From Marinomonas sp. CT5 (GTDB lineage Bacteria; Pseudomonadota; Gammaproteobacteria; Pseudomonadales; Marinomonadaceae): a stretch of DNA of 64,000 bases. The notes below the pieces were generated by a model. The model saw only the letters and a program-made list of their open reading frames with translations, did not search any database and was not told where the DNA came from. Positions 1-64,000 of the stretch are shown here, in pieces; the first letter of the stretch is position 1; each line of letters opens with the position of its first letter. The DNA is taken from NCBI RefSeq assembly GCF_018336975.1, contig NZ_CP025572.1:277496-341495 (forward strand). Reading direction: 5' to 3'. A program made the translations under genes and the position numbers.

Positions 1-33
1 GTGTGACCCCTTTATCGTTCTTTGTTCGACAGT

Positions 34-591
34 TTAGATTTTGCCAACTAGGTCTAGAGAAGGAGTCAGTGTTTCTTCACCTTCTTTCCATTTCGCTGGG
101 CAAACTTCCCCTGGGTGAGCAGCAACGTATTGTGCGGCTTTGACTTTGCGAAGTAGGTCTTGAGCATCACGACCAATACCTTCTGCAGTGATTTCCATTG
201 CTTGGATTGTGCCTTCTGGATCGATCAAGAAAGTTGCGCGGTCTGCAAGACCTTGGCCTTCACGCATTACACCGAAGTTGTTAGTGATGTTGCCTGTTTG
301 ATCGCCAACCATGTAGTACTGGATTTTGCCGATGGTGTCAGAGCTTGCGTGCCATGCTTTGTGTGTGAAGTGTGTGTCTGTAGAGACAGAGAATACTTCT
401 ACACCGCGAGATTGAAGTTCAGCGTAGTTGTCTGCCACATCGCCTAGTTCAGTTGGGCATACGAAAGTGAAGTCAGCTGGGTAGAAGAAGAATACGGCCC
501 ATTTGCCTAGCACGTCTTTTTCAGAAATTTCTACGAATTCGCCGTTTTTAAAAGCCGTTGCATTGAATGGTTTGATTTGCGTGTTGATCAT
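34..591 (-). CDS. ahpC: Alkyl hydroperoxide reductase subunit C (typical 2-Cys peroxiredoxin)
   Basis: This cytoplasmic peroxiredoxin reduces H2O2 and organic hydroperoxides. The peroxidatic cysteine is C45 in FVCPTEL and the resolving cysteine is C164 in EVCPAKW, so both catalytic residues are present. The length of 185 aa matches the family (about 187 aa). The start is supported by an AGGAG ribosome site about 8 bases upstream. Its usual reductase gene ahpF is not adjacent. The upstream neighbour on the same strand is the HD-GYP regulator, about 100 bases away. The leader contains an inverted repeat that covers part of the ribosome site (see 601-644). No clear OxyR site was seen. Identification is from family motifs and is very secure. 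Confidence 0.97.
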
Positions 592-600
592 TGTGTTTCT

Positions 601-644
601 CCTAATATGTGTTTGAGTGCGTTACCAACAGGACTCATATTAGG
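601..644 (-). promoter_or_regulatory. Inverted repeat over the ahpC ribosome binding site
   Basis: CCTAATATG at 601-609 and CATATTAGG at 636-644 are perfect 9-base inverted arms separated by 26 bases. On the ahpC mRNA the second arm runs into the AGGAG ribosome site, so the folded form would partly hide it. A regulatory role is inference; it could equally be a DNA operator. Confidence 0.4.
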
Positions 645-691
645 GAAAACGGGTTTATTAATAAAATTGTTAATAACTAAAGTTTTAATTG

Positions 692-1780
692 TTAAAAACT
701 ATTTAGGATTAAGTCTTCCTCTCTATCAGGGTATTGTTGTCGAATGGACTCGATTTGGGAGTGCAACGTTTTTAGGATGGGGACTAAATCTGGATCAAAG
801 TGAGTACCTGAATTTTCTTCGATATAAGCCAGCGAATCTTCTAAGGTCCAAGCTTCTTTATAGGGACGTTTTGACATCAATGCATCGAGTACATCGGCAA
901 TAGCGACAATGCGACCTTCTAGGGGGATTTCTTCACCTTTTAAACCATTTGGATAACCGCTACCATCCCATTTCTCATGATGGGTGAGGGCGATGGTTTT
1001 GGCTATCTGCAACATTGGATCGTCGTCTTCTGCCAGTATTTCGCCACCATATACGGTGTGCAGTTTCATGGTTTCCCACTCTTCTGGTGTGAGCTTTCCG
1101 GGTTTTAAAAGAATGGCGTCAGATATACCGATTTTACCCACATCGTGCATGGGAGCCGCTTGAAAAATGAAATTAACCCATTCTTCATTGCCACCATATG
1201 CTTGGGCAAGCATACGTGCATAATGACTCATGCGGATAACGTGAGCGCCCGTTTCATTGTCTTTGAACTCTACCGCGCGACCAAGGTGATGGATAATACG
1301 AAGCTGGCTGGCTTGTAGGGCTTTGGTGCGGTCATCGACTTTTTTCTGTAGTTGTCTATTTTGATCGTACAGCGCAAGGTGTGTGCGGACTCTGGCGCGA
1401 ACGATGGGTGGGCTAATGGGTTTGATGATGTAGTCTACCGCACCTAAAGAGAGCCCTTTTTCTTCGTCTTTGATATCGTGCTTGGCGGTCACGAAAATGA
1501 CTGGAATCGTAGCGGTAACAGGGTTGTTTTTTAGTTGTTGGCAGACATCATATCCATCCATTTCTGGCATCATGACGTCGAGTAAAATAATGTCTGGGCG
1601 AGGTGCGAGAGAAGCAATGGCCAATGCCTTTTTGCCATTCAGTGCCACTTGGATGGTGTATTCATCAGATAAAGAAGCGACCAATACATCAATGTTTTCG
1701 GGTGTATCATCCACAATGAGAACGGTTGGTTTCTCTAACCATTTTGATGTTCTAGATTGCTCAAGCGTCGTTTCTATCAT
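692..1780 (-). CDS. Response regulator with HD-GYP c-di-GMP phosphodiesterase domain
   Basis: Residues 18-135 form a receiver domain with acidic pocket D24/D25, phospho-acceptor D68 (LLDVMMPEMDG) and conserved K120. Residues about 160-350 form an HD-GYP domain with H180, the HD pair at 212-213, HH at 267-268 and the GYP motif at 275-277. All the metal-binding residues I can identify are present, so hydrolysis of cyclic di-GMP in the cytoplasm is expected. The gene starts 5 bases after the stop of the hybrid kinase, so the two are translated together. The kinase is the likely phosphodonor. The family assignment is secure; the link to the kinase rests on operon structure. Confidence 0.94.
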   Translation of the reverse strand: MIETTLEQSRTSKWLEKPTVLIVDDTPENIDVLVASLSDEYTIQVALNGKKALAIASLAPRPDIILLDVMMPEMDGYDVCQQLKNNPVTATIPVIFVTAKHDIKDEEKGLSLGAVDYIIKPISPPIVRARVRTHLALYDQNRQLQKKVDDRTKALQASQLRIIHHLGRAVEFKDNETGAHVIRMSHYARMLAQAYGGNEEWVNFIFQAAPMHDVGKIGISDAILLKPGKLTPEEWETMKLHTVYGGEILAEDDDPMLQIAKTIALTHHEKWDGSGYPNGLKGEEIPLEGRIVAIADVLDALMSKRPYKEAWTLEDSLAYIEENSGTHFDPDLVPILKTLHSQIESIRQQYPDREEDLILNSF

Positions 1781-1785
1781 GATGT

Positions 1786-4700
1786 CTACTTCTCATGCTC
1801 TTCCAAATAGTGTGTAAGCTTCGCTAAGTGTGTCGCAGCCAGATCAAAATCATAAATTTTTAGTGCAGCAATGATTTTTGTCATTACGGCATGAATGTCT
1901 TTATCGGCGATATTTGTAAGCAATGTTTGTGCTAAAGACAGTGCCTCTACTTCATTTCTATCGATATAAGTTATTAATGTTTGTATATGGCTTCTCAATT
2001 CACTTGCTTCCATCACTGGTGCTGTCAGCAAGCCATCATCTCTAGTAGGTTTGATTGCGCTACGCCACGCCCTAAGCTCACTTAAGATGATATTTAAGTC
2101 TTGCTCTACAGATATCAGTATAGGCGTTATATTGTTATTTTTTTCTTCAAAGGCTTTTTCTAGTTTTTCTGCTGAGACGGCGAGCTCGGTCATGCCTAAT
2201 GTTGCAGCGTTGCCTTTGAGTGTATGCGCAAGTCTATTGGCCAATACGAGATCGTTCTCTTTCATGGCTGCTTTACATTCATCGATGAAGGACGCATGTG
2301 TTTTTAAGAAGCGTTTTAATAATCGAGTATAAAGCGGTTTTGTTAATGTTCTTGCTAAGCCTAGTTCTGCATCAATATGAATGCTGTTTGGGAGTTCTGC
2401 GTCGTCTGTTTTGTTGTCTGGAGCTGTGATTGGTAAGGCGGCACTAGTTTTGATGATAGGCTTTATCCAAGTGCGTAAAGTTGTAAACATGGTTTCAAAG
2501 TGAATCGGCTTGGCAATATGATCGTTCATACCCGATGCTTTTGCGTATTTGATGTCTTCGGCCATGACATTGGCTGTCATGGCAATAATCGGAATATCTT
2601 GATATTGCTTCATGGATCGAATTTTTTGGGTGGCGGTATAGCCATCCATGACCGGCATTTGGCAGTCCATTAAAATGCAATCGAAGAGATCCGATCCCAG
2701 TAAATCTATGGCTTCTTGCCCATTTGTTGCTGAGGTAAATAGTATTCCGTTGCGTGACAGTATTTCTTCAGCCAGTTCGCGGTTAATTTCGTTGTCTTCG
2801 ACTAGCAAAACCTTTGCTCCTGCCAGTTCGTCGGAGAAGGAGATATCATGGCTATCAATAGGATGATTAATGACAGAAGCGGATTGTGGGCCGCATAGTT
2901 GAATGATTTGATCAAACAAACTTGACGTTGTAACGGGTTTGGTCAAATAGGCAGAGATTGGTAATCCTTCACCTGCTTTACGTGCCTCTTCTAGTCTATA
3001 GGCTGTCACCATGATAATGCTCAGAGGGGTGTCATCGGAGGTTTCATTTAGGATTGCTTTGCAAGTGTCTATGCCGTCTAAGTCTGGCATTTTCCAGTCG
3101 ATGAACATAAGTGGATAAGGCTGAGAGGCGGCTTTAAGAGAGGCAATGTATTTAATGGCTTCTCGACCATGGCTAAAAGATCGACAGTTGAGTCCGAGTG
3201 CTTCGACGCTGGCCTTTAAGACTTCTCTTGCACTGTCATTATCATCTACGATCATCACTTGGTTCAAATTGGCATGCGTGTTTAAAGTATATGAATGTGA
3301 GATGCTTTCTGTGGATTCAAAATTTACCGTAAAGTGAAAAGTGCTGCCTTTATTTTCTTCACTCTCTACCCAAATTTTCCCCCCCATTAACTGAATGAGT
3401 CGTTTTGATATGGCAAGTCCAAGGCCTGTGCCACCGAAGCGTCGGGTGGTTGAGGTATCGGCTTGTGAGAAAGATTGAAAGAGGTTGCTTTGTTTGTCTT
3501 GGCTGATGCCTATTCCGGTGTCTTGAACCGAGAAGTGAATGGTGTTTTCTTGCTGATCTTGTTTGGAATATGAGACATGAATAATAATTTCACCCTGCTG
3601 AGTGAATTTAACTGCATTGTTCCCGAGATTGAGCAAGATTTGGCGTAATCTGGTGGGATCTCCGATCACTTGCTGAGGCACATCTGCATCAATGTCTATG
3701 ATGAGTTCTAGACCCTTTTCTTCGATTTTTAGCTCAAGTACATGGGCCACTTTGTGGATGAGGCTGGGTAGCATAAAGGGCACATTTTCAATATCCATTT
3801 TGCGCGCTTCAATTTTTGAAAAATCCAAAATGTCATTAATAATATGCAAAAGAGACTCAGCTGAGTGACTGACTTTTTCTATATAACCGCGTTGTTTATT
3901 ATTTAACTCAGTTTGGAGCGCTAATGATGACATGCCAATAATCGAGTTCATTGGCGTACGAATTTCATGGCTCATATTGGCAAGGAATTCGCTTTTGGCT
4001 TGGTTGGCGTTTTCGGCGGCTTCTTTTGCGCTTTGCAGCTCTTTTGTTTGCAAGGCAATATCGTTTTCTAATTTTTCTTTATACTGCGCAAGTGATTGCT
4101 GTGACATGAATTTTTCTGTCACATCGCGCCAAGAAATAATGGTGGCGGGATGGTTGTTAAACGCAATTGATAAAATGATCATGTCGGCGTAGATGCGTTC
4201 GCCGTCTGGACGCTGAAACACCCATTCTGTTCTGATATTTCCGTACATGTCCACCTGTTCGAAGTGATGCTTCAAGCAGGAAGAAGATAATGTTCCGTCG
4301 GTTTGTTTGTTTGGTGAAATATCGCCTATCTCTTTGCCTAATAGCGATTCTTTTTTTGGGTAGTTAAGTGTTTGAACGGCGGCGTCATTACAATCCACTA
4401 TTTTTTGGTCGATGAGAATCCAGACAGGATCGGGTGTTACTTCAAACATAGAGCGAAAACGTTCTTCACTTTCTATAAAGCTGGATAGTTGGCGGGTGAC
4501 CCGACGAGAAATTGCCCAAGCCAATAGTAATAAGATGGTAATGGATATACCGCTAATCCAAAGAATGCGTGATTTAACTTGCGATAATTGATCTTCGATT
4601 TTTTGGTCTAAATTTTTGGAGTTGAGTTGGACGAAACTACCAATTTGATCCACTAGTCGAGGTAAAGGTGAAAAGGTCTTTTCGAGTAAGTTGATAAGTT

Positions 4701-5646
4701 CGAGCTTTTCTTCCTCAAGTAAAATGTGTTCTACACGTTCTTCAAATAGGCCATCACCGCCTAATTTGATGACCTGCTCAGTATTGTCAAAAAAATACCC
4801 TTTGCCGAACAAGGTTTCGCCTAGCTCAATTCGTACTTGCTGAAGTTTTATGGCCGCTTCTGGATGGATTTTTGCAGACTCAGCAATAACGTAATCAAGG
4901 CGGTCTAAAGATGACTTGATTTGATTGTCTTTGAGGTCCGTAATGACACTCAATGAGTTCGAGGCGATCATTACATTGAGCGCGACTTCAAGTGTGTTGA
5001 TGTCTTCCATCGCGGTATTAAGAGCGGACTCCAGTCGTGACAAGCGTAACTTTAAATACTCTTCAGAAAGCTGTTTACGTTTTTCATATTTAGAGGTGTT
5101 GTATTGATAAATTAAGAAGTTTTCTTGTAGCCGATTTTTCCCCGTTATGGAATGAATTAAACTTTTTAATTGTTTTAAATCGTCCAGCGCTTTGCCTTGA
5201 AAATTAAGCTGTTTTTCATCTGAGTAATGTTTATATCGGCGGTCGTACCAGTCTGTAATGAGTAATGTAGTTTCTAATATCGCAAAACCATGGTCTGACA
5301 ATTGAGCGCTGAAATATTGTGTTTGTTCATTGTTAGAGTCTGCTTCCAGCGTTTCAATGGCTTGGTAGTAAGAGTAAATATTAAATTTATCGTTTGCAGC
5401 GGGGTCTGACCCTTCAAATAAGGCTTGGCGTAATTTGCCACGATAGGCTGGCACAATTTCTCTCAGCTCTGCTGACGCATTCAATAATTTGGTTTGTTGT
5501 GCTCTAAGATCCAATCTTTGCTTGGTGAGTTCTTGTAAGGTTATGGTTAATATTGCTGCGCCGACGATAGAAGAGATCAAGGCGACGAAGGCCAAAAGCC
5601 ACACCAAAGGAGAAATAGATAAGTGATGTCTGTCTAATATCATCAT
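1786..5646 (-). CDS. Membrane hybrid histidine kinase (PAS, HisKA, HATPase, two REC, HPt)
   Basis: This 1286-residue sensor has membrane segments near 15-37 and 360-380 that bracket a largely helical periplasmic region of about 320 residues. A PAS domain (about 390-520) and a coiled coil follow. HisKA has its histidine near 560 (NMSHEIRTP). The ATPase domain carries DTGIGI and [11 protein letters not shown]. The first receiver (FIDWKMP, D near 849) and the second (LMDCQMP, D near 993) precede a C-terminal HPt domain with AHTLKGNAA (H near 1141). The layout is that of a BarA/TorS-type phosphorelay. A periplasmic binding protein gene lies 37 bases upstream and an HD-GYP regulator 5 bases downstream, which suggests ligand sensing that leads to a change in c-di-GMP. 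The signal is unknown. Confidence 0.95.
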
Positions 5647-5683
5647 AATTAGGATCTACTGTTGTTTCTCGTCTAATCGCTGC

Positions 5684-6844
5684 TCACTGAATGTCTGCGT
5701 AAGGTCGTGTTTGTAACTTACCCTTGTTGATAAACTGTACCCAAATATGTTGTTTTTTTTGGTTTAAAATGAACAGTTCGTTTTGTTTCTGTGTATCATT
5801 ACTATCTCGTAAAAGTTCTTTTAAGCTGCTTTCAATCTCGTCACTGGTGGGGAGATCTTTTAATGGCAACAGTGCTTGTCCAACTGTGAGAGCATTGATG
5901 TAGCCTTCTAGTTGTATCGTTGTTGGAGGAGCCATGTCCCCAAAACGTGCCATATCCTCTTTTAACTGTTTGATAATAGGGGAAGTTGAATCAATCAGCG
6001 AAGGCGTAGTTTGCGTGATTAATATCTTTGCTTCTGTATCGCTTGTTTGTGCTTGTATTGCCTCAAGCCCTGTAAATGAAAAAGCAGCAAAAAGAGGTGA
6101 AATACCAAAGTGCTCAAGTTGTTTTATAAAATTAGCACTAGTGCCATAAGTGCTGACCAAAATAATAGCTTTTGGAATGGGAAAAACTCCCAAAACATCG
6201 GCTACAGAGTGGTTTACCTCATTACTATTACGTTGATGTCTAATCTGCAGTATTGATGTTGGGTCCTTAAGACCAACGCTTAGCAATGCATCTATTGTGC
6301 TTGCTAATCCGGCATCACCGTAACTGTCTTTCTGTGCGAAAATCGCAATTTCATTCGGTTTAATACCAAAATCATTTATTAATAGATTAACTAAATAATA
6401 GGCTTCTTCGGTATAACTTACCCGAGTATTGAAAATAAAAGGCGATGCTCTTTCTGCTCTAAGAGATAGTGCGCCAGAGAACGGTGATATAAGCGGTATA
6501 TCGTATTTGGATAAGACACTCAGAGAAGCAAGATTCGTCGGAGTACCAACACTCCCCAACATGGCTTTTACCCCGTAATCCTGAATAAGCTTAGTGACTT
6601 GTGATGGCGTTCGGCTTGGCTCATAGCCATCGTCTAATGGAATTAGCGATAGTGAATAGTTAAGTTTTTTGCTGTCGTTGATGTGTTTAAACCCCAGCTC
6701 TAGGCCTCTTACCAGCTGAGTTCCAGTCAAAGCATTTGGGCCTGTTAATGGTCCAGTAAAACCAAAGCGTAGTTCAGATGAGTGAGCAGCTTCACCTATT
6801 AAAACAAGGGACAGAGTTAAACAAGTGATGATTTTTAATATCAT
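5684..6844 (-). CDS. Periplasmic ABC-type substrate-binding protein (branched-chain amino acid family)
   Basis: The protein has an N-terminal signal peptide (hydrophobic stretch ending near EAAHSS) and a type I periplasmic binding fold, beginning LRFGFTGPLTGPNALTG, typical of the LivJ/Peripla_BP_6 family. The length of 386 aa is normal. No ABC permease or ATPase genes are nearby. The gene instead heads an operon with the hybrid kinase and the HD-GYP regulator. It is therefore more likely to present a ligand to the periplasmic part of the kinase, as TorT or LuxP do, than to feed a transporter. The ligand could be an amino acid or amide judging from the family, but this is a guess. Confidence 0.88.
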   Translation of the reverse strand: MILKIITCLTLSLVLIGEAAHSSELRFGFTGPLTGPNALTGTQLVRGLELGFKHINDSKKLNYSLSLIPLDDGYEPSRTPSQVTKLIQDYGVKAMLGSVGTPTNLASLSVLSKYDIPLISPFSGALSLRAERASPFIFNTRVSYTEEAYYLVNLLINDFGIKPNEIAIFAQKDSYGDAGLASTIDALLSVGLKDPTSILQIRHQRNSNEVNHSVADVLGVFPIPKAIILVSTYGTSANFIKQLEHFGISPLFAAFSFTGLEAIQAQTSDTEAKILITQTTPSLIDSTSPIIKQLKEDMARFGDMAPPTTIQLEGYINALTVGQALLPLKDLPTSDEIESSLKELLRDSNDTQKQNELFILNQKKQHIWVQFINKGKLQTRPYADIQ

Positions 6845-6979
6845 AAACAGATTTCATCCCACCAATGAAAAAGTAAAACAGGTGAGTCATCAGTCTAAGA
6901 TAAAAAAACAGGAATGGAACGAAAGTTTGGTAAGTAAATGTCAAAGCTGGTAATCCAGCTTTGCATAGACAAATAAGTA

Positions 6980-7903
6980 TCAACGCCACTGGGCAAGTCG
7001 TGCCATTTGTAAATGACGTTCTTGCTCGGCTTGGTCCACGGTAATGGGTGTGAATTGGATAATATTTCCCGGTTTTTGTTGCGCCAGAATACTGCCGCCA
7101 ATGCGAGTCACACAGCCCATTTTTGGGTAGCCGCCGATGGTTTGTCTGTCTTGTAGTAAGACAATTGGCTGGCCATCTTTGGGGATTTGAATGGCGCCAT
7201 AAGCAATACCTTCGGAGATGATGCCTTTTAAGTTACTATGGACTTCTTGTCCTTCTAAGCGATAGCCCATACGGTCCGAGTTGGACGACACTGTGTAATC
7301 GCTAGAGAAAAAATGAGCGCGTTCCAACGTGGAAAATGACTGGTACTGATAACCTAGAATGACCGGAATTTCTTTGTTGCCATAATTAGGAATTGCCAAA
7401 TGAGGTACCGATCTTTTTTCATGATGCGGGTTTGCTTGATAGGGTAACAGGTCGCCTTTTTGCAATTTGTCGCCTTTGCCAGTTAATCCGCCAATCTGTT
7501 CACGGACTACCGTCGCCACACTGCCTAACGCGGGTTCACAAAGGAAACCGCCTTTTACCGCGAGGTAAGCACGCAGTCCCCAAACTGGCTGCTGGAAAGC
7601 TAAAATATCGCCTTTTTTAATGGCGTAGCTTTGCCAAGGCATGATGCTTTTATCATTCAGTGTTGCCGCTAGATCCGCTCCGGTAATCGCAATGCTGGTA
7701 TCCGCTTGTGCTTCCACTGTGAACATACCAAAAGTAATTTCTACTTGGGCGTCATTGTCTTGGTTGTCTAGCAATGCATTGCCCCAGCGGAAGGCGACTT
7801 CATCCATTGGCCCGCCAGTAGTTAAACCAATAGATTGATGACCATGACGCCCTAGGTCTTGAATCAGTGCTAATAAACCAGGTTTGATTACTTTAAAAGC
7901 CAT
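6980..7903 (-). CDS. pxpC: 5-oxoprolinase subunit C
   Basis: This is a biotin-dependent carboxyltransferase-family (KipA/AHS2) protein of 307 aa, usual length, with the characteristic PGLLALIQDLGRHG start and GGPMDEVAFRWGN motif. With PxpA and PxpB it forms the prokaryotic ATP-dependent 5-oxoprolinase that opens 5-oxoproline (pyroglutamate) to glutamate. Its first codons overlap the end of pxpB by 11 bases, so the two are coupled. It is the last gene of the run dctP-dctQ-dctM-pxpA-pxpB-pxpC. Assignment to the complex is strengthened by the order and tight packing of all three subunits. Confidence 0.95.
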   Translation of the reverse strand: MAFKVIKPGLLALIQDLGRHGHQSIGLTTGGPMDEVAFRWGNALLDNQDNDAQVEITFGMFTVEAQADTSIAITGADLAATLNDKSIMPWQSYAIKKGDILAFQQPVWGLRAYLAVKGGFLCEPALGSVATVVREQIGGLTGKGDKLQKGDLLPYQANPHHEKRSVPHLAIPNYGNKEIPVILGYQYQSFSTLERAHFFSSDYTVSSNSDRMGYRLEGQEVHSNLKGIISEGIAYGAIQIPKDGQPIVLLQDRQTIGGYPKMGCVTRIGGSILAQQKPGNIIQFTPITVDQAEQERHLQMARLAQWR

Positions 7904-8597
7904 CGAGTTGACCTCCTTGCTCTAAGAATTCATCTCGAGAAATGGACTCGAATCGAACGGAATCTCCCATGGCGATGAGCGCAAGGTTTTTGCTGCTCCA
8001 ATCAATTAAATTGACGGGCGTACGACCAATGATTTGCCAACCGCCAGGCGTCACACTCGGATAGACCGCGGTTTGATTTTCCGCCAAGGCCACACTGCCA
8101 ATCGGCACTTTTAGGCGCGGTGTGGTTTTTCTTGGGACATGAAGCTCGTCTGGTGTATTCCCTAAAAAGGCGAATCCAGGTGTAAAACCAATGGCGTAGG
8201 CACGATAGGTTGTTTCGCTATGTCGTTTAATCACTTCGTCTAGGCTTAACTTACAATGGTTGGCAACGTCTTCGATATCTGGCCCGACTTCCTTACCGTA
8301 ATACACTGGAATTACTACTTCGCGCTGGTCTGTACTCGAAAAGTTATTGGGATCAATGTTTTCTATGGTCTGGCGAATGGTTTTAAAAATAGCAAAGCGA
8401 TCATAATGGTCGTCGTCAAACACCACTAACAGCGTGGTGTAAGAAGGCACCAGATCGACAATGCCCGACAGTTTCGCCAAATGCTGGGTGACCTGAGCAA
8501 TGTAATTAGAGGTTGCTTCACTAATGACCTGACTAAAGGTCAGCAAGCAGGCCTGATTGCTGACCATTTCTAGGTTGGGGAAATCTTCACGGCTCAT
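7893..8597 (-). CDS. pxpB: 5-oxoprolinase subunit B
   Basis: This 234-residue protein is of the KipI/AHS1 family. Diagnostic stretches are YGKEVGPDIEDVA, IGFTPGFAFLG and VTPGGWQIIGRTP. It is the partner of PxpC in the 5-oxoprolinase complex. It starts 3 bases after the pxpA stop and overlaps pxpC by 11 bases. The older annotation 'allophanate hydrolase subunit 1' or 'KipI, sporulation kinase inhibitor' would fit by homology, but pxpA and pxpC beside it decide for 5-oxoprolinase. Confidence 0.95.
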   Translation of the reverse strand: MSREDFPNLEMVSNQACLLTFSQVISEATSNYIAQVTQHLAKLSGIVDLVPSYTTLLVVFDDDHYDRFAIFKTIRQTIENIDPNNFSSTDQREVVIPVYYGKEVGPDIEDVANHCKLSLDEVIKRHSETTYRAYAIGFTPGFAFLGNTPDELHVPRKTTPRLKVPIGSVALAENQTAVYPSVTPGGWQIIGRTPVNLIDWSSKNLALIAMGDSVRFESISRDEFLEQGGQLDGF

Positions 8598-8600
8598 GAT

Positions 8601-9368
8601 TTAATTCGTGTTTGCTTTAGTTGGTTGAGAAAGTTTTAGTCTATCCACTAAAGAGCGAATACGAGTTACTGCATCTACTGCATGAGCGCCATCACCATGA
8701 ACACAAATGGTATCCGCATGAATCGCAAGCTGCTTTCCAGAAGTGGTAGTTAAGGAGCCCGTTTCGCACAATTGTTCGACTTGCTTTTCGATCAAATCGA
8801 AGCTGGCGTGTACGGCATTTGGCTCTTTTCTTGGCGTCAGTCTGCCTTCGTCCGTGTATAAACGATCGGAGAAGGCTTCGAACCAAACATGGATATCGTA
8901 TTGCTTCGCCATTTGCTTGATTTCTGGGGCTTCGGGCACGGCCATGACCATCAGTGGCAGGGTGGCATCTAGCTCGCTCACCGCTTGCATTACCGTTTCT
9001 AACACCGAGAAGTCTGCCATCATGGTGTTGTATAAAGCGCCATGAGGTTTGACGTAATCCACTTGCGTGTTTTGGCTTTCACAAATGCCTTTTAACGCGC
9101 CAATTTGATATTGGATTAAGGCTTTTAATTCCGCTGGTGCGATGTCCATATTACGACGGCCAAATCCGACTAAATCTGGGTAGGCCGGATGGGCGCCAAT
9201 GGTGACATTATGCTGTTTTGCCAGAGCAACGGTTTTAGCCATAGTGAGCGGATCCGAAGCATGAAAGCCACAGGCAATGTTGGCTTGATCGATGAAAGGC
9301 ATGATTTGATCGTCCAAACCCATTTGCCAAGCGCCGAAAGCTTCACCCATATCGCAATTTAATTTCAT
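8601..9368 (-). CDS. pxpA: 5-oxoprolinase subunit A (LamB/YcsF family)
   Basis: The 255-residue protein begins with the family signature LNCDMGEAFGAW and has ANIACGFHASDP and VKPHGALYN, hallmarks of the LamB/YcsF deacetylase-like fold. It is the hydrolase subunit of the ATP-dependent 5-oxoprolinase. It sits 18 bases downstream of the TRAP large permease dctM and 3 bases upstream of pxpB. This links uptake directly to ring opening of 5-oxoproline. Confidence 0.96.
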   Translation of the reverse strand: MKLNCDMGEAFGAWQMGLDDQIMPFIDQANIACGFHASDPLTMAKTVALAKQHNVTIGAHPAYPDLVGFGRRNMDIAPAELKALIQYQIGALKGICESQNTQVDYVKPHGALYNTMMADFSVLETVMQAVSELDATLPLMVMAVPEAPEIKQMAKQYDIHVWFEAFSDRLYTDEGRLTPRKEPNAVHASFDLIEKQVEQLCETGSLTTTSGKQLAIHADTICVHGDGAHAVDAVTRIRSLVDRLKLSQPTKANTN

Positions 9369-9386
9369 GATTGTTTCCTTCTCTGC

Positions 9387-10694
9387 CTAGTTCTGAGACA
9401 TGGTCATTGGTAAATAGGTCACGATTTCAGGGAATATACTGATTAATAGAATCGCAAGACCGATCAATAAGAAAAATGGTAGCGCCGCTTTTGCCACATA
9501 CAAAATATTTTTTCCTGTTAGTGACTGAATCACAAAGAGGTTGAAGCCCACAGGCGGTGTGATTTGCGACATTTCTACTACTAATACGATGAATATACCA
9601 AACCACAACAGGTCAATATTAGCCGCTTGTACCATGGGTAAAATAACAGCCACAGTCAATACAACGACAGAAATACCATCCAAAAAACAGCCTAAAATCA
9701 CGAACAATACGGTGAGATATAAGATAAGCTCCATAGGAGATAAAGACATGCCTGAAATCCACAAAGCTAATGCTTTAGGAATGCCTAAAAAGCCCATAGC
9801 GAGCGTCAGAAAGTGCGCACCGACCAAGATAAAGCCAATCATACAAGAGCTTTTTACGGCGCCTAATAAGCTGTCCATAAAGCTATGACGACTTAATGAG
9901 CCAGTAAAAGCAGCGAGTATCAAAGCGCCTGCCACACCAATGGCCGCGGCTTCCGTTGGTGTGGTAATGCCACCGTAGATAGACCCTAAAACAAAACCAA
10001 TTAATCCAACAACGGGTAATAATTTGCGCAAACCTTTGATACGCGCTGACCAGCTGGTTTCATGGTCAACTGTTTTAGGCAATTCACTTTTGTGTAGATG
10101 TCCCCAGATCATGGTGAAGCCCATAAATAGGGTAACCAGTAGCAATCCTGGTAGCGCGCCAGCAATAAATAAACGAGCGATGGAAACTTCAGCTGCCACA
10201 CCGTAAACAATTAAGATAATGGAAGGGGGAATTAATAATCCCAATGTACCTGATCCCGCCAAGGTGCCGATGGCCATGCGGTCGCTGTAACCTTGTTTAC
10301 GAAGTTCTGGTAACGTCATACGCCCGATGGTGGCAGCGGTTGCAGCAGAAGAACCAGACACCGCAGCAAAAATCCCACAGCTCAGAATATTCACATGTAA
10401 TAATTTACCTGGAACGCCGCCTAGCCAAGGAGATAATCCTTTAAATAAGTCTTCAGACAGACGCGTACGAAATAGCACTTCACCCATCCAAATAAACAAG
10501 GGCAGAGCGGTAAGTGACCAAGCGGTACTCGCTCCCCAGCTCGATGTCGCAAAAAGCAAATCGACTTGATAGTTCTCTGAAAGAATTAAGCCCAAGCCGC
10601 CAATAACAATAAGCGTAAAAGACACCCAAACACCCAAAGACAAAAGCGCCAGCATGGCAAATGCTAACAATATAGAAATCCACATCATATCCAT
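9387..10694 (-). CDS. dctM: TRAP transporter large permease (DctM type)
   Basis: This inner-membrane protein of 435 aa has about a dozen hydrophobic helices and TRAP large-subunit motifs such as SGSSAATAATIGRMTLPEL, GTLGLLIPPS and the late ITPPVGFN. It carries out sodium-driven solute uptake with DctQ and DctP. Start and stop share bases with the dctQ stop, so the two are translationally coupled. Position before pxpABC suggests that the cargo is 5-oxoproline or a related glutamate derivative. The substrate itself cannot be read from the sequence. Confidence 0.95.
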   Translation of the reverse strand: MDMMWISILLAFAMLALLSLGVWVSFTLIVIGGLGLILSENYQVDLLFATSSWGASTAWSLTALPLFIWMGEVLFRTRLSEDLFKGLSPWLGGVPGKLLHVNILSCGIFAAVSGSSAATAATIGRMTLPELRKQGYSDRMAIGTLAGSGTLGLLIPPSIILIVYGVAAEVSIARLFIAGALPGLLLVTLFMGFTMIWGHLHKSELPKTVDHETSWSARIKGLRKLLPVVGLIGFVLGSIYGGITTPTEAAAIGVAGALILAAFTGSLSRHSFMDSLLGAVKSSCMIGFILVGAHFLTLAMGFLGIPKALALWISGMSLSPMELILYLTVLFVILGCFLDGISVVVLTVAVILPMVQAANIDLLWFGIFIVLVVEMSQITPPVGFNLFVIQSLTGKNILYVAKAALPFFLLIGLAILLISIFPEIVTYLPMTMSQN

Positions 10695-11212
10695 TAGATT
10701 TCCTCCAAAGATAAAGCATCTTCTTGTTCACTATAGGTGGGTGTTTTGCCACGTAGCACTGTGATTAGGGCATCTAAAATGGCCAGCGTCAGCGCAATTA
10801 CGCCAATAGCGACAGGTAATTGAGGAATCCACAGAGGAATCGGTATGTAACCATAGGAGACTTCCTCATAAATATAAGACTCGTACACCATGTAACAGCA
10901 GGCGTAAGACAAAAAGCAAAGTAGTCCGAAGGATAAGATGAGAATCACGCCTTCTTGTATCTTTCTTGGTACTGGTGAAAATCGTTGAATCAGCAAGGTG
11001 ACTCGAATATGCCCCCCTTCACGAAAGGTATAAGCCAACCCAAGAAAGGTCGATGCCGCCAGAGCGTAGCCTGCGAAATCTTCCGCAGAAGGCACGATAA
11101 ACCCGAATAAACGACCAACGATTTGTGCTAATAAAAGCAAGGTAATAATCACAATGCACAAACCGGACAACAGGCCAGAACAGAGGTAAAGTTTTTCTTT
11201 GAATTGGCTCAT
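10694..11212 (-). CDS. dctQ: TRAP transporter small permease (DctQ type)
   Basis: This small membrane protein has four hydrophobic segments, and the central pattern GYALAASTFLGLAYTFREGGHIRVTLL (quoted here in part: AYTFREGGHIRV) is diagnostic for DctQ. I take the ATG at 11212 (172 aa). An in-frame TTG lies 24 bases further upstream, but there is no convincing ribosome site for either. It overlaps dctM at its 3' end. About 120 bases separate it from the upstream dctP, and that gap can fold strongly. Confidence 0.9.
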   Translation of the reverse strand: MSQFKEKLYLCSGLLSGLCIVIITLLLLAQIVGRLFGFIVPSAEDFAGYALAASTFLGLAYTFREGGHIRVTLLIQRFSPVPRKIQEGVILILSFGLLCFLSYACCYMVYESYIYEEVSYGYIPIPLWIPQLPVAIGVIALTLAILDALITVLRGKTPTYSEQEDALSLEEI

Positions 11213-11246
11213 AATGTTCACTTTTTTGAAGAACAAATGGTGACCC

Positions 11247-11322
11247 CCGCCCAGCCTCCTCCTTAGCTGGGGGAGGCGCTATTTCGATGCCCTCTCAATA
11301 TTCAAAGAGAGAGCTTGGGCGG
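11247..11322 (-). promoter_or_regulatory. Structured intercistronic region between dctP and dctQ
   Basis: An outer stem (CCGCCCAGC at 11247-11255 against GCTTGGGCGG at 11313-11322, one bulge) encloses two smaller hairpins, one from GCCTCC/GGAGGC and one from CTCTC/GAGAG. No run of T follows in the direction of transcription, so it is not a classic terminator. Such structures often protect the 3' end of the message of the highly expressed binding-protein gene; that role is inferred. Confidence 0.5.
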
Positions 11323-11332
11323 TGGAAGAGGC

Positions 11333-12310
11333 TTAGTTTTGGTAACGCGTCAGAATCTCACCCACTTCTTTAGGTGCTTCCGCTTTCCATTCTTCCGTCA
11401 TGGTTTTACCAATGGCTTGCAATTCTTTTAACAACTCTGGAGACGGATCTGTTACCGTCATGCCGTTGGCGGCGAGTGTGGCTTTATCTTTCGCTGCACG
11501 CTCAGCTACCTTGGTCCAACCAGCCGCTTCCGCATTTTTGGCTGCATCCAGTATTACTTGTTGGGTTGCTTTATCTAATCGACGGAAAGAGCGTTTATTT
11601 ACCACAACAATATTTTTAGGAATCCACGCTTTAACATCTGTGTAATAGTTTACGTAGTCCCAAGCTTGGCTATCTACCCCCGTCGATGGCGATGTAATCA
11701 TGGCTTGAATAATGCCAGTACTAAAGGCTTGAGGGATATCAGGTACTTGGATGGTCGTTGGCGTTGTGCCCATTAAATCAGCTAGACGTGATGTGGATGG
11801 GCTGTAAGCTCGCATTTTTGTTCCTGCTAAATCCGCTAGAGTATTCACAGGTTCTTTGCTGTATAGACTCTGTGCAGGCCATGCTACAGCATAAAGTAGC
11901 ATCATGCCGTCTTTATCAAGTTGTTTTGTGACTGATGGTTTAGCCGCTTCCCACAGCTTTTTAGCGTCTTTAAAAGTCGTCGCTAAAAAAGGAATATTGT
12001 CGTGTTTGTATATCGGATTTTCATTCCCTAGGATGCCAAGGAAAACTTCGCCTATTTGTACCTGTCCAGATTTTACAGAGCGAGGAATCTCGGTGTGTTT
12101 AACTAAAGAGCCAGCAGAATGAACCGTAATATCAAGCTCACCCTTAGTGTTGTCTTTGATTTCTTGAGCGAAAGTATAAGCAATTTGAGTTGGTAAGTTG
12201 CCATCACCATAAGGCGTTGGCATGTGCCACTTTTCAGCAAAGCTAGCTGTTGAGGTTAGGCCGCCAATAGCGACGCTACTAATGAGTAATGCATTGGTTA
12301 ATTTTGACAT
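11333..12310 (-). CDS. dctP: TRAP transporter periplasmic solute-binding protein (DctP type)
   Basis: The 325-residue protein has a signal peptide cleaved near ASFAEK. The mature part is a DctP/TAXI-like binding protein, with motifs LPTQIAYTFAQEI, GQVQIGEVFLG and the helix-turn TKMRAYSPSTSRLADLMG, where an arginine normally contacts the ligand carboxylate. A good AGGAA ribosome site precedes the ATG. It lies first in the transporter-pxp run, with the DUF1445 gene 91 bases upstream on the same strand. A carboxylate ligand is expected from the family; 5-oxoproline is the contextual guess. Confidence 0.94.
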   Translation of the reverse strand: MSKLTNALLISSVAIGGLTSTASFAEKWHMPTPYGDGNLPTQIAYTFAQEIKDNTKGELDITVHSAGSLVKHTEIPRSVKSGQVQIGEVFLGILGNENPIYKHDNIPFLATTFKDAKKLWEAAKPSVTKQLDKDGMMLLYAVAWPAQSLYSKEPVNTLADLAGTKMRAYSPSTSRLADLMGTTPTTIQVPDIPQAFSTGIIQAMITSPSTGVDSQAWDYVNYYTDVKAWIPKNIVVVNKRSFRRLDKATQQVILDAAKNAEAAGWTKVAERAAKDKATLAANGMTVTDPSPELLKELQAIGKTMTEEWKAEAPKEVGEILTRYQN

Positions 12311-12401
12311 AGTGCTCGTTCCTATTGTTAAAAGTTATTCATTTCTTATTATCAATGGCGAGTAGTTTTACCCGCTCCATTTCATTCAAGGCTCCGTAAA
12401 G

Positions 12402-13226
12402 CTATAGAACAGCGAGATCCGTATCTAAAATGTCCGTCACAAGCATCTTCCCTGGTGCGTGTGTAATGCAAATGGGTGGCTTGGCGTTGCGAATTGCCAC
12501 TTGTGGCGTGACGCCACATGCCCAAAATACTGGGACTTCTCCCTCTTTAATTCTCACTGCATCGCCATAATCAGGTCGTTTCAAATCGGCAATGCCAATC
12601 TCTTGTGGTGAGCCAAAGTGTAGCGGTGCGCCGTGGGCTTTTGGAAAGCGTGTGGTGATTTGAATTGCACGAATGGCATCTTTTGGTACATAAGGACGCA
12701 TGGTGACCACTGTGTTACCGAAAAAACGACCAGCAGGTACTGTGGCAATATTGGTTTCAAACATAGAAACGTTGACGTCTTCTTCTATATTTCTTGGGGT
12801 GAGTCCGGCTTGGGATAGGGCGTGTTCAAATGAAAACGAACAGCCTAAGACAAACGCCACCATATCGTCTTGCCATAACTCTTCGATATCGGAGCGGCTT
12901 TCGACTTTTTCGCCATTGCGGTAAACATAATATTCAGGGATGTCATGGCGCATATCGATGTCATCACCAAGTTCTGGCATTCTAAAATCACCTACTTCGG
13001 AGACGCCAATTAATGGGCAAGACACAGGGTTTTTCTGGCAATAGAGCAAAAACTCATTTGCCCAGTCTGCTGGCAAAATAACCACATTACCTTGCATCGC
13101 GCCTTTTGCAAGACCGCTGGTAACACCGGTATGTGCTTTGCTGCGGATTGCTTGGCGCAATTCGGAGGTTTGCTGCAGTAATGGTAATGGCGCTTGCTTC
13201 ATCGGTGTGTTCCTTATTTTTGCCAC
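12402..13226 (-). CDS. DUF1445 / D-glutamate cyclase-like putative hydro-lyase
   Basis: This 274-residue protein belongs to the YcsI/DUF1445 family annotated as putative hydro-lyase. Recognisable motifs are [19 protein letters not shown] near the N terminus, [12 protein letters not shown] in the middle and the C-terminal [12 protein letters not shown] and [12 protein letters not shown]. The mammalian relative DGLUCY is reported to interconvert D-glutamate and 5-oxo-D-proline. Here the gene is the likely first gene of a run with a TRAP transporter and the 5-oxoprolinase genes. A role in D-glutamate/5-oxoproline metabolism is therefore attractive. The family is clear; the reaction in bacteria is inference from family and context. 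Confidence 0.85.
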
Positions 13227-13289
13227 AATGTGTTTTATTAAGAGTAGTGCTAGCTCGAGTGAAAAGTCTAATCGTGTTTTTTTGGGGGA

Positions 13290-13312
13290 TTTGATTAATT
13301 TTTTTTATCAAA
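13290..13312. promoter_or_regulatory. Candidate LysR-type operator between the divergent hydro-lyase and amidase genes
   Basis: TTTGAT at 13290-13295 and ATCAAA at 13307-13312 are perfect inverted arms separated by 11 AT-rich bases, the T-N11-A geometry typical of LysR-family boxes. It lies in the 216-base space between the two divergent genes. A LysR gene follows the amidase tail to tail, so this is the likely site of control. AT-rich dyads arise by chance, so confidence is moderate. Confidence 0.4.
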
Positions 13313-13442
13313 TACAGGCGTGAGATTATTCTTCCTTTGACGCCATGCTTCAAGCGGGGTAATTTTCTACGATAAATTAAGGTGTTATCAGGCTGGTAAT
13401 TTGTTCATTAAACACCGAAAACCTCTAGTAGCGAGCGAATAT

Positions 13443-14714
13443 ATGACCCAATCCACTTCATCGACTTTTGCATGGCAGAATCGCGAACTGATCACTCACT
13501 GGAACAAAGCTTTAGATACTGTTGAAACTAAAGGGGCAGCGGTGTTTACCGAGCTTTTTGACTATGTTGAGCCTCAGCAAGGTCCATTAAATGGAGCCAT
13601 TATTTCGATTAAAGATTTATTTCAGGTTCAAGGCTATAAGACTCAAGCTGGGTCAGTCTTTCTTGATGATAGCCTTGCTCAAGAAGATGCCGAAGCGGTG
13701 GTGGCGTTAAGAAAAGCTGGGGCGAGTTTGTTCGGTCACACCAATATGACTGAGTTGGCGTACTCTGGGTTGGGGCTGAACCCCCATTATGGGACGCCAG
13801 ACAACCCGATAAATTCGGGTCGAATTACGGGTGGATCGACCAGTGGCGGTGCTGCGTCGGTTGCTTTGGGAGTGGCGGATGGCGCGTTGGGTACAGACAC
13901 GGGGGGGTCCTTGCGCATTCCAGCGGCGTTTTGTGGCTTGACCGGTTTTAAGCCCTCACAACAAACGGTTTCTCGAGAAGGCTGTTTGCCTTTGTCAAAT
14001 TCATTGGACTCTGTTGGCCCGATTGCAAAAACGGCCGCAGAATGTGAGCTACTTTGGCAAGTGATGTCAGGTAGTGCGCTTGTGTCAGAAGTGGAGAAAA
14101 GCGCCGCCGCTGATGCGTTTCGTATTGTGGTGCCAACTAACTTTGGTATGAATGATTTGGATCCCTTGGTTGAAGACGGTTTTGCGGCGAAGTTGGCTCA
14201 GCTAGAAGCCGCCGGCATCACCATTGAACATCGTTTTATTGAGGCTCTGGAGTCCTACAAAAACTTACCAGTTTGGCAATTTTCTGCTTTTGAATGTCAG
14301 ACTTTTTATGGCAAAAATTATGATCTAGATAACGCCAAGATTGATCCACGCGTCGCATCACGTATTGCCCGAGCAAAAACCATTAATGACGAAGCGTTTA
14401 AGCAGACTCAGGCCGCTCGCGAAGCCTTTATTCAGCAAATGGCAAACGATGAGCCTAATACGCTGATTTTATTGCCGACGGTGGCGGTCGTTGCTCCGAA
14501 ATTCTCGGATTTGGAGCAAGATGCCGATTATGACCGACTTAATCTATTGTGTTTGCGTAATACGTCTCTGGCCAATGTATTAAACGGTTGCAGCATATCG
14601 TTGCCCTTTTCATTTAAACAAGAGCCGATGGGGCTGATGTTAACCGCAGCTAATGGTCAGGATCAGGCATTGCTTAGATTGGCGAAAAAATGGCAAGCCA
14701 TTCTTAGTCGGTAG
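13443..14714 (+). CDS. Amidase (amidase signature family)
   Basis: This is a serine amidase of 423 aa from the ATG at 13443. An upstream in-frame TTG at 13401 would add 14 residues but has no better ribosome site. The Ser-cisSer-Lys catalytic triad is visible: lysine in ISIKDLF, cis-serine in GGSTSGG and the nucleophile serine in TDTGGSLRIPAAFCG. The family hydrolyses carboxamides. It is divergent from the DUF1445-TRAP-pxp genes and ends one base before the LysR stop. It may release or process an amide that feeds the glutamate/5-oxoproline pathway. The substrate is unknown. Confidence 0.92.
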   Translation: MTQSTSSTFAWQNRELITHWNKALDTVETKGAAVFTELFDYVEPQQGPLNGAIISIKDLFQVQGYKTQAGSVFLDDSLAQEDAEAVVALRKAGASLFGHTNMTELAYSGLGLNPHYGTPDNPINSGRITGGSTSGGAASVALGVADGALGTDTGGSLRIPAAFCGLTGFKPSQQTVSREGCLPLSNSLDSVGPIAKTAAECELLWQVMSGSALVSEVEKSAAADAFRIVVPTNFGMNDLDPLVEDGFAAKLAQLEAAGITIEHRFIEALESYKNLPVWQFSAFECQTFYGKNYDLDNAKIDPRVASRIARAKTINDEAFKQTQAAREAFIQQMANDEPNTLILLPTVAVVAPKFSDLEQDADYDRLNLLCLRNTSLANVLNGCSISLPFSFKQEPMGLMLTAANGQDQALLRLAKKWQAILSR

Positions 14715-15620
14715 TTATTGAGCTTGCTTCTTGCTGTATTCCTGTGCGGCGATGACGGCAAGATCGGTGGCTACTTCAGCAATCGGGTTGAATGGCTCAT
14801 CAGAATAAGACGCGGTAAAAGTGAGGTCATTTGGCGTCCAGACCGCTCTAATTTTTCGTAAGGTTCCTGCTTCCAACTCTTTGTTAATCATGATGTTTGG
14901 CAATGTAGAAATACCAACAGCATCAATGGCCAAGCTACGACACGCGGCTAATGATGTGGAGGCAAAAAAATGTGCTGGAGGCCCATCTAGTTCACGGAAT
15001 TTTTGATTGATTTCCACATAGGGTTTGGTGGCGCGCGCGTAGGTAATGATGGGCCATTTTGCCAACTCTTCTAGATACAATAATCTATCTGGCAGCTCAA
15101 GGTTTGGACTAGCGACCCAAGATAAAGAAAAGGTGCATAGCTCTCTATTCACTATATTGGGTTCGGAAATCGGTCCCATTAACAGCCCTAGATCTAATGA
15201 TCTATCTTTTATTCCATTGCTTAAATTTGATGTGATATCGACGGTCATCTCCACATCAAGATTAGGCATATCTTTATTGAGACGTGATAGAAAATCAGGT
15301 AACCAAGTATTCACGATCGTTTCTGAAACGCCCAATCGTAATATGCCTGAATAGGCGGCTGAAAGGCCTGCTCGCTTGCGTAATTGCTCGGTTTGAAAAA
15401 GAATTTTTTCCACGTAGGGGAGCAATTCTTTGCCTTTTGATGTCAACATAATCGGGCTTGAGCCACCTTCGCGTTCGAACAATTTGACCCCGAGCTCAGC
15501 CTCTAACCCAGAAATTCGAGCGGAGATAGCAGGCTGAGTGGTGTGAAGTCGCTCTGCAGCCTTGCGAAAATTACCTAATGAGGCAACCCAGACAAAAGTT
15601 TCTAGGCGTTTGTAATTCAT
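14715..15620 (-). CDS. LysR-family transcriptional regulator
   Basis: The 301-residue protein has an N-terminal winged helix-turn-helix (residues 1-60; LGNFRKAAERLHTTQPAISARISGLEAELG) and a C-terminal effector-binding domain of the usual length. The HTH stretch quoted is the standard LysR signature. Its stop abuts the amidase stop, in tail-to-tail arrangement. It is probably the regulator of the amidase and of the DUF1445-TRAP-pxp genes, with a carboxylate co-inducer such as 5-oxoproline or glutamate. That link is from location only. Confidence 0.93.
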   Translation of the reverse strand: MNYKRLETFVWVASLGNFRKAAERLHTTQPAISARISGLEAELGVKLFEREGGSSPIMLTSKGKELLPYVEKILFQTEQLRKRAGLSAAYSGILRLGVSETIVNTWLPDFLSRLNKDMPNLDVEMTVDITSNLSNGIKDRSLDLGLLMGPISEPNIVNRELCTFSLSWVASPNLELPDRLLYLEELAKWPIITYARATKPYVEINQKFRELDGPPAHFFASTSLAACRSLAIDAVGISTLPNIMINKELEAGTLRKIRAVWTPNDLTFTASYSDEPFNPIAEVATDLAVIAAQEYSKKQAQ

Positions 15621-15767
15621 GTAGCAACCCTAATTAAGTAGATATTGCGTAAAAGAGTATAAGGCAGATGAAGTTTCGGCAATCTTTTCGTTAAGTCATA
15701 TCTGAGTAATAGGAGTGCTACACAGCTTGCGGTATGCTGTGAACAATTTTATAGGATCATTGTTAAC

Positions 15768-16346
15768 ATGAATAAATTGATTAAATTATTGCTTAAAGGG
15801 TTAGCAGCGGTTTTACCGATTGGTTTAACTGTGTATCTGATCTATTGGTTGTTGGCGACCGGTGAAGCAATTGCTCAGCCGTTATTGTTATGGCTAATCC
15901 CTAATGCTTTTTATTTCCCAGGGCTGGGGTTGCTTGCCAGTCTAGCATTATTGGTCCTTACCGGATTTTTAGTGAACTTATATGGTTTTCGTTATTTAGT
16001 AAAATTAAGTCACAATATTTTTGAGCGTATTCCGTTAGTGAAGTCGATCTATGGTGCTATCAAAGACATGATGATGGTATTCAATTTAGCGGAAAAGAAA
16101 GAAATGAAGAGCGTAGTATCCATTGAATGGAATGGCGCGCAAGTGATTGGTTTTATTACCGGTGAGCAAACAGGACAACAATTGTTTAAAGATCAGGATT
16201 TAGTTGGCGTTTATGTGCCTTTGAGCTATCAAATTGGAGGGATGACGCTCTATATTTCTCGTGATCGTTTGACCGAATTGGATATTGGTGTCGAAGAGGC
16301 TATGCGTCTTGCCTTGACAGCCGGAGTACAGAGTAGAGTGAAATAA
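15768..16346 (+). CDS. DUF502 family membrane protein
   Basis: The 192-residue protein has two N-terminal membrane helices (about 8-30 and 48-72), then the conserved IPLVKSIYGAIKDMMM segment and a soluble beta-rich C-terminal part (VGVYVPLSYQIGG). This pattern is typical of DUF502. The molecular function of the family is not established. It stands alone, 81 bases upstream of the dTDP-rhamnose operon on the same strand, so co-transcription is possible but there is no overlap. Confidence 0.88.
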   Translation: MNKLIKLLLKGLAAVLPIGLTVYLIYWLLATGEAIAQPLLLWLIPNAFYFPGLGLLASLALLVLTGFLVNLYGFRYLVKLSHNIFERIPLVKSIYGAIKDMMMVFNLAEKKEMKSVVSIEWNGAQVIGFITGEQTGQQLFKDQDLVGVYVPLSYQIGGMTLYISRDRLTELDIGVEEAMRLALTAGVQSRVK

Positions 16347-16427
16347 TAGTCGTCAATATTAGGATCTCTGTTTTGTTCGCTGTATCATTTGCTGATTCGT
16401 TCAGAGGTTGTTGTGTAAGGGGATATA

Positions 16428-17510
16428 ATGAAATTAATGGTAACAGGTGGTTGTGGTTTTATTGGGAGCGCCGTTGTGCGCTATTTACTCAGTGAGTCAG
16501 ATCATTCCGTGGTGAATCTGGATAAGTTAACATACGCAGGAAATACAGAATCTATCCCCCAAAGTTTACTCAATGAGAGATACAGTTTTGAACAAGTAGA
16601 CATTTGTAACCCGGCTGAATTGGATCGAGTATTTCAACAGCATCAACCGGACGCGGTTATGCATTTAGCGGCTGAAAGTCACGTCGATCGTTCTATTGAT
16701 GGCCCGGGTGACTTTATTCAGACAAATATTGTTGGCACATATACATTATTAGAAGCTGCCAGAAAATATTGGGTCGGTTTAGAGGCTGATAAAAAGTCCG
16801 CCTTTCGTTTTCATCATATATCGACAGATGAGGTCTATGGTGACTTACCTCATCCTGATGAAGTGGAAGGGATATTGCCGCTGTTTACAGAAACCACCTC
16901 TTACTCGCCTAGCTCCCCTTATTCAGCCAGTAAAGCCAGCTCTGATCATTTAGTTCGTGCTTGGTTACGTACTTATGGATTGCCTACAATCGTTACTAAT
17001 TGTTCTAATAATTATGGCCCTTATCACTTCCCTGAGAAATTAATTCCACACGTTATTCTTAATGCGTTAGCAGGTAAAGCGTTACCTGTTTATGGTGATG
17101 GCTCACAAATTCGCGATTGGTTATATGTCGAAGATCATGCTAGAGCGCTTGTGAAAGTGGTAACGGAAGGTAAGGTTGGAGAAACCTATAACATTGGTGG
17201 CCACAATGAAAAGCGCAATATCGAAGTCGTACAGACGATTTGTCATTTGTTAGAAGAGTTAGTGCCTAACAAACCTGCTGGAGTTAATGCTTATCAAGAT
17301 CTCATTACCTATGTGAAAGATCGACCTGGTCATGATGTTCGCTATGCAATTGATGCCTCTAAAATTGCCAGTGATTTGAACTGGAAGCCTGAAGAAACCT
17401 TTGAAACCGGAATGCGTAAAACAGTGCAGTGGTATTTAGATAATGAATCTTGGTGGCAACGAGTATTAAGTGGCGACTACAAATTGCATCGTATCGGTGA
17501 TCAATCGTAA
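16428..17510 (+). CDS. rfbB: dTDP-glucose 4,6-dehydratase
   Basis: This extended short-chain dehydrogenase has the NAD-binding [15 protein letters not shown] at the N terminus, [22 protein letters not shown] and the catalytic YSASKAS. The length of 360 aa is normal. It carries out the second step of dTDP-L-rhamnose synthesis in the cytoplasm, giving dTDP-4-keto-6-deoxyglucose. An AAGGGGA ribosome site precedes the ATG. It is the first gene of the rfbBACD run. Confidence 0.98.
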
Positions 17511-17521
17511 GGGTTGTTATT

Positions 17522-18403
17522 ATGAAAAAACGTAAAGGAATTATTCTTGCTGGCGGAAGCGGTACTCGTTTACATCCGTTAACCCTAGCAGTATCTAAAC
17601 AGCTGATGCCTGTCTATGATAAACCGATGATTTATTATCCTCTTTCGGTGCTGATGCTTGCGGGAATGCAGGAAATTTTGATTATTACAACGCCAGAGGA
17701 TCAAGTTAGTTTCCAAAACTTGTTGGGGGATGGTCATCAATTTGGCATTGAACTTACTTATGCTATTCAGCCGTCTCCCGATGGGCTAGCGCAAGCCTTT
17801 ATTATCGCTGAAGATTTCATAGGTGATGATAATGTTGCATTGGTATTAGGAGACAATATTTTCTTCGGCCAACATTTCTCTGATAAGTTATTACAAGCTT
17901 CTTCTTTGGCAAGTGGTGCTACAGTATTTGGGTATCATGTGAATGATCCAGAACGTTTCGGCGTAGTGGAATTTGATGACGAGGGCAAAGCGATCAGTAT
18001 TGAAGAAAAGCCCGCCAGTCCAAAATCGAATCATGCGGTAACAGGGTTATATTTTTACGACAATGATGTCATTGATATTGCTAAAAACATTCAGCCTTCG
18101 GAACGTGGCGAGCTTGAGATTACCGATGTGAATTTAGCTTATCTACAACGTGGCGATTTACATGTGTCATTACTTGGTCGAGGTTTTGCTTGGTTGGATA
18201 CCGGTACTCATGATGCGCTATTGGAAGCAGGGCAATTTGTACAGACCGTTGAGCATCGTCAAGGGCTGAAAGTTGCTTGTTTAGAAGAAATTGCTTATCG
18301 CCATAAATGGATTAGTAGAGATCAACTTATTGCTTCTGGTACGGCGTTGAAAAAAACAGGTTATGGTCAGTATCTTCTTAAAGTGGCTGACGGCTATCGA
18401 TAA
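17522..18403 (+). CDS. rfbA: Glucose-1-phosphate thymidylyltransferase
   Basis: This nucleotidyltransferase of 293 aa has the signature [16 protein letters not shown], then [18 protein letters not shown] and LGDNIFFG, all diagnostic of RmlA. It makes dTDP-glucose from dTTP and glucose-1-phosphate, the first step of the rhamnose pathway. It begins 11 bases after rfbB and is followed 12 bases later by rfbC. Confidence 0.98.
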
Positions 18404-18415
18404 TAGGTAAGTTAA

Positions 18416-18952
18416 ATGAATGTAATTAAAACGAACATTGATGGTGCTGTCATTATTGAACCAAAAGTATTTGGTGATGAACGAGGTTTTTTTCTTGAGA
18501 CCTTTCAAGCAACTCGATATCAGGAAATGGCAGGAATAGATTTACCTTTTGTTCAAGACAATCACTCCCGATCCAGTAAAAATGTGCTTAGGGGCTTACA
18601 TTTCCAAAAGACGAAACCACAGGGAAAATTAGTTCGTGTTGTACGTGGTGAGGTGTTTGATGTCATTGTTGATATCCGTAAAGGGTCTTCAACGTATGGT
18701 CAATGGACAGGTGTGACACTTTCTGAAGAAAATAAAAGCCAGTTATGGGTGCCGCCTGGGTTGGCTCATGGTTTTGTTGTCTTATCCGATACGGCGGATT
18801 TTGAGTACAAATGTACAGATTATTATGACCCAAGCGATGAAGGGTGTTTGATATGGAATGATCCAGATGTCGGTGTAGAGTGGCCTACAGGTATTGAGCC
18901 AATTTTATCAGCGAAGGATCAAGTTGGTCTTAGGTTAAACGAGTTAAACTAA
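18416..18952 (+). CDS. rfbC: dTDP-4-dehydrorhamnose 3,5-epimerase
   Basis: This cupin-fold epimerase of 178 aa contains DERGFFLETF, QDNHSRSSKNVLRGLHFQ with the catalytic histidine, VRGEVFDVIVDIRKGS and WVPPGLAHGF. It acts third in dTDP-L-rhamnose synthesis. Its stop runs directly into the rfbD start codon, showing translational coupling. Confidence 0.98.
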   Translation: MNVIKTNIDGAVIIEPKVFGDERGFFLETFQATRYQEMAGIDLPFVQDNHSRSSKNVLRGLHFQKTKPQGKLVRVVRGEVFDVIVDIRKGSSTYGQWTGVTLSEENKSQLWVPPGLAHGFVVLSDTADFEYKCTDYYDPSDEGCLIWNDPDVGVEWPTGIEPILSAKDQVGLRLNELN

Positions 18953-19825
18953 ATGCGAATTTTACTAACAGGAAAAAATGGTCAGCTTGGTCAATGTTTT
19001 CAAGACGTTGTTGAAGGGACAGAGGTTGAATTGTTTGCCTTTGACTCGACCGAGCTAAATATTACCAGTGCTGAGCAAATTGATCAGGTTATAAACCGTA
19101 TAAAACCTGATGTTATTGTTAATGCCGCTGCTTATACTGCCGTGGACAAAGCTGAGTCAGATACTGAAGTAGCCTATTTAGTTAATGCCACAGGACCTTC
19201 TTTATTAGCGGAACAAGCCGCCAAGTTGGATATTCCGTTGATTCATATATCGACTGATTATGTATTTGATGGTGAAGCTGTGGAGCCATATAAGTCAAGT
19301 GATGTGACCAATCCGCAAGGGGTATACGGGGCGTCTAAATTAGCAGGCGAAGAGTTAGTAACGGCGACGTGTGATAAGTATATTATTTTGCGAACCGCTT
19401 GGGTTTTTAGTGAATACGGTAATAATTTTGTGAAAACCATGCTTCGTTTAGGGAAAGAACGAGACAGTTTAGGCGTAGTTGCGGATCAATATGGTAGCCC
19501 AACTTACGCGGGAGATATTGCTAAAGCAATATTAACTTTGTGCTTAAACTATCATAGTAATGGCGTACTTGCGTGGGGGATCTATCATTTTGCTGGAGAT
19601 ATGCCAACTAGCTGGCATGGTTTTACTCGTGCTATTTTTTATAAAGCACAGCAGCATGGGGTATTATTAGAACAACCTAAACTGGCGGCGATTAGTTCTG
19701 AGCAGTATCCAACACCAGCTAAGCGGCCAGCGTTTTCGGTATTTGATACAGAAGAAATAAGGGATTTAGAAATATCTAGCTCGCCATGGTTAAGAGGCTT
19801 GGATAAAGTATTAAGTCGGTTATAA
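18953..19825 (+). CDS. rfbD: dTDP-4-dehydrorhamnose reductase
   Basis: This NADPH-dependent reductase of 290 aa has the nucleotide-binding LLTGKNGQLGQCF, VNAAAYTAVDKAE, ISTDYVFDG and catalytic YGASKLAGE. It makes dTDP-L-rhamnose, the donor for O-antigen or other surface rhamnose. It is the last gene of the operon and is followed by a strong terminator. With rfbB, rfbA and rfbC the pathway is complete here. Confidence 0.98.
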   Translation: MRILLTGKNGQLGQCFQDVVEGTEVELFAFDSTELNITSAEQIDQVINRIKPDVIVNAAAYTAVDKAESDTEVAYLVNATGPSLLAEQAAKLDIPLIHISTDYVFDGEAVEPYKSSDVTNPQGVYGASKLAGEELVTATCDKYIILRTAWVFSEYGNNFVKTMLRLGKERDSLGVVADQYGSPTYAGDIAKAILTLCLNYHSNGVLAWGIYHFAGDMPTSWHGFTRAIFYKAQQHGVLLEQPKLAAISSEQYPTPAKRPAFSVFDTEEIRDLEISSSPWLRGLDKVLSRL

Positions 19826-19831
19826 AGGATA

Positions 19832-19879
19832 AGGCTTGGATCCTGAATCTACTTTAATTATGCGTATCCAAGCCTTTTT
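19832..19879 (+). terminator. rfbBACD operon terminator, overlapping the 3' end of the convergent glycosyltransferase
   Basis: AGGCTTGGAT (19832-19841) pairs perfectly with ATCCAAGCCT (19866-19875), followed by TTTT. The right arm lies inside the last codons of the opposite-strand glycosyltransferase, whose stop is at 19854-19856. Confidence 0.85.
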
Positions 19880-20672
19880 GAGCTTTGTATAGCCCTTTTG
19901 CTTGTCTGCTATACATCGTTTCGAAGTCATCGAAGATGTTGTCGCGGTAAGTTCTTGTGTGATACAGATGAAATTGGTTGGCGGCAAATTTACAAGATCG
20001 AATAGTCAATCCATATGCTTTAAAGCGCCACTCTATATCGGTATCGTCAGGTAAGGCACTTTCACCATAAGCTTCATCAAACCCATTTATTTCAATAAGG
20101 TCTTTTTTGAAGCAAGAAAAATTGCATCCTAGTATTTTTGGACTTTTGGGATAAATCCATTTTTGAAAAATAAATCCTTTTGAATTAAGTAATAAACCAG
20201 ACTCTAAATGGCTTTCTTTACCGTCTTTGAGAAGGCTAGGTAATCGCCAAATAAATTGTTTTTCTAGTTTTAAGGCTTTCATTTTTCTTGTTCGAATTTT
20301 TTCACTGTATGCAGGCCCTAAATTTACTCTGCGCCCAGCGAGAACGTGCCCTTCTTTGGCCAGTAAAGCATGATTTTCAATAAAAGTGCTGTAAGGTATG
20401 CAGTCACCATCAATGAAAATAATATATTCACCTGTTGCGGCCAAAATGGCATTATTTTGTGAGCGAGACTTTTGGATGCCGTTATCTTCCTGAGAAGTAT
20501 GAATAACTTCTATGTCTTTGATTTTACTGACGAATTCGCGCATTTCCTCGCCATTGTTATCTTCGGCGACAATAAGTTCAAAGTTCTTATAAGTTTGTGT
20601 TTTGAGTGATTCTACAATCAAGGATAATGCTTCTATGTCTTTGTAGACAGCAACGACTAAACTGACTTTCAC
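19854..20672 (-). CDS. Family 2 glycosyltransferase
   Basis: This cytoplasmic or membrane-associated GT-A glycosyltransferase of 272 aa begins MKVSLVVAVYKDIEALSLIV, with the nucleotide-binding AEDNNGEE and a metal-binding-like IIFIDGDCIPY. A later GCNFSCFKKDLIEINGFDE and DDTDIEWR are typical of GT2 enzymes that extend surface polysaccharides. It is convergent with rfbD. It could use rhamnose or another sugar; the acceptor and donor are unknown. No membrane helices are seen. Confidence 0.9.
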   Translation of the reverse strand: MKVSLVVAVYKDIEALSLIVESLKTQTYKNFELIVAEDNNGEEMREFVSKIKDIEVIHTSQEDNGIQKSRSQNNAILAATGEYIIFIDGDCIPYSTFIENHALLAKEGHVLAGRRVNLGPAYSEKIRTRKMKALKLEKQFIWRLPSLLKDGKESHLESGLLLNSKGFIFQKWIYPKSPKILGCNFSCFKKDLIEINGFDEAYGESALPDDTDIEWRFKAYGLTIRSCKFAANQFHLYHTRTYRDNIFDDFETMYSRQAKGLYKAQKGLDTHN

Positions 20673-20880
20673 TTAGTTTCCTTCAATTTAAAGTTAGTAA
20701 TTTAGATACTGACTTTTTAAGTTTCGTAAGTAGAAATGATAACATCTATAAAAAATGAGTCACATCGAAATTTTGTTCACTCAAGCTACCCTATCAATAG
20801 TAAAACAAAGGATTAATGGCTAAACCATTTGAGCCTTAAACAAAATTCTTTATCATGCACTTCTTTTTTAGCGGGTATTG

Positions 20881-22131
20881 ATGGGTATGCAAGAAGCGGT
20901 GCAAAAACAAAAAACGGTGATTGTTGTCGGAGCAGGCCCTGCGGGCTTGATGGCGGCAGAAGGGATTTGTGCCGCAGGACATCAGGTTCATGTATACGAT
21001 GCCAAACCTAGTGCGTGTCGTAAGTTTTTATTAGCCGGAGTGGGAGGAATGAATATCACCCACTCGGAAGCCTACCCAGATTTTATTCAGCGCTATTACG
21101 ATAAAGCCGAGTGGTTGGACAGTGCTATCCGTCAGTTTAATGCGGATGCGTTGCGAGATTGGATTCATGGACTTGGTATCGAGACCTTCATCGGCACATC
21201 GGGTCGTGTTTTTCCCAAAGATATGAAAGCGGCACCACTATTGCGGAACTGGTTAAAACGTTTACGCGATGCTGGTGTGCAGTTCCACATGCGTCACAAG
21301 ATGGTGGCTTTATCAGATAATCAGGTGGAATTTGAGCATGTTGGAGAAAATATCACTGCTCAGGCTGATGCCATTGTATTGGCAATGGGCGGGGCAAGCT
21401 GGCCTAAATTGGGTTCTGATGGCGCTTGGGTTCCTGTGCTCAGTGAAAAAGGCATTGCTGTTGCGCCGCTACAAAGTGCCAACTGCGGCTTTTACTGTGA
21501 GTGGAGCGATCATCTAAAAACCAAGTTCGCGGGCAGCCCCCTCAAAGATGTGGCGTTCTCTTTTACCCTAGCGGATGGCAAAAAGGTGACCAAAAAAGGC
21601 GAATGCATTGTCACACAAGACGGCATGGAAGGCAGTTTGATTTATGCTTTCTCTAAATATTTGCGTGATGGCATTAACGATTCTGGACGGTCTTCTTTAT
21701 CGATGGATTTTTTACCTCTGCAAAGTGACGAGCAGGTGATTAAAAAATTGCGTAATACCAAGCCGAAAGAGTCTTTTAGTAAATACTTAAAGCGCACTCT
21801 TAATATCACTGGCGTGAAAACGGCGCTATTACATGAGTCTTTCCCCAAGGAAGTCTTTCAAACGCCAGAATCTTTAGCACATTGTTTAAAAGCGGTACCT
21901 GTTCACTTTCATAAGACCAAGCCAATAGAAGAAGTGATTTCTAGTGCTGGCGGTGTATGTGAAGCCAGTGTCGATGATGTTTTTATGCTCAAAGCCATGC
22001 CTGGGGTATTTTGTGCCGGAGAAATGCTCGACTGGGAAGCGCCTACGGGCGGATATTTACTAACGGCATGTTTTGCCACTGGGCATTTAGCGGCTAAGGG
22101 TGTGAATGAATTCCTAGAGAGAAATGAGTGA
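20881..22131 (+). CDS. NAD(P)/FAD-dependent oxidoreductase (BaiN/TIGR03862-like flavoprotein)
   Basis: The flavoprotein has a Rossmann FAD-binding motif VVGAGPAGLMAAEGI near residues 15-30, LAGVGGMNITHSE, GRVFPKDMKAAPLL and the C-terminal GEMLDWEAPTGGYLL, which together identify the BaiN/HI0933-like family (TIGR03862 branch). Start codons TTG 20878, ATG 20881 and ATG 20887 are all possible, and none has a strong ribosome site. I chose the first ATG (416 aa). The reaction is unknown for this branch. It is a single-gene unit ending in a shared terminator. Confidence 0.9.
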   Translation: MGMQEAVQKQKTVIVVGAGPAGLMAAEGICAAGHQVHVYDAKPSACRKFLLAGVGGMNITHSEAYPDFIQRYYDKAEWLDSAIRQFNADALRDWIHGLGIETFIGTSGRVFPKDMKAAPLLRNWLKRLRDAGVQFHMRHKMVALSDNQVEFEHVGENITAQADAIVLAMGGASWPKLGSDGAWVPVLSEKGIAVAPLQSANCGFYCEWSDHLKTKFAGSPLKDVAFSFTLADGKKVTKKGECIVTQDGMEGSLIYAFSKYLRDGINDSGRSSLSMDFLPLQSDEQVIKKLRNTKPKESFSKYLKRTLNITGVKTALLHESFPKEVFQTPESLAHCLKAVPVHFHKTKPIEEVISSAGGVCEASVDDVFMLKAMPGVFCAGEMLDWEAPTGGYLLTACFATGHLAAKGVNEFLERNE

Positions 22132-22156
22132 GATTGAATACTGAATTTATCGTATA

Positions 22157-22186
22157 AAAACGCCCAATGTTTGCATTGGGCGTTTT
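22157..22186. terminator. Bidirectional terminator between the flavoprotein and outer-membrane protein genes
   Basis: AAAACGCCCAATG (22157-22169) and CATTGGGCGTTTT (22174-22186) are perfect 13-base arms with a TTTG loop, giving T runs on both strands between convergent genes. Confidence 0.9.
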
Positions 22187-22238
22187 GTTTGTTCATTTTA
22201 GTGAGGCCATATTCTATGGAAAGAATAGGCGAGTTGGA

Positions 22239-22775
22239 TTATTTTGGGTTAGGCATACCAAAGCTATACTGTACGCCAACAGACGTTACGTTATCTAAGT
22301 AATTGTCTTCAATATCCTTCACTAAGCGAAAATCTGCGCGAAGATTCACGTCGTTATTAATGGCATATTTCACACCACCACCCGCGTTGACTAGTAGGTT
22401 GTTGGAATCACCATCTACATCAGTAATTCCGATACCAGCCGCTAGGTAAGGTGTTAGGTTCGTCTTAGTGTATTCCGGCAAACTGTATAAGCCATCTACG
22501 CGATATTGATCTAGGTCGTTATCACGGCCACGCTTATTAGCATTAGAATGTAGATAAACGGCTTCTAGCGCCAGCGGACTGTTAGTCTGGTAGCCAACGC
22601 CAACAGAATAAGATGTGTCATTACCTGCTTGTCGGTCATCATCTGTGTTGTAATAGCCGATACTTGGAGTTACCGTGAAACCTTGTTTTGGTTGTTCAGC
22701 GTATGCCATTGTAGTCAGTGTTGAAGCAATTAAGACACCACTAAAAAGAGTTCGTTTTTTAAAAGCTGTAGACAT
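22239..22775 (-). CDS. Outer-membrane beta-barrel protein (OmpA N-terminal domain only)
   Basis: The 178-residue protein has a signal peptide ending near MAYAEQ, followed by an eight-stranded barrel-like sequence with alternating hydrophobic residues and periodic glycines (GFTVTPSIGYYNTDDDR, LTPYLAAGIGI, VNAGGGVKYAI, DFRLVKDIED) and an aromatic-rich C terminus ending VGVQYSFG. It is clearly paralogous to the first half of the OmpA-like protein at 24293-25468 but lacks the peptidoglycan-binding domain. A structural or surface role is likely. The ribosome site TAAGGA lies 10 bases or so upstream. Confidence 0.88.
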   Translation of the reverse strand: MSTAFKKRTLFSGVLIASTLTTMAYAEQPKQGFTVTPSIGYYNTDDDRQAGNDTSYSVGVGYQTNSPLALEAVYLHSNANKRGRDNDLDQYRVDGLYSLPEYTKTNLTPYLAAGIGITDVDGDSNNLLVNAGGGVKYAINNDVNLRADFRLVKDIEDNYLDNVTSVGVQYSFGMPNPK

Positions 22776-23107
22776 ATTGATTTCTCCTAAGGAACATCAC
22801 GTTTCGTTGTTCTTTATCTAGATTACCCCGAAAAAAATCATTGAAAACCCCTGTTGAAATATGCAAGAAATGAGTTTTGACCTTCATCTTCTCAATCATT
22901 ACTAGAGCCTTACTAAACTGATTCTTTTTAAGCGGTGAGCCTTGCAAAGGAGGCGAAAAGGGTGAAAGAAATACGCTGTTTATTACAATAAATTTTCATG
23001 TAAAGAAAGATAGTGAGTAATTGTGATTAGATAAAGCAAGGATATGTGTTTTATTAGTCTTTTGTATGGCTGGTTGTGATCAGTTTTCTTATATAGGCTA
23101 GAAGGTT
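22776..23107. other. 332-base non-coding interval
   Basis: This is AT-rich sequence between the outer-membrane protein start and the end of the AT-rich glycosyltransferase, both on the minus strand. I see no conserved RNA, repeat or convincing small gene. It must hold the promoter of the downstream outer-membrane protein gene. Confidence 0.5.
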
Positions 23108-24022
23108 TTATTCAGAGGTTGGTTTTTGGCTGTATTTTAAACTGTGCTTTTCTTTATTATTGGTTAATAAAAAATTGAATAGTTTTTTATTTTTTTTACT
23201 TAGTTTTCTTTTTTTAAAGAATTTAATTATCATATATATTTTAAGGAAGTTTCTATTAAAAAAACCTAAGTGTTTTTCGATTAATCGATAATATGAAATT
23301 ATAGCTTCTCTTTCTATTTCATAACTTCTTGTAGTACTTTTACCACAGAAATGCATTATTTTTGATTTAGAGTCAAAGCAAACCTTATAGTCATTTTTCC
23401 ATACCTCTCTAGAAATATCTTCTTCTTCGCAATATAGAAAGAAATTAGTATCAAAACCTTTTGTTTTGTTGAAACATTGCCTATTAAAAAACATTGAAGC
23501 ACCGCTCACCACACCAACCTCGATGATTGAGTTGTAGGTTTTTTTATTACTGTATCTTTTTTTACTAGATATTAGGTTAATAAAGCCTTTACCTAAAAAG
23601 CTTTCTAAAGCATTTGGGAAGTACTTGAAGCTGGAGACAATGTTTTTGTTTTCGTCAAATTGCTGAGGTGAAATTAAACCGATTTTATTATTCTCTTCAC
23701 AATCTTTGAAAAGAATATCTATAGCATTATTTATTAAGATCGTATCGTTATTCAGGAAAAATAGATATTTTGATTTTTCAGAACATGTATTTACTCCCAG
23801 CATATTACCACCAGAAAATCCCAGATTTATTCTGCTGCGTACTACTTTTACATTTTCTAATGAATTGAGGTGCGAAAGTTTCTTATATTCTTCTAATGTA
23901 GAGTTATTATCTACAACAATTATCTCATACCTAAGGGCGGTTTTTTCACCGACACTTGCTATCATATTTAACGTATCGTCAGAACTATTGTAATTAACCG
24001 TTATGATTGATACGTCATACAT
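23108..24022 (-). CDS. Family 2 glycosyltransferase, AT-rich
   Basis: This 304-residue GT2 enzyme begins YDVSIITVNYNSSDDTLNMI, has VVDNNSTLEEY, the metal-site region FFLNNDTIL and the late YCEEEDISREVWKNDYKV, the pattern of rhamnosyl- and related transferases. It would act in surface polysaccharide synthesis. The coding sequence is visibly richer in A and T and in lysine/asparagine codons than neighbours such as rfbB. It sits alone between two outer-membrane protein paralogues. Both points suggest acquisition by transfer. The donor sugar is unknown. Confidence 0.88.
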   Translation of the reverse strand: MYDVSIITVNYNSSDDTLNMIASVGEKTALRYEIIVVDNNSTLEEYKKLSHLNSLENVKVVRSRINLGFSGGNMLGVNTCSEKSKYLFFLNNDTILINNAIDILFKDCEENNKIGLISPQQFDENKNIVSSFKYFPNALESFLGKGFINLISSKKRYSNKKTYNSIIEVGVVSGASMFFNRQCFNKTKGFDTNFFLYCEEEDISREVWKNDYKVCFDSKSKIMHFCGKSTTRSYEIEREAIISYYRLIEKHLGFFNRNFLKIYMIIKFFKKRKLSKKNKKLFNFLLTNNKEKHSLKYSQKPTSE

Positions 24023-24230
24023 AAAAAGACCTTGGAAAGTTTGAAAACAATGTAAACTGTATTATAGGTCGATAAAGCGGTCTTTGGCAATACAGTCTGT
24101 TTTTATATGAGGTGTATTATTAAAAGTGGTTGTATATAAGAGTTATTTTTACTGAGTTCTGATTTAGTTAGTGTTTTGATAAATACATACCAGACTGTAT
24201 GTATACTGAATAAATAGCAATGTTATAGGT

Positions 24231-24261
24231 AAAACGCCTGATGAAAGTCATCAGGCGTTTT
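24231..24261. terminator. Terminator downstream of the OmpA-family gene
   Basis: AAAACGCCTGATGA (24231-24244) pairs perfectly with TCATCAGGCGTTTT (24248-24261) over a 3-base loop. The hairpin follows the stop of the minus-strand OmpA gene at 24293. Confidence 0.88.
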
Positions 24262-24292
24262 ACAAGCTTGTTTCGTTGTCGAAAACGAAACT

Positions 24293-25468
24293 TTATTCAT
24301 TAAGCGAAATGATAGCAACAACACGTCGGTTGATTTGGCGGTGCTCAGGGCTGTCGTTTTCTACCATGGGTTTTTCTTCTCCATAACCAATCGCTTTGAC
24401 TCGATCTTCTGAAACTTCAAATGTTCTGATCAATACATCAGCAATGGCTTTTGCTCGATTCTCGGAGACTCGTTGGTTATAGCTAGCGGCGCCAGTATCG
24501 TCGGTGTGGCCTTCAATAATGACGGTGCTTTGAGGGTGTTCTTCAAGATAAACGGCCAGTTTTTCTATTTCTGGATAATATTTTTGTTCAACCCGCGTTT
24601 GGTTAGTACCAAATTGGATGTTCAGTTTAAGTTCAGATTGCGGCTCTGTCACTTCAGGCTGCGTAGTTTGGTTTGGTTCGATATCGTCCGTCAAAACTGG
24701 CGCGGCTGTCACGGTTTCTTCTTGAGCCATGTCATCGTTTGTCGTTTCTGTGGTGTCTTGGGTCATCGGTGACTCGGCGACTGTATCATCTTGTGTGGCT
24801 TGATCTTCGTATACGACATCAGGCTGCACGGTTTCTGGTTGAGCCGTTTCTGCTTGGCTATCTTCAACCGGCTCGGATGCTGTCTGAGTATAGCTTTGCT
24901 CTACTGGCGTGTAGCCATCGTTGCTGGTAGTGCTGCGTTTCGATGGGCTACCAAAGGTCATTTGCACACCTAAAGATGTTACGTTATCCAGATGATGGTC
25001 TTCCACATCATCTACCAAACGAAAGTCTGCGCGTAATGACACAGTATCATTAATGGCGTATTTCAAACCGCCACCAGCGTTAACCTGAGTATTGTTATTG
25101 CCACCATTGCTGAAATCAGCAGTACCGACACCTGCGGCTAAATAAGGGGTTAGGTTAAGCGTGCTGATGTTTGGAAGATGGTACAAACCGTCTAAACGGT
25201 ATTGATCAACATCCACGTCAGCGCCATTTTGTTTTGAGTCAGCGTTTAGGTAAACAAACTCAACCGCCCATGGGTTGTTGAATTGATAACCTAAACCGAG
25301 CGAATAGGCTTTATCGTCTTTGGTATCTCGGTCACTATCCATATTGTAGTAACCAATGCTTGGCGTAATAGTGAAACCTTCCTGTTGTTGTGCAAGCGCT
25401 AAAGTGGACAGTGAAGACGCTGCAATAATACTGCTGAGAAGCGTGCGTTTTGCGATGTTAAAAGACAT
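24293..25468 (-). CDS. OmpA-family outer-membrane protein with peptidoglycan-binding domain
   Basis: The protein of 391 aa has a signal peptide (ending near LALAQQ) and an N-terminal eight-stranded barrel (residues about 28-175). A long acidic, Thr/Gln/Glu/Pro-rich linker follows (about 176-275). The C-terminal OmpA domain contains VIIEGHTDDTGAASYN, SENRAKAIADVL and RQINRRV. The peptidoglycan-contacting Asp and Arg residues are present. It anchors the outer membrane to the wall. The barrel is paralogous to the protein at 22239-22775. The linker is unusually long and acidic. Confidence 0.95.
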   Translation of the reverse strand: MSFNIAKRTLLSSIIAASSLSTLALAQQQEGFTITPSIGYYNMDSDRDTKDDKAYSLGLGYQFNNPWAVEFVYLNADSKQNGADVDVDQYRLDGLYHLPNISTLNLTPYLAAGVGTADFSNGGNNNTQVNAGGGLKYAINDTVSLRADFRLVDDVEDHHLDNVTSLGVQMTFGSPSKRSTTSNDGYTPVEQSYTQTASEPVEDSQAETAQPETVQPDVVYEDQATQDDTVAESPMTQDTTETTNDDMAQEETVTAAPVLTDDIEPNQTTQPEVTEPQSELKLNIQFGTNQTRVEQKYYPEIEKLAVYLEEHPQSTVIIEGHTDDTGAASYNQRVSENRAKAIADVLIRTFEVSEDRVKAIGYGEEKPMVENDSPEHRQINRRVVAIISLNE

Positions 25469-25760
25469 TGTTTTTTTATCTCCTGATAAATAGCTATGTG
25501 GGTTGTTCTTTTTTCAGAATAGCGCGTTTATCGAGGTTTAAAAATTGACAGAAAAATGACCTTTAGCCCTTGTGTCATCTGGCATTGCGCAATCATGACT
25601 CGGTGTTTACCTAACAAGCAATATCAACACAGAGTCGATGAAAAAGAGCGCGAAAAAAACGGATAAAAGGAGGGATTCATTACGTGAGTTTTTCACTTGG
25701 TGGCGGGTGGGAATGAGGCATCTGATAAGAATAGATGCCTCATGTAAAGAAAAGGAAGCG
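25469..25760. other. Non-coding interval with a perfect 11-base inverted repeat
   Basis: The OmpA promoter must lie at the left of this interval. Near its right end ATGAGGCATCT (25713-25723) and AGATGCCTCAT (25733-25743) form a perfect hairpin just downstream of the thioredoxin-reductase-like gene. It has no T run, so it is at best a weak terminator. Nothing else was recognised. Confidence 0.5.
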
Positions 25761-26657
25761 CTAATCTCGCATTAATGATTGATGGGCACCAACACCAGCC
25801 ATAACACCCGAGGCGGACGCTAAAGTGGCATTTTGCATTGGGTTTCCCATATCACCTGCAGCGAAGATGCCCTCCACAGAAGTCTGCTTAAATGGATCGG
25901 TTTTAATCACCAGACCTAGCGGACCTTCTTCAAATTCGCATCCAAGTTGTTCGGCAAACGGGCTTGCCATGTGAGTTTTTGGCCCTACAAATAGAGCCGC
26001 TAAACGAATCGTACGACCATCTGCTAGATAGACCGATGATATTTCCGGTGCTCTTCCTAATACTTCTACGGCTGGCGTGCTTTCAATGGTTACACCGCGT
26101 TTTAGTAAAAAAGCGCGCTGCTCTTCATCCGGTTCGTATAGACCTTGAGTAAAGTAGGTTGTTGGCCCCCAGTCAGGAATCATTCCGGCTTGATGGATAG
26201 ATAACGGACTGGTCGCTAACACCCCAAGTGGCTGATTTCTTACTTCGTAACCATGACAATAAGGGCAGTGAATGACCGTTGCTCCCCAGCGTTCTTTTAA
26301 ACCTGGGATAGCCGGCAATTCATCTCTCAACCCTGTAGCTAATATGAGTTTTTTACTGTGAAGGCTCGTATTGTCTTCCAGCATGACATGAAACGCTGAG
26401 GCGCTTTTTTCGACCGCTATGGCCTTGCCTTTGACAATGTCCGCTGTGGGATATTTTAGTAGCTGACGGTAGGCTTCTTGCTGGATAGCGAAAGGTGATA
26501 CGCCGTCTAGCCCGAAGAATCCATGAGATTGATCAGCGTAGCGATTTCTAGGTTCTCCAGCGTCGATGACGGTGACTTTTCTTTGACCTCTTGCTAGCTG
26601 CATGGCGGCAGACAATCCAGCAAAGCTTCCACCGATTATGATGACGTCAAGTTGCAT
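25761..26657 (-). CDS. Thioredoxin-reductase-like NAD(P)/FAD-dependent oxidoreductase
   Basis: The 298-residue flavoprotein has the FAD motif IIGGSFAGLSAAMQLARG at its N terminus, a redox-active CPYC in VIHCPYCHGYEV, and the terminal FAD contact GIFAAGDMGNP. This is the thioredoxin-reductase class, in the branch commonly found alone rather than paired with thioredoxin. Its electron acceptor is unknown. It is divergent from an Rrf2-family regulator across an operator-like region, so it is probably the target of that regulator. Confidence 0.92.
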   Translation of the reverse strand: MQLDVIIIGGSFAGLSAAMQLARGQRKVTVIDAGEPRNRYADQSHGFFGLDGVSPFAIQQEAYRQLLKYPTADIVKGKAIAVEKSASAFHVMLEDNTSLHSKKLILATGLRDELPAIPGLKERWGATVIHCPYCHGYEVRNQPLGVLATSPLSIHQAGMIPDWGPTTYFTQGLYEPDEEQRAFLLKRGVTIESTPAVEVLGRAPEISSVYLADGRTIRLAALFVGPKTHMASPFAEQLGCEFEEGPLGLVIKTDPFKQTSVEGIFAAGDMGNPMQNATLASASGVMAGVGAHQSLMRD

Positions 26658-26732
26658 TGCGTTATTCCTTATGTTGATGAAAAATAGATATTAAGAAACA
26701 TCATAAGTTACATGAAAATCTCAAGTCAAATC

Positions 26733-26759
26733 ATGATACTTTTAATGTTTCATGATAAT
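26733..26759. promoter_or_regulatory. Candidate Rrf2-regulator operator (repeated ATCATGAT-type palindromes)
   Basis: TCATGATA occurs at 26733-26740 and again at 26752-26759. Each is centred on the palindrome TCATGA, and the pair is spaced 19 bases apart, about two helical turns. It lies in the intergenic region between the divergent flavoprotein and Rrf2 genes. Related ACATGAAAA sequence lies nearby at 26712. Binding is inferred. Confidence 0.5.
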
Positions 26760-26802
26760 CTGAGTTAGAATGTGTGAATTGCTATTTGCTATGAGATTTC
26801 TA

Positions 26803-27249
26803 ATGAGAAAAGACAGTCGTTTATCCCGCATGCTACATGTACTGATTCATATGGATCAGCTGGATGCCCCTGCTACTTCCGAAAAAATTGCCACTATGCT
26901 CAATACCAATCCGGTTGTCGTGCGCCGCACCATGGCGGGTTTGCGAGACAAAGGTTACGTCACCTCAGTGAAAGGCCATGGGGGCGGGTGGTCATTGGCT
27001 ATGGCGTTGTCTGACATCACCTTGTTGGATATCCATAATGCTATTGGTGAAAGCTCGGTGTTTACCATTGGGCTTTCAGATGAGCACACATCTTGCCCGA
27101 TTGAAATTGCGGTAAATAAAGCCATTAGCGATGTATTAATTGAGGCGGAAGCTCTGTTACTCGAGCGGTTTCGGGACGTAACATTAGATGTACTGGCTGT
27201 GGGCTTTGCAGATTATCCGCTAAGTCGGCAAGGCTCTTCGGGAGATTAA
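26803..27249 (+). CDS. Rrf2-family transcriptional regulator
   Basis: This is a 148-residue Rrf2 protein with a winged helix (residues 1-80: SEKIATMLNTNPVVVRRTMAG and VTSVKGHGGGWSLA). I chose the ATG at 26803 because family members begin directly with the KDSRLSRMLHVL helix; an ORF from 26770 would add 11 unlikely residues. Only one cysteine is visible (TSCPIE), so an iron-sulfur cluster with three cysteines, as in IscR or NsrR, is not supported. Single-cysteine or redox sensing is possible. The divergent flavoprotein is the likely target. Confidence 0.9.
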   Translation: MRKDSRLSRMLHVLIHMDQLDAPATSEKIATMLNTNPVVVRRTMAGLRDKGYVTSVKGHGGGWSLAMALSDITLLDIHNAIGESSVFTIGLSDEHTSCPIEIAVNKAISDVLIEAEALLLERFRDVTLDVLAVGFADYPLSRQGSSGD

Positions 27250-27252
27250 TGC

Positions 27253-27948
27253 ATGGTACGCTCCCAGCGTTTGCTTACTCTTATTGCTTTACTGCGCAGT
27301 CATCGATATCCAGTGTCAGGGAAGGCGTTGGCGGAAAAACTCAATATCAGTGTGCGGACTTTGTATCGAGACATTGCCACCTTGCAAGAGCAAGGTGCGA
27401 ATATTGAAGGCGAAGCGGGCGTCGGCTACGTTCTCAAGCCGGGTTTTCTGCTGCCACCCTTGATGTTCACCGAGGAAGAAATTGAAGCCTTGGTGCTTGG
27501 GGCCCGTTGGGTTACACAACGGACGGGGACGGATAACCAATTAAGTAATGGCGCGCAAAACGCCTTGAATAAAATTGCTTCGGTACTGCCAGCAGAATTA
27601 AAAGACATTTTAGATGATACCTCCTTGCTGATCGGTCCAGGCAAAGAGTCGGCGACAGACACTGTGGATATGGCCGACGTTCGCCAAGCGATTCGAGATG
27701 AAAAGATTCTCTCCATTGAGTATCGAGATTTAAAAGGCAAGACGTCTCAGCGTCGAATCTGGCCATTTGCCTTGGGGTATTTTGATGAGGTCCGGGTGTT
27801 GGTGGCTTGGTGTGAACTGCGCCAAGAAATTCGTAATTTCCGGACGGATAGAATCTTATCTTGTGAGTTAATCAATACGCGTTACGCCACGCCCCGTCAT
27901 GTATTGCTTAAACAATGGCGTGAGACATTGGGCAACAAACCTTCCTAA
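27253..27948 (+). CDS. YafY-family (HTH-WYL) transcriptional regulator
   Basis: The 231-residue protein has an N-terminal HTH_11 domain (RLLTLIALLRSHRYPVSGKALAEKLN, in part RLLTLIALLR, then ISVRTLYRDIATL). The C-terminal WYL-type ligand-binding domain (about 135-215; IRDEKILSIEYRD and VRVLVAWCELR) has the W and Y-like positions partly replaced. It starts 3 bases after the Rrf2 stop, and a VOC-family gene follows 121 bases downstream. Regulators of this family often sit beside a glyoxalase-like gene, so that gene is a likely target. Confidence 0.9.
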   Translation: MVRSQRLLTLIALLRSHRYPVSGKALAEKLNISVRTLYRDIATLQEQGANIEGEAGVGYVLKPGFLLPPLMFTEEEIEALVLGARWVTQRTGTDNQLSNGAQNALNKIASVLPAELKDILDDTSLLIGPGKESATDTVDMADVRQAIRDEKILSIEYRDLKGKTSQRRIWPFALGYFDEVRVLVAWCELRQEIRNFRTDRILSCELINTRYATPRHVLLKQWRETLGNKPS

Positions 27949-28069
27949 TTCATTTACTACTGACAAGATCTGACACTCCGCTTGTTTATTCTCACCTTAT
28001 CGGGCCAAAGCTTGATGAGAAGTACTAAACTTTTAACGTGAAATCTAAACAGCGAATAGGAATGTCAGT

Positions 28070-28459
28070 ATGGATCTTTCAAATTTCACCATCTTATATG
28101 TCGACAATGTACAACGCAGCGTGGATTTTTATCGCCCTTTATTTGAGCGCGAACCGGTAGAAGCTAGCGAAAGCTTTGCTTTGTTTGTTTCGGAAACGGG
28201 CGCGAAGTTTGGTTTGTGGGCGCGGGAAGATGTTTTGCCAACCGCCACGGATGTGCCCGCGGGCAGTATGGAAGTCGCGCTTTCCCTTGATAATTTAATT
28301 ACTTTGCAAATTCACTATATCAAGTGGCGAGAGTTGGGCGTCGATATTATTCAAGAGCCAACAGTCATGGATTTCGGGACGACTTTTACCGCGCTTGATC
28401 CAGATGGTCATCGATTACGTGTGTACACCTACGAAAAAGCCGAGCAAGAGAAAGTCTAA
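28070..28459 (+). CDS. VOC-superfamily (glyoxalase/bleomycin-resistance-like) protein
   Basis: This small 129-residue protein has the paired beta-alpha-beta-beta-beta modules of the vicinal oxygen chelate fold: [20 protein letters not shown] at the start and [17 protein letters not shown] at the end. The ribosome site AGGAA is well placed. It overlaps the EVE-domain gene by one base (stop/start junction), so the two are co-translated. The exact reaction cannot be told from the fold; it may be a lyase, dioxygenase or binding protein. Confidence 0.88.
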
Positions 28460-28878
28460 TGGCTTGCTGGATTGCGGTGGCCGCGGCTGACCATGTTAGC
28501 CGTGGCGTTCAGGACGGTTTCATGCAAGTCTGCCACGGAAAAGGAGGGCCACTAAAGCGGCTGAAAGAAGGGGATCATGTTGTTTATTATTCCTCTGTTG
28601 AAGTCTTTGGTGAAAAAACGCCTTTGCAGTCTTTTACCGCCATTGGCGAAGTGAAAGATCAGCAGGTATATCAGGTGAGTATGTCGGATACCTTTCACCC
28701 GTATCGCCGCGATGTGAACTGGTATTCTGCTCATCCAGCTCCCATACGGCCACTACTTAGTCTTATGGAGTTTAGTCGCGGAAAGACGAATTGGGCCTAC
28801 CCCATGCGTTTTGGATTGTTTGAAATCAGCGAACATGACTTTGGTGCTATTGCCTCTGCCATGTGTGTCGAGCGCTAA
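28459..28878 (+). CDS. EVE-domain protein
   Basis: This 139-residue protein has the PUA-like EVE fold: [26 protein letters not shown] near the N terminus (in part [10 protein letters not shown]), [19 protein letters not shown] and a conserved tail [25 protein letters not shown] domains bind modified bases in nucleic acids. The gene shares its start with the stop of the VOC gene and is followed by a strong terminator. The biological role here is unknown. Confidence 0.88.
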
Positions 28879-28895
28879 TCTTGCGTCATGACTTA

Positions 28896-28926
28896 AGCCA
28901 AATGGATTGAATTCATTTGGCTTTTT
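28896..28926 (+). terminator. Terminator after the VOC-EVE genes
   Basis: AGCCAAATG (28896-28904) pairs with CATTTGGCT (28914-28922) and is followed by TTTT. Confidence 0.85.
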
Positions 28927-29118
28927 CAGCGTTAAAGAATTGTATGAAAAGAAATATAGGATGTGCTTAATATTGAATTATTAATTAAAAAGAAATGATG
29001 GGTTAACTGCAGGCGTATTGATCCACGCAAGTCGCCAGCCTAGACTGATGCCATTAAATACAGCCTATTGAGTGTTTAGGCTTTGGCGAATTATTCTAGC
29101 TTTTAGAGGTGAACAACT

Positions 29119-29910
29119 ATGTTACCCACGTACTTTATTTCCCACGGTGGCGGCCCTTGGCCTTATATCCCAGACATGCGAGCTATGTTTTCCAACCTTG
29201 AAGCCTCTTTAGTGCGCATGACCCAAGAGGTGCCAGAAAAACCTAAGGCGATTTTGATGATTTCAGGTCATTGGGAACGCAAAACCTTTGGTGTTCAGTC
29301 TCACTCCGCACCGGGCATGGAATACGACTATTACGGTTTTCCGGCTCATACCTATGAAGTGAAATATCGAGCACCTGGCGCTCCAGACGTGGCCGCTCGC
29401 GTGGCTGAACTGATTAAAGGGGCCGGTTTTCCAGTGGATTTGGATGATAAAAAGGGCTTTGACCATGGTGCTTTCGCGCCAATGGCTGTGATGTACCCAG
29501 AAGAGGACATGCCGCTGATTCAGTTGTCCCTTAAATCGAACCTAGATCCAGAAGAGCACCTAGCATTAGGGCGAGCATTGGCTCCATTGCGTGAAGAGGG
29601 CGTGCTGATTGTGGGGAGTGGTTTGAGCTTTCATAACCTTGGGTTAAGAGGTCCACAAGCCATCAAACCTTCTAACGCCTTTGATGCTTGGTTGCAGGAA
29701 ACCTTATTAGAAACGGCTCCAGCAGAACGCAGTGCAAATTTGGTTGACTGGGACAAAGCGCCGTATGCGCGAATTTGTCATCCAAGAGAAGACCATCTAA
29801 TCCCTCTCATGGTGGCTCTTGGTGCCGCCGAAGAGGGCAAAGCCACCTGTGTTTATCATGACGAAGGTATCTTTGGTGGTTGGACGGCGTCTAGTTTTCG
29901 CTTTGACTAA
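29119..29910 (+). CDS. DODA-type class III extradiol ring-cleavage dioxygenase
   Basis: This LigB-superfamily enzyme of 263 aa has the N-terminal metal histidine in YFISHGGGPWPY, then LMISGHWE, KGFDHGAFAPMAVMYP and a late YARICHPREDHLIPL. Together these give the non-heme iron/zinc site of the 4,5-DOPA dioxygenase family, such as E. coli YgiD. It cleaves a catechol ring next to the diol. A good GAGGTGA ribosome site precedes the ATG. It stands alone, so its physiological substrate is not indicated by neighbours. Confidence 0.92.
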   Translation: MLPTYFISHGGGPWPYIPDMRAMFSNLEASLVRMTQEVPEKPKAILMISGHWERKTFGVQSHSAPGMEYDYYGFPAHTYEVKYRAPGAPDVAARVAELIKGAGFPVDLDDKKGFDHGAFAPMAVMYPEEDMPLIQLSLKSNLDPEEHLALGRALAPLREEGVLIVGSGLSFHNLGLRGPQAIKPSNAFDAWLQETLLETAPAERSANLVDWDKAPYARICHPREDHLIPLMVALGAAEEGKATCVYHDEGIFGGWTASSFRFD

Positions 29911-30159
29911 GCGATCGTTTTTCTCTGCATATTGTCACTATGGCGTTGGATCAAAGTTGATTCCGCGCCATTTTATTTTCTCCACATTATAGGAGGTGAT
30001 CTAACAAGTAACTTTGTACTTTTCTGTGCTTTTGAAAAGCGGTCTAGCAAAGCTCTGGTCATGGACAGTATGGTTGATTTAGAATACTTGGCTATTTGAT
30101 CCGCCATGCGGCTTGCCTGTGTCTTGCCACCCACCTCAATCAAGCATATACAAAGATAG

Positions 30160-32061
30160 ATGGATTTTATGAATACCTTTTTCTCAACTAGCAAAGTGTT
30201 TTTATTCTATAAGGTCTTTGCTTTCTTTTATCTCTCGACGCTTATCCTCAAAGCGGGGTTTTTATACTTTAACTTTGAGTACTTTAATGATCTAGAAGCT
30301 AGGGACATACTGCATGCGTTTTTCTGGGGATGGTTTGACCTCGCCGTTGCGGCTTTTTTTGCTTTTTCCTTTTTAGTCATCAATTACCTTTTATTGAACC
30401 GCCTTAGTCGCTTGGTCCTGGTGTTGTTGCAAGTTGTGTTAATTTCGATGCAACTCTCCGATATGTTGTATTTCTCTGATGCCCATCGACATACTTCATA
30501 CGAAGTAACCAGCTTTCTTGCTACGCCTTTTTCTTTGATGTCTCAAGGTACGAATATCTTTTTCGATTCTGGTAAAACGCTCCCTGTTATTGCTATTGCC
30601 GCGATACTTTTTTATCTGTCGTTTAAATTGAATGTGAAGATTAAGCGCAATAAAGGAAAAATCGGATTAGTAGTATTGCCAGTCGAATTGTTTGTCATCT
30701 TACTCTCAACGGTGTTCTTTTTCCGTGGAGGTGTTGCTGATCTACCTTTGAATCCTTCTTTTGCATACGCTATAGGTGATAGTAAGAAAGCCATGCTGAG
30801 CCTTAATGGCACCTATAGCACCGTATTTTCTATTATCAGTGCGAACAATAAACTCCAACAAGTGACGATTAATCATGATGAAGGTAATCTTGCTCATCTA
30901 TATCCTGGCGATAAACTGAACCTGAATATAGACAATATTAAAGATTATAATTTGGTGTTTATTTTGTTGGAAAGCTGGTCCCAGGAGAATCAAATTTCAC
31001 CAGATGGGCAAGTCGTTACACCATTTTTTCAGCAACTTAAAGCCAAGTCATTTTCATCGGATTTGATGATTGCTGGTGGCCACCGAACTTCCGAAGGAAT
31101 CTACTCGATTTTTTGTAGTTCTCAAAACCCATTAGGAAAATCCGTTGCTAAGACTCAGTTAGAGTCCTTTGATTACGAATGTTTGCCTGAAATTTTAAAA
31201 CGAAAAGGCTGGGATACGCGTTTTTTCCAAGGTTCGCATAAAAACACCAGTGGTGTTGGCTCTTTTGCTCAAGCGATCGGTTTTGAGAAAAGCTATGGTA
31301 AGGAAGACTTTGACGACAATAAAACGCAATTTGGACAAAATGCTTGGGGCTATTACGATCAAGACTTGTATGCTTTTATTTTAGATAAAGTTGAAAACAG
31401 CCTTAAAGAACCCTTTTTACTAGGAATAAATACTAATACTACCCATGATATTTCTTTGCCAGATGGCGTGGAAGGTGCATTTACTGATGGTTCATCTCGT
31501 TCATCTAAATTAAATGTATTACGTTTTTCAGATCAAGCTCTTGCGGCTTTCTTCGCTAAAATGTCATCTATAACGTTCGAAAAACCGGTTATTTACGCAT
31601 TTGTGGCGGATCATACAGCAGGGTTCACTTCCTCTAACTTGTCTGAGTATTCCATTCCTTTCTTAATCTACTCGGCAGGCAATGAAAAGATGGGCACGAC
31701 CTTCCCCGCGATTACTTCTCAACGAGATATAGTGCCGACGGTTGTAGGCATGTTGGGAGCCAATATCCCTTGGTTTGCTGGTCGAGATTTGTTACATATC
31801 GATCCGGCCTCAGCTTTTGCTGATTATTATCATAATGGCAACATCGGTTGGTTAACGGGTGATTACCTAACGGAAATTGACCTCGCCACCAACGATTACA
31901 AATGCTACCTCTGGCGTAAAGACTTTTTGATGCAACAGAGTGTGTCTTGTCCTACGAATGTTGATTCACGTGTTAATGACGCACTGACGTTCACCCGTGT
32001 TCAGCAGGACCTTTTGTTCTCAGGGAAAACACAAGAGTTTACCGAATATAAGAAACCATAA
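30160..32061 (+). CDS. LTA-synthase-like sulfatase / phosphoglycerol transferase family protein
   Basis: The inner-membrane protein of 633 aa has about five N-terminal membrane helices (residues 10-200). An extracytoplasmic alkaline-phosphatase-fold domain follows, with LVFILLESWSQEN, the nucleophile threonine region GGHRTSEGIYSIFCSS and YAFVADHTAGFTS as metal-site motifs. Gram-negative members transfer phosphoglycerol to periplasmic glucans or modify other envelope polymers. The exact reaction is not determined. Start could be 30160 or the ATG three codons later. Confidence 0.88.
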   Translation: MDFMNTFFSTSKVFLFYKVFAFFYLSTLILKAGFLYFNFEYFNDLEARDILHAFFWGWFDLAVAAFFAFSFLVINYLLLNRLSRLVLVLLQVVLISMQLSDMLYFSDAHRHTSYEVTSFLATPFSLMSQGTNIFFDSGKTLPVIAIAAILFYLSFKLNVKIKRNKGKIGLVVLPVELFVILLSTVFFFRGGVADLPLNPSFAYAIGDSKKAMLSLNGTYSTVFSIISANNKLQQVTINHDEGNLAHLYPGDKLNLNIDNIKDYNLVFILLESWSQENQISPDGQVVTPFFQQLKAKSFSSDLMIAGGHRTSEGIYSIFCSSQNPLGKSVAKTQLESFDYECLPEILKRKGWDTRFFQGSHKNTSGVGSFAQAIGFEKSYGKEDFDDNKTQFGQNAWGYYDQDLYAFILDKVENSLKEPFLLGINTNTTHDISLPDGVEGAFTDGSSRSSKLNVLRFSDQALAAFFAKMSSITFEKPVIYAFVADHTAGFTSSNLSEYSIPFLIYSAGNEKMGTTFPAITSQRDIVPTVVGMLGANIPWFAGRDLLHIDPASAFADYYHNGNIGWLTGDYLTEIDLATNDYKCYLWRKDFLMQQSVSCPTNVDSRVNDALTFTRVQQDLLFSGKTQEFTEYKKP

Positions 32062-32082
32062 AGAAGTGTAAACTTGATTAAG

Positions 32083-32113
32083 CCTCACACCTAAATAGGT
32101 TGTGAGGTTTTTT
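32083..32113 (+). terminator. Terminator after the sulfatase-like gene
   Basis: CCTCACA (32083-32089) pairs with TGTGAGG (32101-32107), with further CCTA/TAGG pairing inside, and six Ts follow. Confidence 0.85.
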
Positions 32114-32310
32114 GTGGACTGTGCCTCGTTTTCGCTTTAATTAAACGCTCTTAGGCTTTTTCGTCGTATATTTTTGTTTTGTAGTGGCGCTAGACCGAAA
32201 GCCTGATCTAGCGCCAAACTGTTTGATTCGACCTTTCATCTCCAACATAGCAATTTTACCTTCTTATTCATGGTCTGAATAAAAGGCAAATAAAGGTATT
32301 GGCCGATCGT

Positions 32311-33195
32311 TTATACTTGGCGTCTAAAATCGATCCGTAATACCTGTCGAGGAAGGCCAGAAACATTGGCGGAGAAAGTGTGAAGACAGCGTGGATCAAA
32401 CACAATGATGTCGCCAGCGACGCCTGTTAAGGTGACGACTTTCTGCTCAATATCATCCAGTGAACTGCCTTCTTTCATGAGGCGCTGGATGCGTTTATCA
32501 GCAGAGTCTTCCTTTACCAGTGCCTGAAACCAAGGGTCTTGTTGAACAAGAGGCTCTAATGCCTGATCCATGGGTAAGAGTTTTACGTCTTTTGGGCTTT
32601 CAATGAGTCCGCTATTAACGGATTTAAACGCGTCTATGAGTGCCTCGTTATGGCATGTTCCGAGTGTGTTTGCGAGGGAGGCTATACGGCGATGGGAGCC
32701 AGAAACGACGCTTGTTGCGCCCATTTCTGTTCTCACCTCATCGAGAAATACAAAGACAAATAAACTCCAAGGCTTGGCGTCACCCACCACAGCAGGTTCA
32801 TCGCAGTGCCAAGATTTATGTGGCACATTCCAAGCCGATTCTGAGCCCGGAAAGCTCAATAAAGAATACCAAAGGTCGAGTGGTTGCCAAGATTGAGCGC
32901 CGAACACCTGATCAATCGCAGACTGTATATCGCCCTCTATCTCATTTAATTTACCTGAGGCTTTGAGGTCTCGCATAATCGACCCCATTCCGTTTAGGCG
33001 CTTTGCACGAGCGTCTCCGATAGGATTGCTTGGGTTGGCAAACCATGTACTGGATTCGTCGATATCAATGCTAAATTTGTGTTTTACTTCTTGCCAAAGA
33101 GAGCTTTGCACTTCGACAATTTTTTCCATATTGATGACATTGGAAAGCTTAAGGACACCCTTGTTTTGGAAGTCTTCACGTTTAGATAATGTCAT
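32311..33195 (-). CDS. Phytanoyl-CoA dioxygenase family protein
   Basis: This is a 294-residue Fe(II)/2-oxoglutarate-dependent oxygenase-like protein. The metal pair HxD appears as H and D in WHCDEPAVV, the distal histidine in RCLHTFSANV, and a following arginine (RQVLRIDFRR) would hold 2-oxoglutarate. GATSVVSGSHRR is another typical segment. Members hydroxylate varied small molecules. It is a single gene with no pathway neighbours, so the substrate is unknown. Confidence 0.86.
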   Translation of the reverse strand: MTLSKREDFQNKGVLKLSNVINMEKIVEVQSSLWQEVKHKFSIDIDESSTWFANPSNPIGDARAKRLNGMGSIMRDLKASGKLNEIEGDIQSAIDQVFGAQSWQPLDLWYSLLSFPGSESAWNVPHKSWHCDEPAVVGDAKPWSLFVFVFLDEVRTEMGATSVVSGSHRRIASLANTLGTCHNEALIDAFKSVNSGLIESPKDVKLLPMDQALEPLVQQDPWFQALVKEDSADKRIQRLMKEGSSLDDIEQKVVTLTGVAGDIIVFDPRCLHTFSANVSGLPRQVLRIDFRRQV

Positions 33196-33312
33196 CGAAT
33201 TGATATCCCTTTCAGTGTTAGTGTCTTAGTGATTTTTATCTTAGACACATAATACCATTAGCCTTTGTTGAAAGAAGTCCTGTCATTAGAAAAAGCACGT
33301 TTCACAAAAGCA

Positions 33313-33966
33313 TTAAACCGCTTCGCCTGTTTCAGCTTGAGAGACTATTTCCACTTCTGCCACAGAATCTTTAAACCAAGCTTGCATATCTGGGTGCGCT
33401 AGCATGGTTTTGCAGTAGGCGCTGGCGGCGTCTGACAGTGTGATTCCGTAGGTTGAAAAACGAAAGACAACAGGGGCAAAGAAAACGTCTGCCAAACTAA
33501 AAGTACCGAATAAGTAGTCGCCATCTTTGATGTGTTTGCTGCGTAAATCGGACCAGAGGGCGTTTAGGTTAGCGACTTCCTTTTGCGCATTATTACTGAG
33601 CTCAACTCGACGTTTCGCACGACAATTCATTGGCATTTCATTACGAATACCAAATAATCCAGAGTGCATGTCGGCCACAATAGATCGCGCTACGGCACGG
33701 CTATTTTTATCTTCAGGCCAACCTTTACCATCCAAATAGTTTTCATTGATGTATTCGCAAATAGCGAGAGAATCCCACACGCTCAGATCGCTATCCACTA
33801 AAACTGGCACTTTACCTACTGGTGAATATTTGGCTAGTTCGCTATGAAACTCCTCACTAAACAGGCTGAGTTTTATTTCTTCAAATGGAATGTTGAAGGC
33901 TTTTAATGCCAACCAACCTCGTAACGACCAAGATGAGTAATTCTTATTTCCTATGATCAGTTTCAT
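33313..33966 (-). CDS. Glutathione S-transferase family protein
   Basis: The 217-residue protein has an N-terminal thioredoxin-like domain with the glutathione-site motif GNKNYSSWSLRGWLAL and KVPVLVDSDLSVWDSLAI. An all-helical C-terminal domain (about 85-210) contains LFGTFSLADVFFAPVV. It likely conjugates or reduces electrophiles in the cytoplasm. An AAGGAG-like ribosome site precedes the start. It is monocistronic as far as can be seen. Confidence 0.93.
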   Translation of the reverse strand: MKLIIGNKNYSSWSLRGWLALKAFNIPFEEIKLSLFSEEFHSELAKYSPVGKVPVLVDSDLSVWDSLAICEYINENYLDGKGWPEDKNSRAVARSIVADMHSGLFGIRNEMPMNCRAKRRVELSNNAQKEVANLNALWSDLRSKHIKDGDYLFGTFSLADVFFAPVVFRFSTYGITLSDAASAYCKTMLAHPDMQAWFKDSVAEVEIVSQAETGEAV

Positions 33967-34199
33967 TATGCAAGGCTCCTTGTTGGTGTCTGGTTCAATG
34001 TCTCTTTTTTTATGGCGTTCATTGTTGCAGTTTGTTTTTGTAATAACTAATGAATAATTGGGGTGGCTAATATTTTTTCTGAAAAGATAAGGTCAGTGAT
34101 CTTTGAATAGTGAAAATCACAGTCATGATTTTGTAAGGCTGGGGGTTGAGTGAAAAGTACTTTGTTATGCTCGCCCATTCGAAGAATGAGGAGCTAAAA

Positions 34200-34382
34200 A
34201 TGAGAGCTACTTTACTGATTATTGCCGTCAGCTTGGTATCGTTAACTGGTTGCGAGATAAACCGAGTAGGCGGAAAATTTGCTGGCATTGATATCGAAGC
34301 AAAAAGCGATGAAGGCCACAAAGATAAAGACTCTTCTGGTAAATTTTGTCCCCCAGGACAAGCGAAAAAAGGAGGTTGCTAA
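34200..34382 (+). CDS. Small predicted lipoprotein (60 aa)
   Basis: The ATG at 34200 follows AGGAG by 6 bases. The protein has a hydrophobic signal segment ending in a lipobox LTGC (cysteine at residue 18), then a lysine/aspartate-rich segment and the cysteine-containing tail CPPGQAKKGGC. The two tail cysteines could form a disulfide. I have no function for it. A longer ORF from 34146 adds residues upstream of the signal peptide and is unlikely. Confidence 0.75.
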   Translation: MRATLLIIAVSLVSLTGCEINRVGGKFAGIDIEAKSDEGHKDKDSSGKFCPPGQAKKGGC

Positions 34383-34542
34383 TATCTGGATAGCTTTTTA
34401 TTTAAGATTAAGAATGATTATTAACTGTAATACTTTCTGAAAACACTTCAAATTTTTACATAAAATTTCTTATTGATGACAGAGTAATTAGGAAAAGTTG
34501 TCTATGGTTAGAAGTCACCATGCATCTATGGAGAGGACTCGC

Positions 34543-34725
34543 ATGAACAGAAAAGATGACCGTATACAGCATTTAGTTAGCTTACTCGAAAACTTAGAGA
34601 AAGTATCACTTCAGGATATTGCACAAATACCGCTGTCGCAGCAGCATATATTAGCCGAGAAAATTGAAAGCCTACAGGATGAGTTAAAGGCTTTGATGTC
34701 GGATGATGGACGTTTAATGCATTAA
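34543..34725 (+). CDS. Small unrecognised protein (60 aa)
   Basis: The ATG at 34543 is preceded by GGAGAGG at a suitable distance. The product is a charged, mostly helical small protein (LVSLLENLEKVSLQDIAQ, then LAEKIESLQDELKALM) with no cysteine, signal peptide or membrane segment. A coiled-coil or dimerising helix pair is plausible. Upstream in-frame ATGs (34504, 34528) lack a ribosome site. A hairpin near the stop may terminate it. Function unknown. Confidence 0.65.
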   Translation: MNRKDDRIQHLVSLLENLEKVSLQDIAQIPLSQQHILAEKIESLQDELKALMSDDGRLMH

Positions 34726-34758
34726 TAGAGAAGGTTAGAGTTTCACTACCTTCTCTAT
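34725..34758. terminator. Inverted repeat between convergent genes, probable terminator
   Basis: ATAGAGAAGGT (34725-34735) pairs perfectly with ACCTTCTCTAT (34748-34758) between the small protein gene and the end of the P1 peptidase gene. There is no clear T run on either strand. Confidence 0.6.
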
Positions 34759-34773
34759 CAGGGTAGGGGTATT

Positions 34774-35871
34774 TTAAGTTAAAGAAGAATGGAATGTTTT
34801 CACTATTTTCGATAATGACTCAACATCTATTGCTTTACAGATTTTATTCTCTGGCTGTTTGAATGTTGGAGTGTCCTCAGCAGCTACCATCGCATTGATC
34901 ACAGATTCTTCTATTGCTTCCACTGTAGCCATGTAAAAGTCATCAAAAAATTCATCATTTAAGTATTCCATCGATCCTATTGGACCTGATAGTTGCGGTA
35001 AGTCTTGTTCGTTGGCGGTGCTAAAGGCAAGAAATATGTCGCCAGAATTGTTGCCACCAGGTGAACCATTTTTACCAATACCTAGCGCTGCTCTTTTGGC
35101 AAGACGTTTTAACTGATGAGGCAACATGGGAGCGTCTGTAGCCAGTATGACAATGATGGAACCTTGTTCATGTAAGGCGTGAATGCGGTCTTGGGTCATT
35201 AATTTTCCAACCGGTGCGCCAAGTACATTAAACCAAGGGCGAATACCGTGATTCGCTTGAACCAAGGCCGCGACAGTATAAGTTTTATCTCCTATGTTAA
35301 TGAGCCGAGAAGACGTACCGGTACCACCTTTAAAATCATAGGCGATCATGCCTGTTCCGCCACCCACATTCCCTTCTGCAACGGCACCTGTTTTAGCATT
35401 ATCCAATGCATCCAAGGCATCCTGTTCTGTTACATGCATAGCGTTGATGTCATTCAGTACGCCATCAAAGGTTTCTGCAACAACAGGCATCGCCCATAAA
35501 TGATTATTTTGCCAAGTTTCCTTGTATTGCTGAATGGTCCATTTCACTGCGGCGTGATGAGTGATTCCAACAGCATGGGAGTTAGTGATCATAATCGGAC
35601 CGACGAAATATCCACCATCTTGAATCCAATGAGTCCCCGTCATTTCACCATTGCCATTAAGGGCGTACATGCCAGCCCACACAGGTTTCGGTGTATGGCT
35701 CCTTCCTCGTGGCAATATGGCCGTTACTCCGGTTCTAGCTGGCGATATTAAGTCATTATTAATAAGCGTTTTATAACCCACCTGAATACCTGGAACATCG
35801 GTAATGGCATTGTTTGGACCCGTTATTCCGGGAAAAGGCAGCCCTAGTGCTCGTGCGCGTAATTTGGACAT
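34774..35871 (-). CDS. P1-family peptidase (DmpA-like aminopeptidase/D-esterase)
   Basis: This Ntn-type hydrolase precursor of 365 aa has GNVGGGTGMIAYDFKGGTG and the autocleavage site NNSGD, where the serine becomes the N-terminal nucleophile of the small subunit. Family members release N-terminal L- or D-residues, and some cleave beta-peptides. It begins 18 bases after the last ABC permease gene, so it belongs to that operon. This suggests that the importer brings in a peptide- or amide-like compound which this enzyme then cleaves. The substrate is unknown. Confidence 0.93.
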   Translation of the reverse strand: MSKLRARALGLPFPGITGPNNAITDVPGIQVGYKTLINNDLISPARTGVTAILPRGRSHTPKPVWAGMYALNGNGEMTGTHWIQDGGYFVGPIMITNSHAVGITHHAAVKWTIQQYKETWQNNHLWAMPVVAETFDGVLNDINAMHVTEQDALDALDNAKTGAVAEGNVGGGTGMIAYDFKGGTGTSSRLINIGDKTYTVAALVQANHGIRPWFNVLGAPVGKLMTQDRIHALHEQGSIIVILATDAPMLPHQLKRLAKRAALGIGKNGSPGGNNSGDIFLAFSTANEQDLPQLSGPIGSMEYLNDEFFDDFYMATVEAIEESVINAMVAAEDTPTFKQPENKICKAIDVESLSKIVKTFHSSLT

Positions 35872-35889
35872 AATTCGGCCTACTATTCC

Positions 35890-36726
35890 TTAGTGTGTAG
35901 ATGTGTTTTTGGATTTGAAGTAAATACCTGCAGAGGCAATGACAACAGAAAAAAGCAGCATTAATGTGGCAATAGCATTGATTTCTGGCTTAATGCCACG
36001 GCGAATCATGCCAAGAATAAAGACAGGTAAAGTGGTTGAGTCCACGCCACTAATAAAATAAGTGATTACTAAATCATCCATGGAAATGATAAAGCTGAGT
36101 AATGCTCCGCCAATGACACCCGGTAGAATCAAAGGCAAGGTGACCCGACGAAAAGTTTGCCATTCATTTGCGCCTAGGTCGGCCGAAGCGGCTTCTGTCA
36201 GAGGATTCATTCCAGCTAATCGCGCACTAACAACAATAAAAACGTAGCTGGTTAAAAAGGTACAGTGACCAATAATGATCGTGCTATTGCCTAGAGTAAA
36301 ACCTGCACCGACAAAGAAAATGAGTAGTGCGATCCCTAGGACAATATCTGGCATGACCATAGGAACAAACAATAATAAGCGATAAAAAGAGTGCAGTTTA
36401 AAGCGATAGCGCGCTAAGGCGACAGCCGTGCTTGTACCAAGAAAAGTGGCGACAAGAGTTGCACTGGAGGCAACGATTAGACTGTTTAATAATGCGTTTA
36501 GGAGTTGGTCTGTTGAATCTACGTAGCTAGATGAGTCCGTTAGAGTGGTTTTTAAACCAAAAATACTGCGATACCAATCTAAAGTGAAACCATCCCAAAT
36601 CATAATGTTGATAGGGTTTGAGTTAAACGAATAGATTACGATTAAAATGACGGGCGCGTAGAGAAAAATAAAAAAGAACACGCTATAAATCGATAATAAG
36701 CGGCCTAAAGGCGTTTGCTTTTTCAT
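35890..36726 (-). CDS. ABC transporter permease (PotC type)
   Basis: This inner-membrane protein of 278 aa has six predicted helices and the ABC permease EAA loop (AASADLGANEWQTFRRVTLPLILPGV, in part ASADLGANEW). Sequence style is that of PotC/PotI in spermidine/putrescine importers. It pairs with the permease upstream (10-base gap). Together with the ATPase, the binding protein and the P1 peptidase it forms a five-gene operon. Confidence 0.93.
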   Translation of the reverse strand: MKKQTPLGRLLSIYSVFFFIFLYAPVILIVIYSFNSNPINIMIWDGFTLDWYRSIFGLKTTLTDSSSYVDSTDQLLNALLNSLIVASSATLVATFLGTSTAVALARYRFKLHSFYRLLLFVPMVMPDIVLGIALLIFFVGAGFTLGNSTIIIGHCTFLTSYVFIVVSARLAGMNPLTEAASADLGANEWQTFRRVTLPLILPGVIGGALLSFIISMDDLVITYFISGVDSTTLPVFILGMIRRGIKPEINAIATLMLLFSVVIASAGIYFKSKNTSTH

Positions 36727-36735
36727 GATGAACTC

Positions 36736-37629
36736 CTATAAAGCGGCTTGTTGTTTGGCAGATTTATATAAATAAATCGATAAAATAATCATCATCATGA
36801 AGATGATCACCATGGAAAGAGTTGCACCAAAAGGCCAATTTCGAGCATATAAGAATTGTTGCTCAATCATGTTGCCAATCATCAGCACCTTAGCGCCACC
36901 AAGTAGATCTGGTACAACAAAGTTTCCTAAACTGGGGATAAACACCAGAATACAGCCAGCGACAATGCCCGGTAGAGTTAAGGGAAAAATGACTTTGCGA
37001 AAGGTAATAAAAGGTGTGGCGCCCAAGTCCTCCGATGCTTGAAGTAGACTTTTATCGAGCTTTTCAACACTAGAGTAGATAGGCAAAAACATAAATGGGA
37101 TGAATATGTAAACCATACCTATGATCACTGCAGTTCCAGAAAACATGAGGTTTAATGGTTCAGAAATGAATCCCGTGAGCTCTAAAAACTGATTGGCAAA
37201 GCCGGAGTTCCGTAAGATTAGTACCCAAGCGTAAAGGCGAACAACCATACTGGCGAAAAAGGGTAATGTAATTAAAAAGATACACAGTGCTTTCTTTTTG
37301 GGCGATAAGGTTGAAACCCAAAAGGCGACGGGATAACAAATAAATAAAGTGCAGAAGACGGTCGCAACTGCCAGTCCGACAGAGCGTAATAAAATTTCCA
37401 AATAGACTGTGTCGAACTCTTCATAAAAACCATCAGCCCAGCCAAATACTCGTCCGTAATTCCAGTGATAAAAATTCCACTCTACACCGCCATATAAACC
37501 CGGTTCCAAAAAGCTGTAGGTCAGCATAATTAGCATGGGACCAACAAAAAAAATCAATAAAAATAGGCTTGTTGGTGCCAATAAGGCGAGTAACATAAGT
37601 TGCTTTCGGGACGCGCCAAGGATCTTCAT
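36736..37629 (-). CDS. ABC transporter permease (PotB type)
   Basis: This 297-residue inner-membrane permease has six helices and the EAA-loop segment QASEDLGATPFITFRKVIFP. It resembles PotB/PotH. Its start overlaps the stop of the ATPase gene by 4 bases, which shows tight coupling. It is one half of the membrane channel with the PotC-type protein. Confidence 0.93.
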   Translation of the reverse strand: MKILGASRKQLMLLALLAPTSLFLLIFFVGPMLIMLTYSFLEPGLYGGVEWNFYHWNYGRVFGWADGFYEEFDTVYLEILLRSVGLAVATVFCTLFICYPVAFWVSTLSPKKKALCIFLITLPFFASMVVRLYAWVLILRNSGFANQFLELTGFISEPLNLMFSGTAVIIGMVYIFIPFMFLPIYSSVEKLDKSLLQASEDLGATPFITFRKVIFPLTLPGIVAGCILVFIPSLGNFVVPDLLGGAKVLMIGNMIEQQFLYARNWPFGATLSMVIIFMMMIILSIYLYKSAKQQAAL

Positions 37630-38753
37630 ATATGCCCCTTAGTCGACTTTTTTTTCGATGGAATGGTGTGCAGGGCATTGACCTGATAATACAGAGTAAG
37701 CTCACTTCCATTTACCAGTGGTGTGTTGGTCTTTCTGGTTAGTGCTGAAAACGATTGACCGTTTTGCAGTTCGCCATGCAGCTGATAATCCGTGCCGATA
37801 AAGACGGTTTGATTTAGTTTCATGGTTAGCTGAGCTCTTGCTCCTTCGTGATCATTTGGAGTAAGAGATAAATGCTCTGGTCTTAATAGTAGTTTGACCT
37901 CTTCCCCGAGCTCCGGCTTTGTATCAAAGCTATGTAACGTTAGACCATTGCAGTCGACTTCAATCTCTGTTTCGGACTTATTAATTACTATGCCCGATAA
38001 GATATTGCTCTCGCCTATGAACTTAGCAACGAACTCTGTTTTTGGAGTGTGGTAAATTTCATCTGGGCTACCAACTTGTTCTATTTTTCCCCCATTAAGC
38101 ACAACGATGCGGTCTGACATAGTGAGTGCTTCTTCTTGGTCGTGGGTGACAAAGATGAAACAAATGCCGAGCTCTGATTGAAGGTTTTTGAGCTCAAGTT
38201 GCATTTGCAGTCGTAAGTTTTTGTCTAATGCAGAAAGTGGTTCATCCAGTAGAAGTAATTTGGGACGATTAATGATGGCTCGAGCGAGAGCGACTCGCTG
38301 TTGTTGGCCTCCAGATAGCTGTGATGGAAGGCGCTGTTCTATGCCGCTCAATCCCACCATATTAAGGGCTTCCGCGACGCGTTGATTGCGTTCTATTTTA
38401 TTAACTTTTGCTATGTCCAAGCCATAGCCAACATTGTCACCTACCGTCATATGAGGAAACAGGGCATAGGATTGAAACACAGTATTAACAGGGCGTTTGT
38501 GGGCTGGTTGTTGGATAATAGATTGACCATCTAAAAGAATATCCCCGCTGTCTAATTCTTCAAATCCTGCGACTATTTTCAACAGAGTCGTTTTTCCACA
38601 GCCTGAAGGACCTAATAAAGTAATAAACTCGCTTTGTGCAATGGACAGACTAATATCATCTAATGCATTGATAATACCGCCTTCTGGTGTGATGAACTGG
38701 CGATGGGCATGGCGAATCTTTATATATTCAGGCGAAAGGGGGGACGCTGACAT
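37626..38753 (-). CDS. ABC transporter ATP-binding protein (PotA type)
   Basis: The 375-residue ATPase has Walker A GPSGCGKTTLLKI, the Q-loop, signature LSGGQQQRVALARA, Walker B LLLLDEPLSALD and the H-loop FVTHDQEEA. A C-terminal TOBE domain (about 275-365) follows. The ATG at 38753 has GAGG 6 bases upstream, which I prefer to an upstream TTG at 38765. It energises the polyamine-type importer. Confidence 0.94.
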   Translation of the reverse strand: MSASPLSPEYIKIRHAHRQFITPEGGIINALDDISLSIAQSEFITLLGPSGCGKTTLLKIVAGFEELDSGDILLDGQSIIQQPAHKRPVNTVFQSYALFPHMTVGDNVGYGLDIAKVNKIERNQRVAEALNMVGLSGIEQRLPSQLSGGQQQRVALARAIINRPKLLLLDEPLSALDKNLRLQMQLELKNLQSELGICFIFVTHDQEEALTMSDRIVVLNGGKIEQVGSPDEIYHTPKTEFVAKFIGESNILSGIVINKSETEIEVDCNGLTLHSFDTKPELGEEVKLLLRPEHLSLTPNDHEGARAQLTMKLNQTVFIGTDYQLHGELQNGQSFSALTRKTNTPLVNGSELTLYYQVNALHTIPSKKKSTKGHI

Positions 38754-38818
38754 AACAAACCTCAAAGAGAGAAAAAAAGGGCGGGCGAGCCCGCCTAAGT
38801 CCTGGGATATTATTACCT

Positions 38819-39883
38819 TTATGATGTACGAATCTTGGTCCAGACTCGGTCATATAGTTTGATGCCTCGACCAAGCTCTTTGAAAAGTTGTAGCTTAGCT
38901 TTTACTTCTGCTGGCGGGTTAATACTTGGGTTGTTACGTAAATAATCGGGCAACAGTTTGACGGCTTCGGTATTCATTGTGCCGTTGGTTTGTTGCTTAG
39001 CATTCAGAGCAGCAATGTCGGGTTGGGTAAAGAACTCCATAAACTTTTTGGCATTGGCTTTATTTGGTGCGCTTTTTAGTACACACATATCTTCTTGATA
39101 CATGGTGGCACCTTCCTTAGGAATGACATAAGCAAGATCATCTGGATTTTGAAAGACATATAACATGGAACCTACGTACCATTGCGCAGCGGCAATGTCT
39201 CCAGATTGCACCATGGGGATGCTGTCGTAAGTAAAGGCCGAGATGTTAGGTTTTTGCTTAATAATATAAGTTTGAGCCGCTTTTAGGTCGTCGCGATCTG
39301 TGGTGTTGACACTTTTCCCATCCGTAATCAAACCGACACTGATAACTTCTCGCATATCATCCAACATGGCGATATTTTTCCCTTCTTTTGGAAGTGCGAA
39401 GAACTCAGCCCAAGAGTTTAGATTGGACACTAGCTTTTTGTTATACAAAATACCAACAGTTCCCCAAGCGTAAGGAAGACAATACTCACCACTGGGATCA
39501 GATTCAGCATTGAGAAAGTTCTTGTCGATATTTTTAAAGCCTGAATACTGGTTGATGTTAGTTTTTTCAAGCAGATTCAGCTTTGCCATGATGTCTTGCA
39601 TATGGACTGAAGGAAATACAATGTCGTAGCCTGTTGCGCCTGCTTGCAGCTTGGCCAGCATTTCTTCATTTGATGAATATGTATCTAGCTTCACCTTGAT
39701 GCCTGTTGCTTCGGTAAAGCGTGATAACACCTCAGGGTTTATGTATTCCCCCCAATTATAAAGGCTTAGGGTTTCTTCAGCTGAAACCGTATGTGAAAAG
39801 CCGAAGGCGGTCATTGCGATGCCTGTCAAAGCGAGTGCTTTTTTTACTTTCCGACTACTTTTTAAAGAAATTGTTTGTTTCAT
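38819..39883 (-). CDS. Extracellular solute-binding protein (PotD/PotF type)
   Basis: The periplasmic binding protein of 354 aa has a signal peptide ending near TVSAEE and typical PotD motifs LSLYNWGEYINPEVL, KLDTYSSNEEMLAKL and YCLPYAWGTVGILYN. Family members bind putrescine or spermidine, but relatives bind other cations and amino compounds. The coupled P1 peptidase and the RpiR regulator opposite make a classic polyamine substrate less certain here. It is the first gene of the operon. Confidence 0.93.
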   Translation of the reverse strand: MKQTISLKSSRKVKKALALTGIAMTAFGFSHTVSAEETLSLYNWGEYINPEVLSRFTEATGIKVKLDTYSSNEEMLAKLQAGATGYDIVFPSVHMQDIMAKLNLLEKTNINQYSGFKNIDKNFLNAESDPSGEYCLPYAWGTVGILYNKKLVSNLNSWAEFFALPKEGKNIAMLDDMREVISVGLITDGKSVNTTDRDDLKAAQTYIIKQKPNISAFTYDSIPMVQSGDIAAAQWYVGSMLYVFQNPDDLAYVIPKEGATMYQEDMCVLKSAPNKANAKKFMEFFTQPDIAALNAKQQTNGTMNTEAVKLLPDYLRNNPSINPPAEVKAKLQLFKELGRGIKLYDRVWTKIRTS

Positions 39884-40152
39884 AATGCGGCCTTGTTGAT
39901 CGTTTCTAAAGGAGTTGTCTTGGTCTGTAAAAGCACCGTCATTTCATTCTAGATGATGGTAATATTCTTTCAATATCATAATATGTTATGTTTGTAACAA
40001 TTTAAAAATGCTAAAGATATTAATTAATTGGATGAAAATTATGTTTAACGGCTAGGAAACAACCGAATTTTTTGCACCTATTTGGTTTATTTTTGAACAA
40101 GATTGCACTAAATCACGGCAAAATATCTTTTGAAATGAGTAAGGCTGGTAGT

Positions 40153-41022
40153 ATGAAGAATACATTCTCATCAAACCCTGAATATATTGCGACAACAACC
40201 TCGCAACGAATCCAAGAGTTAATTCCTTTGGTATCGAAGTCTGAAGCGCGAGTGGCACAGTTTATTTTACTTAATTTAGATCAAATAAGTTATGAAACGG
40301 GCGCCTCAATTGCTGAAAAAGCGGCCGTTAGTCAAATTACTGTTAGCCGTTTTTTAAAGCGTGCAGGTTATCAGGGGATTTCATCACTCAAAGAAGAGTT
40401 GCAGAAAGAATTTATTCCAATTGAAGCCAATGAAAGTCAGCGAATTTCTCAGGATTCATTTTATAAAGATAACTTGAAACAAGAGCTGAAAAGCATGGTT
40501 CGTCTTTATGAGCAGTTCGAGACAGAAAATTGGGAGAGCTTAGTGAGTTGTGTGAGTGCGGCAACGCGGGTCTATGTTTCTGGTTTTCAATCAATACGAG
40601 GAACCGCAGAAGATTTCACACGACGTTTATCTCTGGCCCGTGATCGGGTGCAATATTTATCTCCCCATGATGGTATGTTAGGTGAGTGGCTTGAAGACAG
40701 TCCAAGAGGTCGAAAAGGCTACGATACTTTGATTATTCTTGATGTGGTCCCTTATGCCTCAGAAGGCCGAAAGTTGTGCGAAGTTGCCGCGGAGAAAGGC
40801 ATTCAAATTGTGATTATCAGTGATGAATTTTGCCATTGGGCAAGTGAATATAATGCTCATATCGTATATTCCAAATCAAAATCGGGCCTATTTTTAGAGT
40901 CTACTTGGGGACTGGTTTTAACCACCAATATGTTAATAGATGCGGTTTCTAGGCGAGACGTGAACAGTGATAAGCGAATCAAGCGCTGGCAAGAAATGGC
41001 AAAGCGATTTGATCTTTTTTAA
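40153..41022 (+). CDS. MurR/RpiR-family transcriptional regulator
   Basis: The 289-residue regulator has an N-terminal RpiR HTH (about 10-85: AEKAAVSQITVSRFLKRAGYQG, in part VSQITVSRFL) and a C-terminal SIS domain (about 115-265; YVSGFQSIRGTAEDF and IVIISDEFCHWA). I prefer the ATG at 40153, with AAGG 8 bases upstream, to 40135 or a longer ORF from 40072. It is divergent from the PotD-type gene, the arrangement of a local regulator of that operon. RpiR proteins usually sense phosphosugars, so the effector here is an open question. Confidence 0.92.
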   Translation: MKNTFSSNPEYIATTTSQRIQELIPLVSKSEARVAQFILLNLDQISYETGASIAEKAAVSQITVSRFLKRAGYQGISSLKEELQKEFIPIEANESQRISQDSFYKDNLKQELKSMVRLYEQFETENWESLVSCVSAATRVYVSGFQSIRGTAEDFTRRLSLARDRVQYLSPHDGMLGEWLEDSPRGRKGYDTLIILDVVPYASEGRKLCEVAAEKGIQIVIISDEFCHWASEYNAHIVYSKSKSGLFLESTWGLVLTTNMLIDAVSRRDVNSDKRIKRWQEMAKRFDLF

Positions 41023-41023
41023 T

Positions 41024-41049
41024 TAAAAAAAGACCGGCCTAAGCCGGTC
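41024..41049 (-). terminator. Terminator of the glycerol-type ABC operon
   Basis: GACCGGC (41032-41038) pairs with GCCGGTC (41043-41049). On the minus strand the stem is followed by a run of seven or more Ts. It lies just past the stop of the binding-protein gene. Confidence 0.9.
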
Positions 41050-41075
41050 AAACGTTCAGAGAGTGTTGTGTGAGA

Positions 41076-42800
41076 TTATTCCCAAGAACGAAGTAGGTCG
41101 TCGTAAGAAACCGTGACACCTTGTGGTTTCTCATTAGCCAATTTCGGTTTTGGTGCGCCAGGTTGAGCCAACCAGTACGCTTCATCACGTGGTTTGTTCA
41201 TTTTTGGTCCACAGATAGGTTGCACATTGGCGCGCTCTAAACGCTCCATGACTTTATCCTGCGCTGCGGCTAGACCATTAAGCGCTTCTTGTGGTGTTGC
41301 TTCTCCGCTTGCTGCTTGAGAAATATACTGCCACCAAAGCTGAGCGAGCTTAGGATAATCTGGTACGTTGATCCCAGTTGGTGACCACTCTTTACGCGCT
41401 GGCCCTTTGTAGAATTCAACCAAACCGCCCAATTTAGGCGCTGCAGCGGCCATTTCAGGTGAGTTGATATCGGATTCACGAATCGGTGTTAATCCCACTA
41501 ATGTTTTCTTCAAAGAAACGGTTTTGGCCGTGGTGAACTGAGCGTACAACCAAGCCGCTAAGCGACGATCTTCTGGTGTGGAGTTCATGAAAGTCCAAGC
41601 CCCAACGTCTTGATAGCCTTTCTTCATGCCTTCTTCCCAGTATGGCCCAACAGGAGAGGGAGCCATACGCCATTTTGGCGTGCCATCTTCATTGACAACA
41701 GGTAGACCTTTGGCCGTCATGTCAGCGGTGAAAGCGGTGTACCAGAAGATTTGCTGAGCCACGGCACCTTGTGCTGGTACTGGGCCAGATTCAGAGAAGG
41801 TCATACCTTGCGCTTCTGGTGGTGCGTACTTACGTAACCAATCCACGTATTTGGTAGTGGCATAAACCGCAGCGGGTCCGTTGGTAGCGCCACCACGGGA
41901 CACACTTGAGCCAACCGGTGAACAGGCATCCTTGATACGAATACCCCATTCATCCACAGGCAAACCATTTGGAATCCCTTTATCGCCGGCACCGGCCATA
42001 GAGAACCAAGCATCAGTGAAGCGCCAACCTAGAGAAGGGTCTTTTTTACCGTAATCCATGTGACCATAAACACGCTCGCCGTCGATATTTTTCACCTTGT
42101 CTGTGAAGAATTCAGCGATGTCTTCATAAGCAGACCAGTTAACGGGAACGCCAAGGTCATAGCCATAAATGGATTTGAATTTGGCTTTTAGATCGGGGCG
42201 TGCAAACCAGTCAGCACGGAACCAATAAAGGTTGGCAAATTGCTGAGTTGGCAGTTGATAAAGTTTGCCATCTGGCCCTGTAGTGAAATCCAAACCAATA
42301 AAGTCAGCCAGATCTAAGGTTGGGGAGGTAAAGTCTTTACCATCGCCTTGCATCATGTCAGAGATTGGCACCACTTTACCGTAACGGAAATGCGTACCGA
42401 TCAAATCAGAGTCATTGACGTAAGCATCGTAAATATTACGGCCAGACTGCATTTGCGTTTGCAGTTTTTCGACCACATCGCCTTCTTGGATCAGGTCATG
42501 ATTAACCTTGATACCGGTGATTTCAGTGAAAGCTTTTGCTAACACTTGAGACTCGTATTTGTGAGTCGTTAACGTCTCAGATGCCACGTTGATTTCCATA
42601 CCACGGAATTTTTTCGCGGCTTCGGTGAACCAGTGCAACTCATCAAGCTGTTGTTGCTTGCTTAGAGTAGAAACGGTGAATTCAGTATCTACCCACTTTT
42701 CTGCTGCATCTGAATATGCGTCAGCCCATAACGTGGCTGAATGCATCATGACAGCAAAGGGTAAGGCGGCGAGTGCAATTTTTTTCTTATTGTAGTGCAT
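41076..42800 (-). CDS. glpV: Extracellular solute-binding protein of a glycerol-type ABC importer
   Basis: This large periplasmic binding protein of 574 aa has a signal peptide ending near TLWADA. The size and motifs (EVASETLTTHKYESQVLAKAF in part, LPTQQFANLYWFRADWFARP, and CGPKMNKPRDEAYW at the end) match the binding protein of the rhizobial glycerol ABC system. It is the last gene in the order ATPase-ATPase-permease-permease-small membrane protein-binding protein, which is the published glpSTPQUV order. The terminator follows directly. Glycerol as substrate is a family inference; no glycerol kinase or dehydrogenase gene is in the window. Confidence 0.88.
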   Translation of the reverse strand: MHYNKKKIALAALPFAVMMHSATLWADAYSDAAEKWVDTEFTVSTLSKQQQLDELHWFTEAAKKFRGMEINVASETLTTHKYESQVLAKAFTEITGIKVNHDLIQEGDVVEKLQTQMQSGRNIYDAYVNDSDLIGTHFRYGKVVPISDMMQGDGKDFTSPTLDLADFIGLDFTTGPDGKLYQLPTQQFANLYWFRADWFARPDLKAKFKSIYGYDLGVPVNWSAYEDIAEFFTDKVKNIDGERVYGHMDYGKKDPSLGWRFTDAWFSMAGAGDKGIPNGLPVDEWGIRIKDACSPVGSSVSRGGATNGPAAVYATTKYVDWLRKYAPPEAQGMTFSESGPVPAQGAVAQQIFWYTAFTADMTAKGLPVVNEDGTPKWRMAPSPVGPYWEEGMKKGYQDVGAWTFMNSTPEDRRLAAWLYAQFTTAKTVSLKKTLVGLTPIRESDINSPEMAAAAPKLGGLVEFYKGPARKEWSPTGINVPDYPKLAQLWWQYISQAASGEATPQEALNGLAAAQDKVMERLERANVQPICGPKMNKPRDEAYWLAQPGAPKPKLANEKPQGVTVSYDDLLRSWE

Positions 42801-42903
42801 GTTTTACCTCAACTAAGTTTGGTTTTTCTGTTTAAGTTTTAGGTTTGGCTTCCTTGCCTTCGGTACTAAATAGTCCATCTGTGCTTACTGAGAGCGACGC
42901 AGA

Positions 42904-43176
42904 CTAGCCCCAGCGCATTAGGATGATCATCCAAAATGCACACAGGACGGTTGCCACCGCGATGTTCACATCCGTTAACGCAACGAATGCAAGGTGGATA
43001 AAAGCACTGCTAAGCAGGCCAATGAACAAGCGATCACCACGTGTTGTCGCCAGCGGCAAAAAGCCACGACGCTCCACGCAAGGTGAGATCAGTTGCCATG
43101 TGGTCATGCCGACCAAGATCACGGCAATACCGATAAAAAACAGGGCGGTAGGTAATGTCCAAGACATCCAAGCCAT
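42904..43176 (-). CDS. glpU: DUF2160 small membrane protein of the ABC importer
   Basis: This 90-residue protein has three hydrophobic segments and conserved MAWMSWTLPTALFFIG and VERRGFLPLATTRGDRLFIGLL (in part GFLPLATTRGDRLFIG). It belongs to DUF2160 and is found in the glycerol-type ABC loci between the permease and the binding protein. Its task in transport is not known. It lies 11 bases after the glpQ-type gene. Confidence 0.85.
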   Translation of the reverse strand: MAWMSWTLPTALFFIGIAVILVGMTTWQLISPCVERRGFLPLATTRGDRLFIGLLSSAFIHLAFVALTDVNIAVATVLCAFWMIILMRWG

Positions 43177-43187
43177 AATAATTCTCC

Positions 43188-44081
43188 TTACACTCGGCCA
43201 AGGGCAAAGCCCTTCGCCACATGGTTACGAACGAAGTAAATGACCAACATCCCCGGTAGGATTGTCAGCACACCAGCCGCGGCCAGTAGTCCCCAATCCA
43301 TCCCTGATGCCGACACGGTTCGGGTCATAATGGCGGCAATGGGTTTGGCATCGACAGAGGTTAATGTCCGCGCCAATAGCAGCTCTACCCAAGAAAACAT
43401 AAAGCAGAAGAAGGCCGTCACCCCGATCCCTGAGCGAATCAATGGGATGAAAATGCGCATAAAGAATTTTGGGAATGAATAGCCGTCGATATAAGCGGTT
43501 TCGTCAATTTCACGAGGTACCCCGCTCATAAAACCTTCCAAAATCCATACCGCTAATGGCACGTTGAATAAGCAGTGCGCCAAGGCCACGGCAATATGAG
43601 TGTCGAACAAGCCCACAGAAGAATAGAGCTGGAAAAACGGCAGTAAGAAAACCGCTGGTGGTGCCATGCGATTAGACAGTAACCAGAAGAACATGTGTTT
43701 ATCGCCAATAAACTTATAGCGGCTAAAGGCATAAGCCGCTGGCAGAGCCACTACAAGACTGATAACCATGTTCATGGAGACGTAAAGAATGGAGTTCACG
43801 TAACCCATGTACCAAGTTGGATCGCCAAATATCTTGGCGTAGTTCGCTAGGGTGAAATTTTCTGGATAGAAGGACAATCCGCTGAGAATTTCAGTATTGG
43901 TTTTGAATGACATATTTACTAACCAATAGATTGGCAGCAGCAATAGCACTACATATAAAACCAAGCCAAAGCGTCCGCGTAGGTGAGCGTTACGGGTTTT
44001 GCGTTCCGCTTTACTGTAGACCGGAGCCTGTTCTTTTTTAGCGGTGTTGTGGCGTGTCATTGTCGTATTGGATTGCGTCAT
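43188..44081 (-). CDS. glpQ: Carbohydrate-type ABC permease (second permease)
   Basis: This 297-residue inner-membrane permease has six helices and the EAA loop EIDETAYIDGYSFPKFFMRI, of the MalG class. A GGAG ribosome site precedes the ATG. In the rhizobial nomenclature this is GlpQ, not the E. coli phosphodiesterase of the same name. It lies 9 bases after the first permease gene. Confidence 0.92.
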   Translation of the reverse strand: MTQSNTTMTRHNTAKKEQAPVYSKAERKTRNAHLRGRFGLVLYVVLLLLPIYWLVNMSFKTNTEILSGLSFYPENFTLANYAKIFGDPTWYMGYVNSILYVSMNMVISLVVALPAAYAFSRYKFIGDKHMFFWLLSNRMAPPAVFLLPFFQLYSSVGLFDTHIAVALAHCLFNVPLAVWILEGFMSGVPREIDETAYIDGYSFPKFFMRIFIPLIRSGIGVTAFFCFMFSWVELLLARTLTSVDAKPIAAIMTRTVSASGMDWGLLAAAGVLTILPGMLVIYFVRNHVAKGFALGRV

Positions 44082-44090
44082 GATCCGCTC

Positions 44091-44960
44091 CTATTTGTCT
44101 TTTTGCATGTTCATGATGGTGGTGTAGAACACCCAACACACTAGCAAGATGATTAAGAAATACACCAGCGAGAAAGCCGCTGCAGGACCAAGGTCAAACT
44201 GACCGATGGCTTGCTGTACCAAGGACTGACTCAAGAAGGTGGTAGAACTACCTGGGCCGCCACCCGTTAGTACAAACGGCTCGGTGTAAATCATGAACGA
44301 ATCCATAAAGCGCAATAACACACCAATAATCAGTACGTTAGTCAGTTTAGGAAGCTGGATATAGCGGAACACGGCCCAGCGTGACGCTTGGTCGATTCGC
44401 GCTGCTTGATAATAAACTTCAGGGATCGCTCGCAGACCGGAGTAGCACAGCAAGGCAACCAAAGGTGTCCAGTGCCACACGTCCATCAAGACCACGGTTA
44501 ACCAAGCATCGGTAGGATCAGACGCGTAGTTGTAGTCGACACCAATGCTGCTCATGAAGGCTCCGAACAAACCGATGTCCGCACGGCCGAAGATTTGCCA
44601 AATGGTGCCTACCACGTTCCATGGAATTAGCAGGGGAATCGCCACCAAGATCAAAGCCAAAGATGCGCCACGGCCTTTGGTTGGCATCATCAAGGCCACG
44701 CAAATACCCAATGGCACTTCAATGATCAGAATGGTGAAGGAATAGATGAATTGGCGTAGCAAAGCTTCGTGCAAGCGGCTATCTAGCATCACTTGCTTGA
44801 ACCATTCTGTGCCAACAAAGTAGCGAGTATAAGGATCAAAAATATCCTGTACTGAATAGTTCACCACCGTCATCAGAGGAATGATGGCAGAGAAAGCTAC
44901 GATGAGAAAAACAGGCAGAACAAGGAACCACGCCTTATTGTTTTCGACTTTAGTTTGCAT
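44091..44960 (-). CDS. glpP: Carbohydrate-type ABC permease (first permease)
   Basis: The 289-residue permease of the MalF/UgpA class has six helices and an EAA loop AARIDQASRWAVFRYIQLPK. The GGAGA ribosome site lies within the end of the upstream ATPase gene, and the coding regions overlap by 11 bases. It forms the channel with the second permease. Confidence 0.92.
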   Translation of the reverse strand: MQTKVENNKAWFLVLPVFLIVAFSAIIPLMTVVNYSVQDIFDPYTRYFVGTEWFKQVMLDSRLHEALLRQFIYSFTILIIEVPLGICVALMMPTKGRGASLALILVAIPLLIPWNVVGTIWQIFGRADIGLFGAFMSSIGVDYNYASDPTDAWLTVVLMDVWHWTPLVALLCYSGLRAIPEVYYQAARIDQASRWAVFRYIQLPKLTNVLIIGVLLRFMDSFMIYTEPFVLTGGGPGSSTTFLSQSLVQQAIGQFDLGPAAAFSLVYFLIILLVCWVFYTTIMNMQKDK

Positions 44961-46104
44961 GGTCGGTCTCCTTTATTTGATCTTCTGATTTGGCTTGATC
45001 GATCACATCAACCAGATATTCGTCCACATAGACTTTGGTCCATTGCTCAGGGAAGCTCACATAGATTTGTCCTGAAGGTACTTTCTGGTCTTCACTTAGG
45101 CGCGCTTTCATCACCTGCCCTTGAAATAAGAAGGACAGGATCTTGTAGGTACCAAGGTCTTCCACATAATCCACATCGACTGGGAAAGCGTCGTCATTTT
45201 TGCCATCCCACACATGGACAAATTCAGGTCGAATTCCCAAGGTGACCTTGTTGGCACCCATGGCTTTTAAGCGCGTTAACATGGCGTCACTGACGGTAAT
45301 TTCATGGTCGCCAAACATCAGCGCTTCTTTTTCGTCTTGGCTTTTCAGTTCTGCTTCAAAAAAGTTCATACCTGGACTACCGATAAAGTAACCAACGAAG
45401 GTATGAGCTGGGTTTTCGAATAATTCTCGTGGTGTGCCGAACTGGACGATTTGCCCGTTGTACATAACGGCGATCTTATCCGCGAAAGTCGACGCTTCTA
45501 GCTGGTCGTGCGTCACATACACCATGGTGATGTTGAATTGTTCATGGATTTGCTTGAGCTTACGACGTAGTTTCCATTTCAACTGCGGGTCGATAACGGT
45601 GAGTGGTTCATCAAACAAAATCGCAGACACATCGTCACGAACCAAGCCGCGCCCCATGGATACTTTTTGTTTTTGATCTGCTGATAAACCTTTGGCTTTG
45701 CGTTTTAGTTGATCAGACAGTTCTAGAATTTCGGCCACTTCGTAAACTTTTGACTTCACCTTGTATTCCGGCACGCCGATATTGCGTAGTGGGAAAGCCA
45801 AGTTATCGAACACCGTCATGGTGTCGTATACCACTGGGAATTGGAAAACCTGTGCGATATTGCGTTCTTCGGGTTTGAGTTCGTTCACGCGTTTGCCATC
45901 GAACAAGACTTCCCCATGGGAAGGTTCCAGCAATCCTGAAATGATGTTGAGCAGGGTCGATTTTCCACAGCCAGACGGACCAAGTAAGGCAAATGCACCG
46001 CCTTGTTCCCATACGTGGGACATCTCGCGGATGGCGTAATCTTCTGGCTTTGTAGGGTTGTCAGTATAGGTATGCGCTAAGGCATTTAGAGTAATAGAAG
46101 CCAT
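44950..46104 (-). CDS. glpT: ABC ATPase of the glycerol-type importer (second ATPase)
   Basis: The ATPase of 384 aa has Walker A GPSGCGKSTLLNI and Walker B AILFDEPLTVID, but the signature motif LSADQKQKVSMGR is degenerate compared with LSGGQ, an oddity also known in this family. It has a C-terminal TOBE-like region. It begins 2 bases after the first ATPase gene, so the pair likely forms a heterodimer. The name follows the rhizobial system, not E. coli GlpT. Confidence 0.9.
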   Translation of the reverse strand: MASITLNALAHTYTDNPTKPEDYAIREMSHVWEQGGAFALLGPSGCGKSTLLNIISGLLEPSHGEVLFDGKRVNELKPEERNIAQVFQFPVVYDTMTVFDNLAFPLRNIGVPEYKVKSKVYEVAEILELSDQLKRKAKGLSADQKQKVSMGRGLVRDDVSAILFDEPLTVIDPQLKWKLRRKLKQIHEQFNITMVYVTHDQLEASTFADKIAVMYNGQIVQFGTPRELFENPAHTFVGYFIGSPGMNFFEAELKSQDEKEALMFGDHEITVSDAMLTRLKAMGANKVTLGIRPEFVHVWDGKNDDAFPVDVDYVEDLGTYKILSFLFQGQVMKARLSEDQKVPSGQIYVSFPEQWTKVYVDEYLVDVIDQAKSEDQIKETDHAN

Positions 46105-46106
46105 GA

Positions 46107-47195
46107 TTATTGATCCCTCATTCTTGCTGGGGAATGCACCATCTTGCCTTGGGCGTCAAAGGCATAAAGCTTGTGCGTTGGAAAGTAGACCTTAATTTCT
46201 TGATCTACTTGGTAGGCATGAACGCCAGACAGGTGCAGCACCAAATCAAAATGCGGATTGTGAACATGCAGAAAGGTTTCTGAACCACTGATTTCCGCCA
46301 AGTCGACTCGTACTGGTAGTTCTAAATCATCGTCAGAATGAGGCACCAAGCCGATGTGCGAGGCGCGCACACCAAACTGATATTCACCGGGTGTTAAGCG
46401 GCGTAGATCACTGTTTAAACGAAAATGTACTGTGTCATCAAAGGTGACTTCTTCTTCGCTGACGCGGCCTGGCACCACGTTGATGGGGGGTTCAGAGAAC
46501 ATTTCCGCAGTGATGATGTCTTTGGGCTGATGGTAAACCTCAGCGGTTGGCCCCATTTGCAGTAAACGCCCTTCGTTCAACACGGCTGTGTTGCCACCCA
46601 AGGCTAAGGCTTCGTTAGGTTCGGTAGTGGCATAAATGGCGATGCAGTTACGGGCTTTGAACAAGGCGCGCAATTCTTGGCGCAGCTCTTCGCGTAATTT
46701 GTAATCGAGGTTAACCAGTGGCTCATCGAATAAGATGATTTGCGAGTCTTTCACCAAGGCTCGCGCCATGGCTGTACGTTGTTGTTGACCACCAGACAAT
46801 TGCAATGGCAAACGATCAAGAAAGGGATCGATACGCAGCATGGCGGCGGTTTCACGTACACGGCGGTCGATTTCTGTTTCATCCATCTTGGCCAAACGCA
46901 GTGGTGAGGCGATGTTTTCGTACACCGTGAGGTTGGGGTAGTTGATGAACTGTTGGTACACCATAGAAATGTTGCGTTCGCGAACAGGAACACCTGTTAC
47001 GTCCACCCCATTCATAAGGATTTTGCCTTTAGTTGGTCTATCAAGACCGGCCATGAGGCGCATAAGCGTGGTTTTACCGGACAGTGTGCGGCCAAGCAAA
47101 ACGTTGAAAGAGCCAGGTTCGAGCGACAAATTGACATTGTCGATCCACGTCTCGCCTTCAACAACGCGCGATACATTCTGCAGCGTCAGAGACAT
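46107..47195 (-). CDS. glpS: ABC ATPase of the glycerol-type importer (first ATPase)
   Basis: The ATPase of 362 aa has the Walker A variant GRTLSGKTTLMRL, a canonical signature LSGGQQQRTAMARA and Walker B IILFDEPLVNLD. The H-loop reads IYATTEPNEA, with the usual histidine replaced by threonine. This is complementary to the partner ATPase, whose signature is degenerate but whose H-loop is intact (THDQ). A heterodimer with one proficient composite ATP site fits. It is first in the operon, behind a sigma-54 promoter. Confidence 0.9.
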   Translation of the reverse strand: MSLTLQNVSRVVEGETWIDNVNLSLEPGSFNVLLGRTLSGKTTLMRLMAGLDRPTKGKILMNGVDVTGVPVRERNISMVYQQFINYPNLTVYENIASPLRLAKMDETEIDRRVRETAAMLRIDPFLDRLPLQLSGGQQQRTAMARALVKDSQIILFDEPLVNLDYKLREELRQELRALFKARNCIAIYATTEPNEALALGGNTAVLNEGRLLQMGPTAEVYHQPKDIITAEMFSEPPINVVPGRVSEEEVTFDDTVHFRLNSDLRRLTPGEYQFGVRASHIGLVPHSDDDLELPVRVDLAEISGSETFLHVHNPHFDLVLHLSGVHAYQVDQEIKVYFPTHKLYAFDAQGKMVHSPARMRDQ

Positions 47196-47300
47196 TGTAA
47201 GTACCTTTTTGTTGTTATTGTTTTTAGTGCCAATTCGTTTTAGCTTCTGGAAAGCTCAAAAATGAATGCACAGTAATCTTGTCTGTATGCGCTAAGTACT

Positions 47301-47317
47301 TACAAAAGCCATGCCAA
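47301..47317 (-). promoter_or_regulatory. Sigma-54 (-24/-12) promoter of the glpSTPQUV-type operon
   Basis: On the minus strand the sequence reads TTGGCATG-N4-TTGTA, against the consensus TTGGCACG-N4-TTGCA, with exact spacing. It sits about 106 bases upstream of the glpS start, beside a divergent sigma-54 activator gene. Two mismatches only, so the match is strong. Confidence 0.8.
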
Positions 47318-47417
47318 AATTATTTTTATGTTTTTTATCAATGTTAACGTTTTGAAAAATAAAGATTTTATCGGTTTTTATTAGTATTTTTTATGATTTT
47401 CACTTTCGAAAAAGTAC

Positions 47418-47465
47418 TGTTCACGAGTGTTCAAAGTGTTTACAGTCTTGCAAATACAGTGAACA
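47418..47465. promoter_or_regulatory. Candidate activator-binding region (cluster of TGTTCAC-like half sites)
   Basis: TGTTCAC at 47418, TGTTCAA at 47428, TGTTTAC at 47437 and the inverted GTGAACA at 47459-47465 form a cluster. It lies about 100-165 bases upstream of the -24/-12 promoter, where enhancer sites for sigma-54 activators normally lie. The outermost two are an exact inverted pair. Confidence 0.55.
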
Positions 47466-47510
47466 TTTCATGCACACTCTAGGGCTTTTTCCAGTGTGTT
47501 GGAGTTGGAA

Positions 47511-49505
47511 ATGCAAGACGAAGAAGAGCAAAAACAACAAAAAAATGAGGCGGTTGCAGAGCCTGGTTTGACGCAAACTCACAAAGAGCGAATCCAAGCT
47601 TCTTGGTATCGCTGCGAGCAATTTGGTTTGGATCACAGCAGCCGCCCGGATTTTGCCACCCTGCCAAAGGGCACCTTGAATGATTTAATTGATCAACATC
47701 GAAGCTTGCTCGAAACCACTGAAAATGAAGTGCTGCCGTACTATGAAAATATCCTGAGCAATTCGGCGTGCATGATTGTTTTAGCAGACAGACAAGGTCA
47801 TGTCCTCAACACATGGGGACAGCCTCGTTTTGGCAGTGCATCGCAACATGGCTTAGTCGGTGGAAACCAGTGGACTGAAATGGGCGTTGGTACGAATGCC
47901 ATTGGTACGGCGTTGATTACAGGAGAGGCTATTCAGGTTGGGCGAGATGAGCATTTTTTACGTGCCAATCGCTTTATGGTCGGCTCGGCTTCGCCTATCT
48001 ACAACACCAAGAACGATTTGGTTGGCGTGCTAGACATTTCCTCAGACGCTTATCTTCCACAAGATCATACTTTTGGCATGGTCAAACTGATGTCTTTGAG
48101 TGTGGAGAATCGACTGATATTTTCCGCTTTTCAACAAGAGCATTTTATTCTCAGTTTTAATACCAATGTGGTCAGTTTGGACAGTCATTGGTCGGGTATT
48201 TTGGTGCTCGATGAAAACGGCACGATTGTGTCGGCGAATCGTCGTGCAGAAGTGGTATTGGCACAGGATTTAGCCTTACTCAATATCAATCAAATCTTTG
48301 ATATTGAAATGCGTGAAATTAAGCATCATCCCTATAGTTTGCCGATGAAGTTGATCGCCATGGGACGGTATCAATTTTATGTCAAAGTGATTCCTCCTGT
48401 GCAGCAAATAATGCGTATTCCTGATTTTCGTCAGCGTGCGGATTATGTTGCTCCTCCGCAAGCAGAAACTATTGTTATGAATGAAAAAAGTCCTCCAGTC
48501 GAAAAGGTGAAAAGACAGGAAAACGTGCCAACATCAGCCATTCCCGATAACGTTATTCCTCTAGCCGAGTTACAGCATGGTGACGAGCGAGTGGCGCGAT
48601 TAGTGCGCCAAGCCCATAAGATAATGGAGAAAGACATTCCAATCTTGATTCATGGCGAAACCGGGGCGGGAAAGGAGATTTTTGTGCGTAGTTTGCACTA
48701 CCATAGTTCTCGTTCAAAAGAGATGTTGGTGGCGGTAAATTGTGCGGCCATTCCAGCTGAGCTGGTAGAGTCTGAACTTTTTGGTTATGAAAAAGGGGCT
48801 TTTACTGGAGCACAAAATCGTGGCTCCATTGGCCTGATTCGTCGGGCCCATCATGGTACGTTATTTCTTGATGAAATTGGTGAAATGCCAATGGCGGTAC
48901 AGTCCCGTTTGTTACGTGTTTTGCAAGAACGAGTGGTGACGCCGCTGGGCTCAACCGAAGCGTTTCCTGTTGATATTAAGCTTATTTCCGCCACCAATCG
49001 CACCTTAAAAGACGAAGTGAAAGAAGGGCGATTTCGCCAAGATTTGTACTACCGAATTTCAGGTTTGAACATCGAATTACCCGCTTTGCGTGAACGTGCA
49101 GACAAAGCAGAACTGATCAAATACCTTCATGAGCGTTTACGCAAAGAAGAGCCGGGACCAGCCTTGTCAAACACTATGCTGGATTTGTTGGTGGCTCACC
49201 CTTGGCCGGGAAATATGCGGCAATTGGTTCATGTGCTGAAGGTCGGTATGGCCATGGCTGATGAGGAAGAGTTGGAAGAGTGGCATTTACCTGATGATTT
49301 TTTTGATGATCTTGAAACAATGGTGCAAACCAATGATTCAGTGAAAGTGGATTCATCGAGCGAGCAAGAAGAGCCGTTAGAGCAGCGGATTCCGCGATTA
49401 TTAAACGAATTCAAAGGCAATGTGTCGCAAACAGCGAAAACCGCCGGTGTTAGTCGAAATACAGTTTATAAATACGCTAAACTAAAAGGGGAAAATCAAG
49501 ACTGA
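47511..49505 (+). CDS. Sigma-54-dependent activator (AcoR-like: GAF, AAA+, Fis HTH)
   Basis: This 664-residue activator has an N-terminal GAF-like sensory region (about 60-200; VGTNAIGTALITGEAIQVG). A linker or PAS-like part follows (about 215-310). The AAA+ domain has Walker A GETGAGKE near 380, the sigma-54 contact loop GAFTGA near 428 and LFLDEIGEM. A Fis-type HTH ends the protein (NVSQTAKTAGVSRNTVYKYAK in part AGVSRNTVYKYAK). I chose the ATG at 47511 with GGAG upstream rather than the in-frame GTG at 47496. It is divergent from the ABC operon, with the -24/-12 site between, so it is very likely its activator. Confidence 0.93.
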   Translation: MQDEEEQKQQKNEAVAEPGLTQTHKERIQASWYRCEQFGLDHSSRPDFATLPKGTLNDLIDQHRSLLETTENEVLPYYENILSNSACMIVLADRQGHVLNTWGQPRFGSASQHGLVGGNQWTEMGVGTNAIGTALITGEAIQVGRDEHFLRANRFMVGSASPIYNTKNDLVGVLDISSDAYLPQDHTFGMVKLMSLSVENRLIFSAFQQEHFILSFNTNVVSLDSHWSGILVLDENGTIVSANRRAEVVLAQDLALLNINQIFDIEMREIKHHPYSLPMKLIAMGRYQFYVKVIPPVQQIMRIPDFRQRADYVAPPQAETIVMNEKSPPVEKVKRQENVPTSAIPDNVIPLAELQHGDERVARLVRQAHKIMEKDIPILIHGETGAGKEIFVRSLHYHSSRSKEMLVAVNCAAIPAELVESELFGYEKGAFTGAQNRGSIGLIRRAHHGTLFLDEIGEMPMAVQSRLLRVLQERVVTPLGSTEAFPVDIKLISATNRTLKDEVKEGRFRQDLYYRISGLNIELPALRERADKAELIKYLHERLRKEEPGPALSNTMLDLLVAHPWPGNMRQLVHVLKVGMAMADEEELEEWHLPDDFFDDLETMVQTNDSVKVDSSSEQEEPLEQRIPRLLNEFKGNVSQTAKTAGVSRNTVYKYAKLKGENQD

Positions 49506-49556
49506 CCGCTCATTCGAGTGGATGGCAATTAAACTCTATTAAGGGCGTTGATATTC

Positions 49557-50066
49557 ATGTTATTGAAAAGTGCGTTAGCCATAGTTTTTGGGTGTGTCTT
49601 ATCTGCTTGTAGTACTTTGTCCGAATCGTCTCATGTCAGTATGCCTTTGTTACACGGCTGGCATGAGGGGAAAGAAGTTCGTTATATTACGACGGATGTG
49701 TCTGATCAGGCCCTAGCAAAAGCCAAACAAGCCAATTATGCACCTCGCTTGCGCGATGCTGTCCCTCGCTATCCAAAACCGCCACAAGTCAAAACAGTAT
49801 TAGAACGCGTCTATGCGTTTCCCAATAAAGAGCAAACTTGGAGCGTGTTTGCTTCTGTTCCAGAGCCATTAGGTTATGAGAGTCAAAACACTCATTACTC
49901 ACCACTTTGGTTGATGTATGTTGTCGTTTGGAAAGATCCAAGCAAGGCAACAGAGTTGACCTCTGAAGAAGCGATTCTTACAGCGGAAGATCAGGGCTTG
50001 GTCACCATCGAAAGAACCAATATCGTGCTTAATTGCCCAGTAATTCCTTTTGCTAAAAAGAAATAA
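49557..50066 (+). CDS. Predicted lipoprotein, unrecognised
   Basis: The 169-residue protein starts at ATG 49557, with AAGGGCG upstream. It has a hydrophobic signal with lipobox LSAC (cysteine near residue 17) and a globular domain rich in tyrosine and proline, with no motif that I recognise. An in-frame TTG at 49548 is less likely. It follows the sigma-54 activator by 51 bases, which could be read-through. A strong bidirectional terminator follows. Function unknown. Confidence 0.75.
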   Translation: MLLKSALAIVFGCVLSACSTLSESSHVSMPLLHGWHEGKEVRYITTDVSDQALAKAKQANYAPRLRDAVPRYPKPPQVKTVLERVYAFPNKEQTWSVFASVPEPLGYESQNTHYSPLWLMYVVVWKDPSKATELTSEEAILTAEDQGLVTIERTNIVLNCPVIPFAKKK

Positions 50067-50190
50067 AAAAAGCGGCGCATAGCTCACATAAAATGCATTT
50101 TGGCGGTTTGGTTTTTTGCGGAGTTTAAAATAGCTGAGATCGATTTTGAATAGCAGAGGTTGAGGTGTTTTTCTATTATTAAGAAGATAA

Positions 50191-50222
50191 AAAAGCACTA
50201 CTTATTTATAAGTAGTGCTTTT
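50191..50222. terminator. Bidirectional terminator
   Basis: AAAAGCACTACTTA (50191-50204) and TAAGTAGTGCTTTT (50209-50222) are perfect 14-base arms with a 4-base loop between convergent genes. Confidence 0.92.
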
Positions 50223-50235
50223 AATAAGCTTTTAA

Positions 50236-50649
50236 TTAAAGCGCGTCTTCTACAGTATCTTGTAGTGCTTTAGCGCGGTCTTCAATTTGGTTTTCTGCAT
50301 TGGCAATTGGTGAATGGTTTAATGTCAAAACACCATTGCTGTAAGAAGAATATTTATTAGCATTGCTGATGTCGCCAACGTTCTGAATAACTACTTTCTT
50401 CAGGTCGTCTTGGATGGCTTCTTGAGAAAAGCTGTCCGCACACATTTTGCTAAAGGCAATAATCATTGGCTCAAAGTAAATTTGAGTCCAAGTTTGGTTG
50501 TATAGGTGAGAGTAGTTGTCAACAGAGATACTATCCCAGTCAATTTCAATCTCAAATTCAAATTTAGCTGCGTCAAACACTTTCTTTTTAAGTGCCTCAA
50601 GATTGTTTTCTTGAAAATCTCTAGCCGCTTTTTTCTCTTTAAGTCCCAT
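50236..50649 (-). CDS. Unrecognised acidic protein (137 aa)
   Basis: The ATG at 50649 is preferred to an in-frame TTG two codons upstream. The soluble acidic protein has an N-terminal helix rich in lysine and glutamate (KEKKAARDFQENNLEALKKK), a segment VFDAAKFEFEIEIDWDSI and a helical C terminus. There is no signal peptide or membrane helix. It lies 50 bases downstream of the 215-residue unknown gene on the same strand, so the two are probably one operon. I do not recognise the family and assign no function. Confidence 0.7.
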   Translation of the reverse strand: MGLKEKKAARDFQENNLEALKKKVFDAAKFEFEIEIDWDSISVDNYSHLYNQTWTQIYFEPMIIAFSKMCADSFSQEAIQDDLKKVVIQNVGDISNANKYSSYSNGVLTLNHSPIANAENQIEDRAKALQDTVEDAL

Positions 50650-50699
50650 GATCAATCCTTATTTTTGAGTTGAAAAGTACAAGTTAAAAAATTGAAAAA

Positions 50700-51347
50700 T
50701 TAGAATGCGTCATTTATTCCATTTTCAATTTTTGTTTGAAGATCAGCGGGTAGCTCTTCTTCAAAATTGAATCTAACCAAAATAGTGGTATTTGTTTTTC
50801 TAAAACGAATGCCATCTCTTGCTTCATTTTTAATATGAAAATCAGTTATTTGGCTAAGGTACTCTTTGCTGAAGTCATCACTGGCGACGTCCATTAGTGT
50901 GTCGCCTAGAGCTTCAAGAATGGCTTTAATTTTGTCGACGTTGGCTGGCTCCACTTCATCGACCGTGAAGTTGAAATCAAGTGAGTGTGTTTTTTGGAGG
51001 GTCGACTTAAGCAGTGTTAAACAGTCTTCAATAGTGTCTGCTTTAAATACGGACACTTGTTTTATGGGCTCTTGACCTAGTAGGAAATGTTCATGTTTTG
51101 CAAAGTCATAAATGGCAATGTTTACAATGCTGTCCGTATCAATAAAAGAGATTTCATGTTCTTTGTCTGTGAGCAAAACAATTTTAAGCTCTGGATCAAA
51201 TTTAACAAAAAAGCCGGAGTAACGATTATTGTATCTATCAGCGATTGTTATATGGAATTCTGTGTCATAGTCAGATTTACTTTGTTGAAATCTTTCTAAT
51301 AACTGTATAGGGGAGGATAAAACGATATTGTTAATATAGCTCTTCAT
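50700..51347 (-). CDS. Unrecognised protein with a possible Sm-like beta-barrel N terminus (215 aa)
   Basis: Translation from the ATG at 51347 gives a soluble, acidic protein. An AAGGA lies about 13 bases upstream, rather far, and an ORF extending to 51380 begins with a non-ATG codon. Residues about 25-75 run as short beta strands (FHITIADRYNNRYSGFFVKF, then IVLLTDKEHEISFIDTDSIV), a pattern that recalls Sm/Hfq-like barrels. This is only pattern similarity. The rest is mixed alpha/beta. It pairs with the 137-residue gene downstream. No family is recognised. Confidence 0.7.
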   Translation of the reverse strand: MKSYINNIVLSSPIQLLERFQQSKSDYDTEFHITIADRYNNRYSGFFVKFDPELKIVLLTDKEHEISFIDTDSIVNIAIYDFAKHEHFLLGQEPIKQVSVFKADTIEDCLTLLKSTLQKTHSLDFNFTVDEVEPANVDKIKAILEALGDTLMDVASDDFSKEYLSQITDFHIKNEARDGIRFRKTNTTILVRFNFEEELPADLQTKIENGINDAF

Positions 51348-51572
51348 AAGTATCCATGTTCCTTGGAAAGGTTTAAGCATTTTTTAAATGCAATGAGCGA
51401 TAAAAAATATAAACGTAATTTGAAATTGCTTGACGGAATTCTACATTTCACACTTTGATAAAACAACACTTGAAATATGCATGAAAACAGCAATTTCGGT
51501 TGCTTTTTTGTATAGATAAAGTGTACAGAGGCACAGTTTGAAAGTATGAAAATTGAGAGTTAGATTCTATTT

Positions 51573-51599
51573 AACAAGGCTAATAGTATTAGCCTTGTT
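51573..51599 (-). terminator. Hairpin after the M42-like peptidase gene
   Basis: AACAAGGCTAA (51573-51583) and TTAGCCTTGTT (51589-51599) form a perfect 11-base hairpin after the minus-strand stop at 51621. No clear T run follows, so it may be a weak terminator. Confidence 0.6.
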
Positions 51600-51620
51600 G
51601 TCTTGTTAGTGTTGAATAAA

Positions 51621-52670
51621 TTAGATATTTGAGACGACTTTTAATATATCAAGAAACGCATCCACAGATTCCACAGCAACAGATTCATGCATTGTATGGT
51701 AACCAATGGTTGGGATTTGAATCGTTGTGCCATCTACTAAGCCATTTGATGCGGCGATAATGCGACCTAGCTCGGTACTACCTAGCGAGCTAGGTGGCAA
51801 ACCTTGCTCAGCACGTTTTGAATTTTCGTTCTCTACATAACGATTCTTGTATAAATAACGGACGTTGTTTTTCTCGCACAGTTCTTCCAGAAGCTTAGTA
51901 CTGTCTTTGTTGAAAGTCGCGTTCGCGTCTTTTTCTCTAAGTATTAGAAGTTGTTCATTAGCGGCATCAATATTTGGAAATGGGCTGGTGTCGACCACAA
52001 ATAGGCGGTTGGTCGAGCCACCAAAGCGACGGAACCATTCAAGCAAATAACGCCAACTTTTTCCGGCCTCTTCTTGGGCGGTAAAAAAAGCAGTGCCTTT
52101 GAAGCCCTGATCAAAAAGATTAACCAATGCCGCGGCTGAAATGACATTATCCAATTGCCCTTCTAAGCGGTTATTGACGATACGTAATTGGTCTTTAAAG
52201 GCAATGGGAGTTCCAGCCACAACGCCTTCTAAACCTTCGGTTTCGAAAATTAAGTTATTACGAAATTCACAAACGTAAGAGCTTTTAATGGTTCCTTTGC
52301 CACGGTAGACGCCAGACCAAGGCTCGTAAGCGTAGATCTCCTCATGGTTGAATCGCTCGGTTACCTTGGTCATCAATTCTTCCGAAACCGAATTGTTCAA
52401 TAAGTCCGTACGGTTTGCCGAAACAAAGGCCGCGTATTGAAATTCATTTGGACCAGTGCAGACTAATCCGTGACGATCAATATGAGCTGAAAACATGGTG
52501 CTAAATGGATCGCTACCTTGAGCTACCAGCAAACCTTCGTACCAAGTAACTTTTGCTCCTCTTTCTTCTAATTCACGCTGTAATACACGGAAAAATGAAT
52601 GTTCTGCTCCTACTACGCTAGGCGCGCGAATAAGCAGTTTGAGCAGATCGATAAAGTCATCACTTGGCAT
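51621..52670 (-). CDS. M42/M20-like metallo-aminopeptidase
   Basis: This 349-residue peptidase is read from the ATG at 52670, with GGAA about 10 bases upstream. The longer ORF (GTG at 52733) lacks a ribosome site. The two-zinc site residues appear as H and D in SAHIDRHGLV, the catalytic glutamates in FFTAQEEAGKSW and the metal aspartate in FVVDTSPFP. The late GYHTMHESVA supplies the final histidine. It probably trims the N-terminal residue of peptides in the cytoplasm. It is a single gene. Confidence 0.88.
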   Translation of the reverse strand: MPSDDFIDLLKLLIRAPSVVGAEHSFFRVLQRELEERGAKVTWYEGLLVAQGSDPFSTMFSAHIDRHGLVCTGPNEFQYAAFVSANRTDLLNNSVSEELMTKVTERFNHEEIYAYEPWSGVYRGKGTIKSSYVCEFRNNLIFETEGLEGVVAGTPIAFKDQLRIVNNRLEGQLDNVISAAALVNLFDQGFKGTAFFTAQEEAGKSWRYLLEWFRRFGGSTNRLFVVDTSPFPNIDAANEQLLILREKDANATFNKDSTKLLEELCEKNNVRYLYKNRYVENENSKRAEQGLPPSSLGSTELGRIIAASNGLVDGTTIQIPTIGYHTMHESVAVESVDAFLDILKVVSNI

Positions 52671-53005
52671 GTAACTAGATTCCAAAAAAAGATAGATCGG
52701 GACCTTGTTTATAAACGTTAATGTGTGATTCACATAATGTTTTTTTATTTATTTTGATGGAGTTAAAGACTTTGGTGGGCAAGCATAAAATCGATTACAA
52801 AACTGAGCTGAAATTTGATGGGGGGTCGTAGTCTGTTTGAGTAACTAGATAATGACCACATGATTTGTGCTGCTTGTATTACATATCGTTGAACTCTAAA
52901 TATCGCTAAGTTATTTGATTGTGTTGCAAATTTGGGGTCGTGCTCTTGGTAAACTTCAGCTACGCTTTAAGACAAGTTCAATGTTGATTTTTAAGGAAGA
53001 AGCAA

Positions 53006-54319
53006 ATGCTATTTGGTAACAACAAACTATTGTCCAGAATTACTGAACTAGAAAAGGAGCTTGCTTCTTTTAAAGAGACACAAGCCGACCTTAGGCAAGA
53101 AATGTTGTATTTTTCGATGACTCCAGAGGGAAAAATATTAGAGGCCAATACGCTCTTTATTAAGTCTGTTGGCTTTGAGCTCACAGAGTTAGTGGGAACA
53201 AATATCAAAGATCTGATACTCGGCAAGTCATTAGAAAAAGATCATTGCAAGAAAATGTTGTCCGCTATTGAGAACAAAAAACACTGGCATGGGGCTTTGC
53301 AAGTTGAAGAGAAACATGGCAAAGAAGTCTGGTACCGAGCGACAATTCAGCCTAAAAAACTCTCTGATGGATCTGTTCAGCTAGAAGTTTACGCCGCGGA
53401 GTTAACCAGAACGATTTCTCAGTCTAGAGAGGTCGAAGATATGCTAGCGGCATTGAATCGTTCGTCAGCGGTCATTGAGTTTAATTTGGACGGAATTATC
53501 TTAAAGGCTAACGATAATTTTTTGAAAGAGATGGGCTACTCAAGAGATCAAATTATTGGAAAGCATCATAGTATGTTTTGTGATGCAAAAGAGACTGAAT
53601 CAGAGGAATATCAACAATTTTGGCAGAGATTGCGCGCAGGAGAATTTGTTTCTGATCGATTCAAACGGATTGATAGTCGAGGGCAAGATGTGTGGCTAGA
53701 AGCCTCCTATAACCCGATTAATGATGAAAGTGGTCAACTCTATAAAGTCGTGAAGTTTGCTACCGTGATTACTGAACAAATGAATCGTGAGTTTGCTATT
53801 TCAGAAACCTCTAAGGTGGCTTATGACGTTTCTAAAAAAAGTGATCAGGATGCGATCCATGGTAAAGAAGTCATCGATTCTACGATTCAAACGATGAATG
53901 AGTTGTCCGCCCAAATGAGCGAAGCCAGCAAAGGTATATTTGAGTTAAATACTCAGTCTATGACCGTGGCCAATTTGGTTGAAAGTATCAGAGGGATTGC
54001 TGATCAAACGAACTTACTGGCACTTAACGCGGCAATAGAAGCGGCCCGAGCTGGGGAGCAAGGTCGGGGTTTTGCTGTGGTGGCGGATGAGGTTCGTCAG
54101 CTTGCTTCCCGTACCAGTACGGCGACAGAAGAAATCATCAATGTGGTGGGGGATAATAAAAAATTGACCGAGCAAGCGGTTGCGCTCATTGAGCAAAGCA
54201 TGCAGAAAGCTCAGCAAGCATTGGATTATTCTACTGAGGCTGGCCAGGCGATGAATAATATTCAGACTGGTGCAAAACAGGTCGTGGATGCTGTCAGTCA
54301 ATTTAACGATAATTTGTGA
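53006..54319 (+). CDS. Soluble PAS-PAS methyl-accepting chemotaxis protein (BdlA-like)
   Basis: The 437-residue protein has an N-terminal coiled coil (10-35), PAS1 (about 35-140), PAS2 (about 145-265) and a short MCP signalling domain. The hairpin tip at about 330-365 is canonical ([31 protein letters not shown]). There are no membrane segments, so it is cytoplasmic. The layout and length match Pseudomonas BdlA (about 417 aa), which controls biofilm dispersal, although aerotaxis-type function is also possible. An AAGGAAG ribosome site supports the start. A strong terminator follows. Confidence 0.93.
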
Positions 54320-54345
54320 TAGTTAGTTAAACATGCCATCCAGAT

Positions 54346-54382
54346 AAATCCCTCTGACTTTTTCTTGTCAGAGGGATTTTTG
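54346..54382 (+). terminator. Terminator after the MCP gene
   Basis: AAATCCCTCTGAC (54346-54358) pairs with GTCAGAGGGATTT (54367-54379), followed by Ts. A degraded relative (ACTCCCT...AGGGAGT) lies at the same distance beyond the end of the full-length radical SAM gene. Confidence 0.9.
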
Positions 54383-54404
54383 TTTTCTAGGTGGGTGAAA
54401 TTGT

Positions 54405-54851
54405 TAGAACAATGCCATCTGATCACCTTCTTTTGGTGGAACCGAAAAGTGGCGACAATCCAAATAGCTCAAGCGATGATTATCTAACCCGTGTTTGCGT
54501 CGTGCGACGTGAAAGCGTTGATTGATTAAGTCCGCGAAGATGCCTTCCCCCGTCATACGCTTGCCAAATCGACTGTCGTAGAGTTTGCCACCGCGCATAT
54601 CCATAATACGCTGCAAAACATGCTCTGCTCGATCTGGGTAATGCTGTTGTAACCAATCGGCAAACAGCGGTGCCACCTCGTGAGGTAAGCGCAACATAAT
54701 ATAATTGACGGATTGTGCGCCAACCTCAGCACAGGCAGCAACGATCTCTTCAAGCTCATTATCATTAATAAAAGGGATTACCGGCGCGACCAGAACCGAC
54801 ACCGGAATGCCTGCTTCTCGTAAGGTTTTAATCACCTGTAAACGTGTTTTT
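54405..54851 (-). pseudogene. 3' fragment of a PA0069-type radical SAM gene
   Basis: This stretch encodes the C-terminal 145 or so residues of the radical SAM protein at 57640-58758. The CxxxCxxC part is absent, so it cannot be catalytic. The two copies align without gaps over 447 bases with about 19 mismatches counted by eye. Most changes are silent; the visible amino acid differences are V/A, C/S and H/N. The homology stops abruptly at 54851, at the edge of the inserted segment. It has no start codon of its own that makes sense. Confidence 0.93.
54405..54851. repeat. Left copy of the 447-base direct repeat bounding the insertion
   Basis: This is the partner of 57641-58087, same orientation, offset exactly 3236 bases, ungapped and about 96 percent identical by eye. 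See the pseudogene entry and findings. Confidence 0.93.
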
Positions 54852-54882
54852 TGAGTAAAAAAGTAGGGTTATTATTTGTTAA

Positions 54883-54903
54883 TTTAGGAAATGATTTGAT
54901 CCA
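54883..54903 (+). repeat. 21-base motif, copy 1 of 3 (upstream of the cupin remnant)
   Basis: The core GGAAATG...GATCCA is shared with copies at 56191-56211 and 56340-56360. All three lie just before gene starts in the inserted segment. It may be an operator or a leftover of duplication. Confidence 0.6.
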
Positions 54904-54959
54904 AAGTATGTGTTCCAAAAAAACGTACATGGATAATATATTTATAAGGAGTTCATTAA

Positions 54960-55450
54960 ATGTATAGCACACTGCAAAAGCATGTTAGCCAGTTTATAAT
55001 GGCCGGAATATTCACTCTTGCGGGCGAATTAGCATATGCTGAGAGCGACTATGCTCCATTCAATTTTCCAGAGATATCTAAAGAGGCTAACAGTCCAATA
55101 ATACTTGGGCCTGCGGGCGAGACTTTCGATTTTATTCGCACGAGCAAGGAGACTTGTGGAAAATATTTGTTTGCTAAGTTGGTTGTACCTCCTCATGTAG
55201 GCCCTCCTCCACATGTTCACCATTGGACGGATGAATGGTTTTATGCTCCAAATGGTGGTTTTGTAATGTTTATGGGGCAGAATCTCTATCCTGATCTTAA
55301 ACTTGCATCAGGAGAGGGGCACCAAAAGATATTCTTAATATAATGAAAATGCGCCCTAAAGAGCTATTCTATGGAAAACGATACATCGTTCATGGATTTG
55401 CTAATGTCTCCCTAGTTGGACAATTACGTACAATAGTTGGTCTTGTTTAA
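54960..55450 (+). pseudogene. Frameshifted cupin-domain protein with signal peptide
   Basis: The gene opens at ATG 54960 after ATAAGGAG with a secretion signal (ending near ELAYAES) and a cupin metal-site segment (PPHVGPPPHVHHWTDEWFY). The reading frame ends at 55343. A second frame continues with KDILNIMKMRPKELFYGKRY and IVHGFANV to a stop at 55448-55450. Adding one A to the AAAA run near 55324-55327 would join the two frames smoothly, so a single-base deletion has broken the gene. The 3' end also seems short for a cupin. It is probably non-functional. Confidence 0.75.
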
Positions 55451-55517
55451 TTGCCATGTAAGCATCTTGAGTTTATCATTCTTGATTTGGATGAATTCGT
55501 ATCCTAATATACTAGAT

Positions 55518-56141
55518 ATGATTAATTCAACGATAAAGCATTGCAGCAAGGCTGGCGAGCGTGGTCGCCCAAGAGAATTTGATATTGATACGGCTTTAGA
55601 TCGTGCAATACTGTATTTCAGAGAGCATGGTTACAACGGCGTATCAATTTCAGATCTTTCAAAGGCCTTACAACTGTCGGCTGGTAGTATATACAAAGCG
55701 TTCTTTAGTAAGCATGCTTTGTTTTCTGCAGCTTTGGATCGTTACATGATGCTTCGGGGACAAAGAATCTCGGAAATTATTGGAAGTAATTCTTCTGGCC
55801 GAGAGAAACTTCGAAGTCTCTTGGTCTTTTATGCAGAATCATCTCATGCTTCTGAAGGAAAGTATGGGTGTTTAGTTGTCCTTAGTGCTGTTGAATTATC
55901 ATGTACTGATGAATCGATTGCATCTAAGGTGACAGCAGCACTCAATGGTAACGAAAGTCGTCTTGTGAGAATTATCCAGGAAGGTCAGGTTGACGGTTCA
56001 ATAGTTCAGACGATTGATCCAGAGGTAACAGCCAAACTCATGTTGGCGTTGGTTCAGGGGATGCGTGTCCTTGGAAAAATAGGGCAGGAACGTGAAGCTA
56101 TGATGGCTGTGATAAATACTGCGATGAAAATACTCGATTAA
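55518..56141 (+). CDS. TetR-family transcriptional regulator
   Basis: The regulator (207 aa from the ATG at 55518; 55491 is an alternative) has an N-terminal TetR HTH (about 15-65; GRPREFDIDTALDRAI, GYNGVSISDLSKALQLSAGSIYKAF in part) and a C-terminal helical ligand domain. It resembles the AcrR/YcdC group. It precedes an MFS transporter gene, so it is probably its repressor. The 3' end of the gene is repeated in tandem just downstream. No strong ribosome site is seen for either start. Confidence 0.9.
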   Translation: MINSTIKHCSKAGERGRPREFDIDTALDRAILYFREHGYNGVSISDLSKALQLSAGSIYKAFFSKHALFSAALDRYMMLRGQRISEIIGSNSSGREKLRSLLVFYAESSHASEGKYGCLVVLSAVELSCTDESIASKVTAALNGNESRLVRIIQEGQVDGSIVQTIDPEVTAKLMLALVQGMRVLGKIGQEREAMMAVINTAMKILD

Positions 56142-56150
56142 GGCTACTGG

Positions 56151-56185
56151 TACCCAGAGTTGACGTCAGCTCTGGGTATATTTTA
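56151..56185 (+). terminator. Terminator of the TetR gene
   Basis: TACCCAGAG (56151-56159) pairs with CTCTGGGTA (56170-56178), followed by TATTTT. The counterpart in unit 2 (56300-56334) has mismatches in the left arm. Confidence 0.75.
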
Positions 56186-56190
56186 AACTA

Positions 56191-56211
56191 TTTTGGAAAT
56201 GATATAATCCA
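56191..56211 (+). repeat. 21-base motif, copy 2 of 3
   Basis: This is the most diverged copy, inside unit 1 of the tandem duplication, upstream of the dead MFS start. Confidence 0.55.
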
Positions 56212-56339
56212 ATATTAACTGGTTGATAGAAGCTGGCTCACTAACCTGTGACCAGACACGACAAATTCAACGATGAAAATACTCGATTGAGGCTACTGGT
56301 ACGCAGGGTTGATGCCAGCTCTGGGTATATTTTTAATTA

Positions 56340-56360
56340 TTTAGGAAATGGATTGATCCA
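56340..56360 (+). repeat. 21-base motif, copy 3 of 3 (upstream of the MFS gene)
   Basis: It ends two bases before the MFS start codon and is nearly identical to copy 1 at 54883-54903. Confidence 0.6.
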
Positions 56361-56362
56361 AT

Positions 56363-57574
56363 ATGAATGAATCTATAGAAACAAACTCACTAGCCAGTGA
56401 GCAGGCACCTACAATTACAAGCTGGCTTACTCTGTTATTAGCATGTGCGTGTGGCTTGATTGCAGCCAATATTTATTATGCGCAGCCGCTAATAGGCCCA
56501 ATTAGCTCTCAATTGGAGCTTTCTGAGCATGCAGCTGGTTTGATTGTAACTCTTACCCAGCTTGGCTACGGACTTGGTTTGCTTCTAGTCGTTCCTTTAG
56601 GAGATCTATTTGAAAATAAACGTTTGGCAATATCTATTTTAGGTATTGGAGCTGTCGGCTTGCTGGTATCTGGCTTATCTGGTTCTGTTGGTCCGTTCTT
56701 GGTCGCGTCTTTTTTAGTAGGTTTAGGGTCAGTGACAGTACAAATTTTAGTTCCTTATGCTGCACATTTATCCCCTGAAGCGATACGTGGGCGTGTTGTT
56801 GGTAATGTTATGAGCGGGCTGATGTTGGGAATTATGTTGGCTAGACCTGTATCTAGCCTTATAACGTATTTCGAGAGTTGGCGAGCTGTATTTTTTATGT
56901 CATGCATTTTAATGTTTGTGTTGGCAATTGTGCTGAGTTTTGTTTTACCGGCAAGGCCTGTTAAAGCTCAGTTAAAATACTCCCAGATGTTGAAGTCTAT
57001 GGTGGAGCTTGTGAAAAATACACCAATGCTACGTCGTAGAGCGCTTTATCATGGTTGTATGTTTGGGGTATTTAGTTTGTTTTGGACAACAACACCATTG
57101 TTATTAGCTGGACCAGAGTTTGGCTTGAGCCAAAAAGGGATAGCTCTATTCGCCTTGGCTGGTGTTGCAGGGGCTGTTGCAGCTCCTATTGCAGGCCGAA
57201 TTGCAGATCGAGGATGGATTAAACTCGCGACTGGGGCTGCAATGATTTTGGCAATAATAGCTTTTGCGATTACTTTTATTGCCCCACTTGGTTCGAGTCT
57301 TTCATTAGCCATATTTGTTGTCGCAGGAATTGTACTGGACTTCGCAGTATCTGCTAATTTAGTACTTGGACAGCGAGTGATTTTTGCATTGGCTCCTGAG
57401 GTTCGAGGTCGCCTAAATGGATTATATATGACGACTTTCTTTTGCTTTGGGGCCATCGGTTCAGCCCTTGGTGGATGGTTGTTTGCTAGCTATGGTTGGT
57501 TTTCGGTCTCGATCACAGGAGTAATTTGTGTTTTCAGTGCTTTAGTGTACTTTCTATTTGAGCCCTCAAATTAA
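56363..57574 (+). CDS. Major facilitator superfamily efflux transporter
   Basis: This 403-residue inner-membrane protein has 12 predicted helices. The MFS loop motif is recognisable at PLGDLFENKRL, with IYYAQPLIGPISSQL near the N terminus and a second-half GRIADRGWIKLATG. It is in the class of drug or sugar efflux proteins. The TetR gene upstream suggests substrate-induced expression. It carries its start in unit 2 of the tandem duplication. The ribosome site is poor. The exported substrate is unknown. Confidence 0.9.
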   Translation: MNESIETNSLASEQAPTITSWLTLLLACACGLIAANIYYAQPLIGPISSQLELSEHAAGLIVTLTQLGYGLGLLLVVPLGDLFENKRLAISILGIGAVGLLVSGLSGSVGPFLVASFLVGLGSVTVQILVPYAAHLSPEAIRGRVVGNVMSGLMLGIMLARPVSSLITYFESWRAVFFMSCILMFVLAIVLSFVLPARPVKAQLKYSQMLKSMVELVKNTPMLRRRALYHGCMFGVFSLFWTTTPLLLAGPEFGLSQKGIALFALAGVAGAVAAPIAGRIADRGWIKLATGAAMILAIIAFAITFIAPLGSSLSLAIFVVAGIVLDFAVSANLVLGQRVIFALAPEVRGRLNGLYMTTFFCFGAIGSALGGWLFASYGWFSVSITGVICVFSALVYFLFEPSN

Positions 57575-57639
57575 AATAGGCTTAGGTGATACTCCCTTTG
57601 ATAACATAAATAGCAGAGGGAGTTACGTTATCTAAGCAA

Positions 57640-58758
57640 CTAAAACAATGCCATCTGATCACCTTCTTTTGGTGGAACCGAAAAGTGGCGACAATCCAAA
57701 TAGCTCAAGCGATGATTATCTAGCCCATGTTTGCGTCGTGCGACGTTAAAGCGTTGATTGATTAAGTCCGCGAAGATGCCTTCCCCCGTCATACGCTTGC
57801 CAAATCGACTGTCGTAGAGTTTGCCACCGCGCATATCCATAATACGCTGCAAAACATGCTCTGCTCGATCTGGGTAATGCTGTTGTAACCAATCGGCAAA
57901 CAACGGTGCCACCTCGTGAGGCAAACGCAACATGATGTAATTGACGGATTGTGCGCCAACTTCCGCACTGGCAGCAACGATCTCTTCAAGCTCATTGTCA
58001 TTAATAAAAGGAATCACTGGTGCGGCCAAAACCGACACCGGAATGCCTGCTTCTCGTAAGGTTTTAATCACCTGTAAACGTGTTTTTCCCGATGCGGTTC
58101 TGGGCTCCAAAATACGCTTTAAATCGTTATTGAGTGTGGTCACACTGATCGCTACATGAATCAGCTTTTTTTCTGCCATTTGAGTGAGCAGATCAATGTC
58201 TCTGAGTATCAGCGTGCTTTTGGTAATCAGCGAAATAGGCTGGTTGTGTGCCAAAGCGATTGTTAATAATTGCCGAGTGATCTTGAGTTGTTTTTCAATG
58301 GGTTGATAAGCATCGGTATTGATGCCTAATGCAATGGGTTCACAGCGGTATTTAGGATGCGCCAACTCTTCTTCCAATAAAAACGGAGCGTTCGTTTTAG
58401 CAACCAGCTTGGTTTCAAAATCCAACCCTGGTGATAAATCCAAATAGGCATGAGTGGGTCGAGCAAAACAATAGACACAGCCATGCTCACAGCCTTTATA
58501 GGGATTCACAGACAGGCGAAAAGGAATGTCAGGGGAGGAATTGCGGCTGATGATGCTTTTGGCGCGTTCGTAGCGAACCTCTGTCTTAGGGGACGACGTT
58601 TCCAGCAAGGCAATGGCTTCGTCGTTTTCATCTACTTCAACCAACGTAATAGCAAAGCGCCCCGCCATCTTATTGGTGGTACCACGTCCCTTGATGGGAT
58701 GATTGAAAGGAGATGGCTCACCGTTTTGATCGCTGTTATTGGTAAAAGAAGCCGACAT
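57640..58758 (-). CDS. PA0069-family radical SAM protein (SplB-like)
   Basis: The 372-residue protein has the cluster-binding cysteines in NPYKGCEHGCVYCFARPTH (CxxxCxxC) and the wider SplB-like family features (ITKSTLILRDIDLL, ISVTTLNNDLKRILEPRT). The C-terminal part is duplicated at 54405-54851. I chose the ATG at 58758; an upstream extension would translate through the SOS box and is implausible. No ribosome site is visible, so the message may be leaderless. The family resembles spore photoproduct lyase, and the SOS box points to a role in the DNA-damage response. The reaction is unknown. Confidence 0.9.
   Translation of the reverse strand: MSASFTNNSDQNGEPSPFNHPIKGRGTTNKMAGRFAITLVEVDENDEAIALLETSSPKTEVRYERAKSIISRNSSPDIPFRLSVNPYKGCEHGCVYCFARPTHAYLDLSPGLDFETKLVAKTNAPFLLEEELAHPKYRCEPIALGINTDAYQPIEKQLKITRQLLTIALAHNQPISLITKSTLILRDIDLLTQMAEKKLIHVAISVTTLNNDLKRILEPRTASGKTRLQVIKTLREAGIPVSVLAAPVIPFINDNELEEIVAASAEVGAQSVNYIMLRLPHEVAPLFADWLQQHYPDRAEHVLQRIMDMRGGKLYDSRFGKRMTGEGIFADLINQRFNVARRKHGLDNHRLSYLDCRHFSVPPKEGDQMALF
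57641..58087. repeat. Right copy of the 447-base direct repeat bounding the insertion
   Basis: This is the 3' part of the intact radical SAM gene and the partner of 54405-54851. Homology ends at 58087 where the intact gene continues. Confidence 0.93.
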
Positions 58759-58763
58759 AAAAA

Positions 58764-58801
58764 CACCCAAAATACTGTATATATAAACAGTATTTTGGGT
58801 G
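58764..58801 (-). promoter_or_regulatory. LexA/SOS box within a perfect 15-base inverted repeat
   Basis: The core CTGTATATATAAACAG (58775-58790) is an exact CTGT-N8-ACAG LexA site with an AT-only centre. It lies inside perfect 15-base arms (58764-58778 and 58787-58801). It is centred about 24 bases upstream of the radical SAM start codon, so LexA would block its promoter. Confidence 0.85.
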
Positions 58802-58923
58802 CTGGAATGCAATAAAGCAAGCTTGTTATTGTGGTTTTTTAAATAGTCTAACAGCATGTGTTGAGATCTGTTTATTCACAGGTACACTCGATTGAATGAT
58901 CGATGGGTGTCTAGGAGAGTTAC

Positions 58924-59685
58924 TTGTTGTTTCAAAACCATCATTTACCAAATCGTGTCGTGGCTTACGCGCAAGACTATGAACACGGTAAATTCGAACC
59001 TTATCATGCTCATAACTGCGCTCAGATGATTCACACGCTAACTGGTGTGATACGTGTGGAGACTCGTTTGGGTAGTTGGGTGATTCCTCCAAACCGAGGG
59101 ATGTGGATTCCAGCCGGAGTGGAGCACAGTCTTTCTATGACTGGTTTGGTCAAAGTCAGAACCTTGTTTATTGATCCTCTCGCGCGGGCTGATCTGCCTC
59201 ATGATTGCTCTGTCATTGATGTCTCTATGCTGTTAAAAGCACTGATTATTGAAGCGTTAGAACTTCCTGATGAAATTGTGTCAGGGGGTCGTGATGAGCG
59301 AATTGTTGAGCTGATTTTGGACGAATTAAGGAGTTTATCGAACGTGTCTTTTTATGTCCCATTGCCGAGTTCCGATGCTTTGGTTTCTTTGTGTGAGCAC
59401 ATAAGTCGACGTATTGCTCATGATTGGACAAATGCCGATGGTGCTCATATTTTAGGGATCAGTGAGCGCTCTGTTACTCGAAAGTTCCAGCAAGAAATGT
59501 CGTTAACATTTGCTGAATGGTTGCGGCGGAAGCGTTTATTATTGGCTTTGGAGTATCTTGCTAGCGGCAAAAGTGTCTTAGATACTGCGATTCTGATTGG
59601 TTACGATAGTCCTAGTGCTTTTAGTGCGATGTTTAAAAGTCGAGTCGGCGTATCACCGACTGACTATTTACTGCAATCACAATAG
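58924..59685 (+). CDS. AraC-family transcriptional regulator
   Basis: The 253-residue regulator has an N-terminal cupin sensor (about 15-90; FEPYHAHNCAQMIHTLTGVI in part, MWIPAGVEHSL) and a C-terminal double HTH (about 155-250; LGISERSVTRKFQQEM and YDSPSAFSAMFKSRVGVSP). I accept the TTG start at 58924 because AGGAGAG lies 5-7 bases upstream. It is divergent from the radical SAM gene and convergent with leuA. Its targets are not indicated. Confidence 0.9.
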   Translation: MLFQNHHLPNRVVAYAQDYEHGKFEPYHAHNCAQMIHTLTGVIRVETRLGSWVIPPNRGMWIPAGVEHSLSMTGLVKVRTLFIDPLARADLPHDCSVIDVSMLLKALIIEALELPDEIVSGGRDERIVELILDELRSLSNVSFYVPLPSSDALVSLCEHISRRIAHDWTNADGAHILGISERSVTRKFQQEMSLTFAEWLRRKRLLLALEYLASGKSVLDTAILIGYDSPSAFSAMFKSRVGVSPTDYLLQSQ

Positions 59686-59707
59686 GCGTAATGAAAATTA
59701 CCGCCTA
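59683..59707. terminator. Possible shared terminator of the AraC and leuA genes
   Basis: TAGGCG (59683-59688) pairs with CGCCTA (59702-59707), with TAAT/ATTA inside and a bulged C, between the two convergent stops. There is no long T run. Confidence 0.45.
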
Positions 59708-59708
59708 G

Positions 59709-61385
59709 CTATGCTTCTTTGTATAAAGAATGGCAAGCGTTGATTAAGGCTTGTAGCGATGCTTTAGTCGAGTCTTCATCAATGGCTACCCCAAAGCTTG
59801 AGATAGTTTGATGAGATTCAATTTGAACATAGCTGACCGCTTTGCTTTTTGTCTGTTGTCCTAAGGTGTGTTCATGAAAGTCACTGATGTTTATCTGCCA
59901 GTTAAAACGTTTTCTTAACGCGTCAAGCATGGCTGATAACAATCCTTTACCTTCGCCAGTCAGTTGCCATGTTTTTTCCTGATAGCGTAATGTAGCGCGA
60001 ATCTCTTGTAATCCGTTTGAGCTATGGCTGCGATAATCCAGTAATGTCATTTGGCCTTTATCATCTGAATTCAATTTGTAGGAGTCTCTAAATAAACGCC
60101 AAACATCGGCTAGAGGCATCTCATTTCCTGTTTTATCGGTGTAATTTTTGACTCTCTTGCTAAAATCTATTTGTAATTTACGTGGTAAAAACAGTCCGTG
60201 ATTTTCCTGTAACAACCAAGCGGCTCCACTTTTTCCAGACTGGCTATTTACTCGAATGACCTCTTCATAAGTACAGCCAATATCTTTCGGGTCTAATGGT
60301 AAATAAGGAATTTGCCAAATCATCGACGACGTTGATTTTTGTGCGGCAAAGCCTTTTTTGATCGCATCTTGGTGTGAGCCTGAAAACGCGGTAAAAGCCA
60401 ATGAGCCAGCATAAGGATGTCGAGGATGAACAGGAAGCTCATTGCATTCTTCGACCAACTCTACCGTGCGGCGCATGTCTGAAAAATCCAAGTTAGGATG
60501 AACGCCTTGGCTATAAAGATTCATTGCCAAGGTAACGAGATCGACATTTCCTGTCCGTTCCCCATTACCAAAGAGGCAACCTTCCACTCTCTGCGCGCCA
60601 GCGAGTATTGCCATTTCCGCTGTGGCAACGCCAGTCCCTCTGTCATTGTGAGGATGAACACTGATGGTTATGTTCTCTAAGGAAGAAAAAGACGTTATAA
60701 AGTGCTCAATCTGATCAGCAAATACATTGGGGGTGTTCACTTCCACTGTCGTTGGCAAATTCAAAATCATCGGACGTTCTAGACTCGGCTGCCATGTTTT
60801 TGCCGCTGCTTCACAGACCTCTAAGGCAAAGTCAGGTTCGGTAAAGCAAAAGGTTTCTGGCGAATATTGAAGCGTCCATTCTGTCTCTGGATATTGTTCA
60901 CATAATTGGCGAATGTGTTTAACGCCTTGAACGGCTAATTCAAGGGTTGCTGGTTTGTCTTGGCAAAAAACAATTTCCCGAAATACCGGCGCAGTGGCGT
61001 TGTAAATATGCACTATGGCTTTTTTAGCGCCAACGAGAGACTGTATGGTGCGTTCAATTAAATCCACACGAGATTGTGTCATCACCTGAATCGTCACATC
61101 ATCAGGAATATGCTTACCTTCGATAAGCAAGCGAACAAAATCAAAGTCCGTTTGTGACGCAGCAGGAAAAGCGACTTCAATTTCTTTAAAACCACACTCA
61201 ATTAAATGCTTAAAGAAAGCCATTTTCTTCGTGTGATCCATAGGATTTGCAAGCGCTTGATTGCCGTCACGTAAGTCAGTTGAGCACCAACGAGGCGGAG
61301 CTTTCAACTGCTTTGACGGCCAAGTGCGGGCAGGAAAATCGATAATTTTAGCTGGCTGATATTTTATTGAGGGTTGGGTTAGCAT
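59709..61385 (-). CDS. leuA: 2-isopropylmalate synthase (LeuA type 2)
   Basis: The 558-residue enzyme joins acetyl-CoA and 2-oxoisovalerate, the first step of leucine synthesis. The N-terminal TIM barrel has RWCSTDLRDGNQALANPM and the metal-site histidines in SVHPHNDRGTGVA. The C-terminal regulatory domain (about 430-558) holds the leucine-feedback site. The start motif and length match the yeast/actinobacterial-like type 2 class, not the 523-residue E. coli form. No other leu genes are adjacent. A hairpin hides part of its ribosome site. Confidence 0.96.
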   Translation of the reverse strand: MLTQPSIKYQPAKIIDFPARTWPSKQLKAPPRWCSTDLRDGNQALANPMDHTKKMAFFKHLIECGFKEIEVAFPAASQTDFDFVRLLIEGKHIPDDVTIQVMTQSRVDLIERTIQSLVGAKKAIVHIYNATAPVFREIVFCQDKPATLELAVQGVKHIRQLCEQYPETEWTLQYSPETFCFTEPDFALEVCEAAAKTWQPSLERPMILNLPTTVEVNTPNVFADQIEHFITSFSSLENITISVHPHNDRGTGVATAEMAILAGAQRVEGCLFGNGERTGNVDLVTLAMNLYSQGVHPNLDFSDMRRTVELVEECNELPVHPRHPYAGSLAFTAFSGSHQDAIKKGFAAQKSTSSMIWQIPYLPLDPKDIGCTYEEVIRVNSQSGKSGAAWLLQENHGLFLPRKLQIDFSKRVKNYTDKTGNEMPLADVWRLFRDSYKLNSDDKGQMTLLDYRSHSSNGLQEIRATLRYQEKTWQLTGEGKGLLSAMLDALRKRFNWQINISDFHEHTLGQQTKSKAVSYVQIESHQTISSFGVAIDEDSTKASLQALINACHSLYKEA

Positions 61386-61391
61386 GATGTT

Positions 61392-61433
61392 TTCTCTTTA
61401 GCATTAGAAATCGAATCCTTATGCTAAAGAGAA
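61392..61433. promoter_or_regulatory. Hairpin in the leuA leader
   Basis: Perfect 13-base arms at 61392-61404 and 61421-61433 flank a 16-base loop. On the leuA message the second arm contains the AAAGAGAA ribosome site, just 6 bases before the ATG. Read on the plus strand the stem is followed by GTTTTTT, so it also has the shape of a terminator for transcription entering from leuA antisense. A role in control is inferred. Confidence 0.55.
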
Positions 61434-61505
61434 GTTTTTTGGCTGTCCGAGCGGCCTTTGACAACTATCGTCGCAAAATGGACAGAGCCATCTAGAAAAA
61501 GCAGA

Positions 61506-62564
61506 TTATATCGAGACGTTCCGCTTTTGGCGCATTAGAAAGACGAAGGCGATGCCGCCGACTAGGCCGGTAAGTATGCCGATTGGCATGTCTTCGGGAG
61601 GCATGATGATTCTGGAGGCGATGTCGGCTGCGACCAGAAACAAGGCACCGACTAATGCCGATAAAGGTAAGACTTTGCGATAATCGCCACCCACTAATAG
61701 ACGGACAATGTGTGGCACCATCAGTCCGACAAAGCCGATGACACCAGAAAAAGCCACCGCCGCGCCAGTCAGTAGGGCGCAGACCACAATGACGATCAGG
61801 CGGAAGCGTTCGACTGGAACGCCTAAGGTGCTGGCGCTTTCATCACCCAGTGTCATGGCATTCAAATAACGGGCGTTGTAAATCAGATAGCCGGAGCCAA
61901 GCACCAGTGCCACCAATGGAAACCAGAGTTGTCCCCATTGAGCCAATCCCAAACCACCAAGCATCCAAAAAATCACCGTATGAGAAGAGCGGTGATCCCC
62001 TGTAAAAATGAAAAGGTTGCCTAAGGCGGTCAGCACAAAGGCCACGGCGACACCCGCTAGAATCAAGCGTCCTGCACTGTGAGCGGAGGAAAAGTTGGCT
62101 ACCGCCAAGACGAGAAACATGGCTAACAAGGCACCAAGAAAGGCAAATACGGGAACGGTTACCACGCCTAAAATCATGCCGGTGTGGAGCAAAGCAATAA
62201 TCGCCCCTAACGCGGCACCAGAGGATACACCGAGTAAATGTGGGTCGGCCAAAGGGTTGCGGGTGACAGATTGCAGCGCGGCACCCACAATCGCTAAAGC
62301 GGCGCCCACCATGGCGGCAAGCAAAGTGCGTGGTAGGCGGACAGCCCAGATAATGTTCTCGCGTCCCATCGACCAACTGGGGGTAATATTAGTGATTGAT
62401 AATTTATGACCGATTACACTCCACACGGTGGACTGGCTGATGGAAACAGAGCCTACACCGATCGCGACCCCCATCAATAAAACCAACATTAGGCTTAATA
62501 AAATAAGCAATTTGGCTAAGGGGACGCGGCTCATGATGGTGAGCTTTTTGCTGGCTAGCTTCAT
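61506..62564 (-). CDS. FecCD-family ABC permease (metal-chelate/cobalamin importer)
   Basis: This inner-membrane protein of 352 aa has about ten helices and family motifs RLPRTLLAAMVGAALAIVGAALQ (in part RLPRTLLAAMVGAAL), NPLADPHLLGVSSGAALGA and GVIGFVGLMVPHIVRLLVG. It forms the channel for an iron-siderophore or B12 importer. Its start overlaps the stop of the binding-protein gene by 4 bases. Confidence 0.95.
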   Translation of the reverse strand: MKLASKKLTIMSRVPLAKLLILLSLMLVLLMGVAIGVGSVSISQSTVWSVIGHKLSITNITPSWSMGRENIIWAVRLPRTLLAAMVGAALAIVGAALQSVTRNPLADPHLLGVSSGAALGAIIALLHTGMILGVVTVPVFAFLGALLAMFLVLAVANFSSAHSAGRLILAGVAVAFVLTALGNLFIFTGDHRSSHTVIFWMLGGLGLAQWGQLWFPLVALVLGSGYLIYNARYLNAMTLGDESASTLGVPVERFRLIVIVVCALLTGAAVAFSGVIGFVGLMVPHIVRLLVGGDYRKVLPLSALVGALFLVAADIASRIIMPPEDMPIGILTGLVGGIAFVFLMRQKRNVSI

Positions 62565-63544
62565 GACTTGGTTCTAAATGCCTCGGCTAAGCGTTTGATT
62601 GCATTAATATTTCGCGGACCAGGTGTGGCTTCGACGTATTCCAATACCACAAAGTGATTATGTTTGACGGCTGGAATGTTTTGGAATGCTGGATTACTGC
62701 GTAAGAAATTGATTTTTTGTTCAGCCGTCACATCGCTATAATTAACGATAATGATCCACTCAGGATTACGGTCTATGACGGCTTCCCAGCCAATTTGCGT
62801 CCAGCTTTTTTGCACGTCATCGACGATGTTTTTGCCGCCCGCGGCTTCGATCAATGCGGTTGGCATGCCGAAGCGGCCAGAGGTGAAGGGTTGTTCTTCG
62901 CCGGAATCGTAAACAAAGACCTTTGGAGCGGTTTTTAGTGGCGCTAGATTGGCTTGGAAAGTAGCGAGATCTTTTTGATAGCCTTTTACCAGACGTTGGG
63001 CTTGTTCTTCTTTGCCAAAGATACGGCCTAGGTTGAGTAAATCCACATACAGGTCATCCATGGACACTTTTGCTTTGTCCATAATGTGGATGCAGCTTTC
63101 GGTTAACTCATAGACCTTGATACCCAGTGGAGCCAAGGTATCAGGTGTCACGCCGCCACCGACGCGCATGCCATAGTTCCAGCCAGCAAAGTAAAAGTCC
63201 GCATCGGCCCCTAATAGCACTTCTTTGCTTGGGTATTTAGCGGATAATTCGGTTAATTCGCCGATGCCATTGCGCAGTGTCGGATCCAGTGTTTTCCAGC
63301 CTGAAACGCCAGTAAATCCAGCCATGTGATCTTGCAAGCCAAGCGCCAACATCATTTCGGTTAAGTTTACGTCATTGGAGACGGCGGCTTTTGGCGCGTG
63401 ATCAAAGGTGACTTGTCGATCGCAGCTTTGTACCGTTACAGGATAGCCAGAGGCGCTGGCTAAACCTGTGTGTAACATGCCAAATAATGCGCCGCTGATA
63501 AGTAATGAGGTTCGCTTGATGGTTGTTTTGACGTTCGCTGTCAT
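62561..63544 (-). CDS. Periplasmic metal-chelate (siderophore/B12-type) binding protein
   Basis: The 327-residue protein has a signal peptide (ending near GLASAS) and the helical-backbone binding-protein fold of the FecB/BtuF class (DRQVTFDHAPKAAVSNDVNL in part, FTSGRFGMPTALIEAAGG). It hands an iron chelate, heme or cobalamin-like ligand to the FecCD permease. It lies 12 bases after the ATPase gene. The ligand is not determined by sequence. Confidence 0.92.
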   Translation of the reverse strand: MTANVKTTIKRTSLLISGALFGMLHTGLASASGYPVTVQSCDRQVTFDHAPKAAVSNDVNLTEMMLALGLQDHMAGFTGVSGWKTLDPTLRNGIGELTELSAKYPSKEVLLGADADFYFAGWNYGMRVGGGVTPDTLAPLGIKVYELTESCIHIMDKAKVSMDDLYVDLLNLGRIFGKEEQAQRLVKGYQKDLATFQANLAPLKTAPKVFVYDSGEEQPFTSGRFGMPTALIEAAGGKNIVDDVQKSWTQIGWEAVIDRNPEWIIIVNYSDVTAEQKINFLRSNPAFQNIPAVKHNHFVVLEYVEATPGPRNINAIKRLAEAFRTKS

Positions 63545-63556
63545 GAATGAGTCCGG

Positions 63557-64000
63557 TTAATCATTAATATAAAAAGAGAATCTTGGTCGTTGTGTGATGG
63601 GGTGTTCATCAATAATGGTTTCTACATCAAACACGTGTTTTATCCGCTGCTTAGTAAAAACCTCATTTGGCGGTGCACAGGCTTGCATTTCACCCTCATT
63701 CATCACTAACACTCGGTCAGCGTAAGCCGAGGCGAGGGCTAAATCGTGCAAAGAAACGATTAAGGTGCAAGGCAGTTTTGCCAACAGAGCCAAAACATCG
63801 AGCTGGTGGCGAATGTCTAAATGATTCGTTGGCTCATCTAGAATCAGTACATCGGGACGCTGTGCGAGCGCGCGGGCAATCATCACCCGCTGGCGCTCTC
63901 CACCTGATAGTGAATCGAAAGAGCGGTCGGCTAAATGCGCCACATCCAGCAAAGTCAGTGCGCTATAAACAATTTGTGAATCTTCTTGAGAGCGGCCCCA
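63557..64000 (-). CDS. ABC transporter ATP-binding protein of the metal-chelate importer (partial)
   Basis: This is the C-terminal 147 residues of an ATPase whose reading frame is open to the end of the window. The signature [14 protein letters not shown], Walker [14 protein letters not shown] and the H-loop SLHDLALA are present; Walker A lies beyond 64000. It resembles FecE/BtuD. It is the first of three genes, ATPase-binding protein-permease, all tightly packed. Confidence 0.93.

What the first reader, a model, noticed from the sequence alone, without database searches (positions are those of the whole stretch)
54405..58087. Accessory segment bounded by two homologous 3' ends of a radical SAM gene
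A segment of about 2.8 kb with a cupin remnant, a TetR gene and an MFS gene lies between two 447-base direct copies of the end of a PA0069-type gene. The gene stays intact on one side and is only a 3' fragment on the other. This is the product expected if a DNA circle carrying the fragment recombined once with the chromosomal gene, or if the segment was taken up with flanking homology. No integrase or transposase is seen. The gene end could be a recurrent site for cargo exchange.
Basis: partly seen in the sequence, partly recalled or inferred. Interest (0 to 1): 0.75.

Follow-up and report, generated by a model that had tools for sequence, protein, structure and literature searches.

The report
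Foreign genes beside a displaced gene end
A marine bacterium has taken up a small, decaying set of foreign transport and regulator genes next to one of its own genes, leaving the old tail of that gene behind as a relic, most likely by ordinary recombination rather than by a dedicated mobile element.

Summary
A 447-base direct repeat (54405-54851 and 57641-58087, 95.7% identical, no gaps) brackets 2,789 bases with a broken cupin gene, a TetR gene and an MFS gene. The right copy ends an intact PA0069-family radical SAM gene; the left copy is an orphan 3' end beside a chemoreceptor gene. The host is a Marinomonas. Ten relatives have the empty site. TetR has no match (E<=1e-20) in the other 47 genus genomes searched. 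Related operons lie on Halomonas and Pantoea plasmids; the Pantoea one has two FAD monooxygenase genes that are missing here. M. pontica has a different (arsenic) cargo in the same architecture at the same gene end, read from two overlapping contigs. With the nearest relative as outgroup, all 13 changes on the fragment are synonymous, so the ends diverged as working alleles and the truncation is recent. Fragment boundaries differ between the two cases; no integrase, transposase or tRNA was found. Best reading: uptake of a relative's DNA, homologous on one side, illegitimate on the other, as proposed for orphan effector and Rhs gene ends. A circle with a single crossover gives the same product and is not excluded. 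New member of a known kind.

The parts
54404..54851 (-). orphan 3' fragment of the PA0069-family radical SAM gene (gene nt 771-1218), next to the chemoreceptor gene
   Evidence: 95.75% identical to the intact gene's end over 447 bases; 0 of 13 changes assigned to it are non-synonymous
54847..54852 (.). left junction in a run of T; fits an illegitimate joint (inference)
   Evidence: identity to the intact gene stops inside this run: six T here, five T then C in the intact gene
54883..54904 (+). operator-like imperfect palindrome before the cupin gene
   Evidence: same motif at 56191 (3 mismatches), 56340 (2), weaker at 55487 (- strand, 5); two weak counterparts (5 mismatches) before TetR and MFS on the Halomonas plasmid
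54960..55411 (+). broken cupin gene: 127-aa open frame, then a continuation in another frame, then no further match
   Evidence: 56% and 45% identity to two stretches of a Pantoea protein in two frames
55437..56141 (+). TetR-family regulator
   Evidence: PF00440 and PF16925; 67% to Halomonas sp. PA16-9 plasmid
56111..56408 (+). 149-base tandem duplication: TetR end, hairpin, operator-like site, MFS start
   Evidence: (79%), sequence
56363..57574 (+). MFS transporter
   Evidence: PF07690; 72% to Halomonas sp. PA16-9 plasmid
57640..58857 (-). intact PA0069-family radical SAM gene (open frame; probable start 58758)
   Evidence: NF033668 490.7 bits
57640..58087 (-). 3' end of the intact gene, second copy of the repeat
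58775..58790 (.). LexA-like box upstream of the radical SAM gene
   Evidence: CTGTN8ACAG near the gene start in 17 of 22 named relatives; the only such site in this window
53006..54319 (+). chemoreceptor gene (MCP), neighbour of the radical SAM 3' end in the empty site
   Evidence: adjacent to the gene in 10 relatives

Best explanation
An ancestor carried one radical SAM gene followed by the chemoreceptor gene. DNA from a close relative, in which the TetR/MFS operon already lay just downstream of that relative's radical SAM gene, entered the cell. One side recombined homologously within the radical SAM gene, keeping it whole. The other side was joined illegitimately in an A/T run at gene nt ~771 of the resident copy. 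The resident 3' end was pushed aside and remains as the relic next to its native neighbour. Shown: empty sites, two diverged allelic ends, a fragment without amino-acid changes of its own, cargo foreign to the genus genomes searched, no recombinase found. Inferred: direction of transfer, linear DNA, RecA, and that the donor already carried the linkage.
For: Empty site: 9 of 22 named loci and 9 of 24 genus loci, 10 distinct genomes. TetR absent from the other 47 genus genomes at E<=1e-20; MFS at most 38% there. The two ends are sisters (98/99), next to UCMA 3892 with weaker support (85/75). Of 20 differences 17 are synonymous; with UCMA 3892 as outgroup 13 fall on the fragment (stop codon base included), none non-synonymous, P 3e-9 to 8e-8 under neutral decay. 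The junction lies in a T run. M. pontica repeats the plan with another cargo; its fragment against its intact gene: 11 synonymous and 1 non-synonymous (nt 1109-1218), 19 and 7 (nt 605-737). Fragment boundaries differ (nt 771 here, about 468 in M. pontica). A ComEC-like protein is present, weak evidence because 10 of 14 control genomes, E. coli among them, score too.
Against: No genome with the same cargo beside a single intact gene was found, so the supposed donor is unseen. The bases shared at the joint are only a homopolymer. The literature says such recombination generally deletes recipient DNA of a size like the insert; no such deletion is visible here. Differences between the copies are clustered (15 of 20 in 127 bases), so gene conversion may blur the history. 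The intact gene, not the fragment, carries the 3 amino-acid changes. M. pontica rests on two contigs that overlap by 243 bases. Competence is not shown.
Confidence: 0.5

Rival explanations
1. Circle plus single crossover: a circle bearing the cargo and a partial radical SAM gene, formed by excision or by end-joining of incoming linear DNA, recombined once with the resident gene.
For: Gives exactly this product, with the illegitimate joint as the ring closure. In E. coli, partly degraded linear DNA that was ligated and integrated by single crossover was about 10 times more frequent than homology-facilitated illegitimate recombination (PMC3240628, passages). In M. polaris the arsenic cargo sits elsewhere together with its radical SAM piece.
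Against: No replication or mobilisation gene among the segment's ORFs; no circle seen. A long-lived partial gene on a circle should collect amino-acid changes, and the fragment has none of its own.
Confidence: 0.25
2. Two full-length radical SAM genes once flanked the cargo (uptake between homologous ends, or duplication) and a later deletion removed the 5' part of the left copy and trimmed the cargo.
For: The cargo seems to have suffered deletion (the Pantoea operon has two extra genes), and the M. pontica fragment shows internal deletions at short repeats. Synonymous-only divergence of the fragment also fits two working genes.
Against: No genome with two full-length copies in the searches of 48 genus genomes.
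Confidence: 0.15
3. Remnant of an integrative element that replaces the 3' end of its target gene, as recalled for e14 in icd; the integrase has since been lost.
For: An intact gene with a displaced 3' end is the hallmark; the last 58 bases of the repeat at the boundary are identical.
Against: No recombinase among the segment's ORFs, no tRNA, no Rfam match; fragment boundaries differ between the window and M. pontica. In the held flanks of the 80 named loci blastn found further copies of the gene's own sequence of at most 38 bases (12 loci) and tblastx weak ones in 7 loci, not followed up; so no second instance of such an element was seen, though many flanks are short.
Confidence: 0.07
4. In-place tandem duplication of the gene end with later neutral decay of the fragment.
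For: The copies are each other's nearest relatives.
Against: 0 of 13 non-synonymous changes on the fragment; does not explain the foreign cargo.
Confidence: 0.03

Closest known systems
Homology-facilitated illegitimate recombination (Acinetobacter, Pseudomonas stutzeri, pneumococcus; conjugation in E. coli; PMC3240628, passages)
   Same: Homologous on one side, illegitimate on the other; short shared bases at the joint in most published cases
   Different: Here inferred from sequence; RecA need and transfer route untested; a 447-base resident end is kept and no deletion of insert size is visible
Displaced T6SS effector/immunity modules and Rhs orphan 3' ends (PMC5361080, passages)
   Same: New DNA anchored by homology comes in, the old gene end is left orphaned downstream; no specific integration site
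   Different: The anchor is a radical SAM gene with a LexA-like box whose kind of product is unchanged; cargo is cupin/TetR/MFS or arsenic genes, not effector-immunity pairs
Integrative elements that replace the 3' end of a protein gene (e14 in icd; recalled, no paper opened)
   Same: Gene kept whole, displaced 3' end on the far side
   Different: No integrase found, no fixed core position

Membership tests
Product of homology-facilitated illegitimate recombination | one junction continuous by homology | tested here: met
   intact gene aligns end to end with relatives (1218 of 1218 bases to UCMA 3892)
Product of homology-facilitated illegitimate recombination | other junction illegitimate, in most published cases with 3-10 shared bases | tested here: inconclusive
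   T-run junction; the donor side of the joint is unknown
Product of homology-facilitated illegitimate recombination | deletion of recipient DNA near the joint, generally of insert size | tested here: inconclusive
   no such deletion visible against the empty sites; the 5' part of the gene is present once, so some may have been replaced
Product of homology-facilitated illegitimate recombination | RecA dependence | not testable with these tools
   needs experiment
Displaced orphan 3' end (T6SS/Rhs type) | alleles from different lineages, not duplicates | tested here: met
   0 of 13 non-synonymous on the fragment
Displaced orphan 3' end (T6SS/Rhs type) | effector-immunity cargo | tested here: not met
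   cupin/TetR/MFS
Integrase-borne island with 3'-end replacement | integrase gene | tested here: not met
   none among the segment's ORFs of 80 aa or more
Integrase-borne island with 3'-end replacement | same core position in independent insertions | tested here: not met
   nt 771 here, about 468 in M. pontica
Transposon | transposase | tested here: not met
   none among the segment's ORFs
Transposon | terminal inverted repeats | tested here: inconclusive
   no pair of 20 bases or more at the segment ends; shorter ones were not searched
PA0069 radical SAM family | NCBIfam NF033668 above cut-off | tested here: met
   490.7 against 360 bits

The most novel reading that the evidence does not exclude
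The 3' end of this radical SAM gene serves as an integrase-free docking site in Marinomonas: cargo framed by two gene ends can leave by RecA as a circle that carries a gene end and re-enter any genome with the gene by one crossover, so that different cargos travel with the same homology tag. The arsenic cargo of M. polaris, which lies elsewhere but still carries its radical SAM piece, would be a stray copy.
Probability: 0.1. Interest if true: 0.7.

Novelty: new member of a known kind. Interest (0 to 1): 0.42.

Why it matters
It gives two natural cases, with different cargo and different fragment boundaries, in which a chromosomal gene seems to have anchored the uptake of foreign genes and stayed whole while its old end was left behind. 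The substitution pattern of the orphan end separates merged alleles from local duplication, a test that could be applied genome-wide to count such events where no mobile element is seen.

Tried and rejected
Integrase or transposon origin: no recombinase among the segment's listed ORFs, no tRNA at 45000-64000, no Rfam match at 50000-62000; boundaries not fixed. Phage origin: no phage record matches; in IMG/VR one radical SAM relative at 32% and no MFS relative. A plasmid carrying gene end plus cargo: none of the 14 plasmid records that matched the 4,454-base query covers 80% of it; the best, Halomonas, covers 37%. Exact donor: not found. MFS: 50% in 1 other of 369 genomes of the class (E<=1e-100), 59% in 3 others of 390 of the order (E<=1e-130), none at E<=1e-140 in 46 genomes of that family (that limit also drops the 59% hits). 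Deciding which flank is donor: identity to UCMA 3892 is 93% or more in 8 of 10 one-kb bins from 41001 to 51000 and 94-95% from 59001 to 62000, but 86-87% over the peptidase bins, 74% over the chemoreceptor, 85-86% at 62001-64000 and about 77-88% at 1-10000; the chemoreceptor varies widely in the genus, so this does not decide. The three-gene set beside the M. polaris fragment gave no Pfam, NCBIfam, PADLOC or PHROG hit. Papers: none holds both PA0069 and LexA, none the four terms; 5 hold Marinomonas, genomic island and homologous recombination (listing only, none opened); hold the e14/icd terms (listing only). This is no wide search for prior reports of the locus.
Full report
What is there. The repeat is 447 bases, ungapped, with 19 mismatches (54405-54851 and 57641-58087); the last base of the stop codon adds a twentieth difference (which used 54404-54850 against 57640-58086). 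The right copy ends an intact gene that passes the NCBIfam cut-off for the PA0069 radical SAM family. The left copy is only that gene's 3' end. The 2,789 bases between the 447-base copies (54852-57640) hold a broken cupin, a TetR and an MFS gene. The stretch matches its own genome once. The relatives named place the host in Marinomonas.

Empty site. Of 22 named loci examined (L032-L053, two of them Vibrio), 9 have the radical SAM gene followed directly by the chemoreceptor gene in convergent orientation. Of 24 loci from the genus search (L002-L025), 9 have it. Matched by coordinates these are 10 distinct genomes. Of those 24, one is the window, one is M. pontica, and 13 have no such chemoreceptor next to the gene. 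The protein search matched 25 of 48 genomes, one of them (G010) only with 5' remnants.

Cargo. TetR matches none of the other 47 genus genomes at E<=1e-20 and MFS reaches at most 38% identity there. On a 1.8-Mb plasmid of Halomonas sp. PA16-9 the same pair lies side by side at 67% and 72%. On plasmid pJZ29-02 of Pantoea sp. JZ29, typed as conjugative, the order is cupin-like protein, FAD monooxygenase, FAD monooxygenase, TetR, MFS (PF01494 in both monooxygenases, a sub-threshold Cupin_2 hit in the first). The window has the cupin start in two frames, no match to the two monooxygenases at E below 0.1, then TetR and MFS. So the cargo looks like a decayed version of such an operon; loss here rather than gain in Pantoea is inference. 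A 22-base imperfect palindrome stands before the cupin and the MFS genes, with a weaker one before TetR, and two weak counterparts lie on the Halomonas plasmid: a likely TetR operator set (inference).

The two gene ends. In a tree of 13 rows the two copies are sisters (98/99), with UCMA 3892 next (85/75, not starred). Seventeen of 20 differences are synonymous against about 22-28% expected without selection (P 4e-9 to 2.4e-7). Taking UCMA 3892 as outgroup, 13 changes fall on the fragment (one of them TAG to TAA) and 7 on the intact gene; the fragment has 0 non-synonymous, the intact gene 3 (read, probabilities). At those 3 sites all 10 close relatives agree with the fragment, so the zero does not depend on the outgroup. 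The fragment's sequence thus evolved inside a working gene until recently. Against a simple history, the differences are clustered: 15 of 20 in 127 bases (P about 0.0006) and a 155-base stretch without any (P about 0.003), which suggests gene conversion or a mosaic.

Recurrence. A DNA search of 48 genomes (only the 8 best candidates per genome were scored) gave radical SAM pieces of over 100 bases apart from the main gene in three: this one, G025 and G027. G027 (M. pontica by coordinates) has the intact gene followed by ArsJ, GAPDH, an arsenite-permease-like gene and ArsC (the ArsJ name rests on NF033734 for the M. polaris protein; the permease on an SBF hit; GAPDH and ArsC are named by recall). 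On a second contig that overlaps the first by 243 identical bases lies an eroded radical SAM fragment, nt 468-501, 605-737 and about 1108-1218, followed by a hairpin and the chemoreceptor gene, there split in two open frames. Its breaks fall at short repeats or T runs (by eye). Its differences from the intact gene are again mostly synonymous (11 to 1; 19 to 7). The first count printed for nt 1108-1218 was out of register and was redone. G025 (M. polaris) has an empty site at the normal locus but carries the arsenic genes with the same eroded fragment elsewhere, so cargo and gene piece appear to have moved together at least once. In the held flanks of the 80 named loci blastn saw further copies of the gene's sequence of at most 38 bases, and tblastx weak hits in 7 loci that I did not follow; M. 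pontica is missed there because its fragment is on another contig. The recurrence is 2 cargos in 12 genomes with this locus. The neighbouring intervals also vary: LeuA/AraC present or absent upstream, extra genes between the chemoreceptor and the peptidase, a doubled chemoreceptor in M. rhizomae. So the region is plastic and the gene end is not proved to be special.

Mechanism. No integrase, transposase, tRNA or Rfam match was found, and the fragment boundaries differ between the two cases, which speaks against a site-specific element. What remains is homology-driven uptake with one illegitimate joint. The literature describes homologous recombination at one end and illegitimate at the other, with 3-10 shared bases in most cases and generally a deletion of insert size; in the E. 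coli conjugation study 3 of 4 sequenced joints had no shared bases (PMC3240628, passages). It is proposed for displaced effector genes in Vibrio and for orphan Rhs 3' ends (PMC5361080, passages), and for variable segments of E. coli (PMC2884548, passages). A ring-closed linear fragment with a single crossover gives the same product and was about ten times commoner in that E. coli study. Merodiploid formation by transformation is a further known route to gene duplication (PMC3784515, abstract and outline).

Verdict. A true accessory insertion with a displaced gene end, a new member of a known kind, made more interesting by a second cargo in a related species and by a clean substitution test against local duplication.

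Noticed in passing
window 58775-58790: LexA-like box inside an imperfect 38-base palindrome upstream of the radical SAM gene; CTGTN8ACAG near the gene start in 17 of 22 named relatives, both Vibrio included (one of the five misses has its upstream cut off). Suggests SOS control of this gene.
   Followed up: partly
window 56111-56408: 149-base tandem duplication that doubles the TetR/MFS intergenic region with its operator-like site; the first copy of the MFS start has decayed.
   Followed up: partly
L131:14367-18954: M. polaris: three overlapping genes (701, 688, 140 aa) beside the arsenic cargo with no Pfam, NCBIfam, PADLOC or PHROG match.
   Followed up: partly
L034:11278-17204: M. rhizomae: two chemoreceptor copies (80% identical) frame an 858-aa gene at the same locus, another cargo between homologous ends.
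   Followed up: no
window 51001-54400: Identity to the nearest relative is 86-87% over the peptidase bins and 74% over the chemoreceptor, against 93% or more in 8 of 10 one-kb bins at 41001-51000; an imported tract here or in the relative.
   Followed up: partly
window 57747, 57969, 58025: The intact radical SAM copy has 3 amino-acid changes at sites where all 10 close relatives and the fragment agree in the base.
   Followed up: no
L135:8552-8882: G010 keeps only 5' remnants of the radical SAM gene.
   Followed up: no
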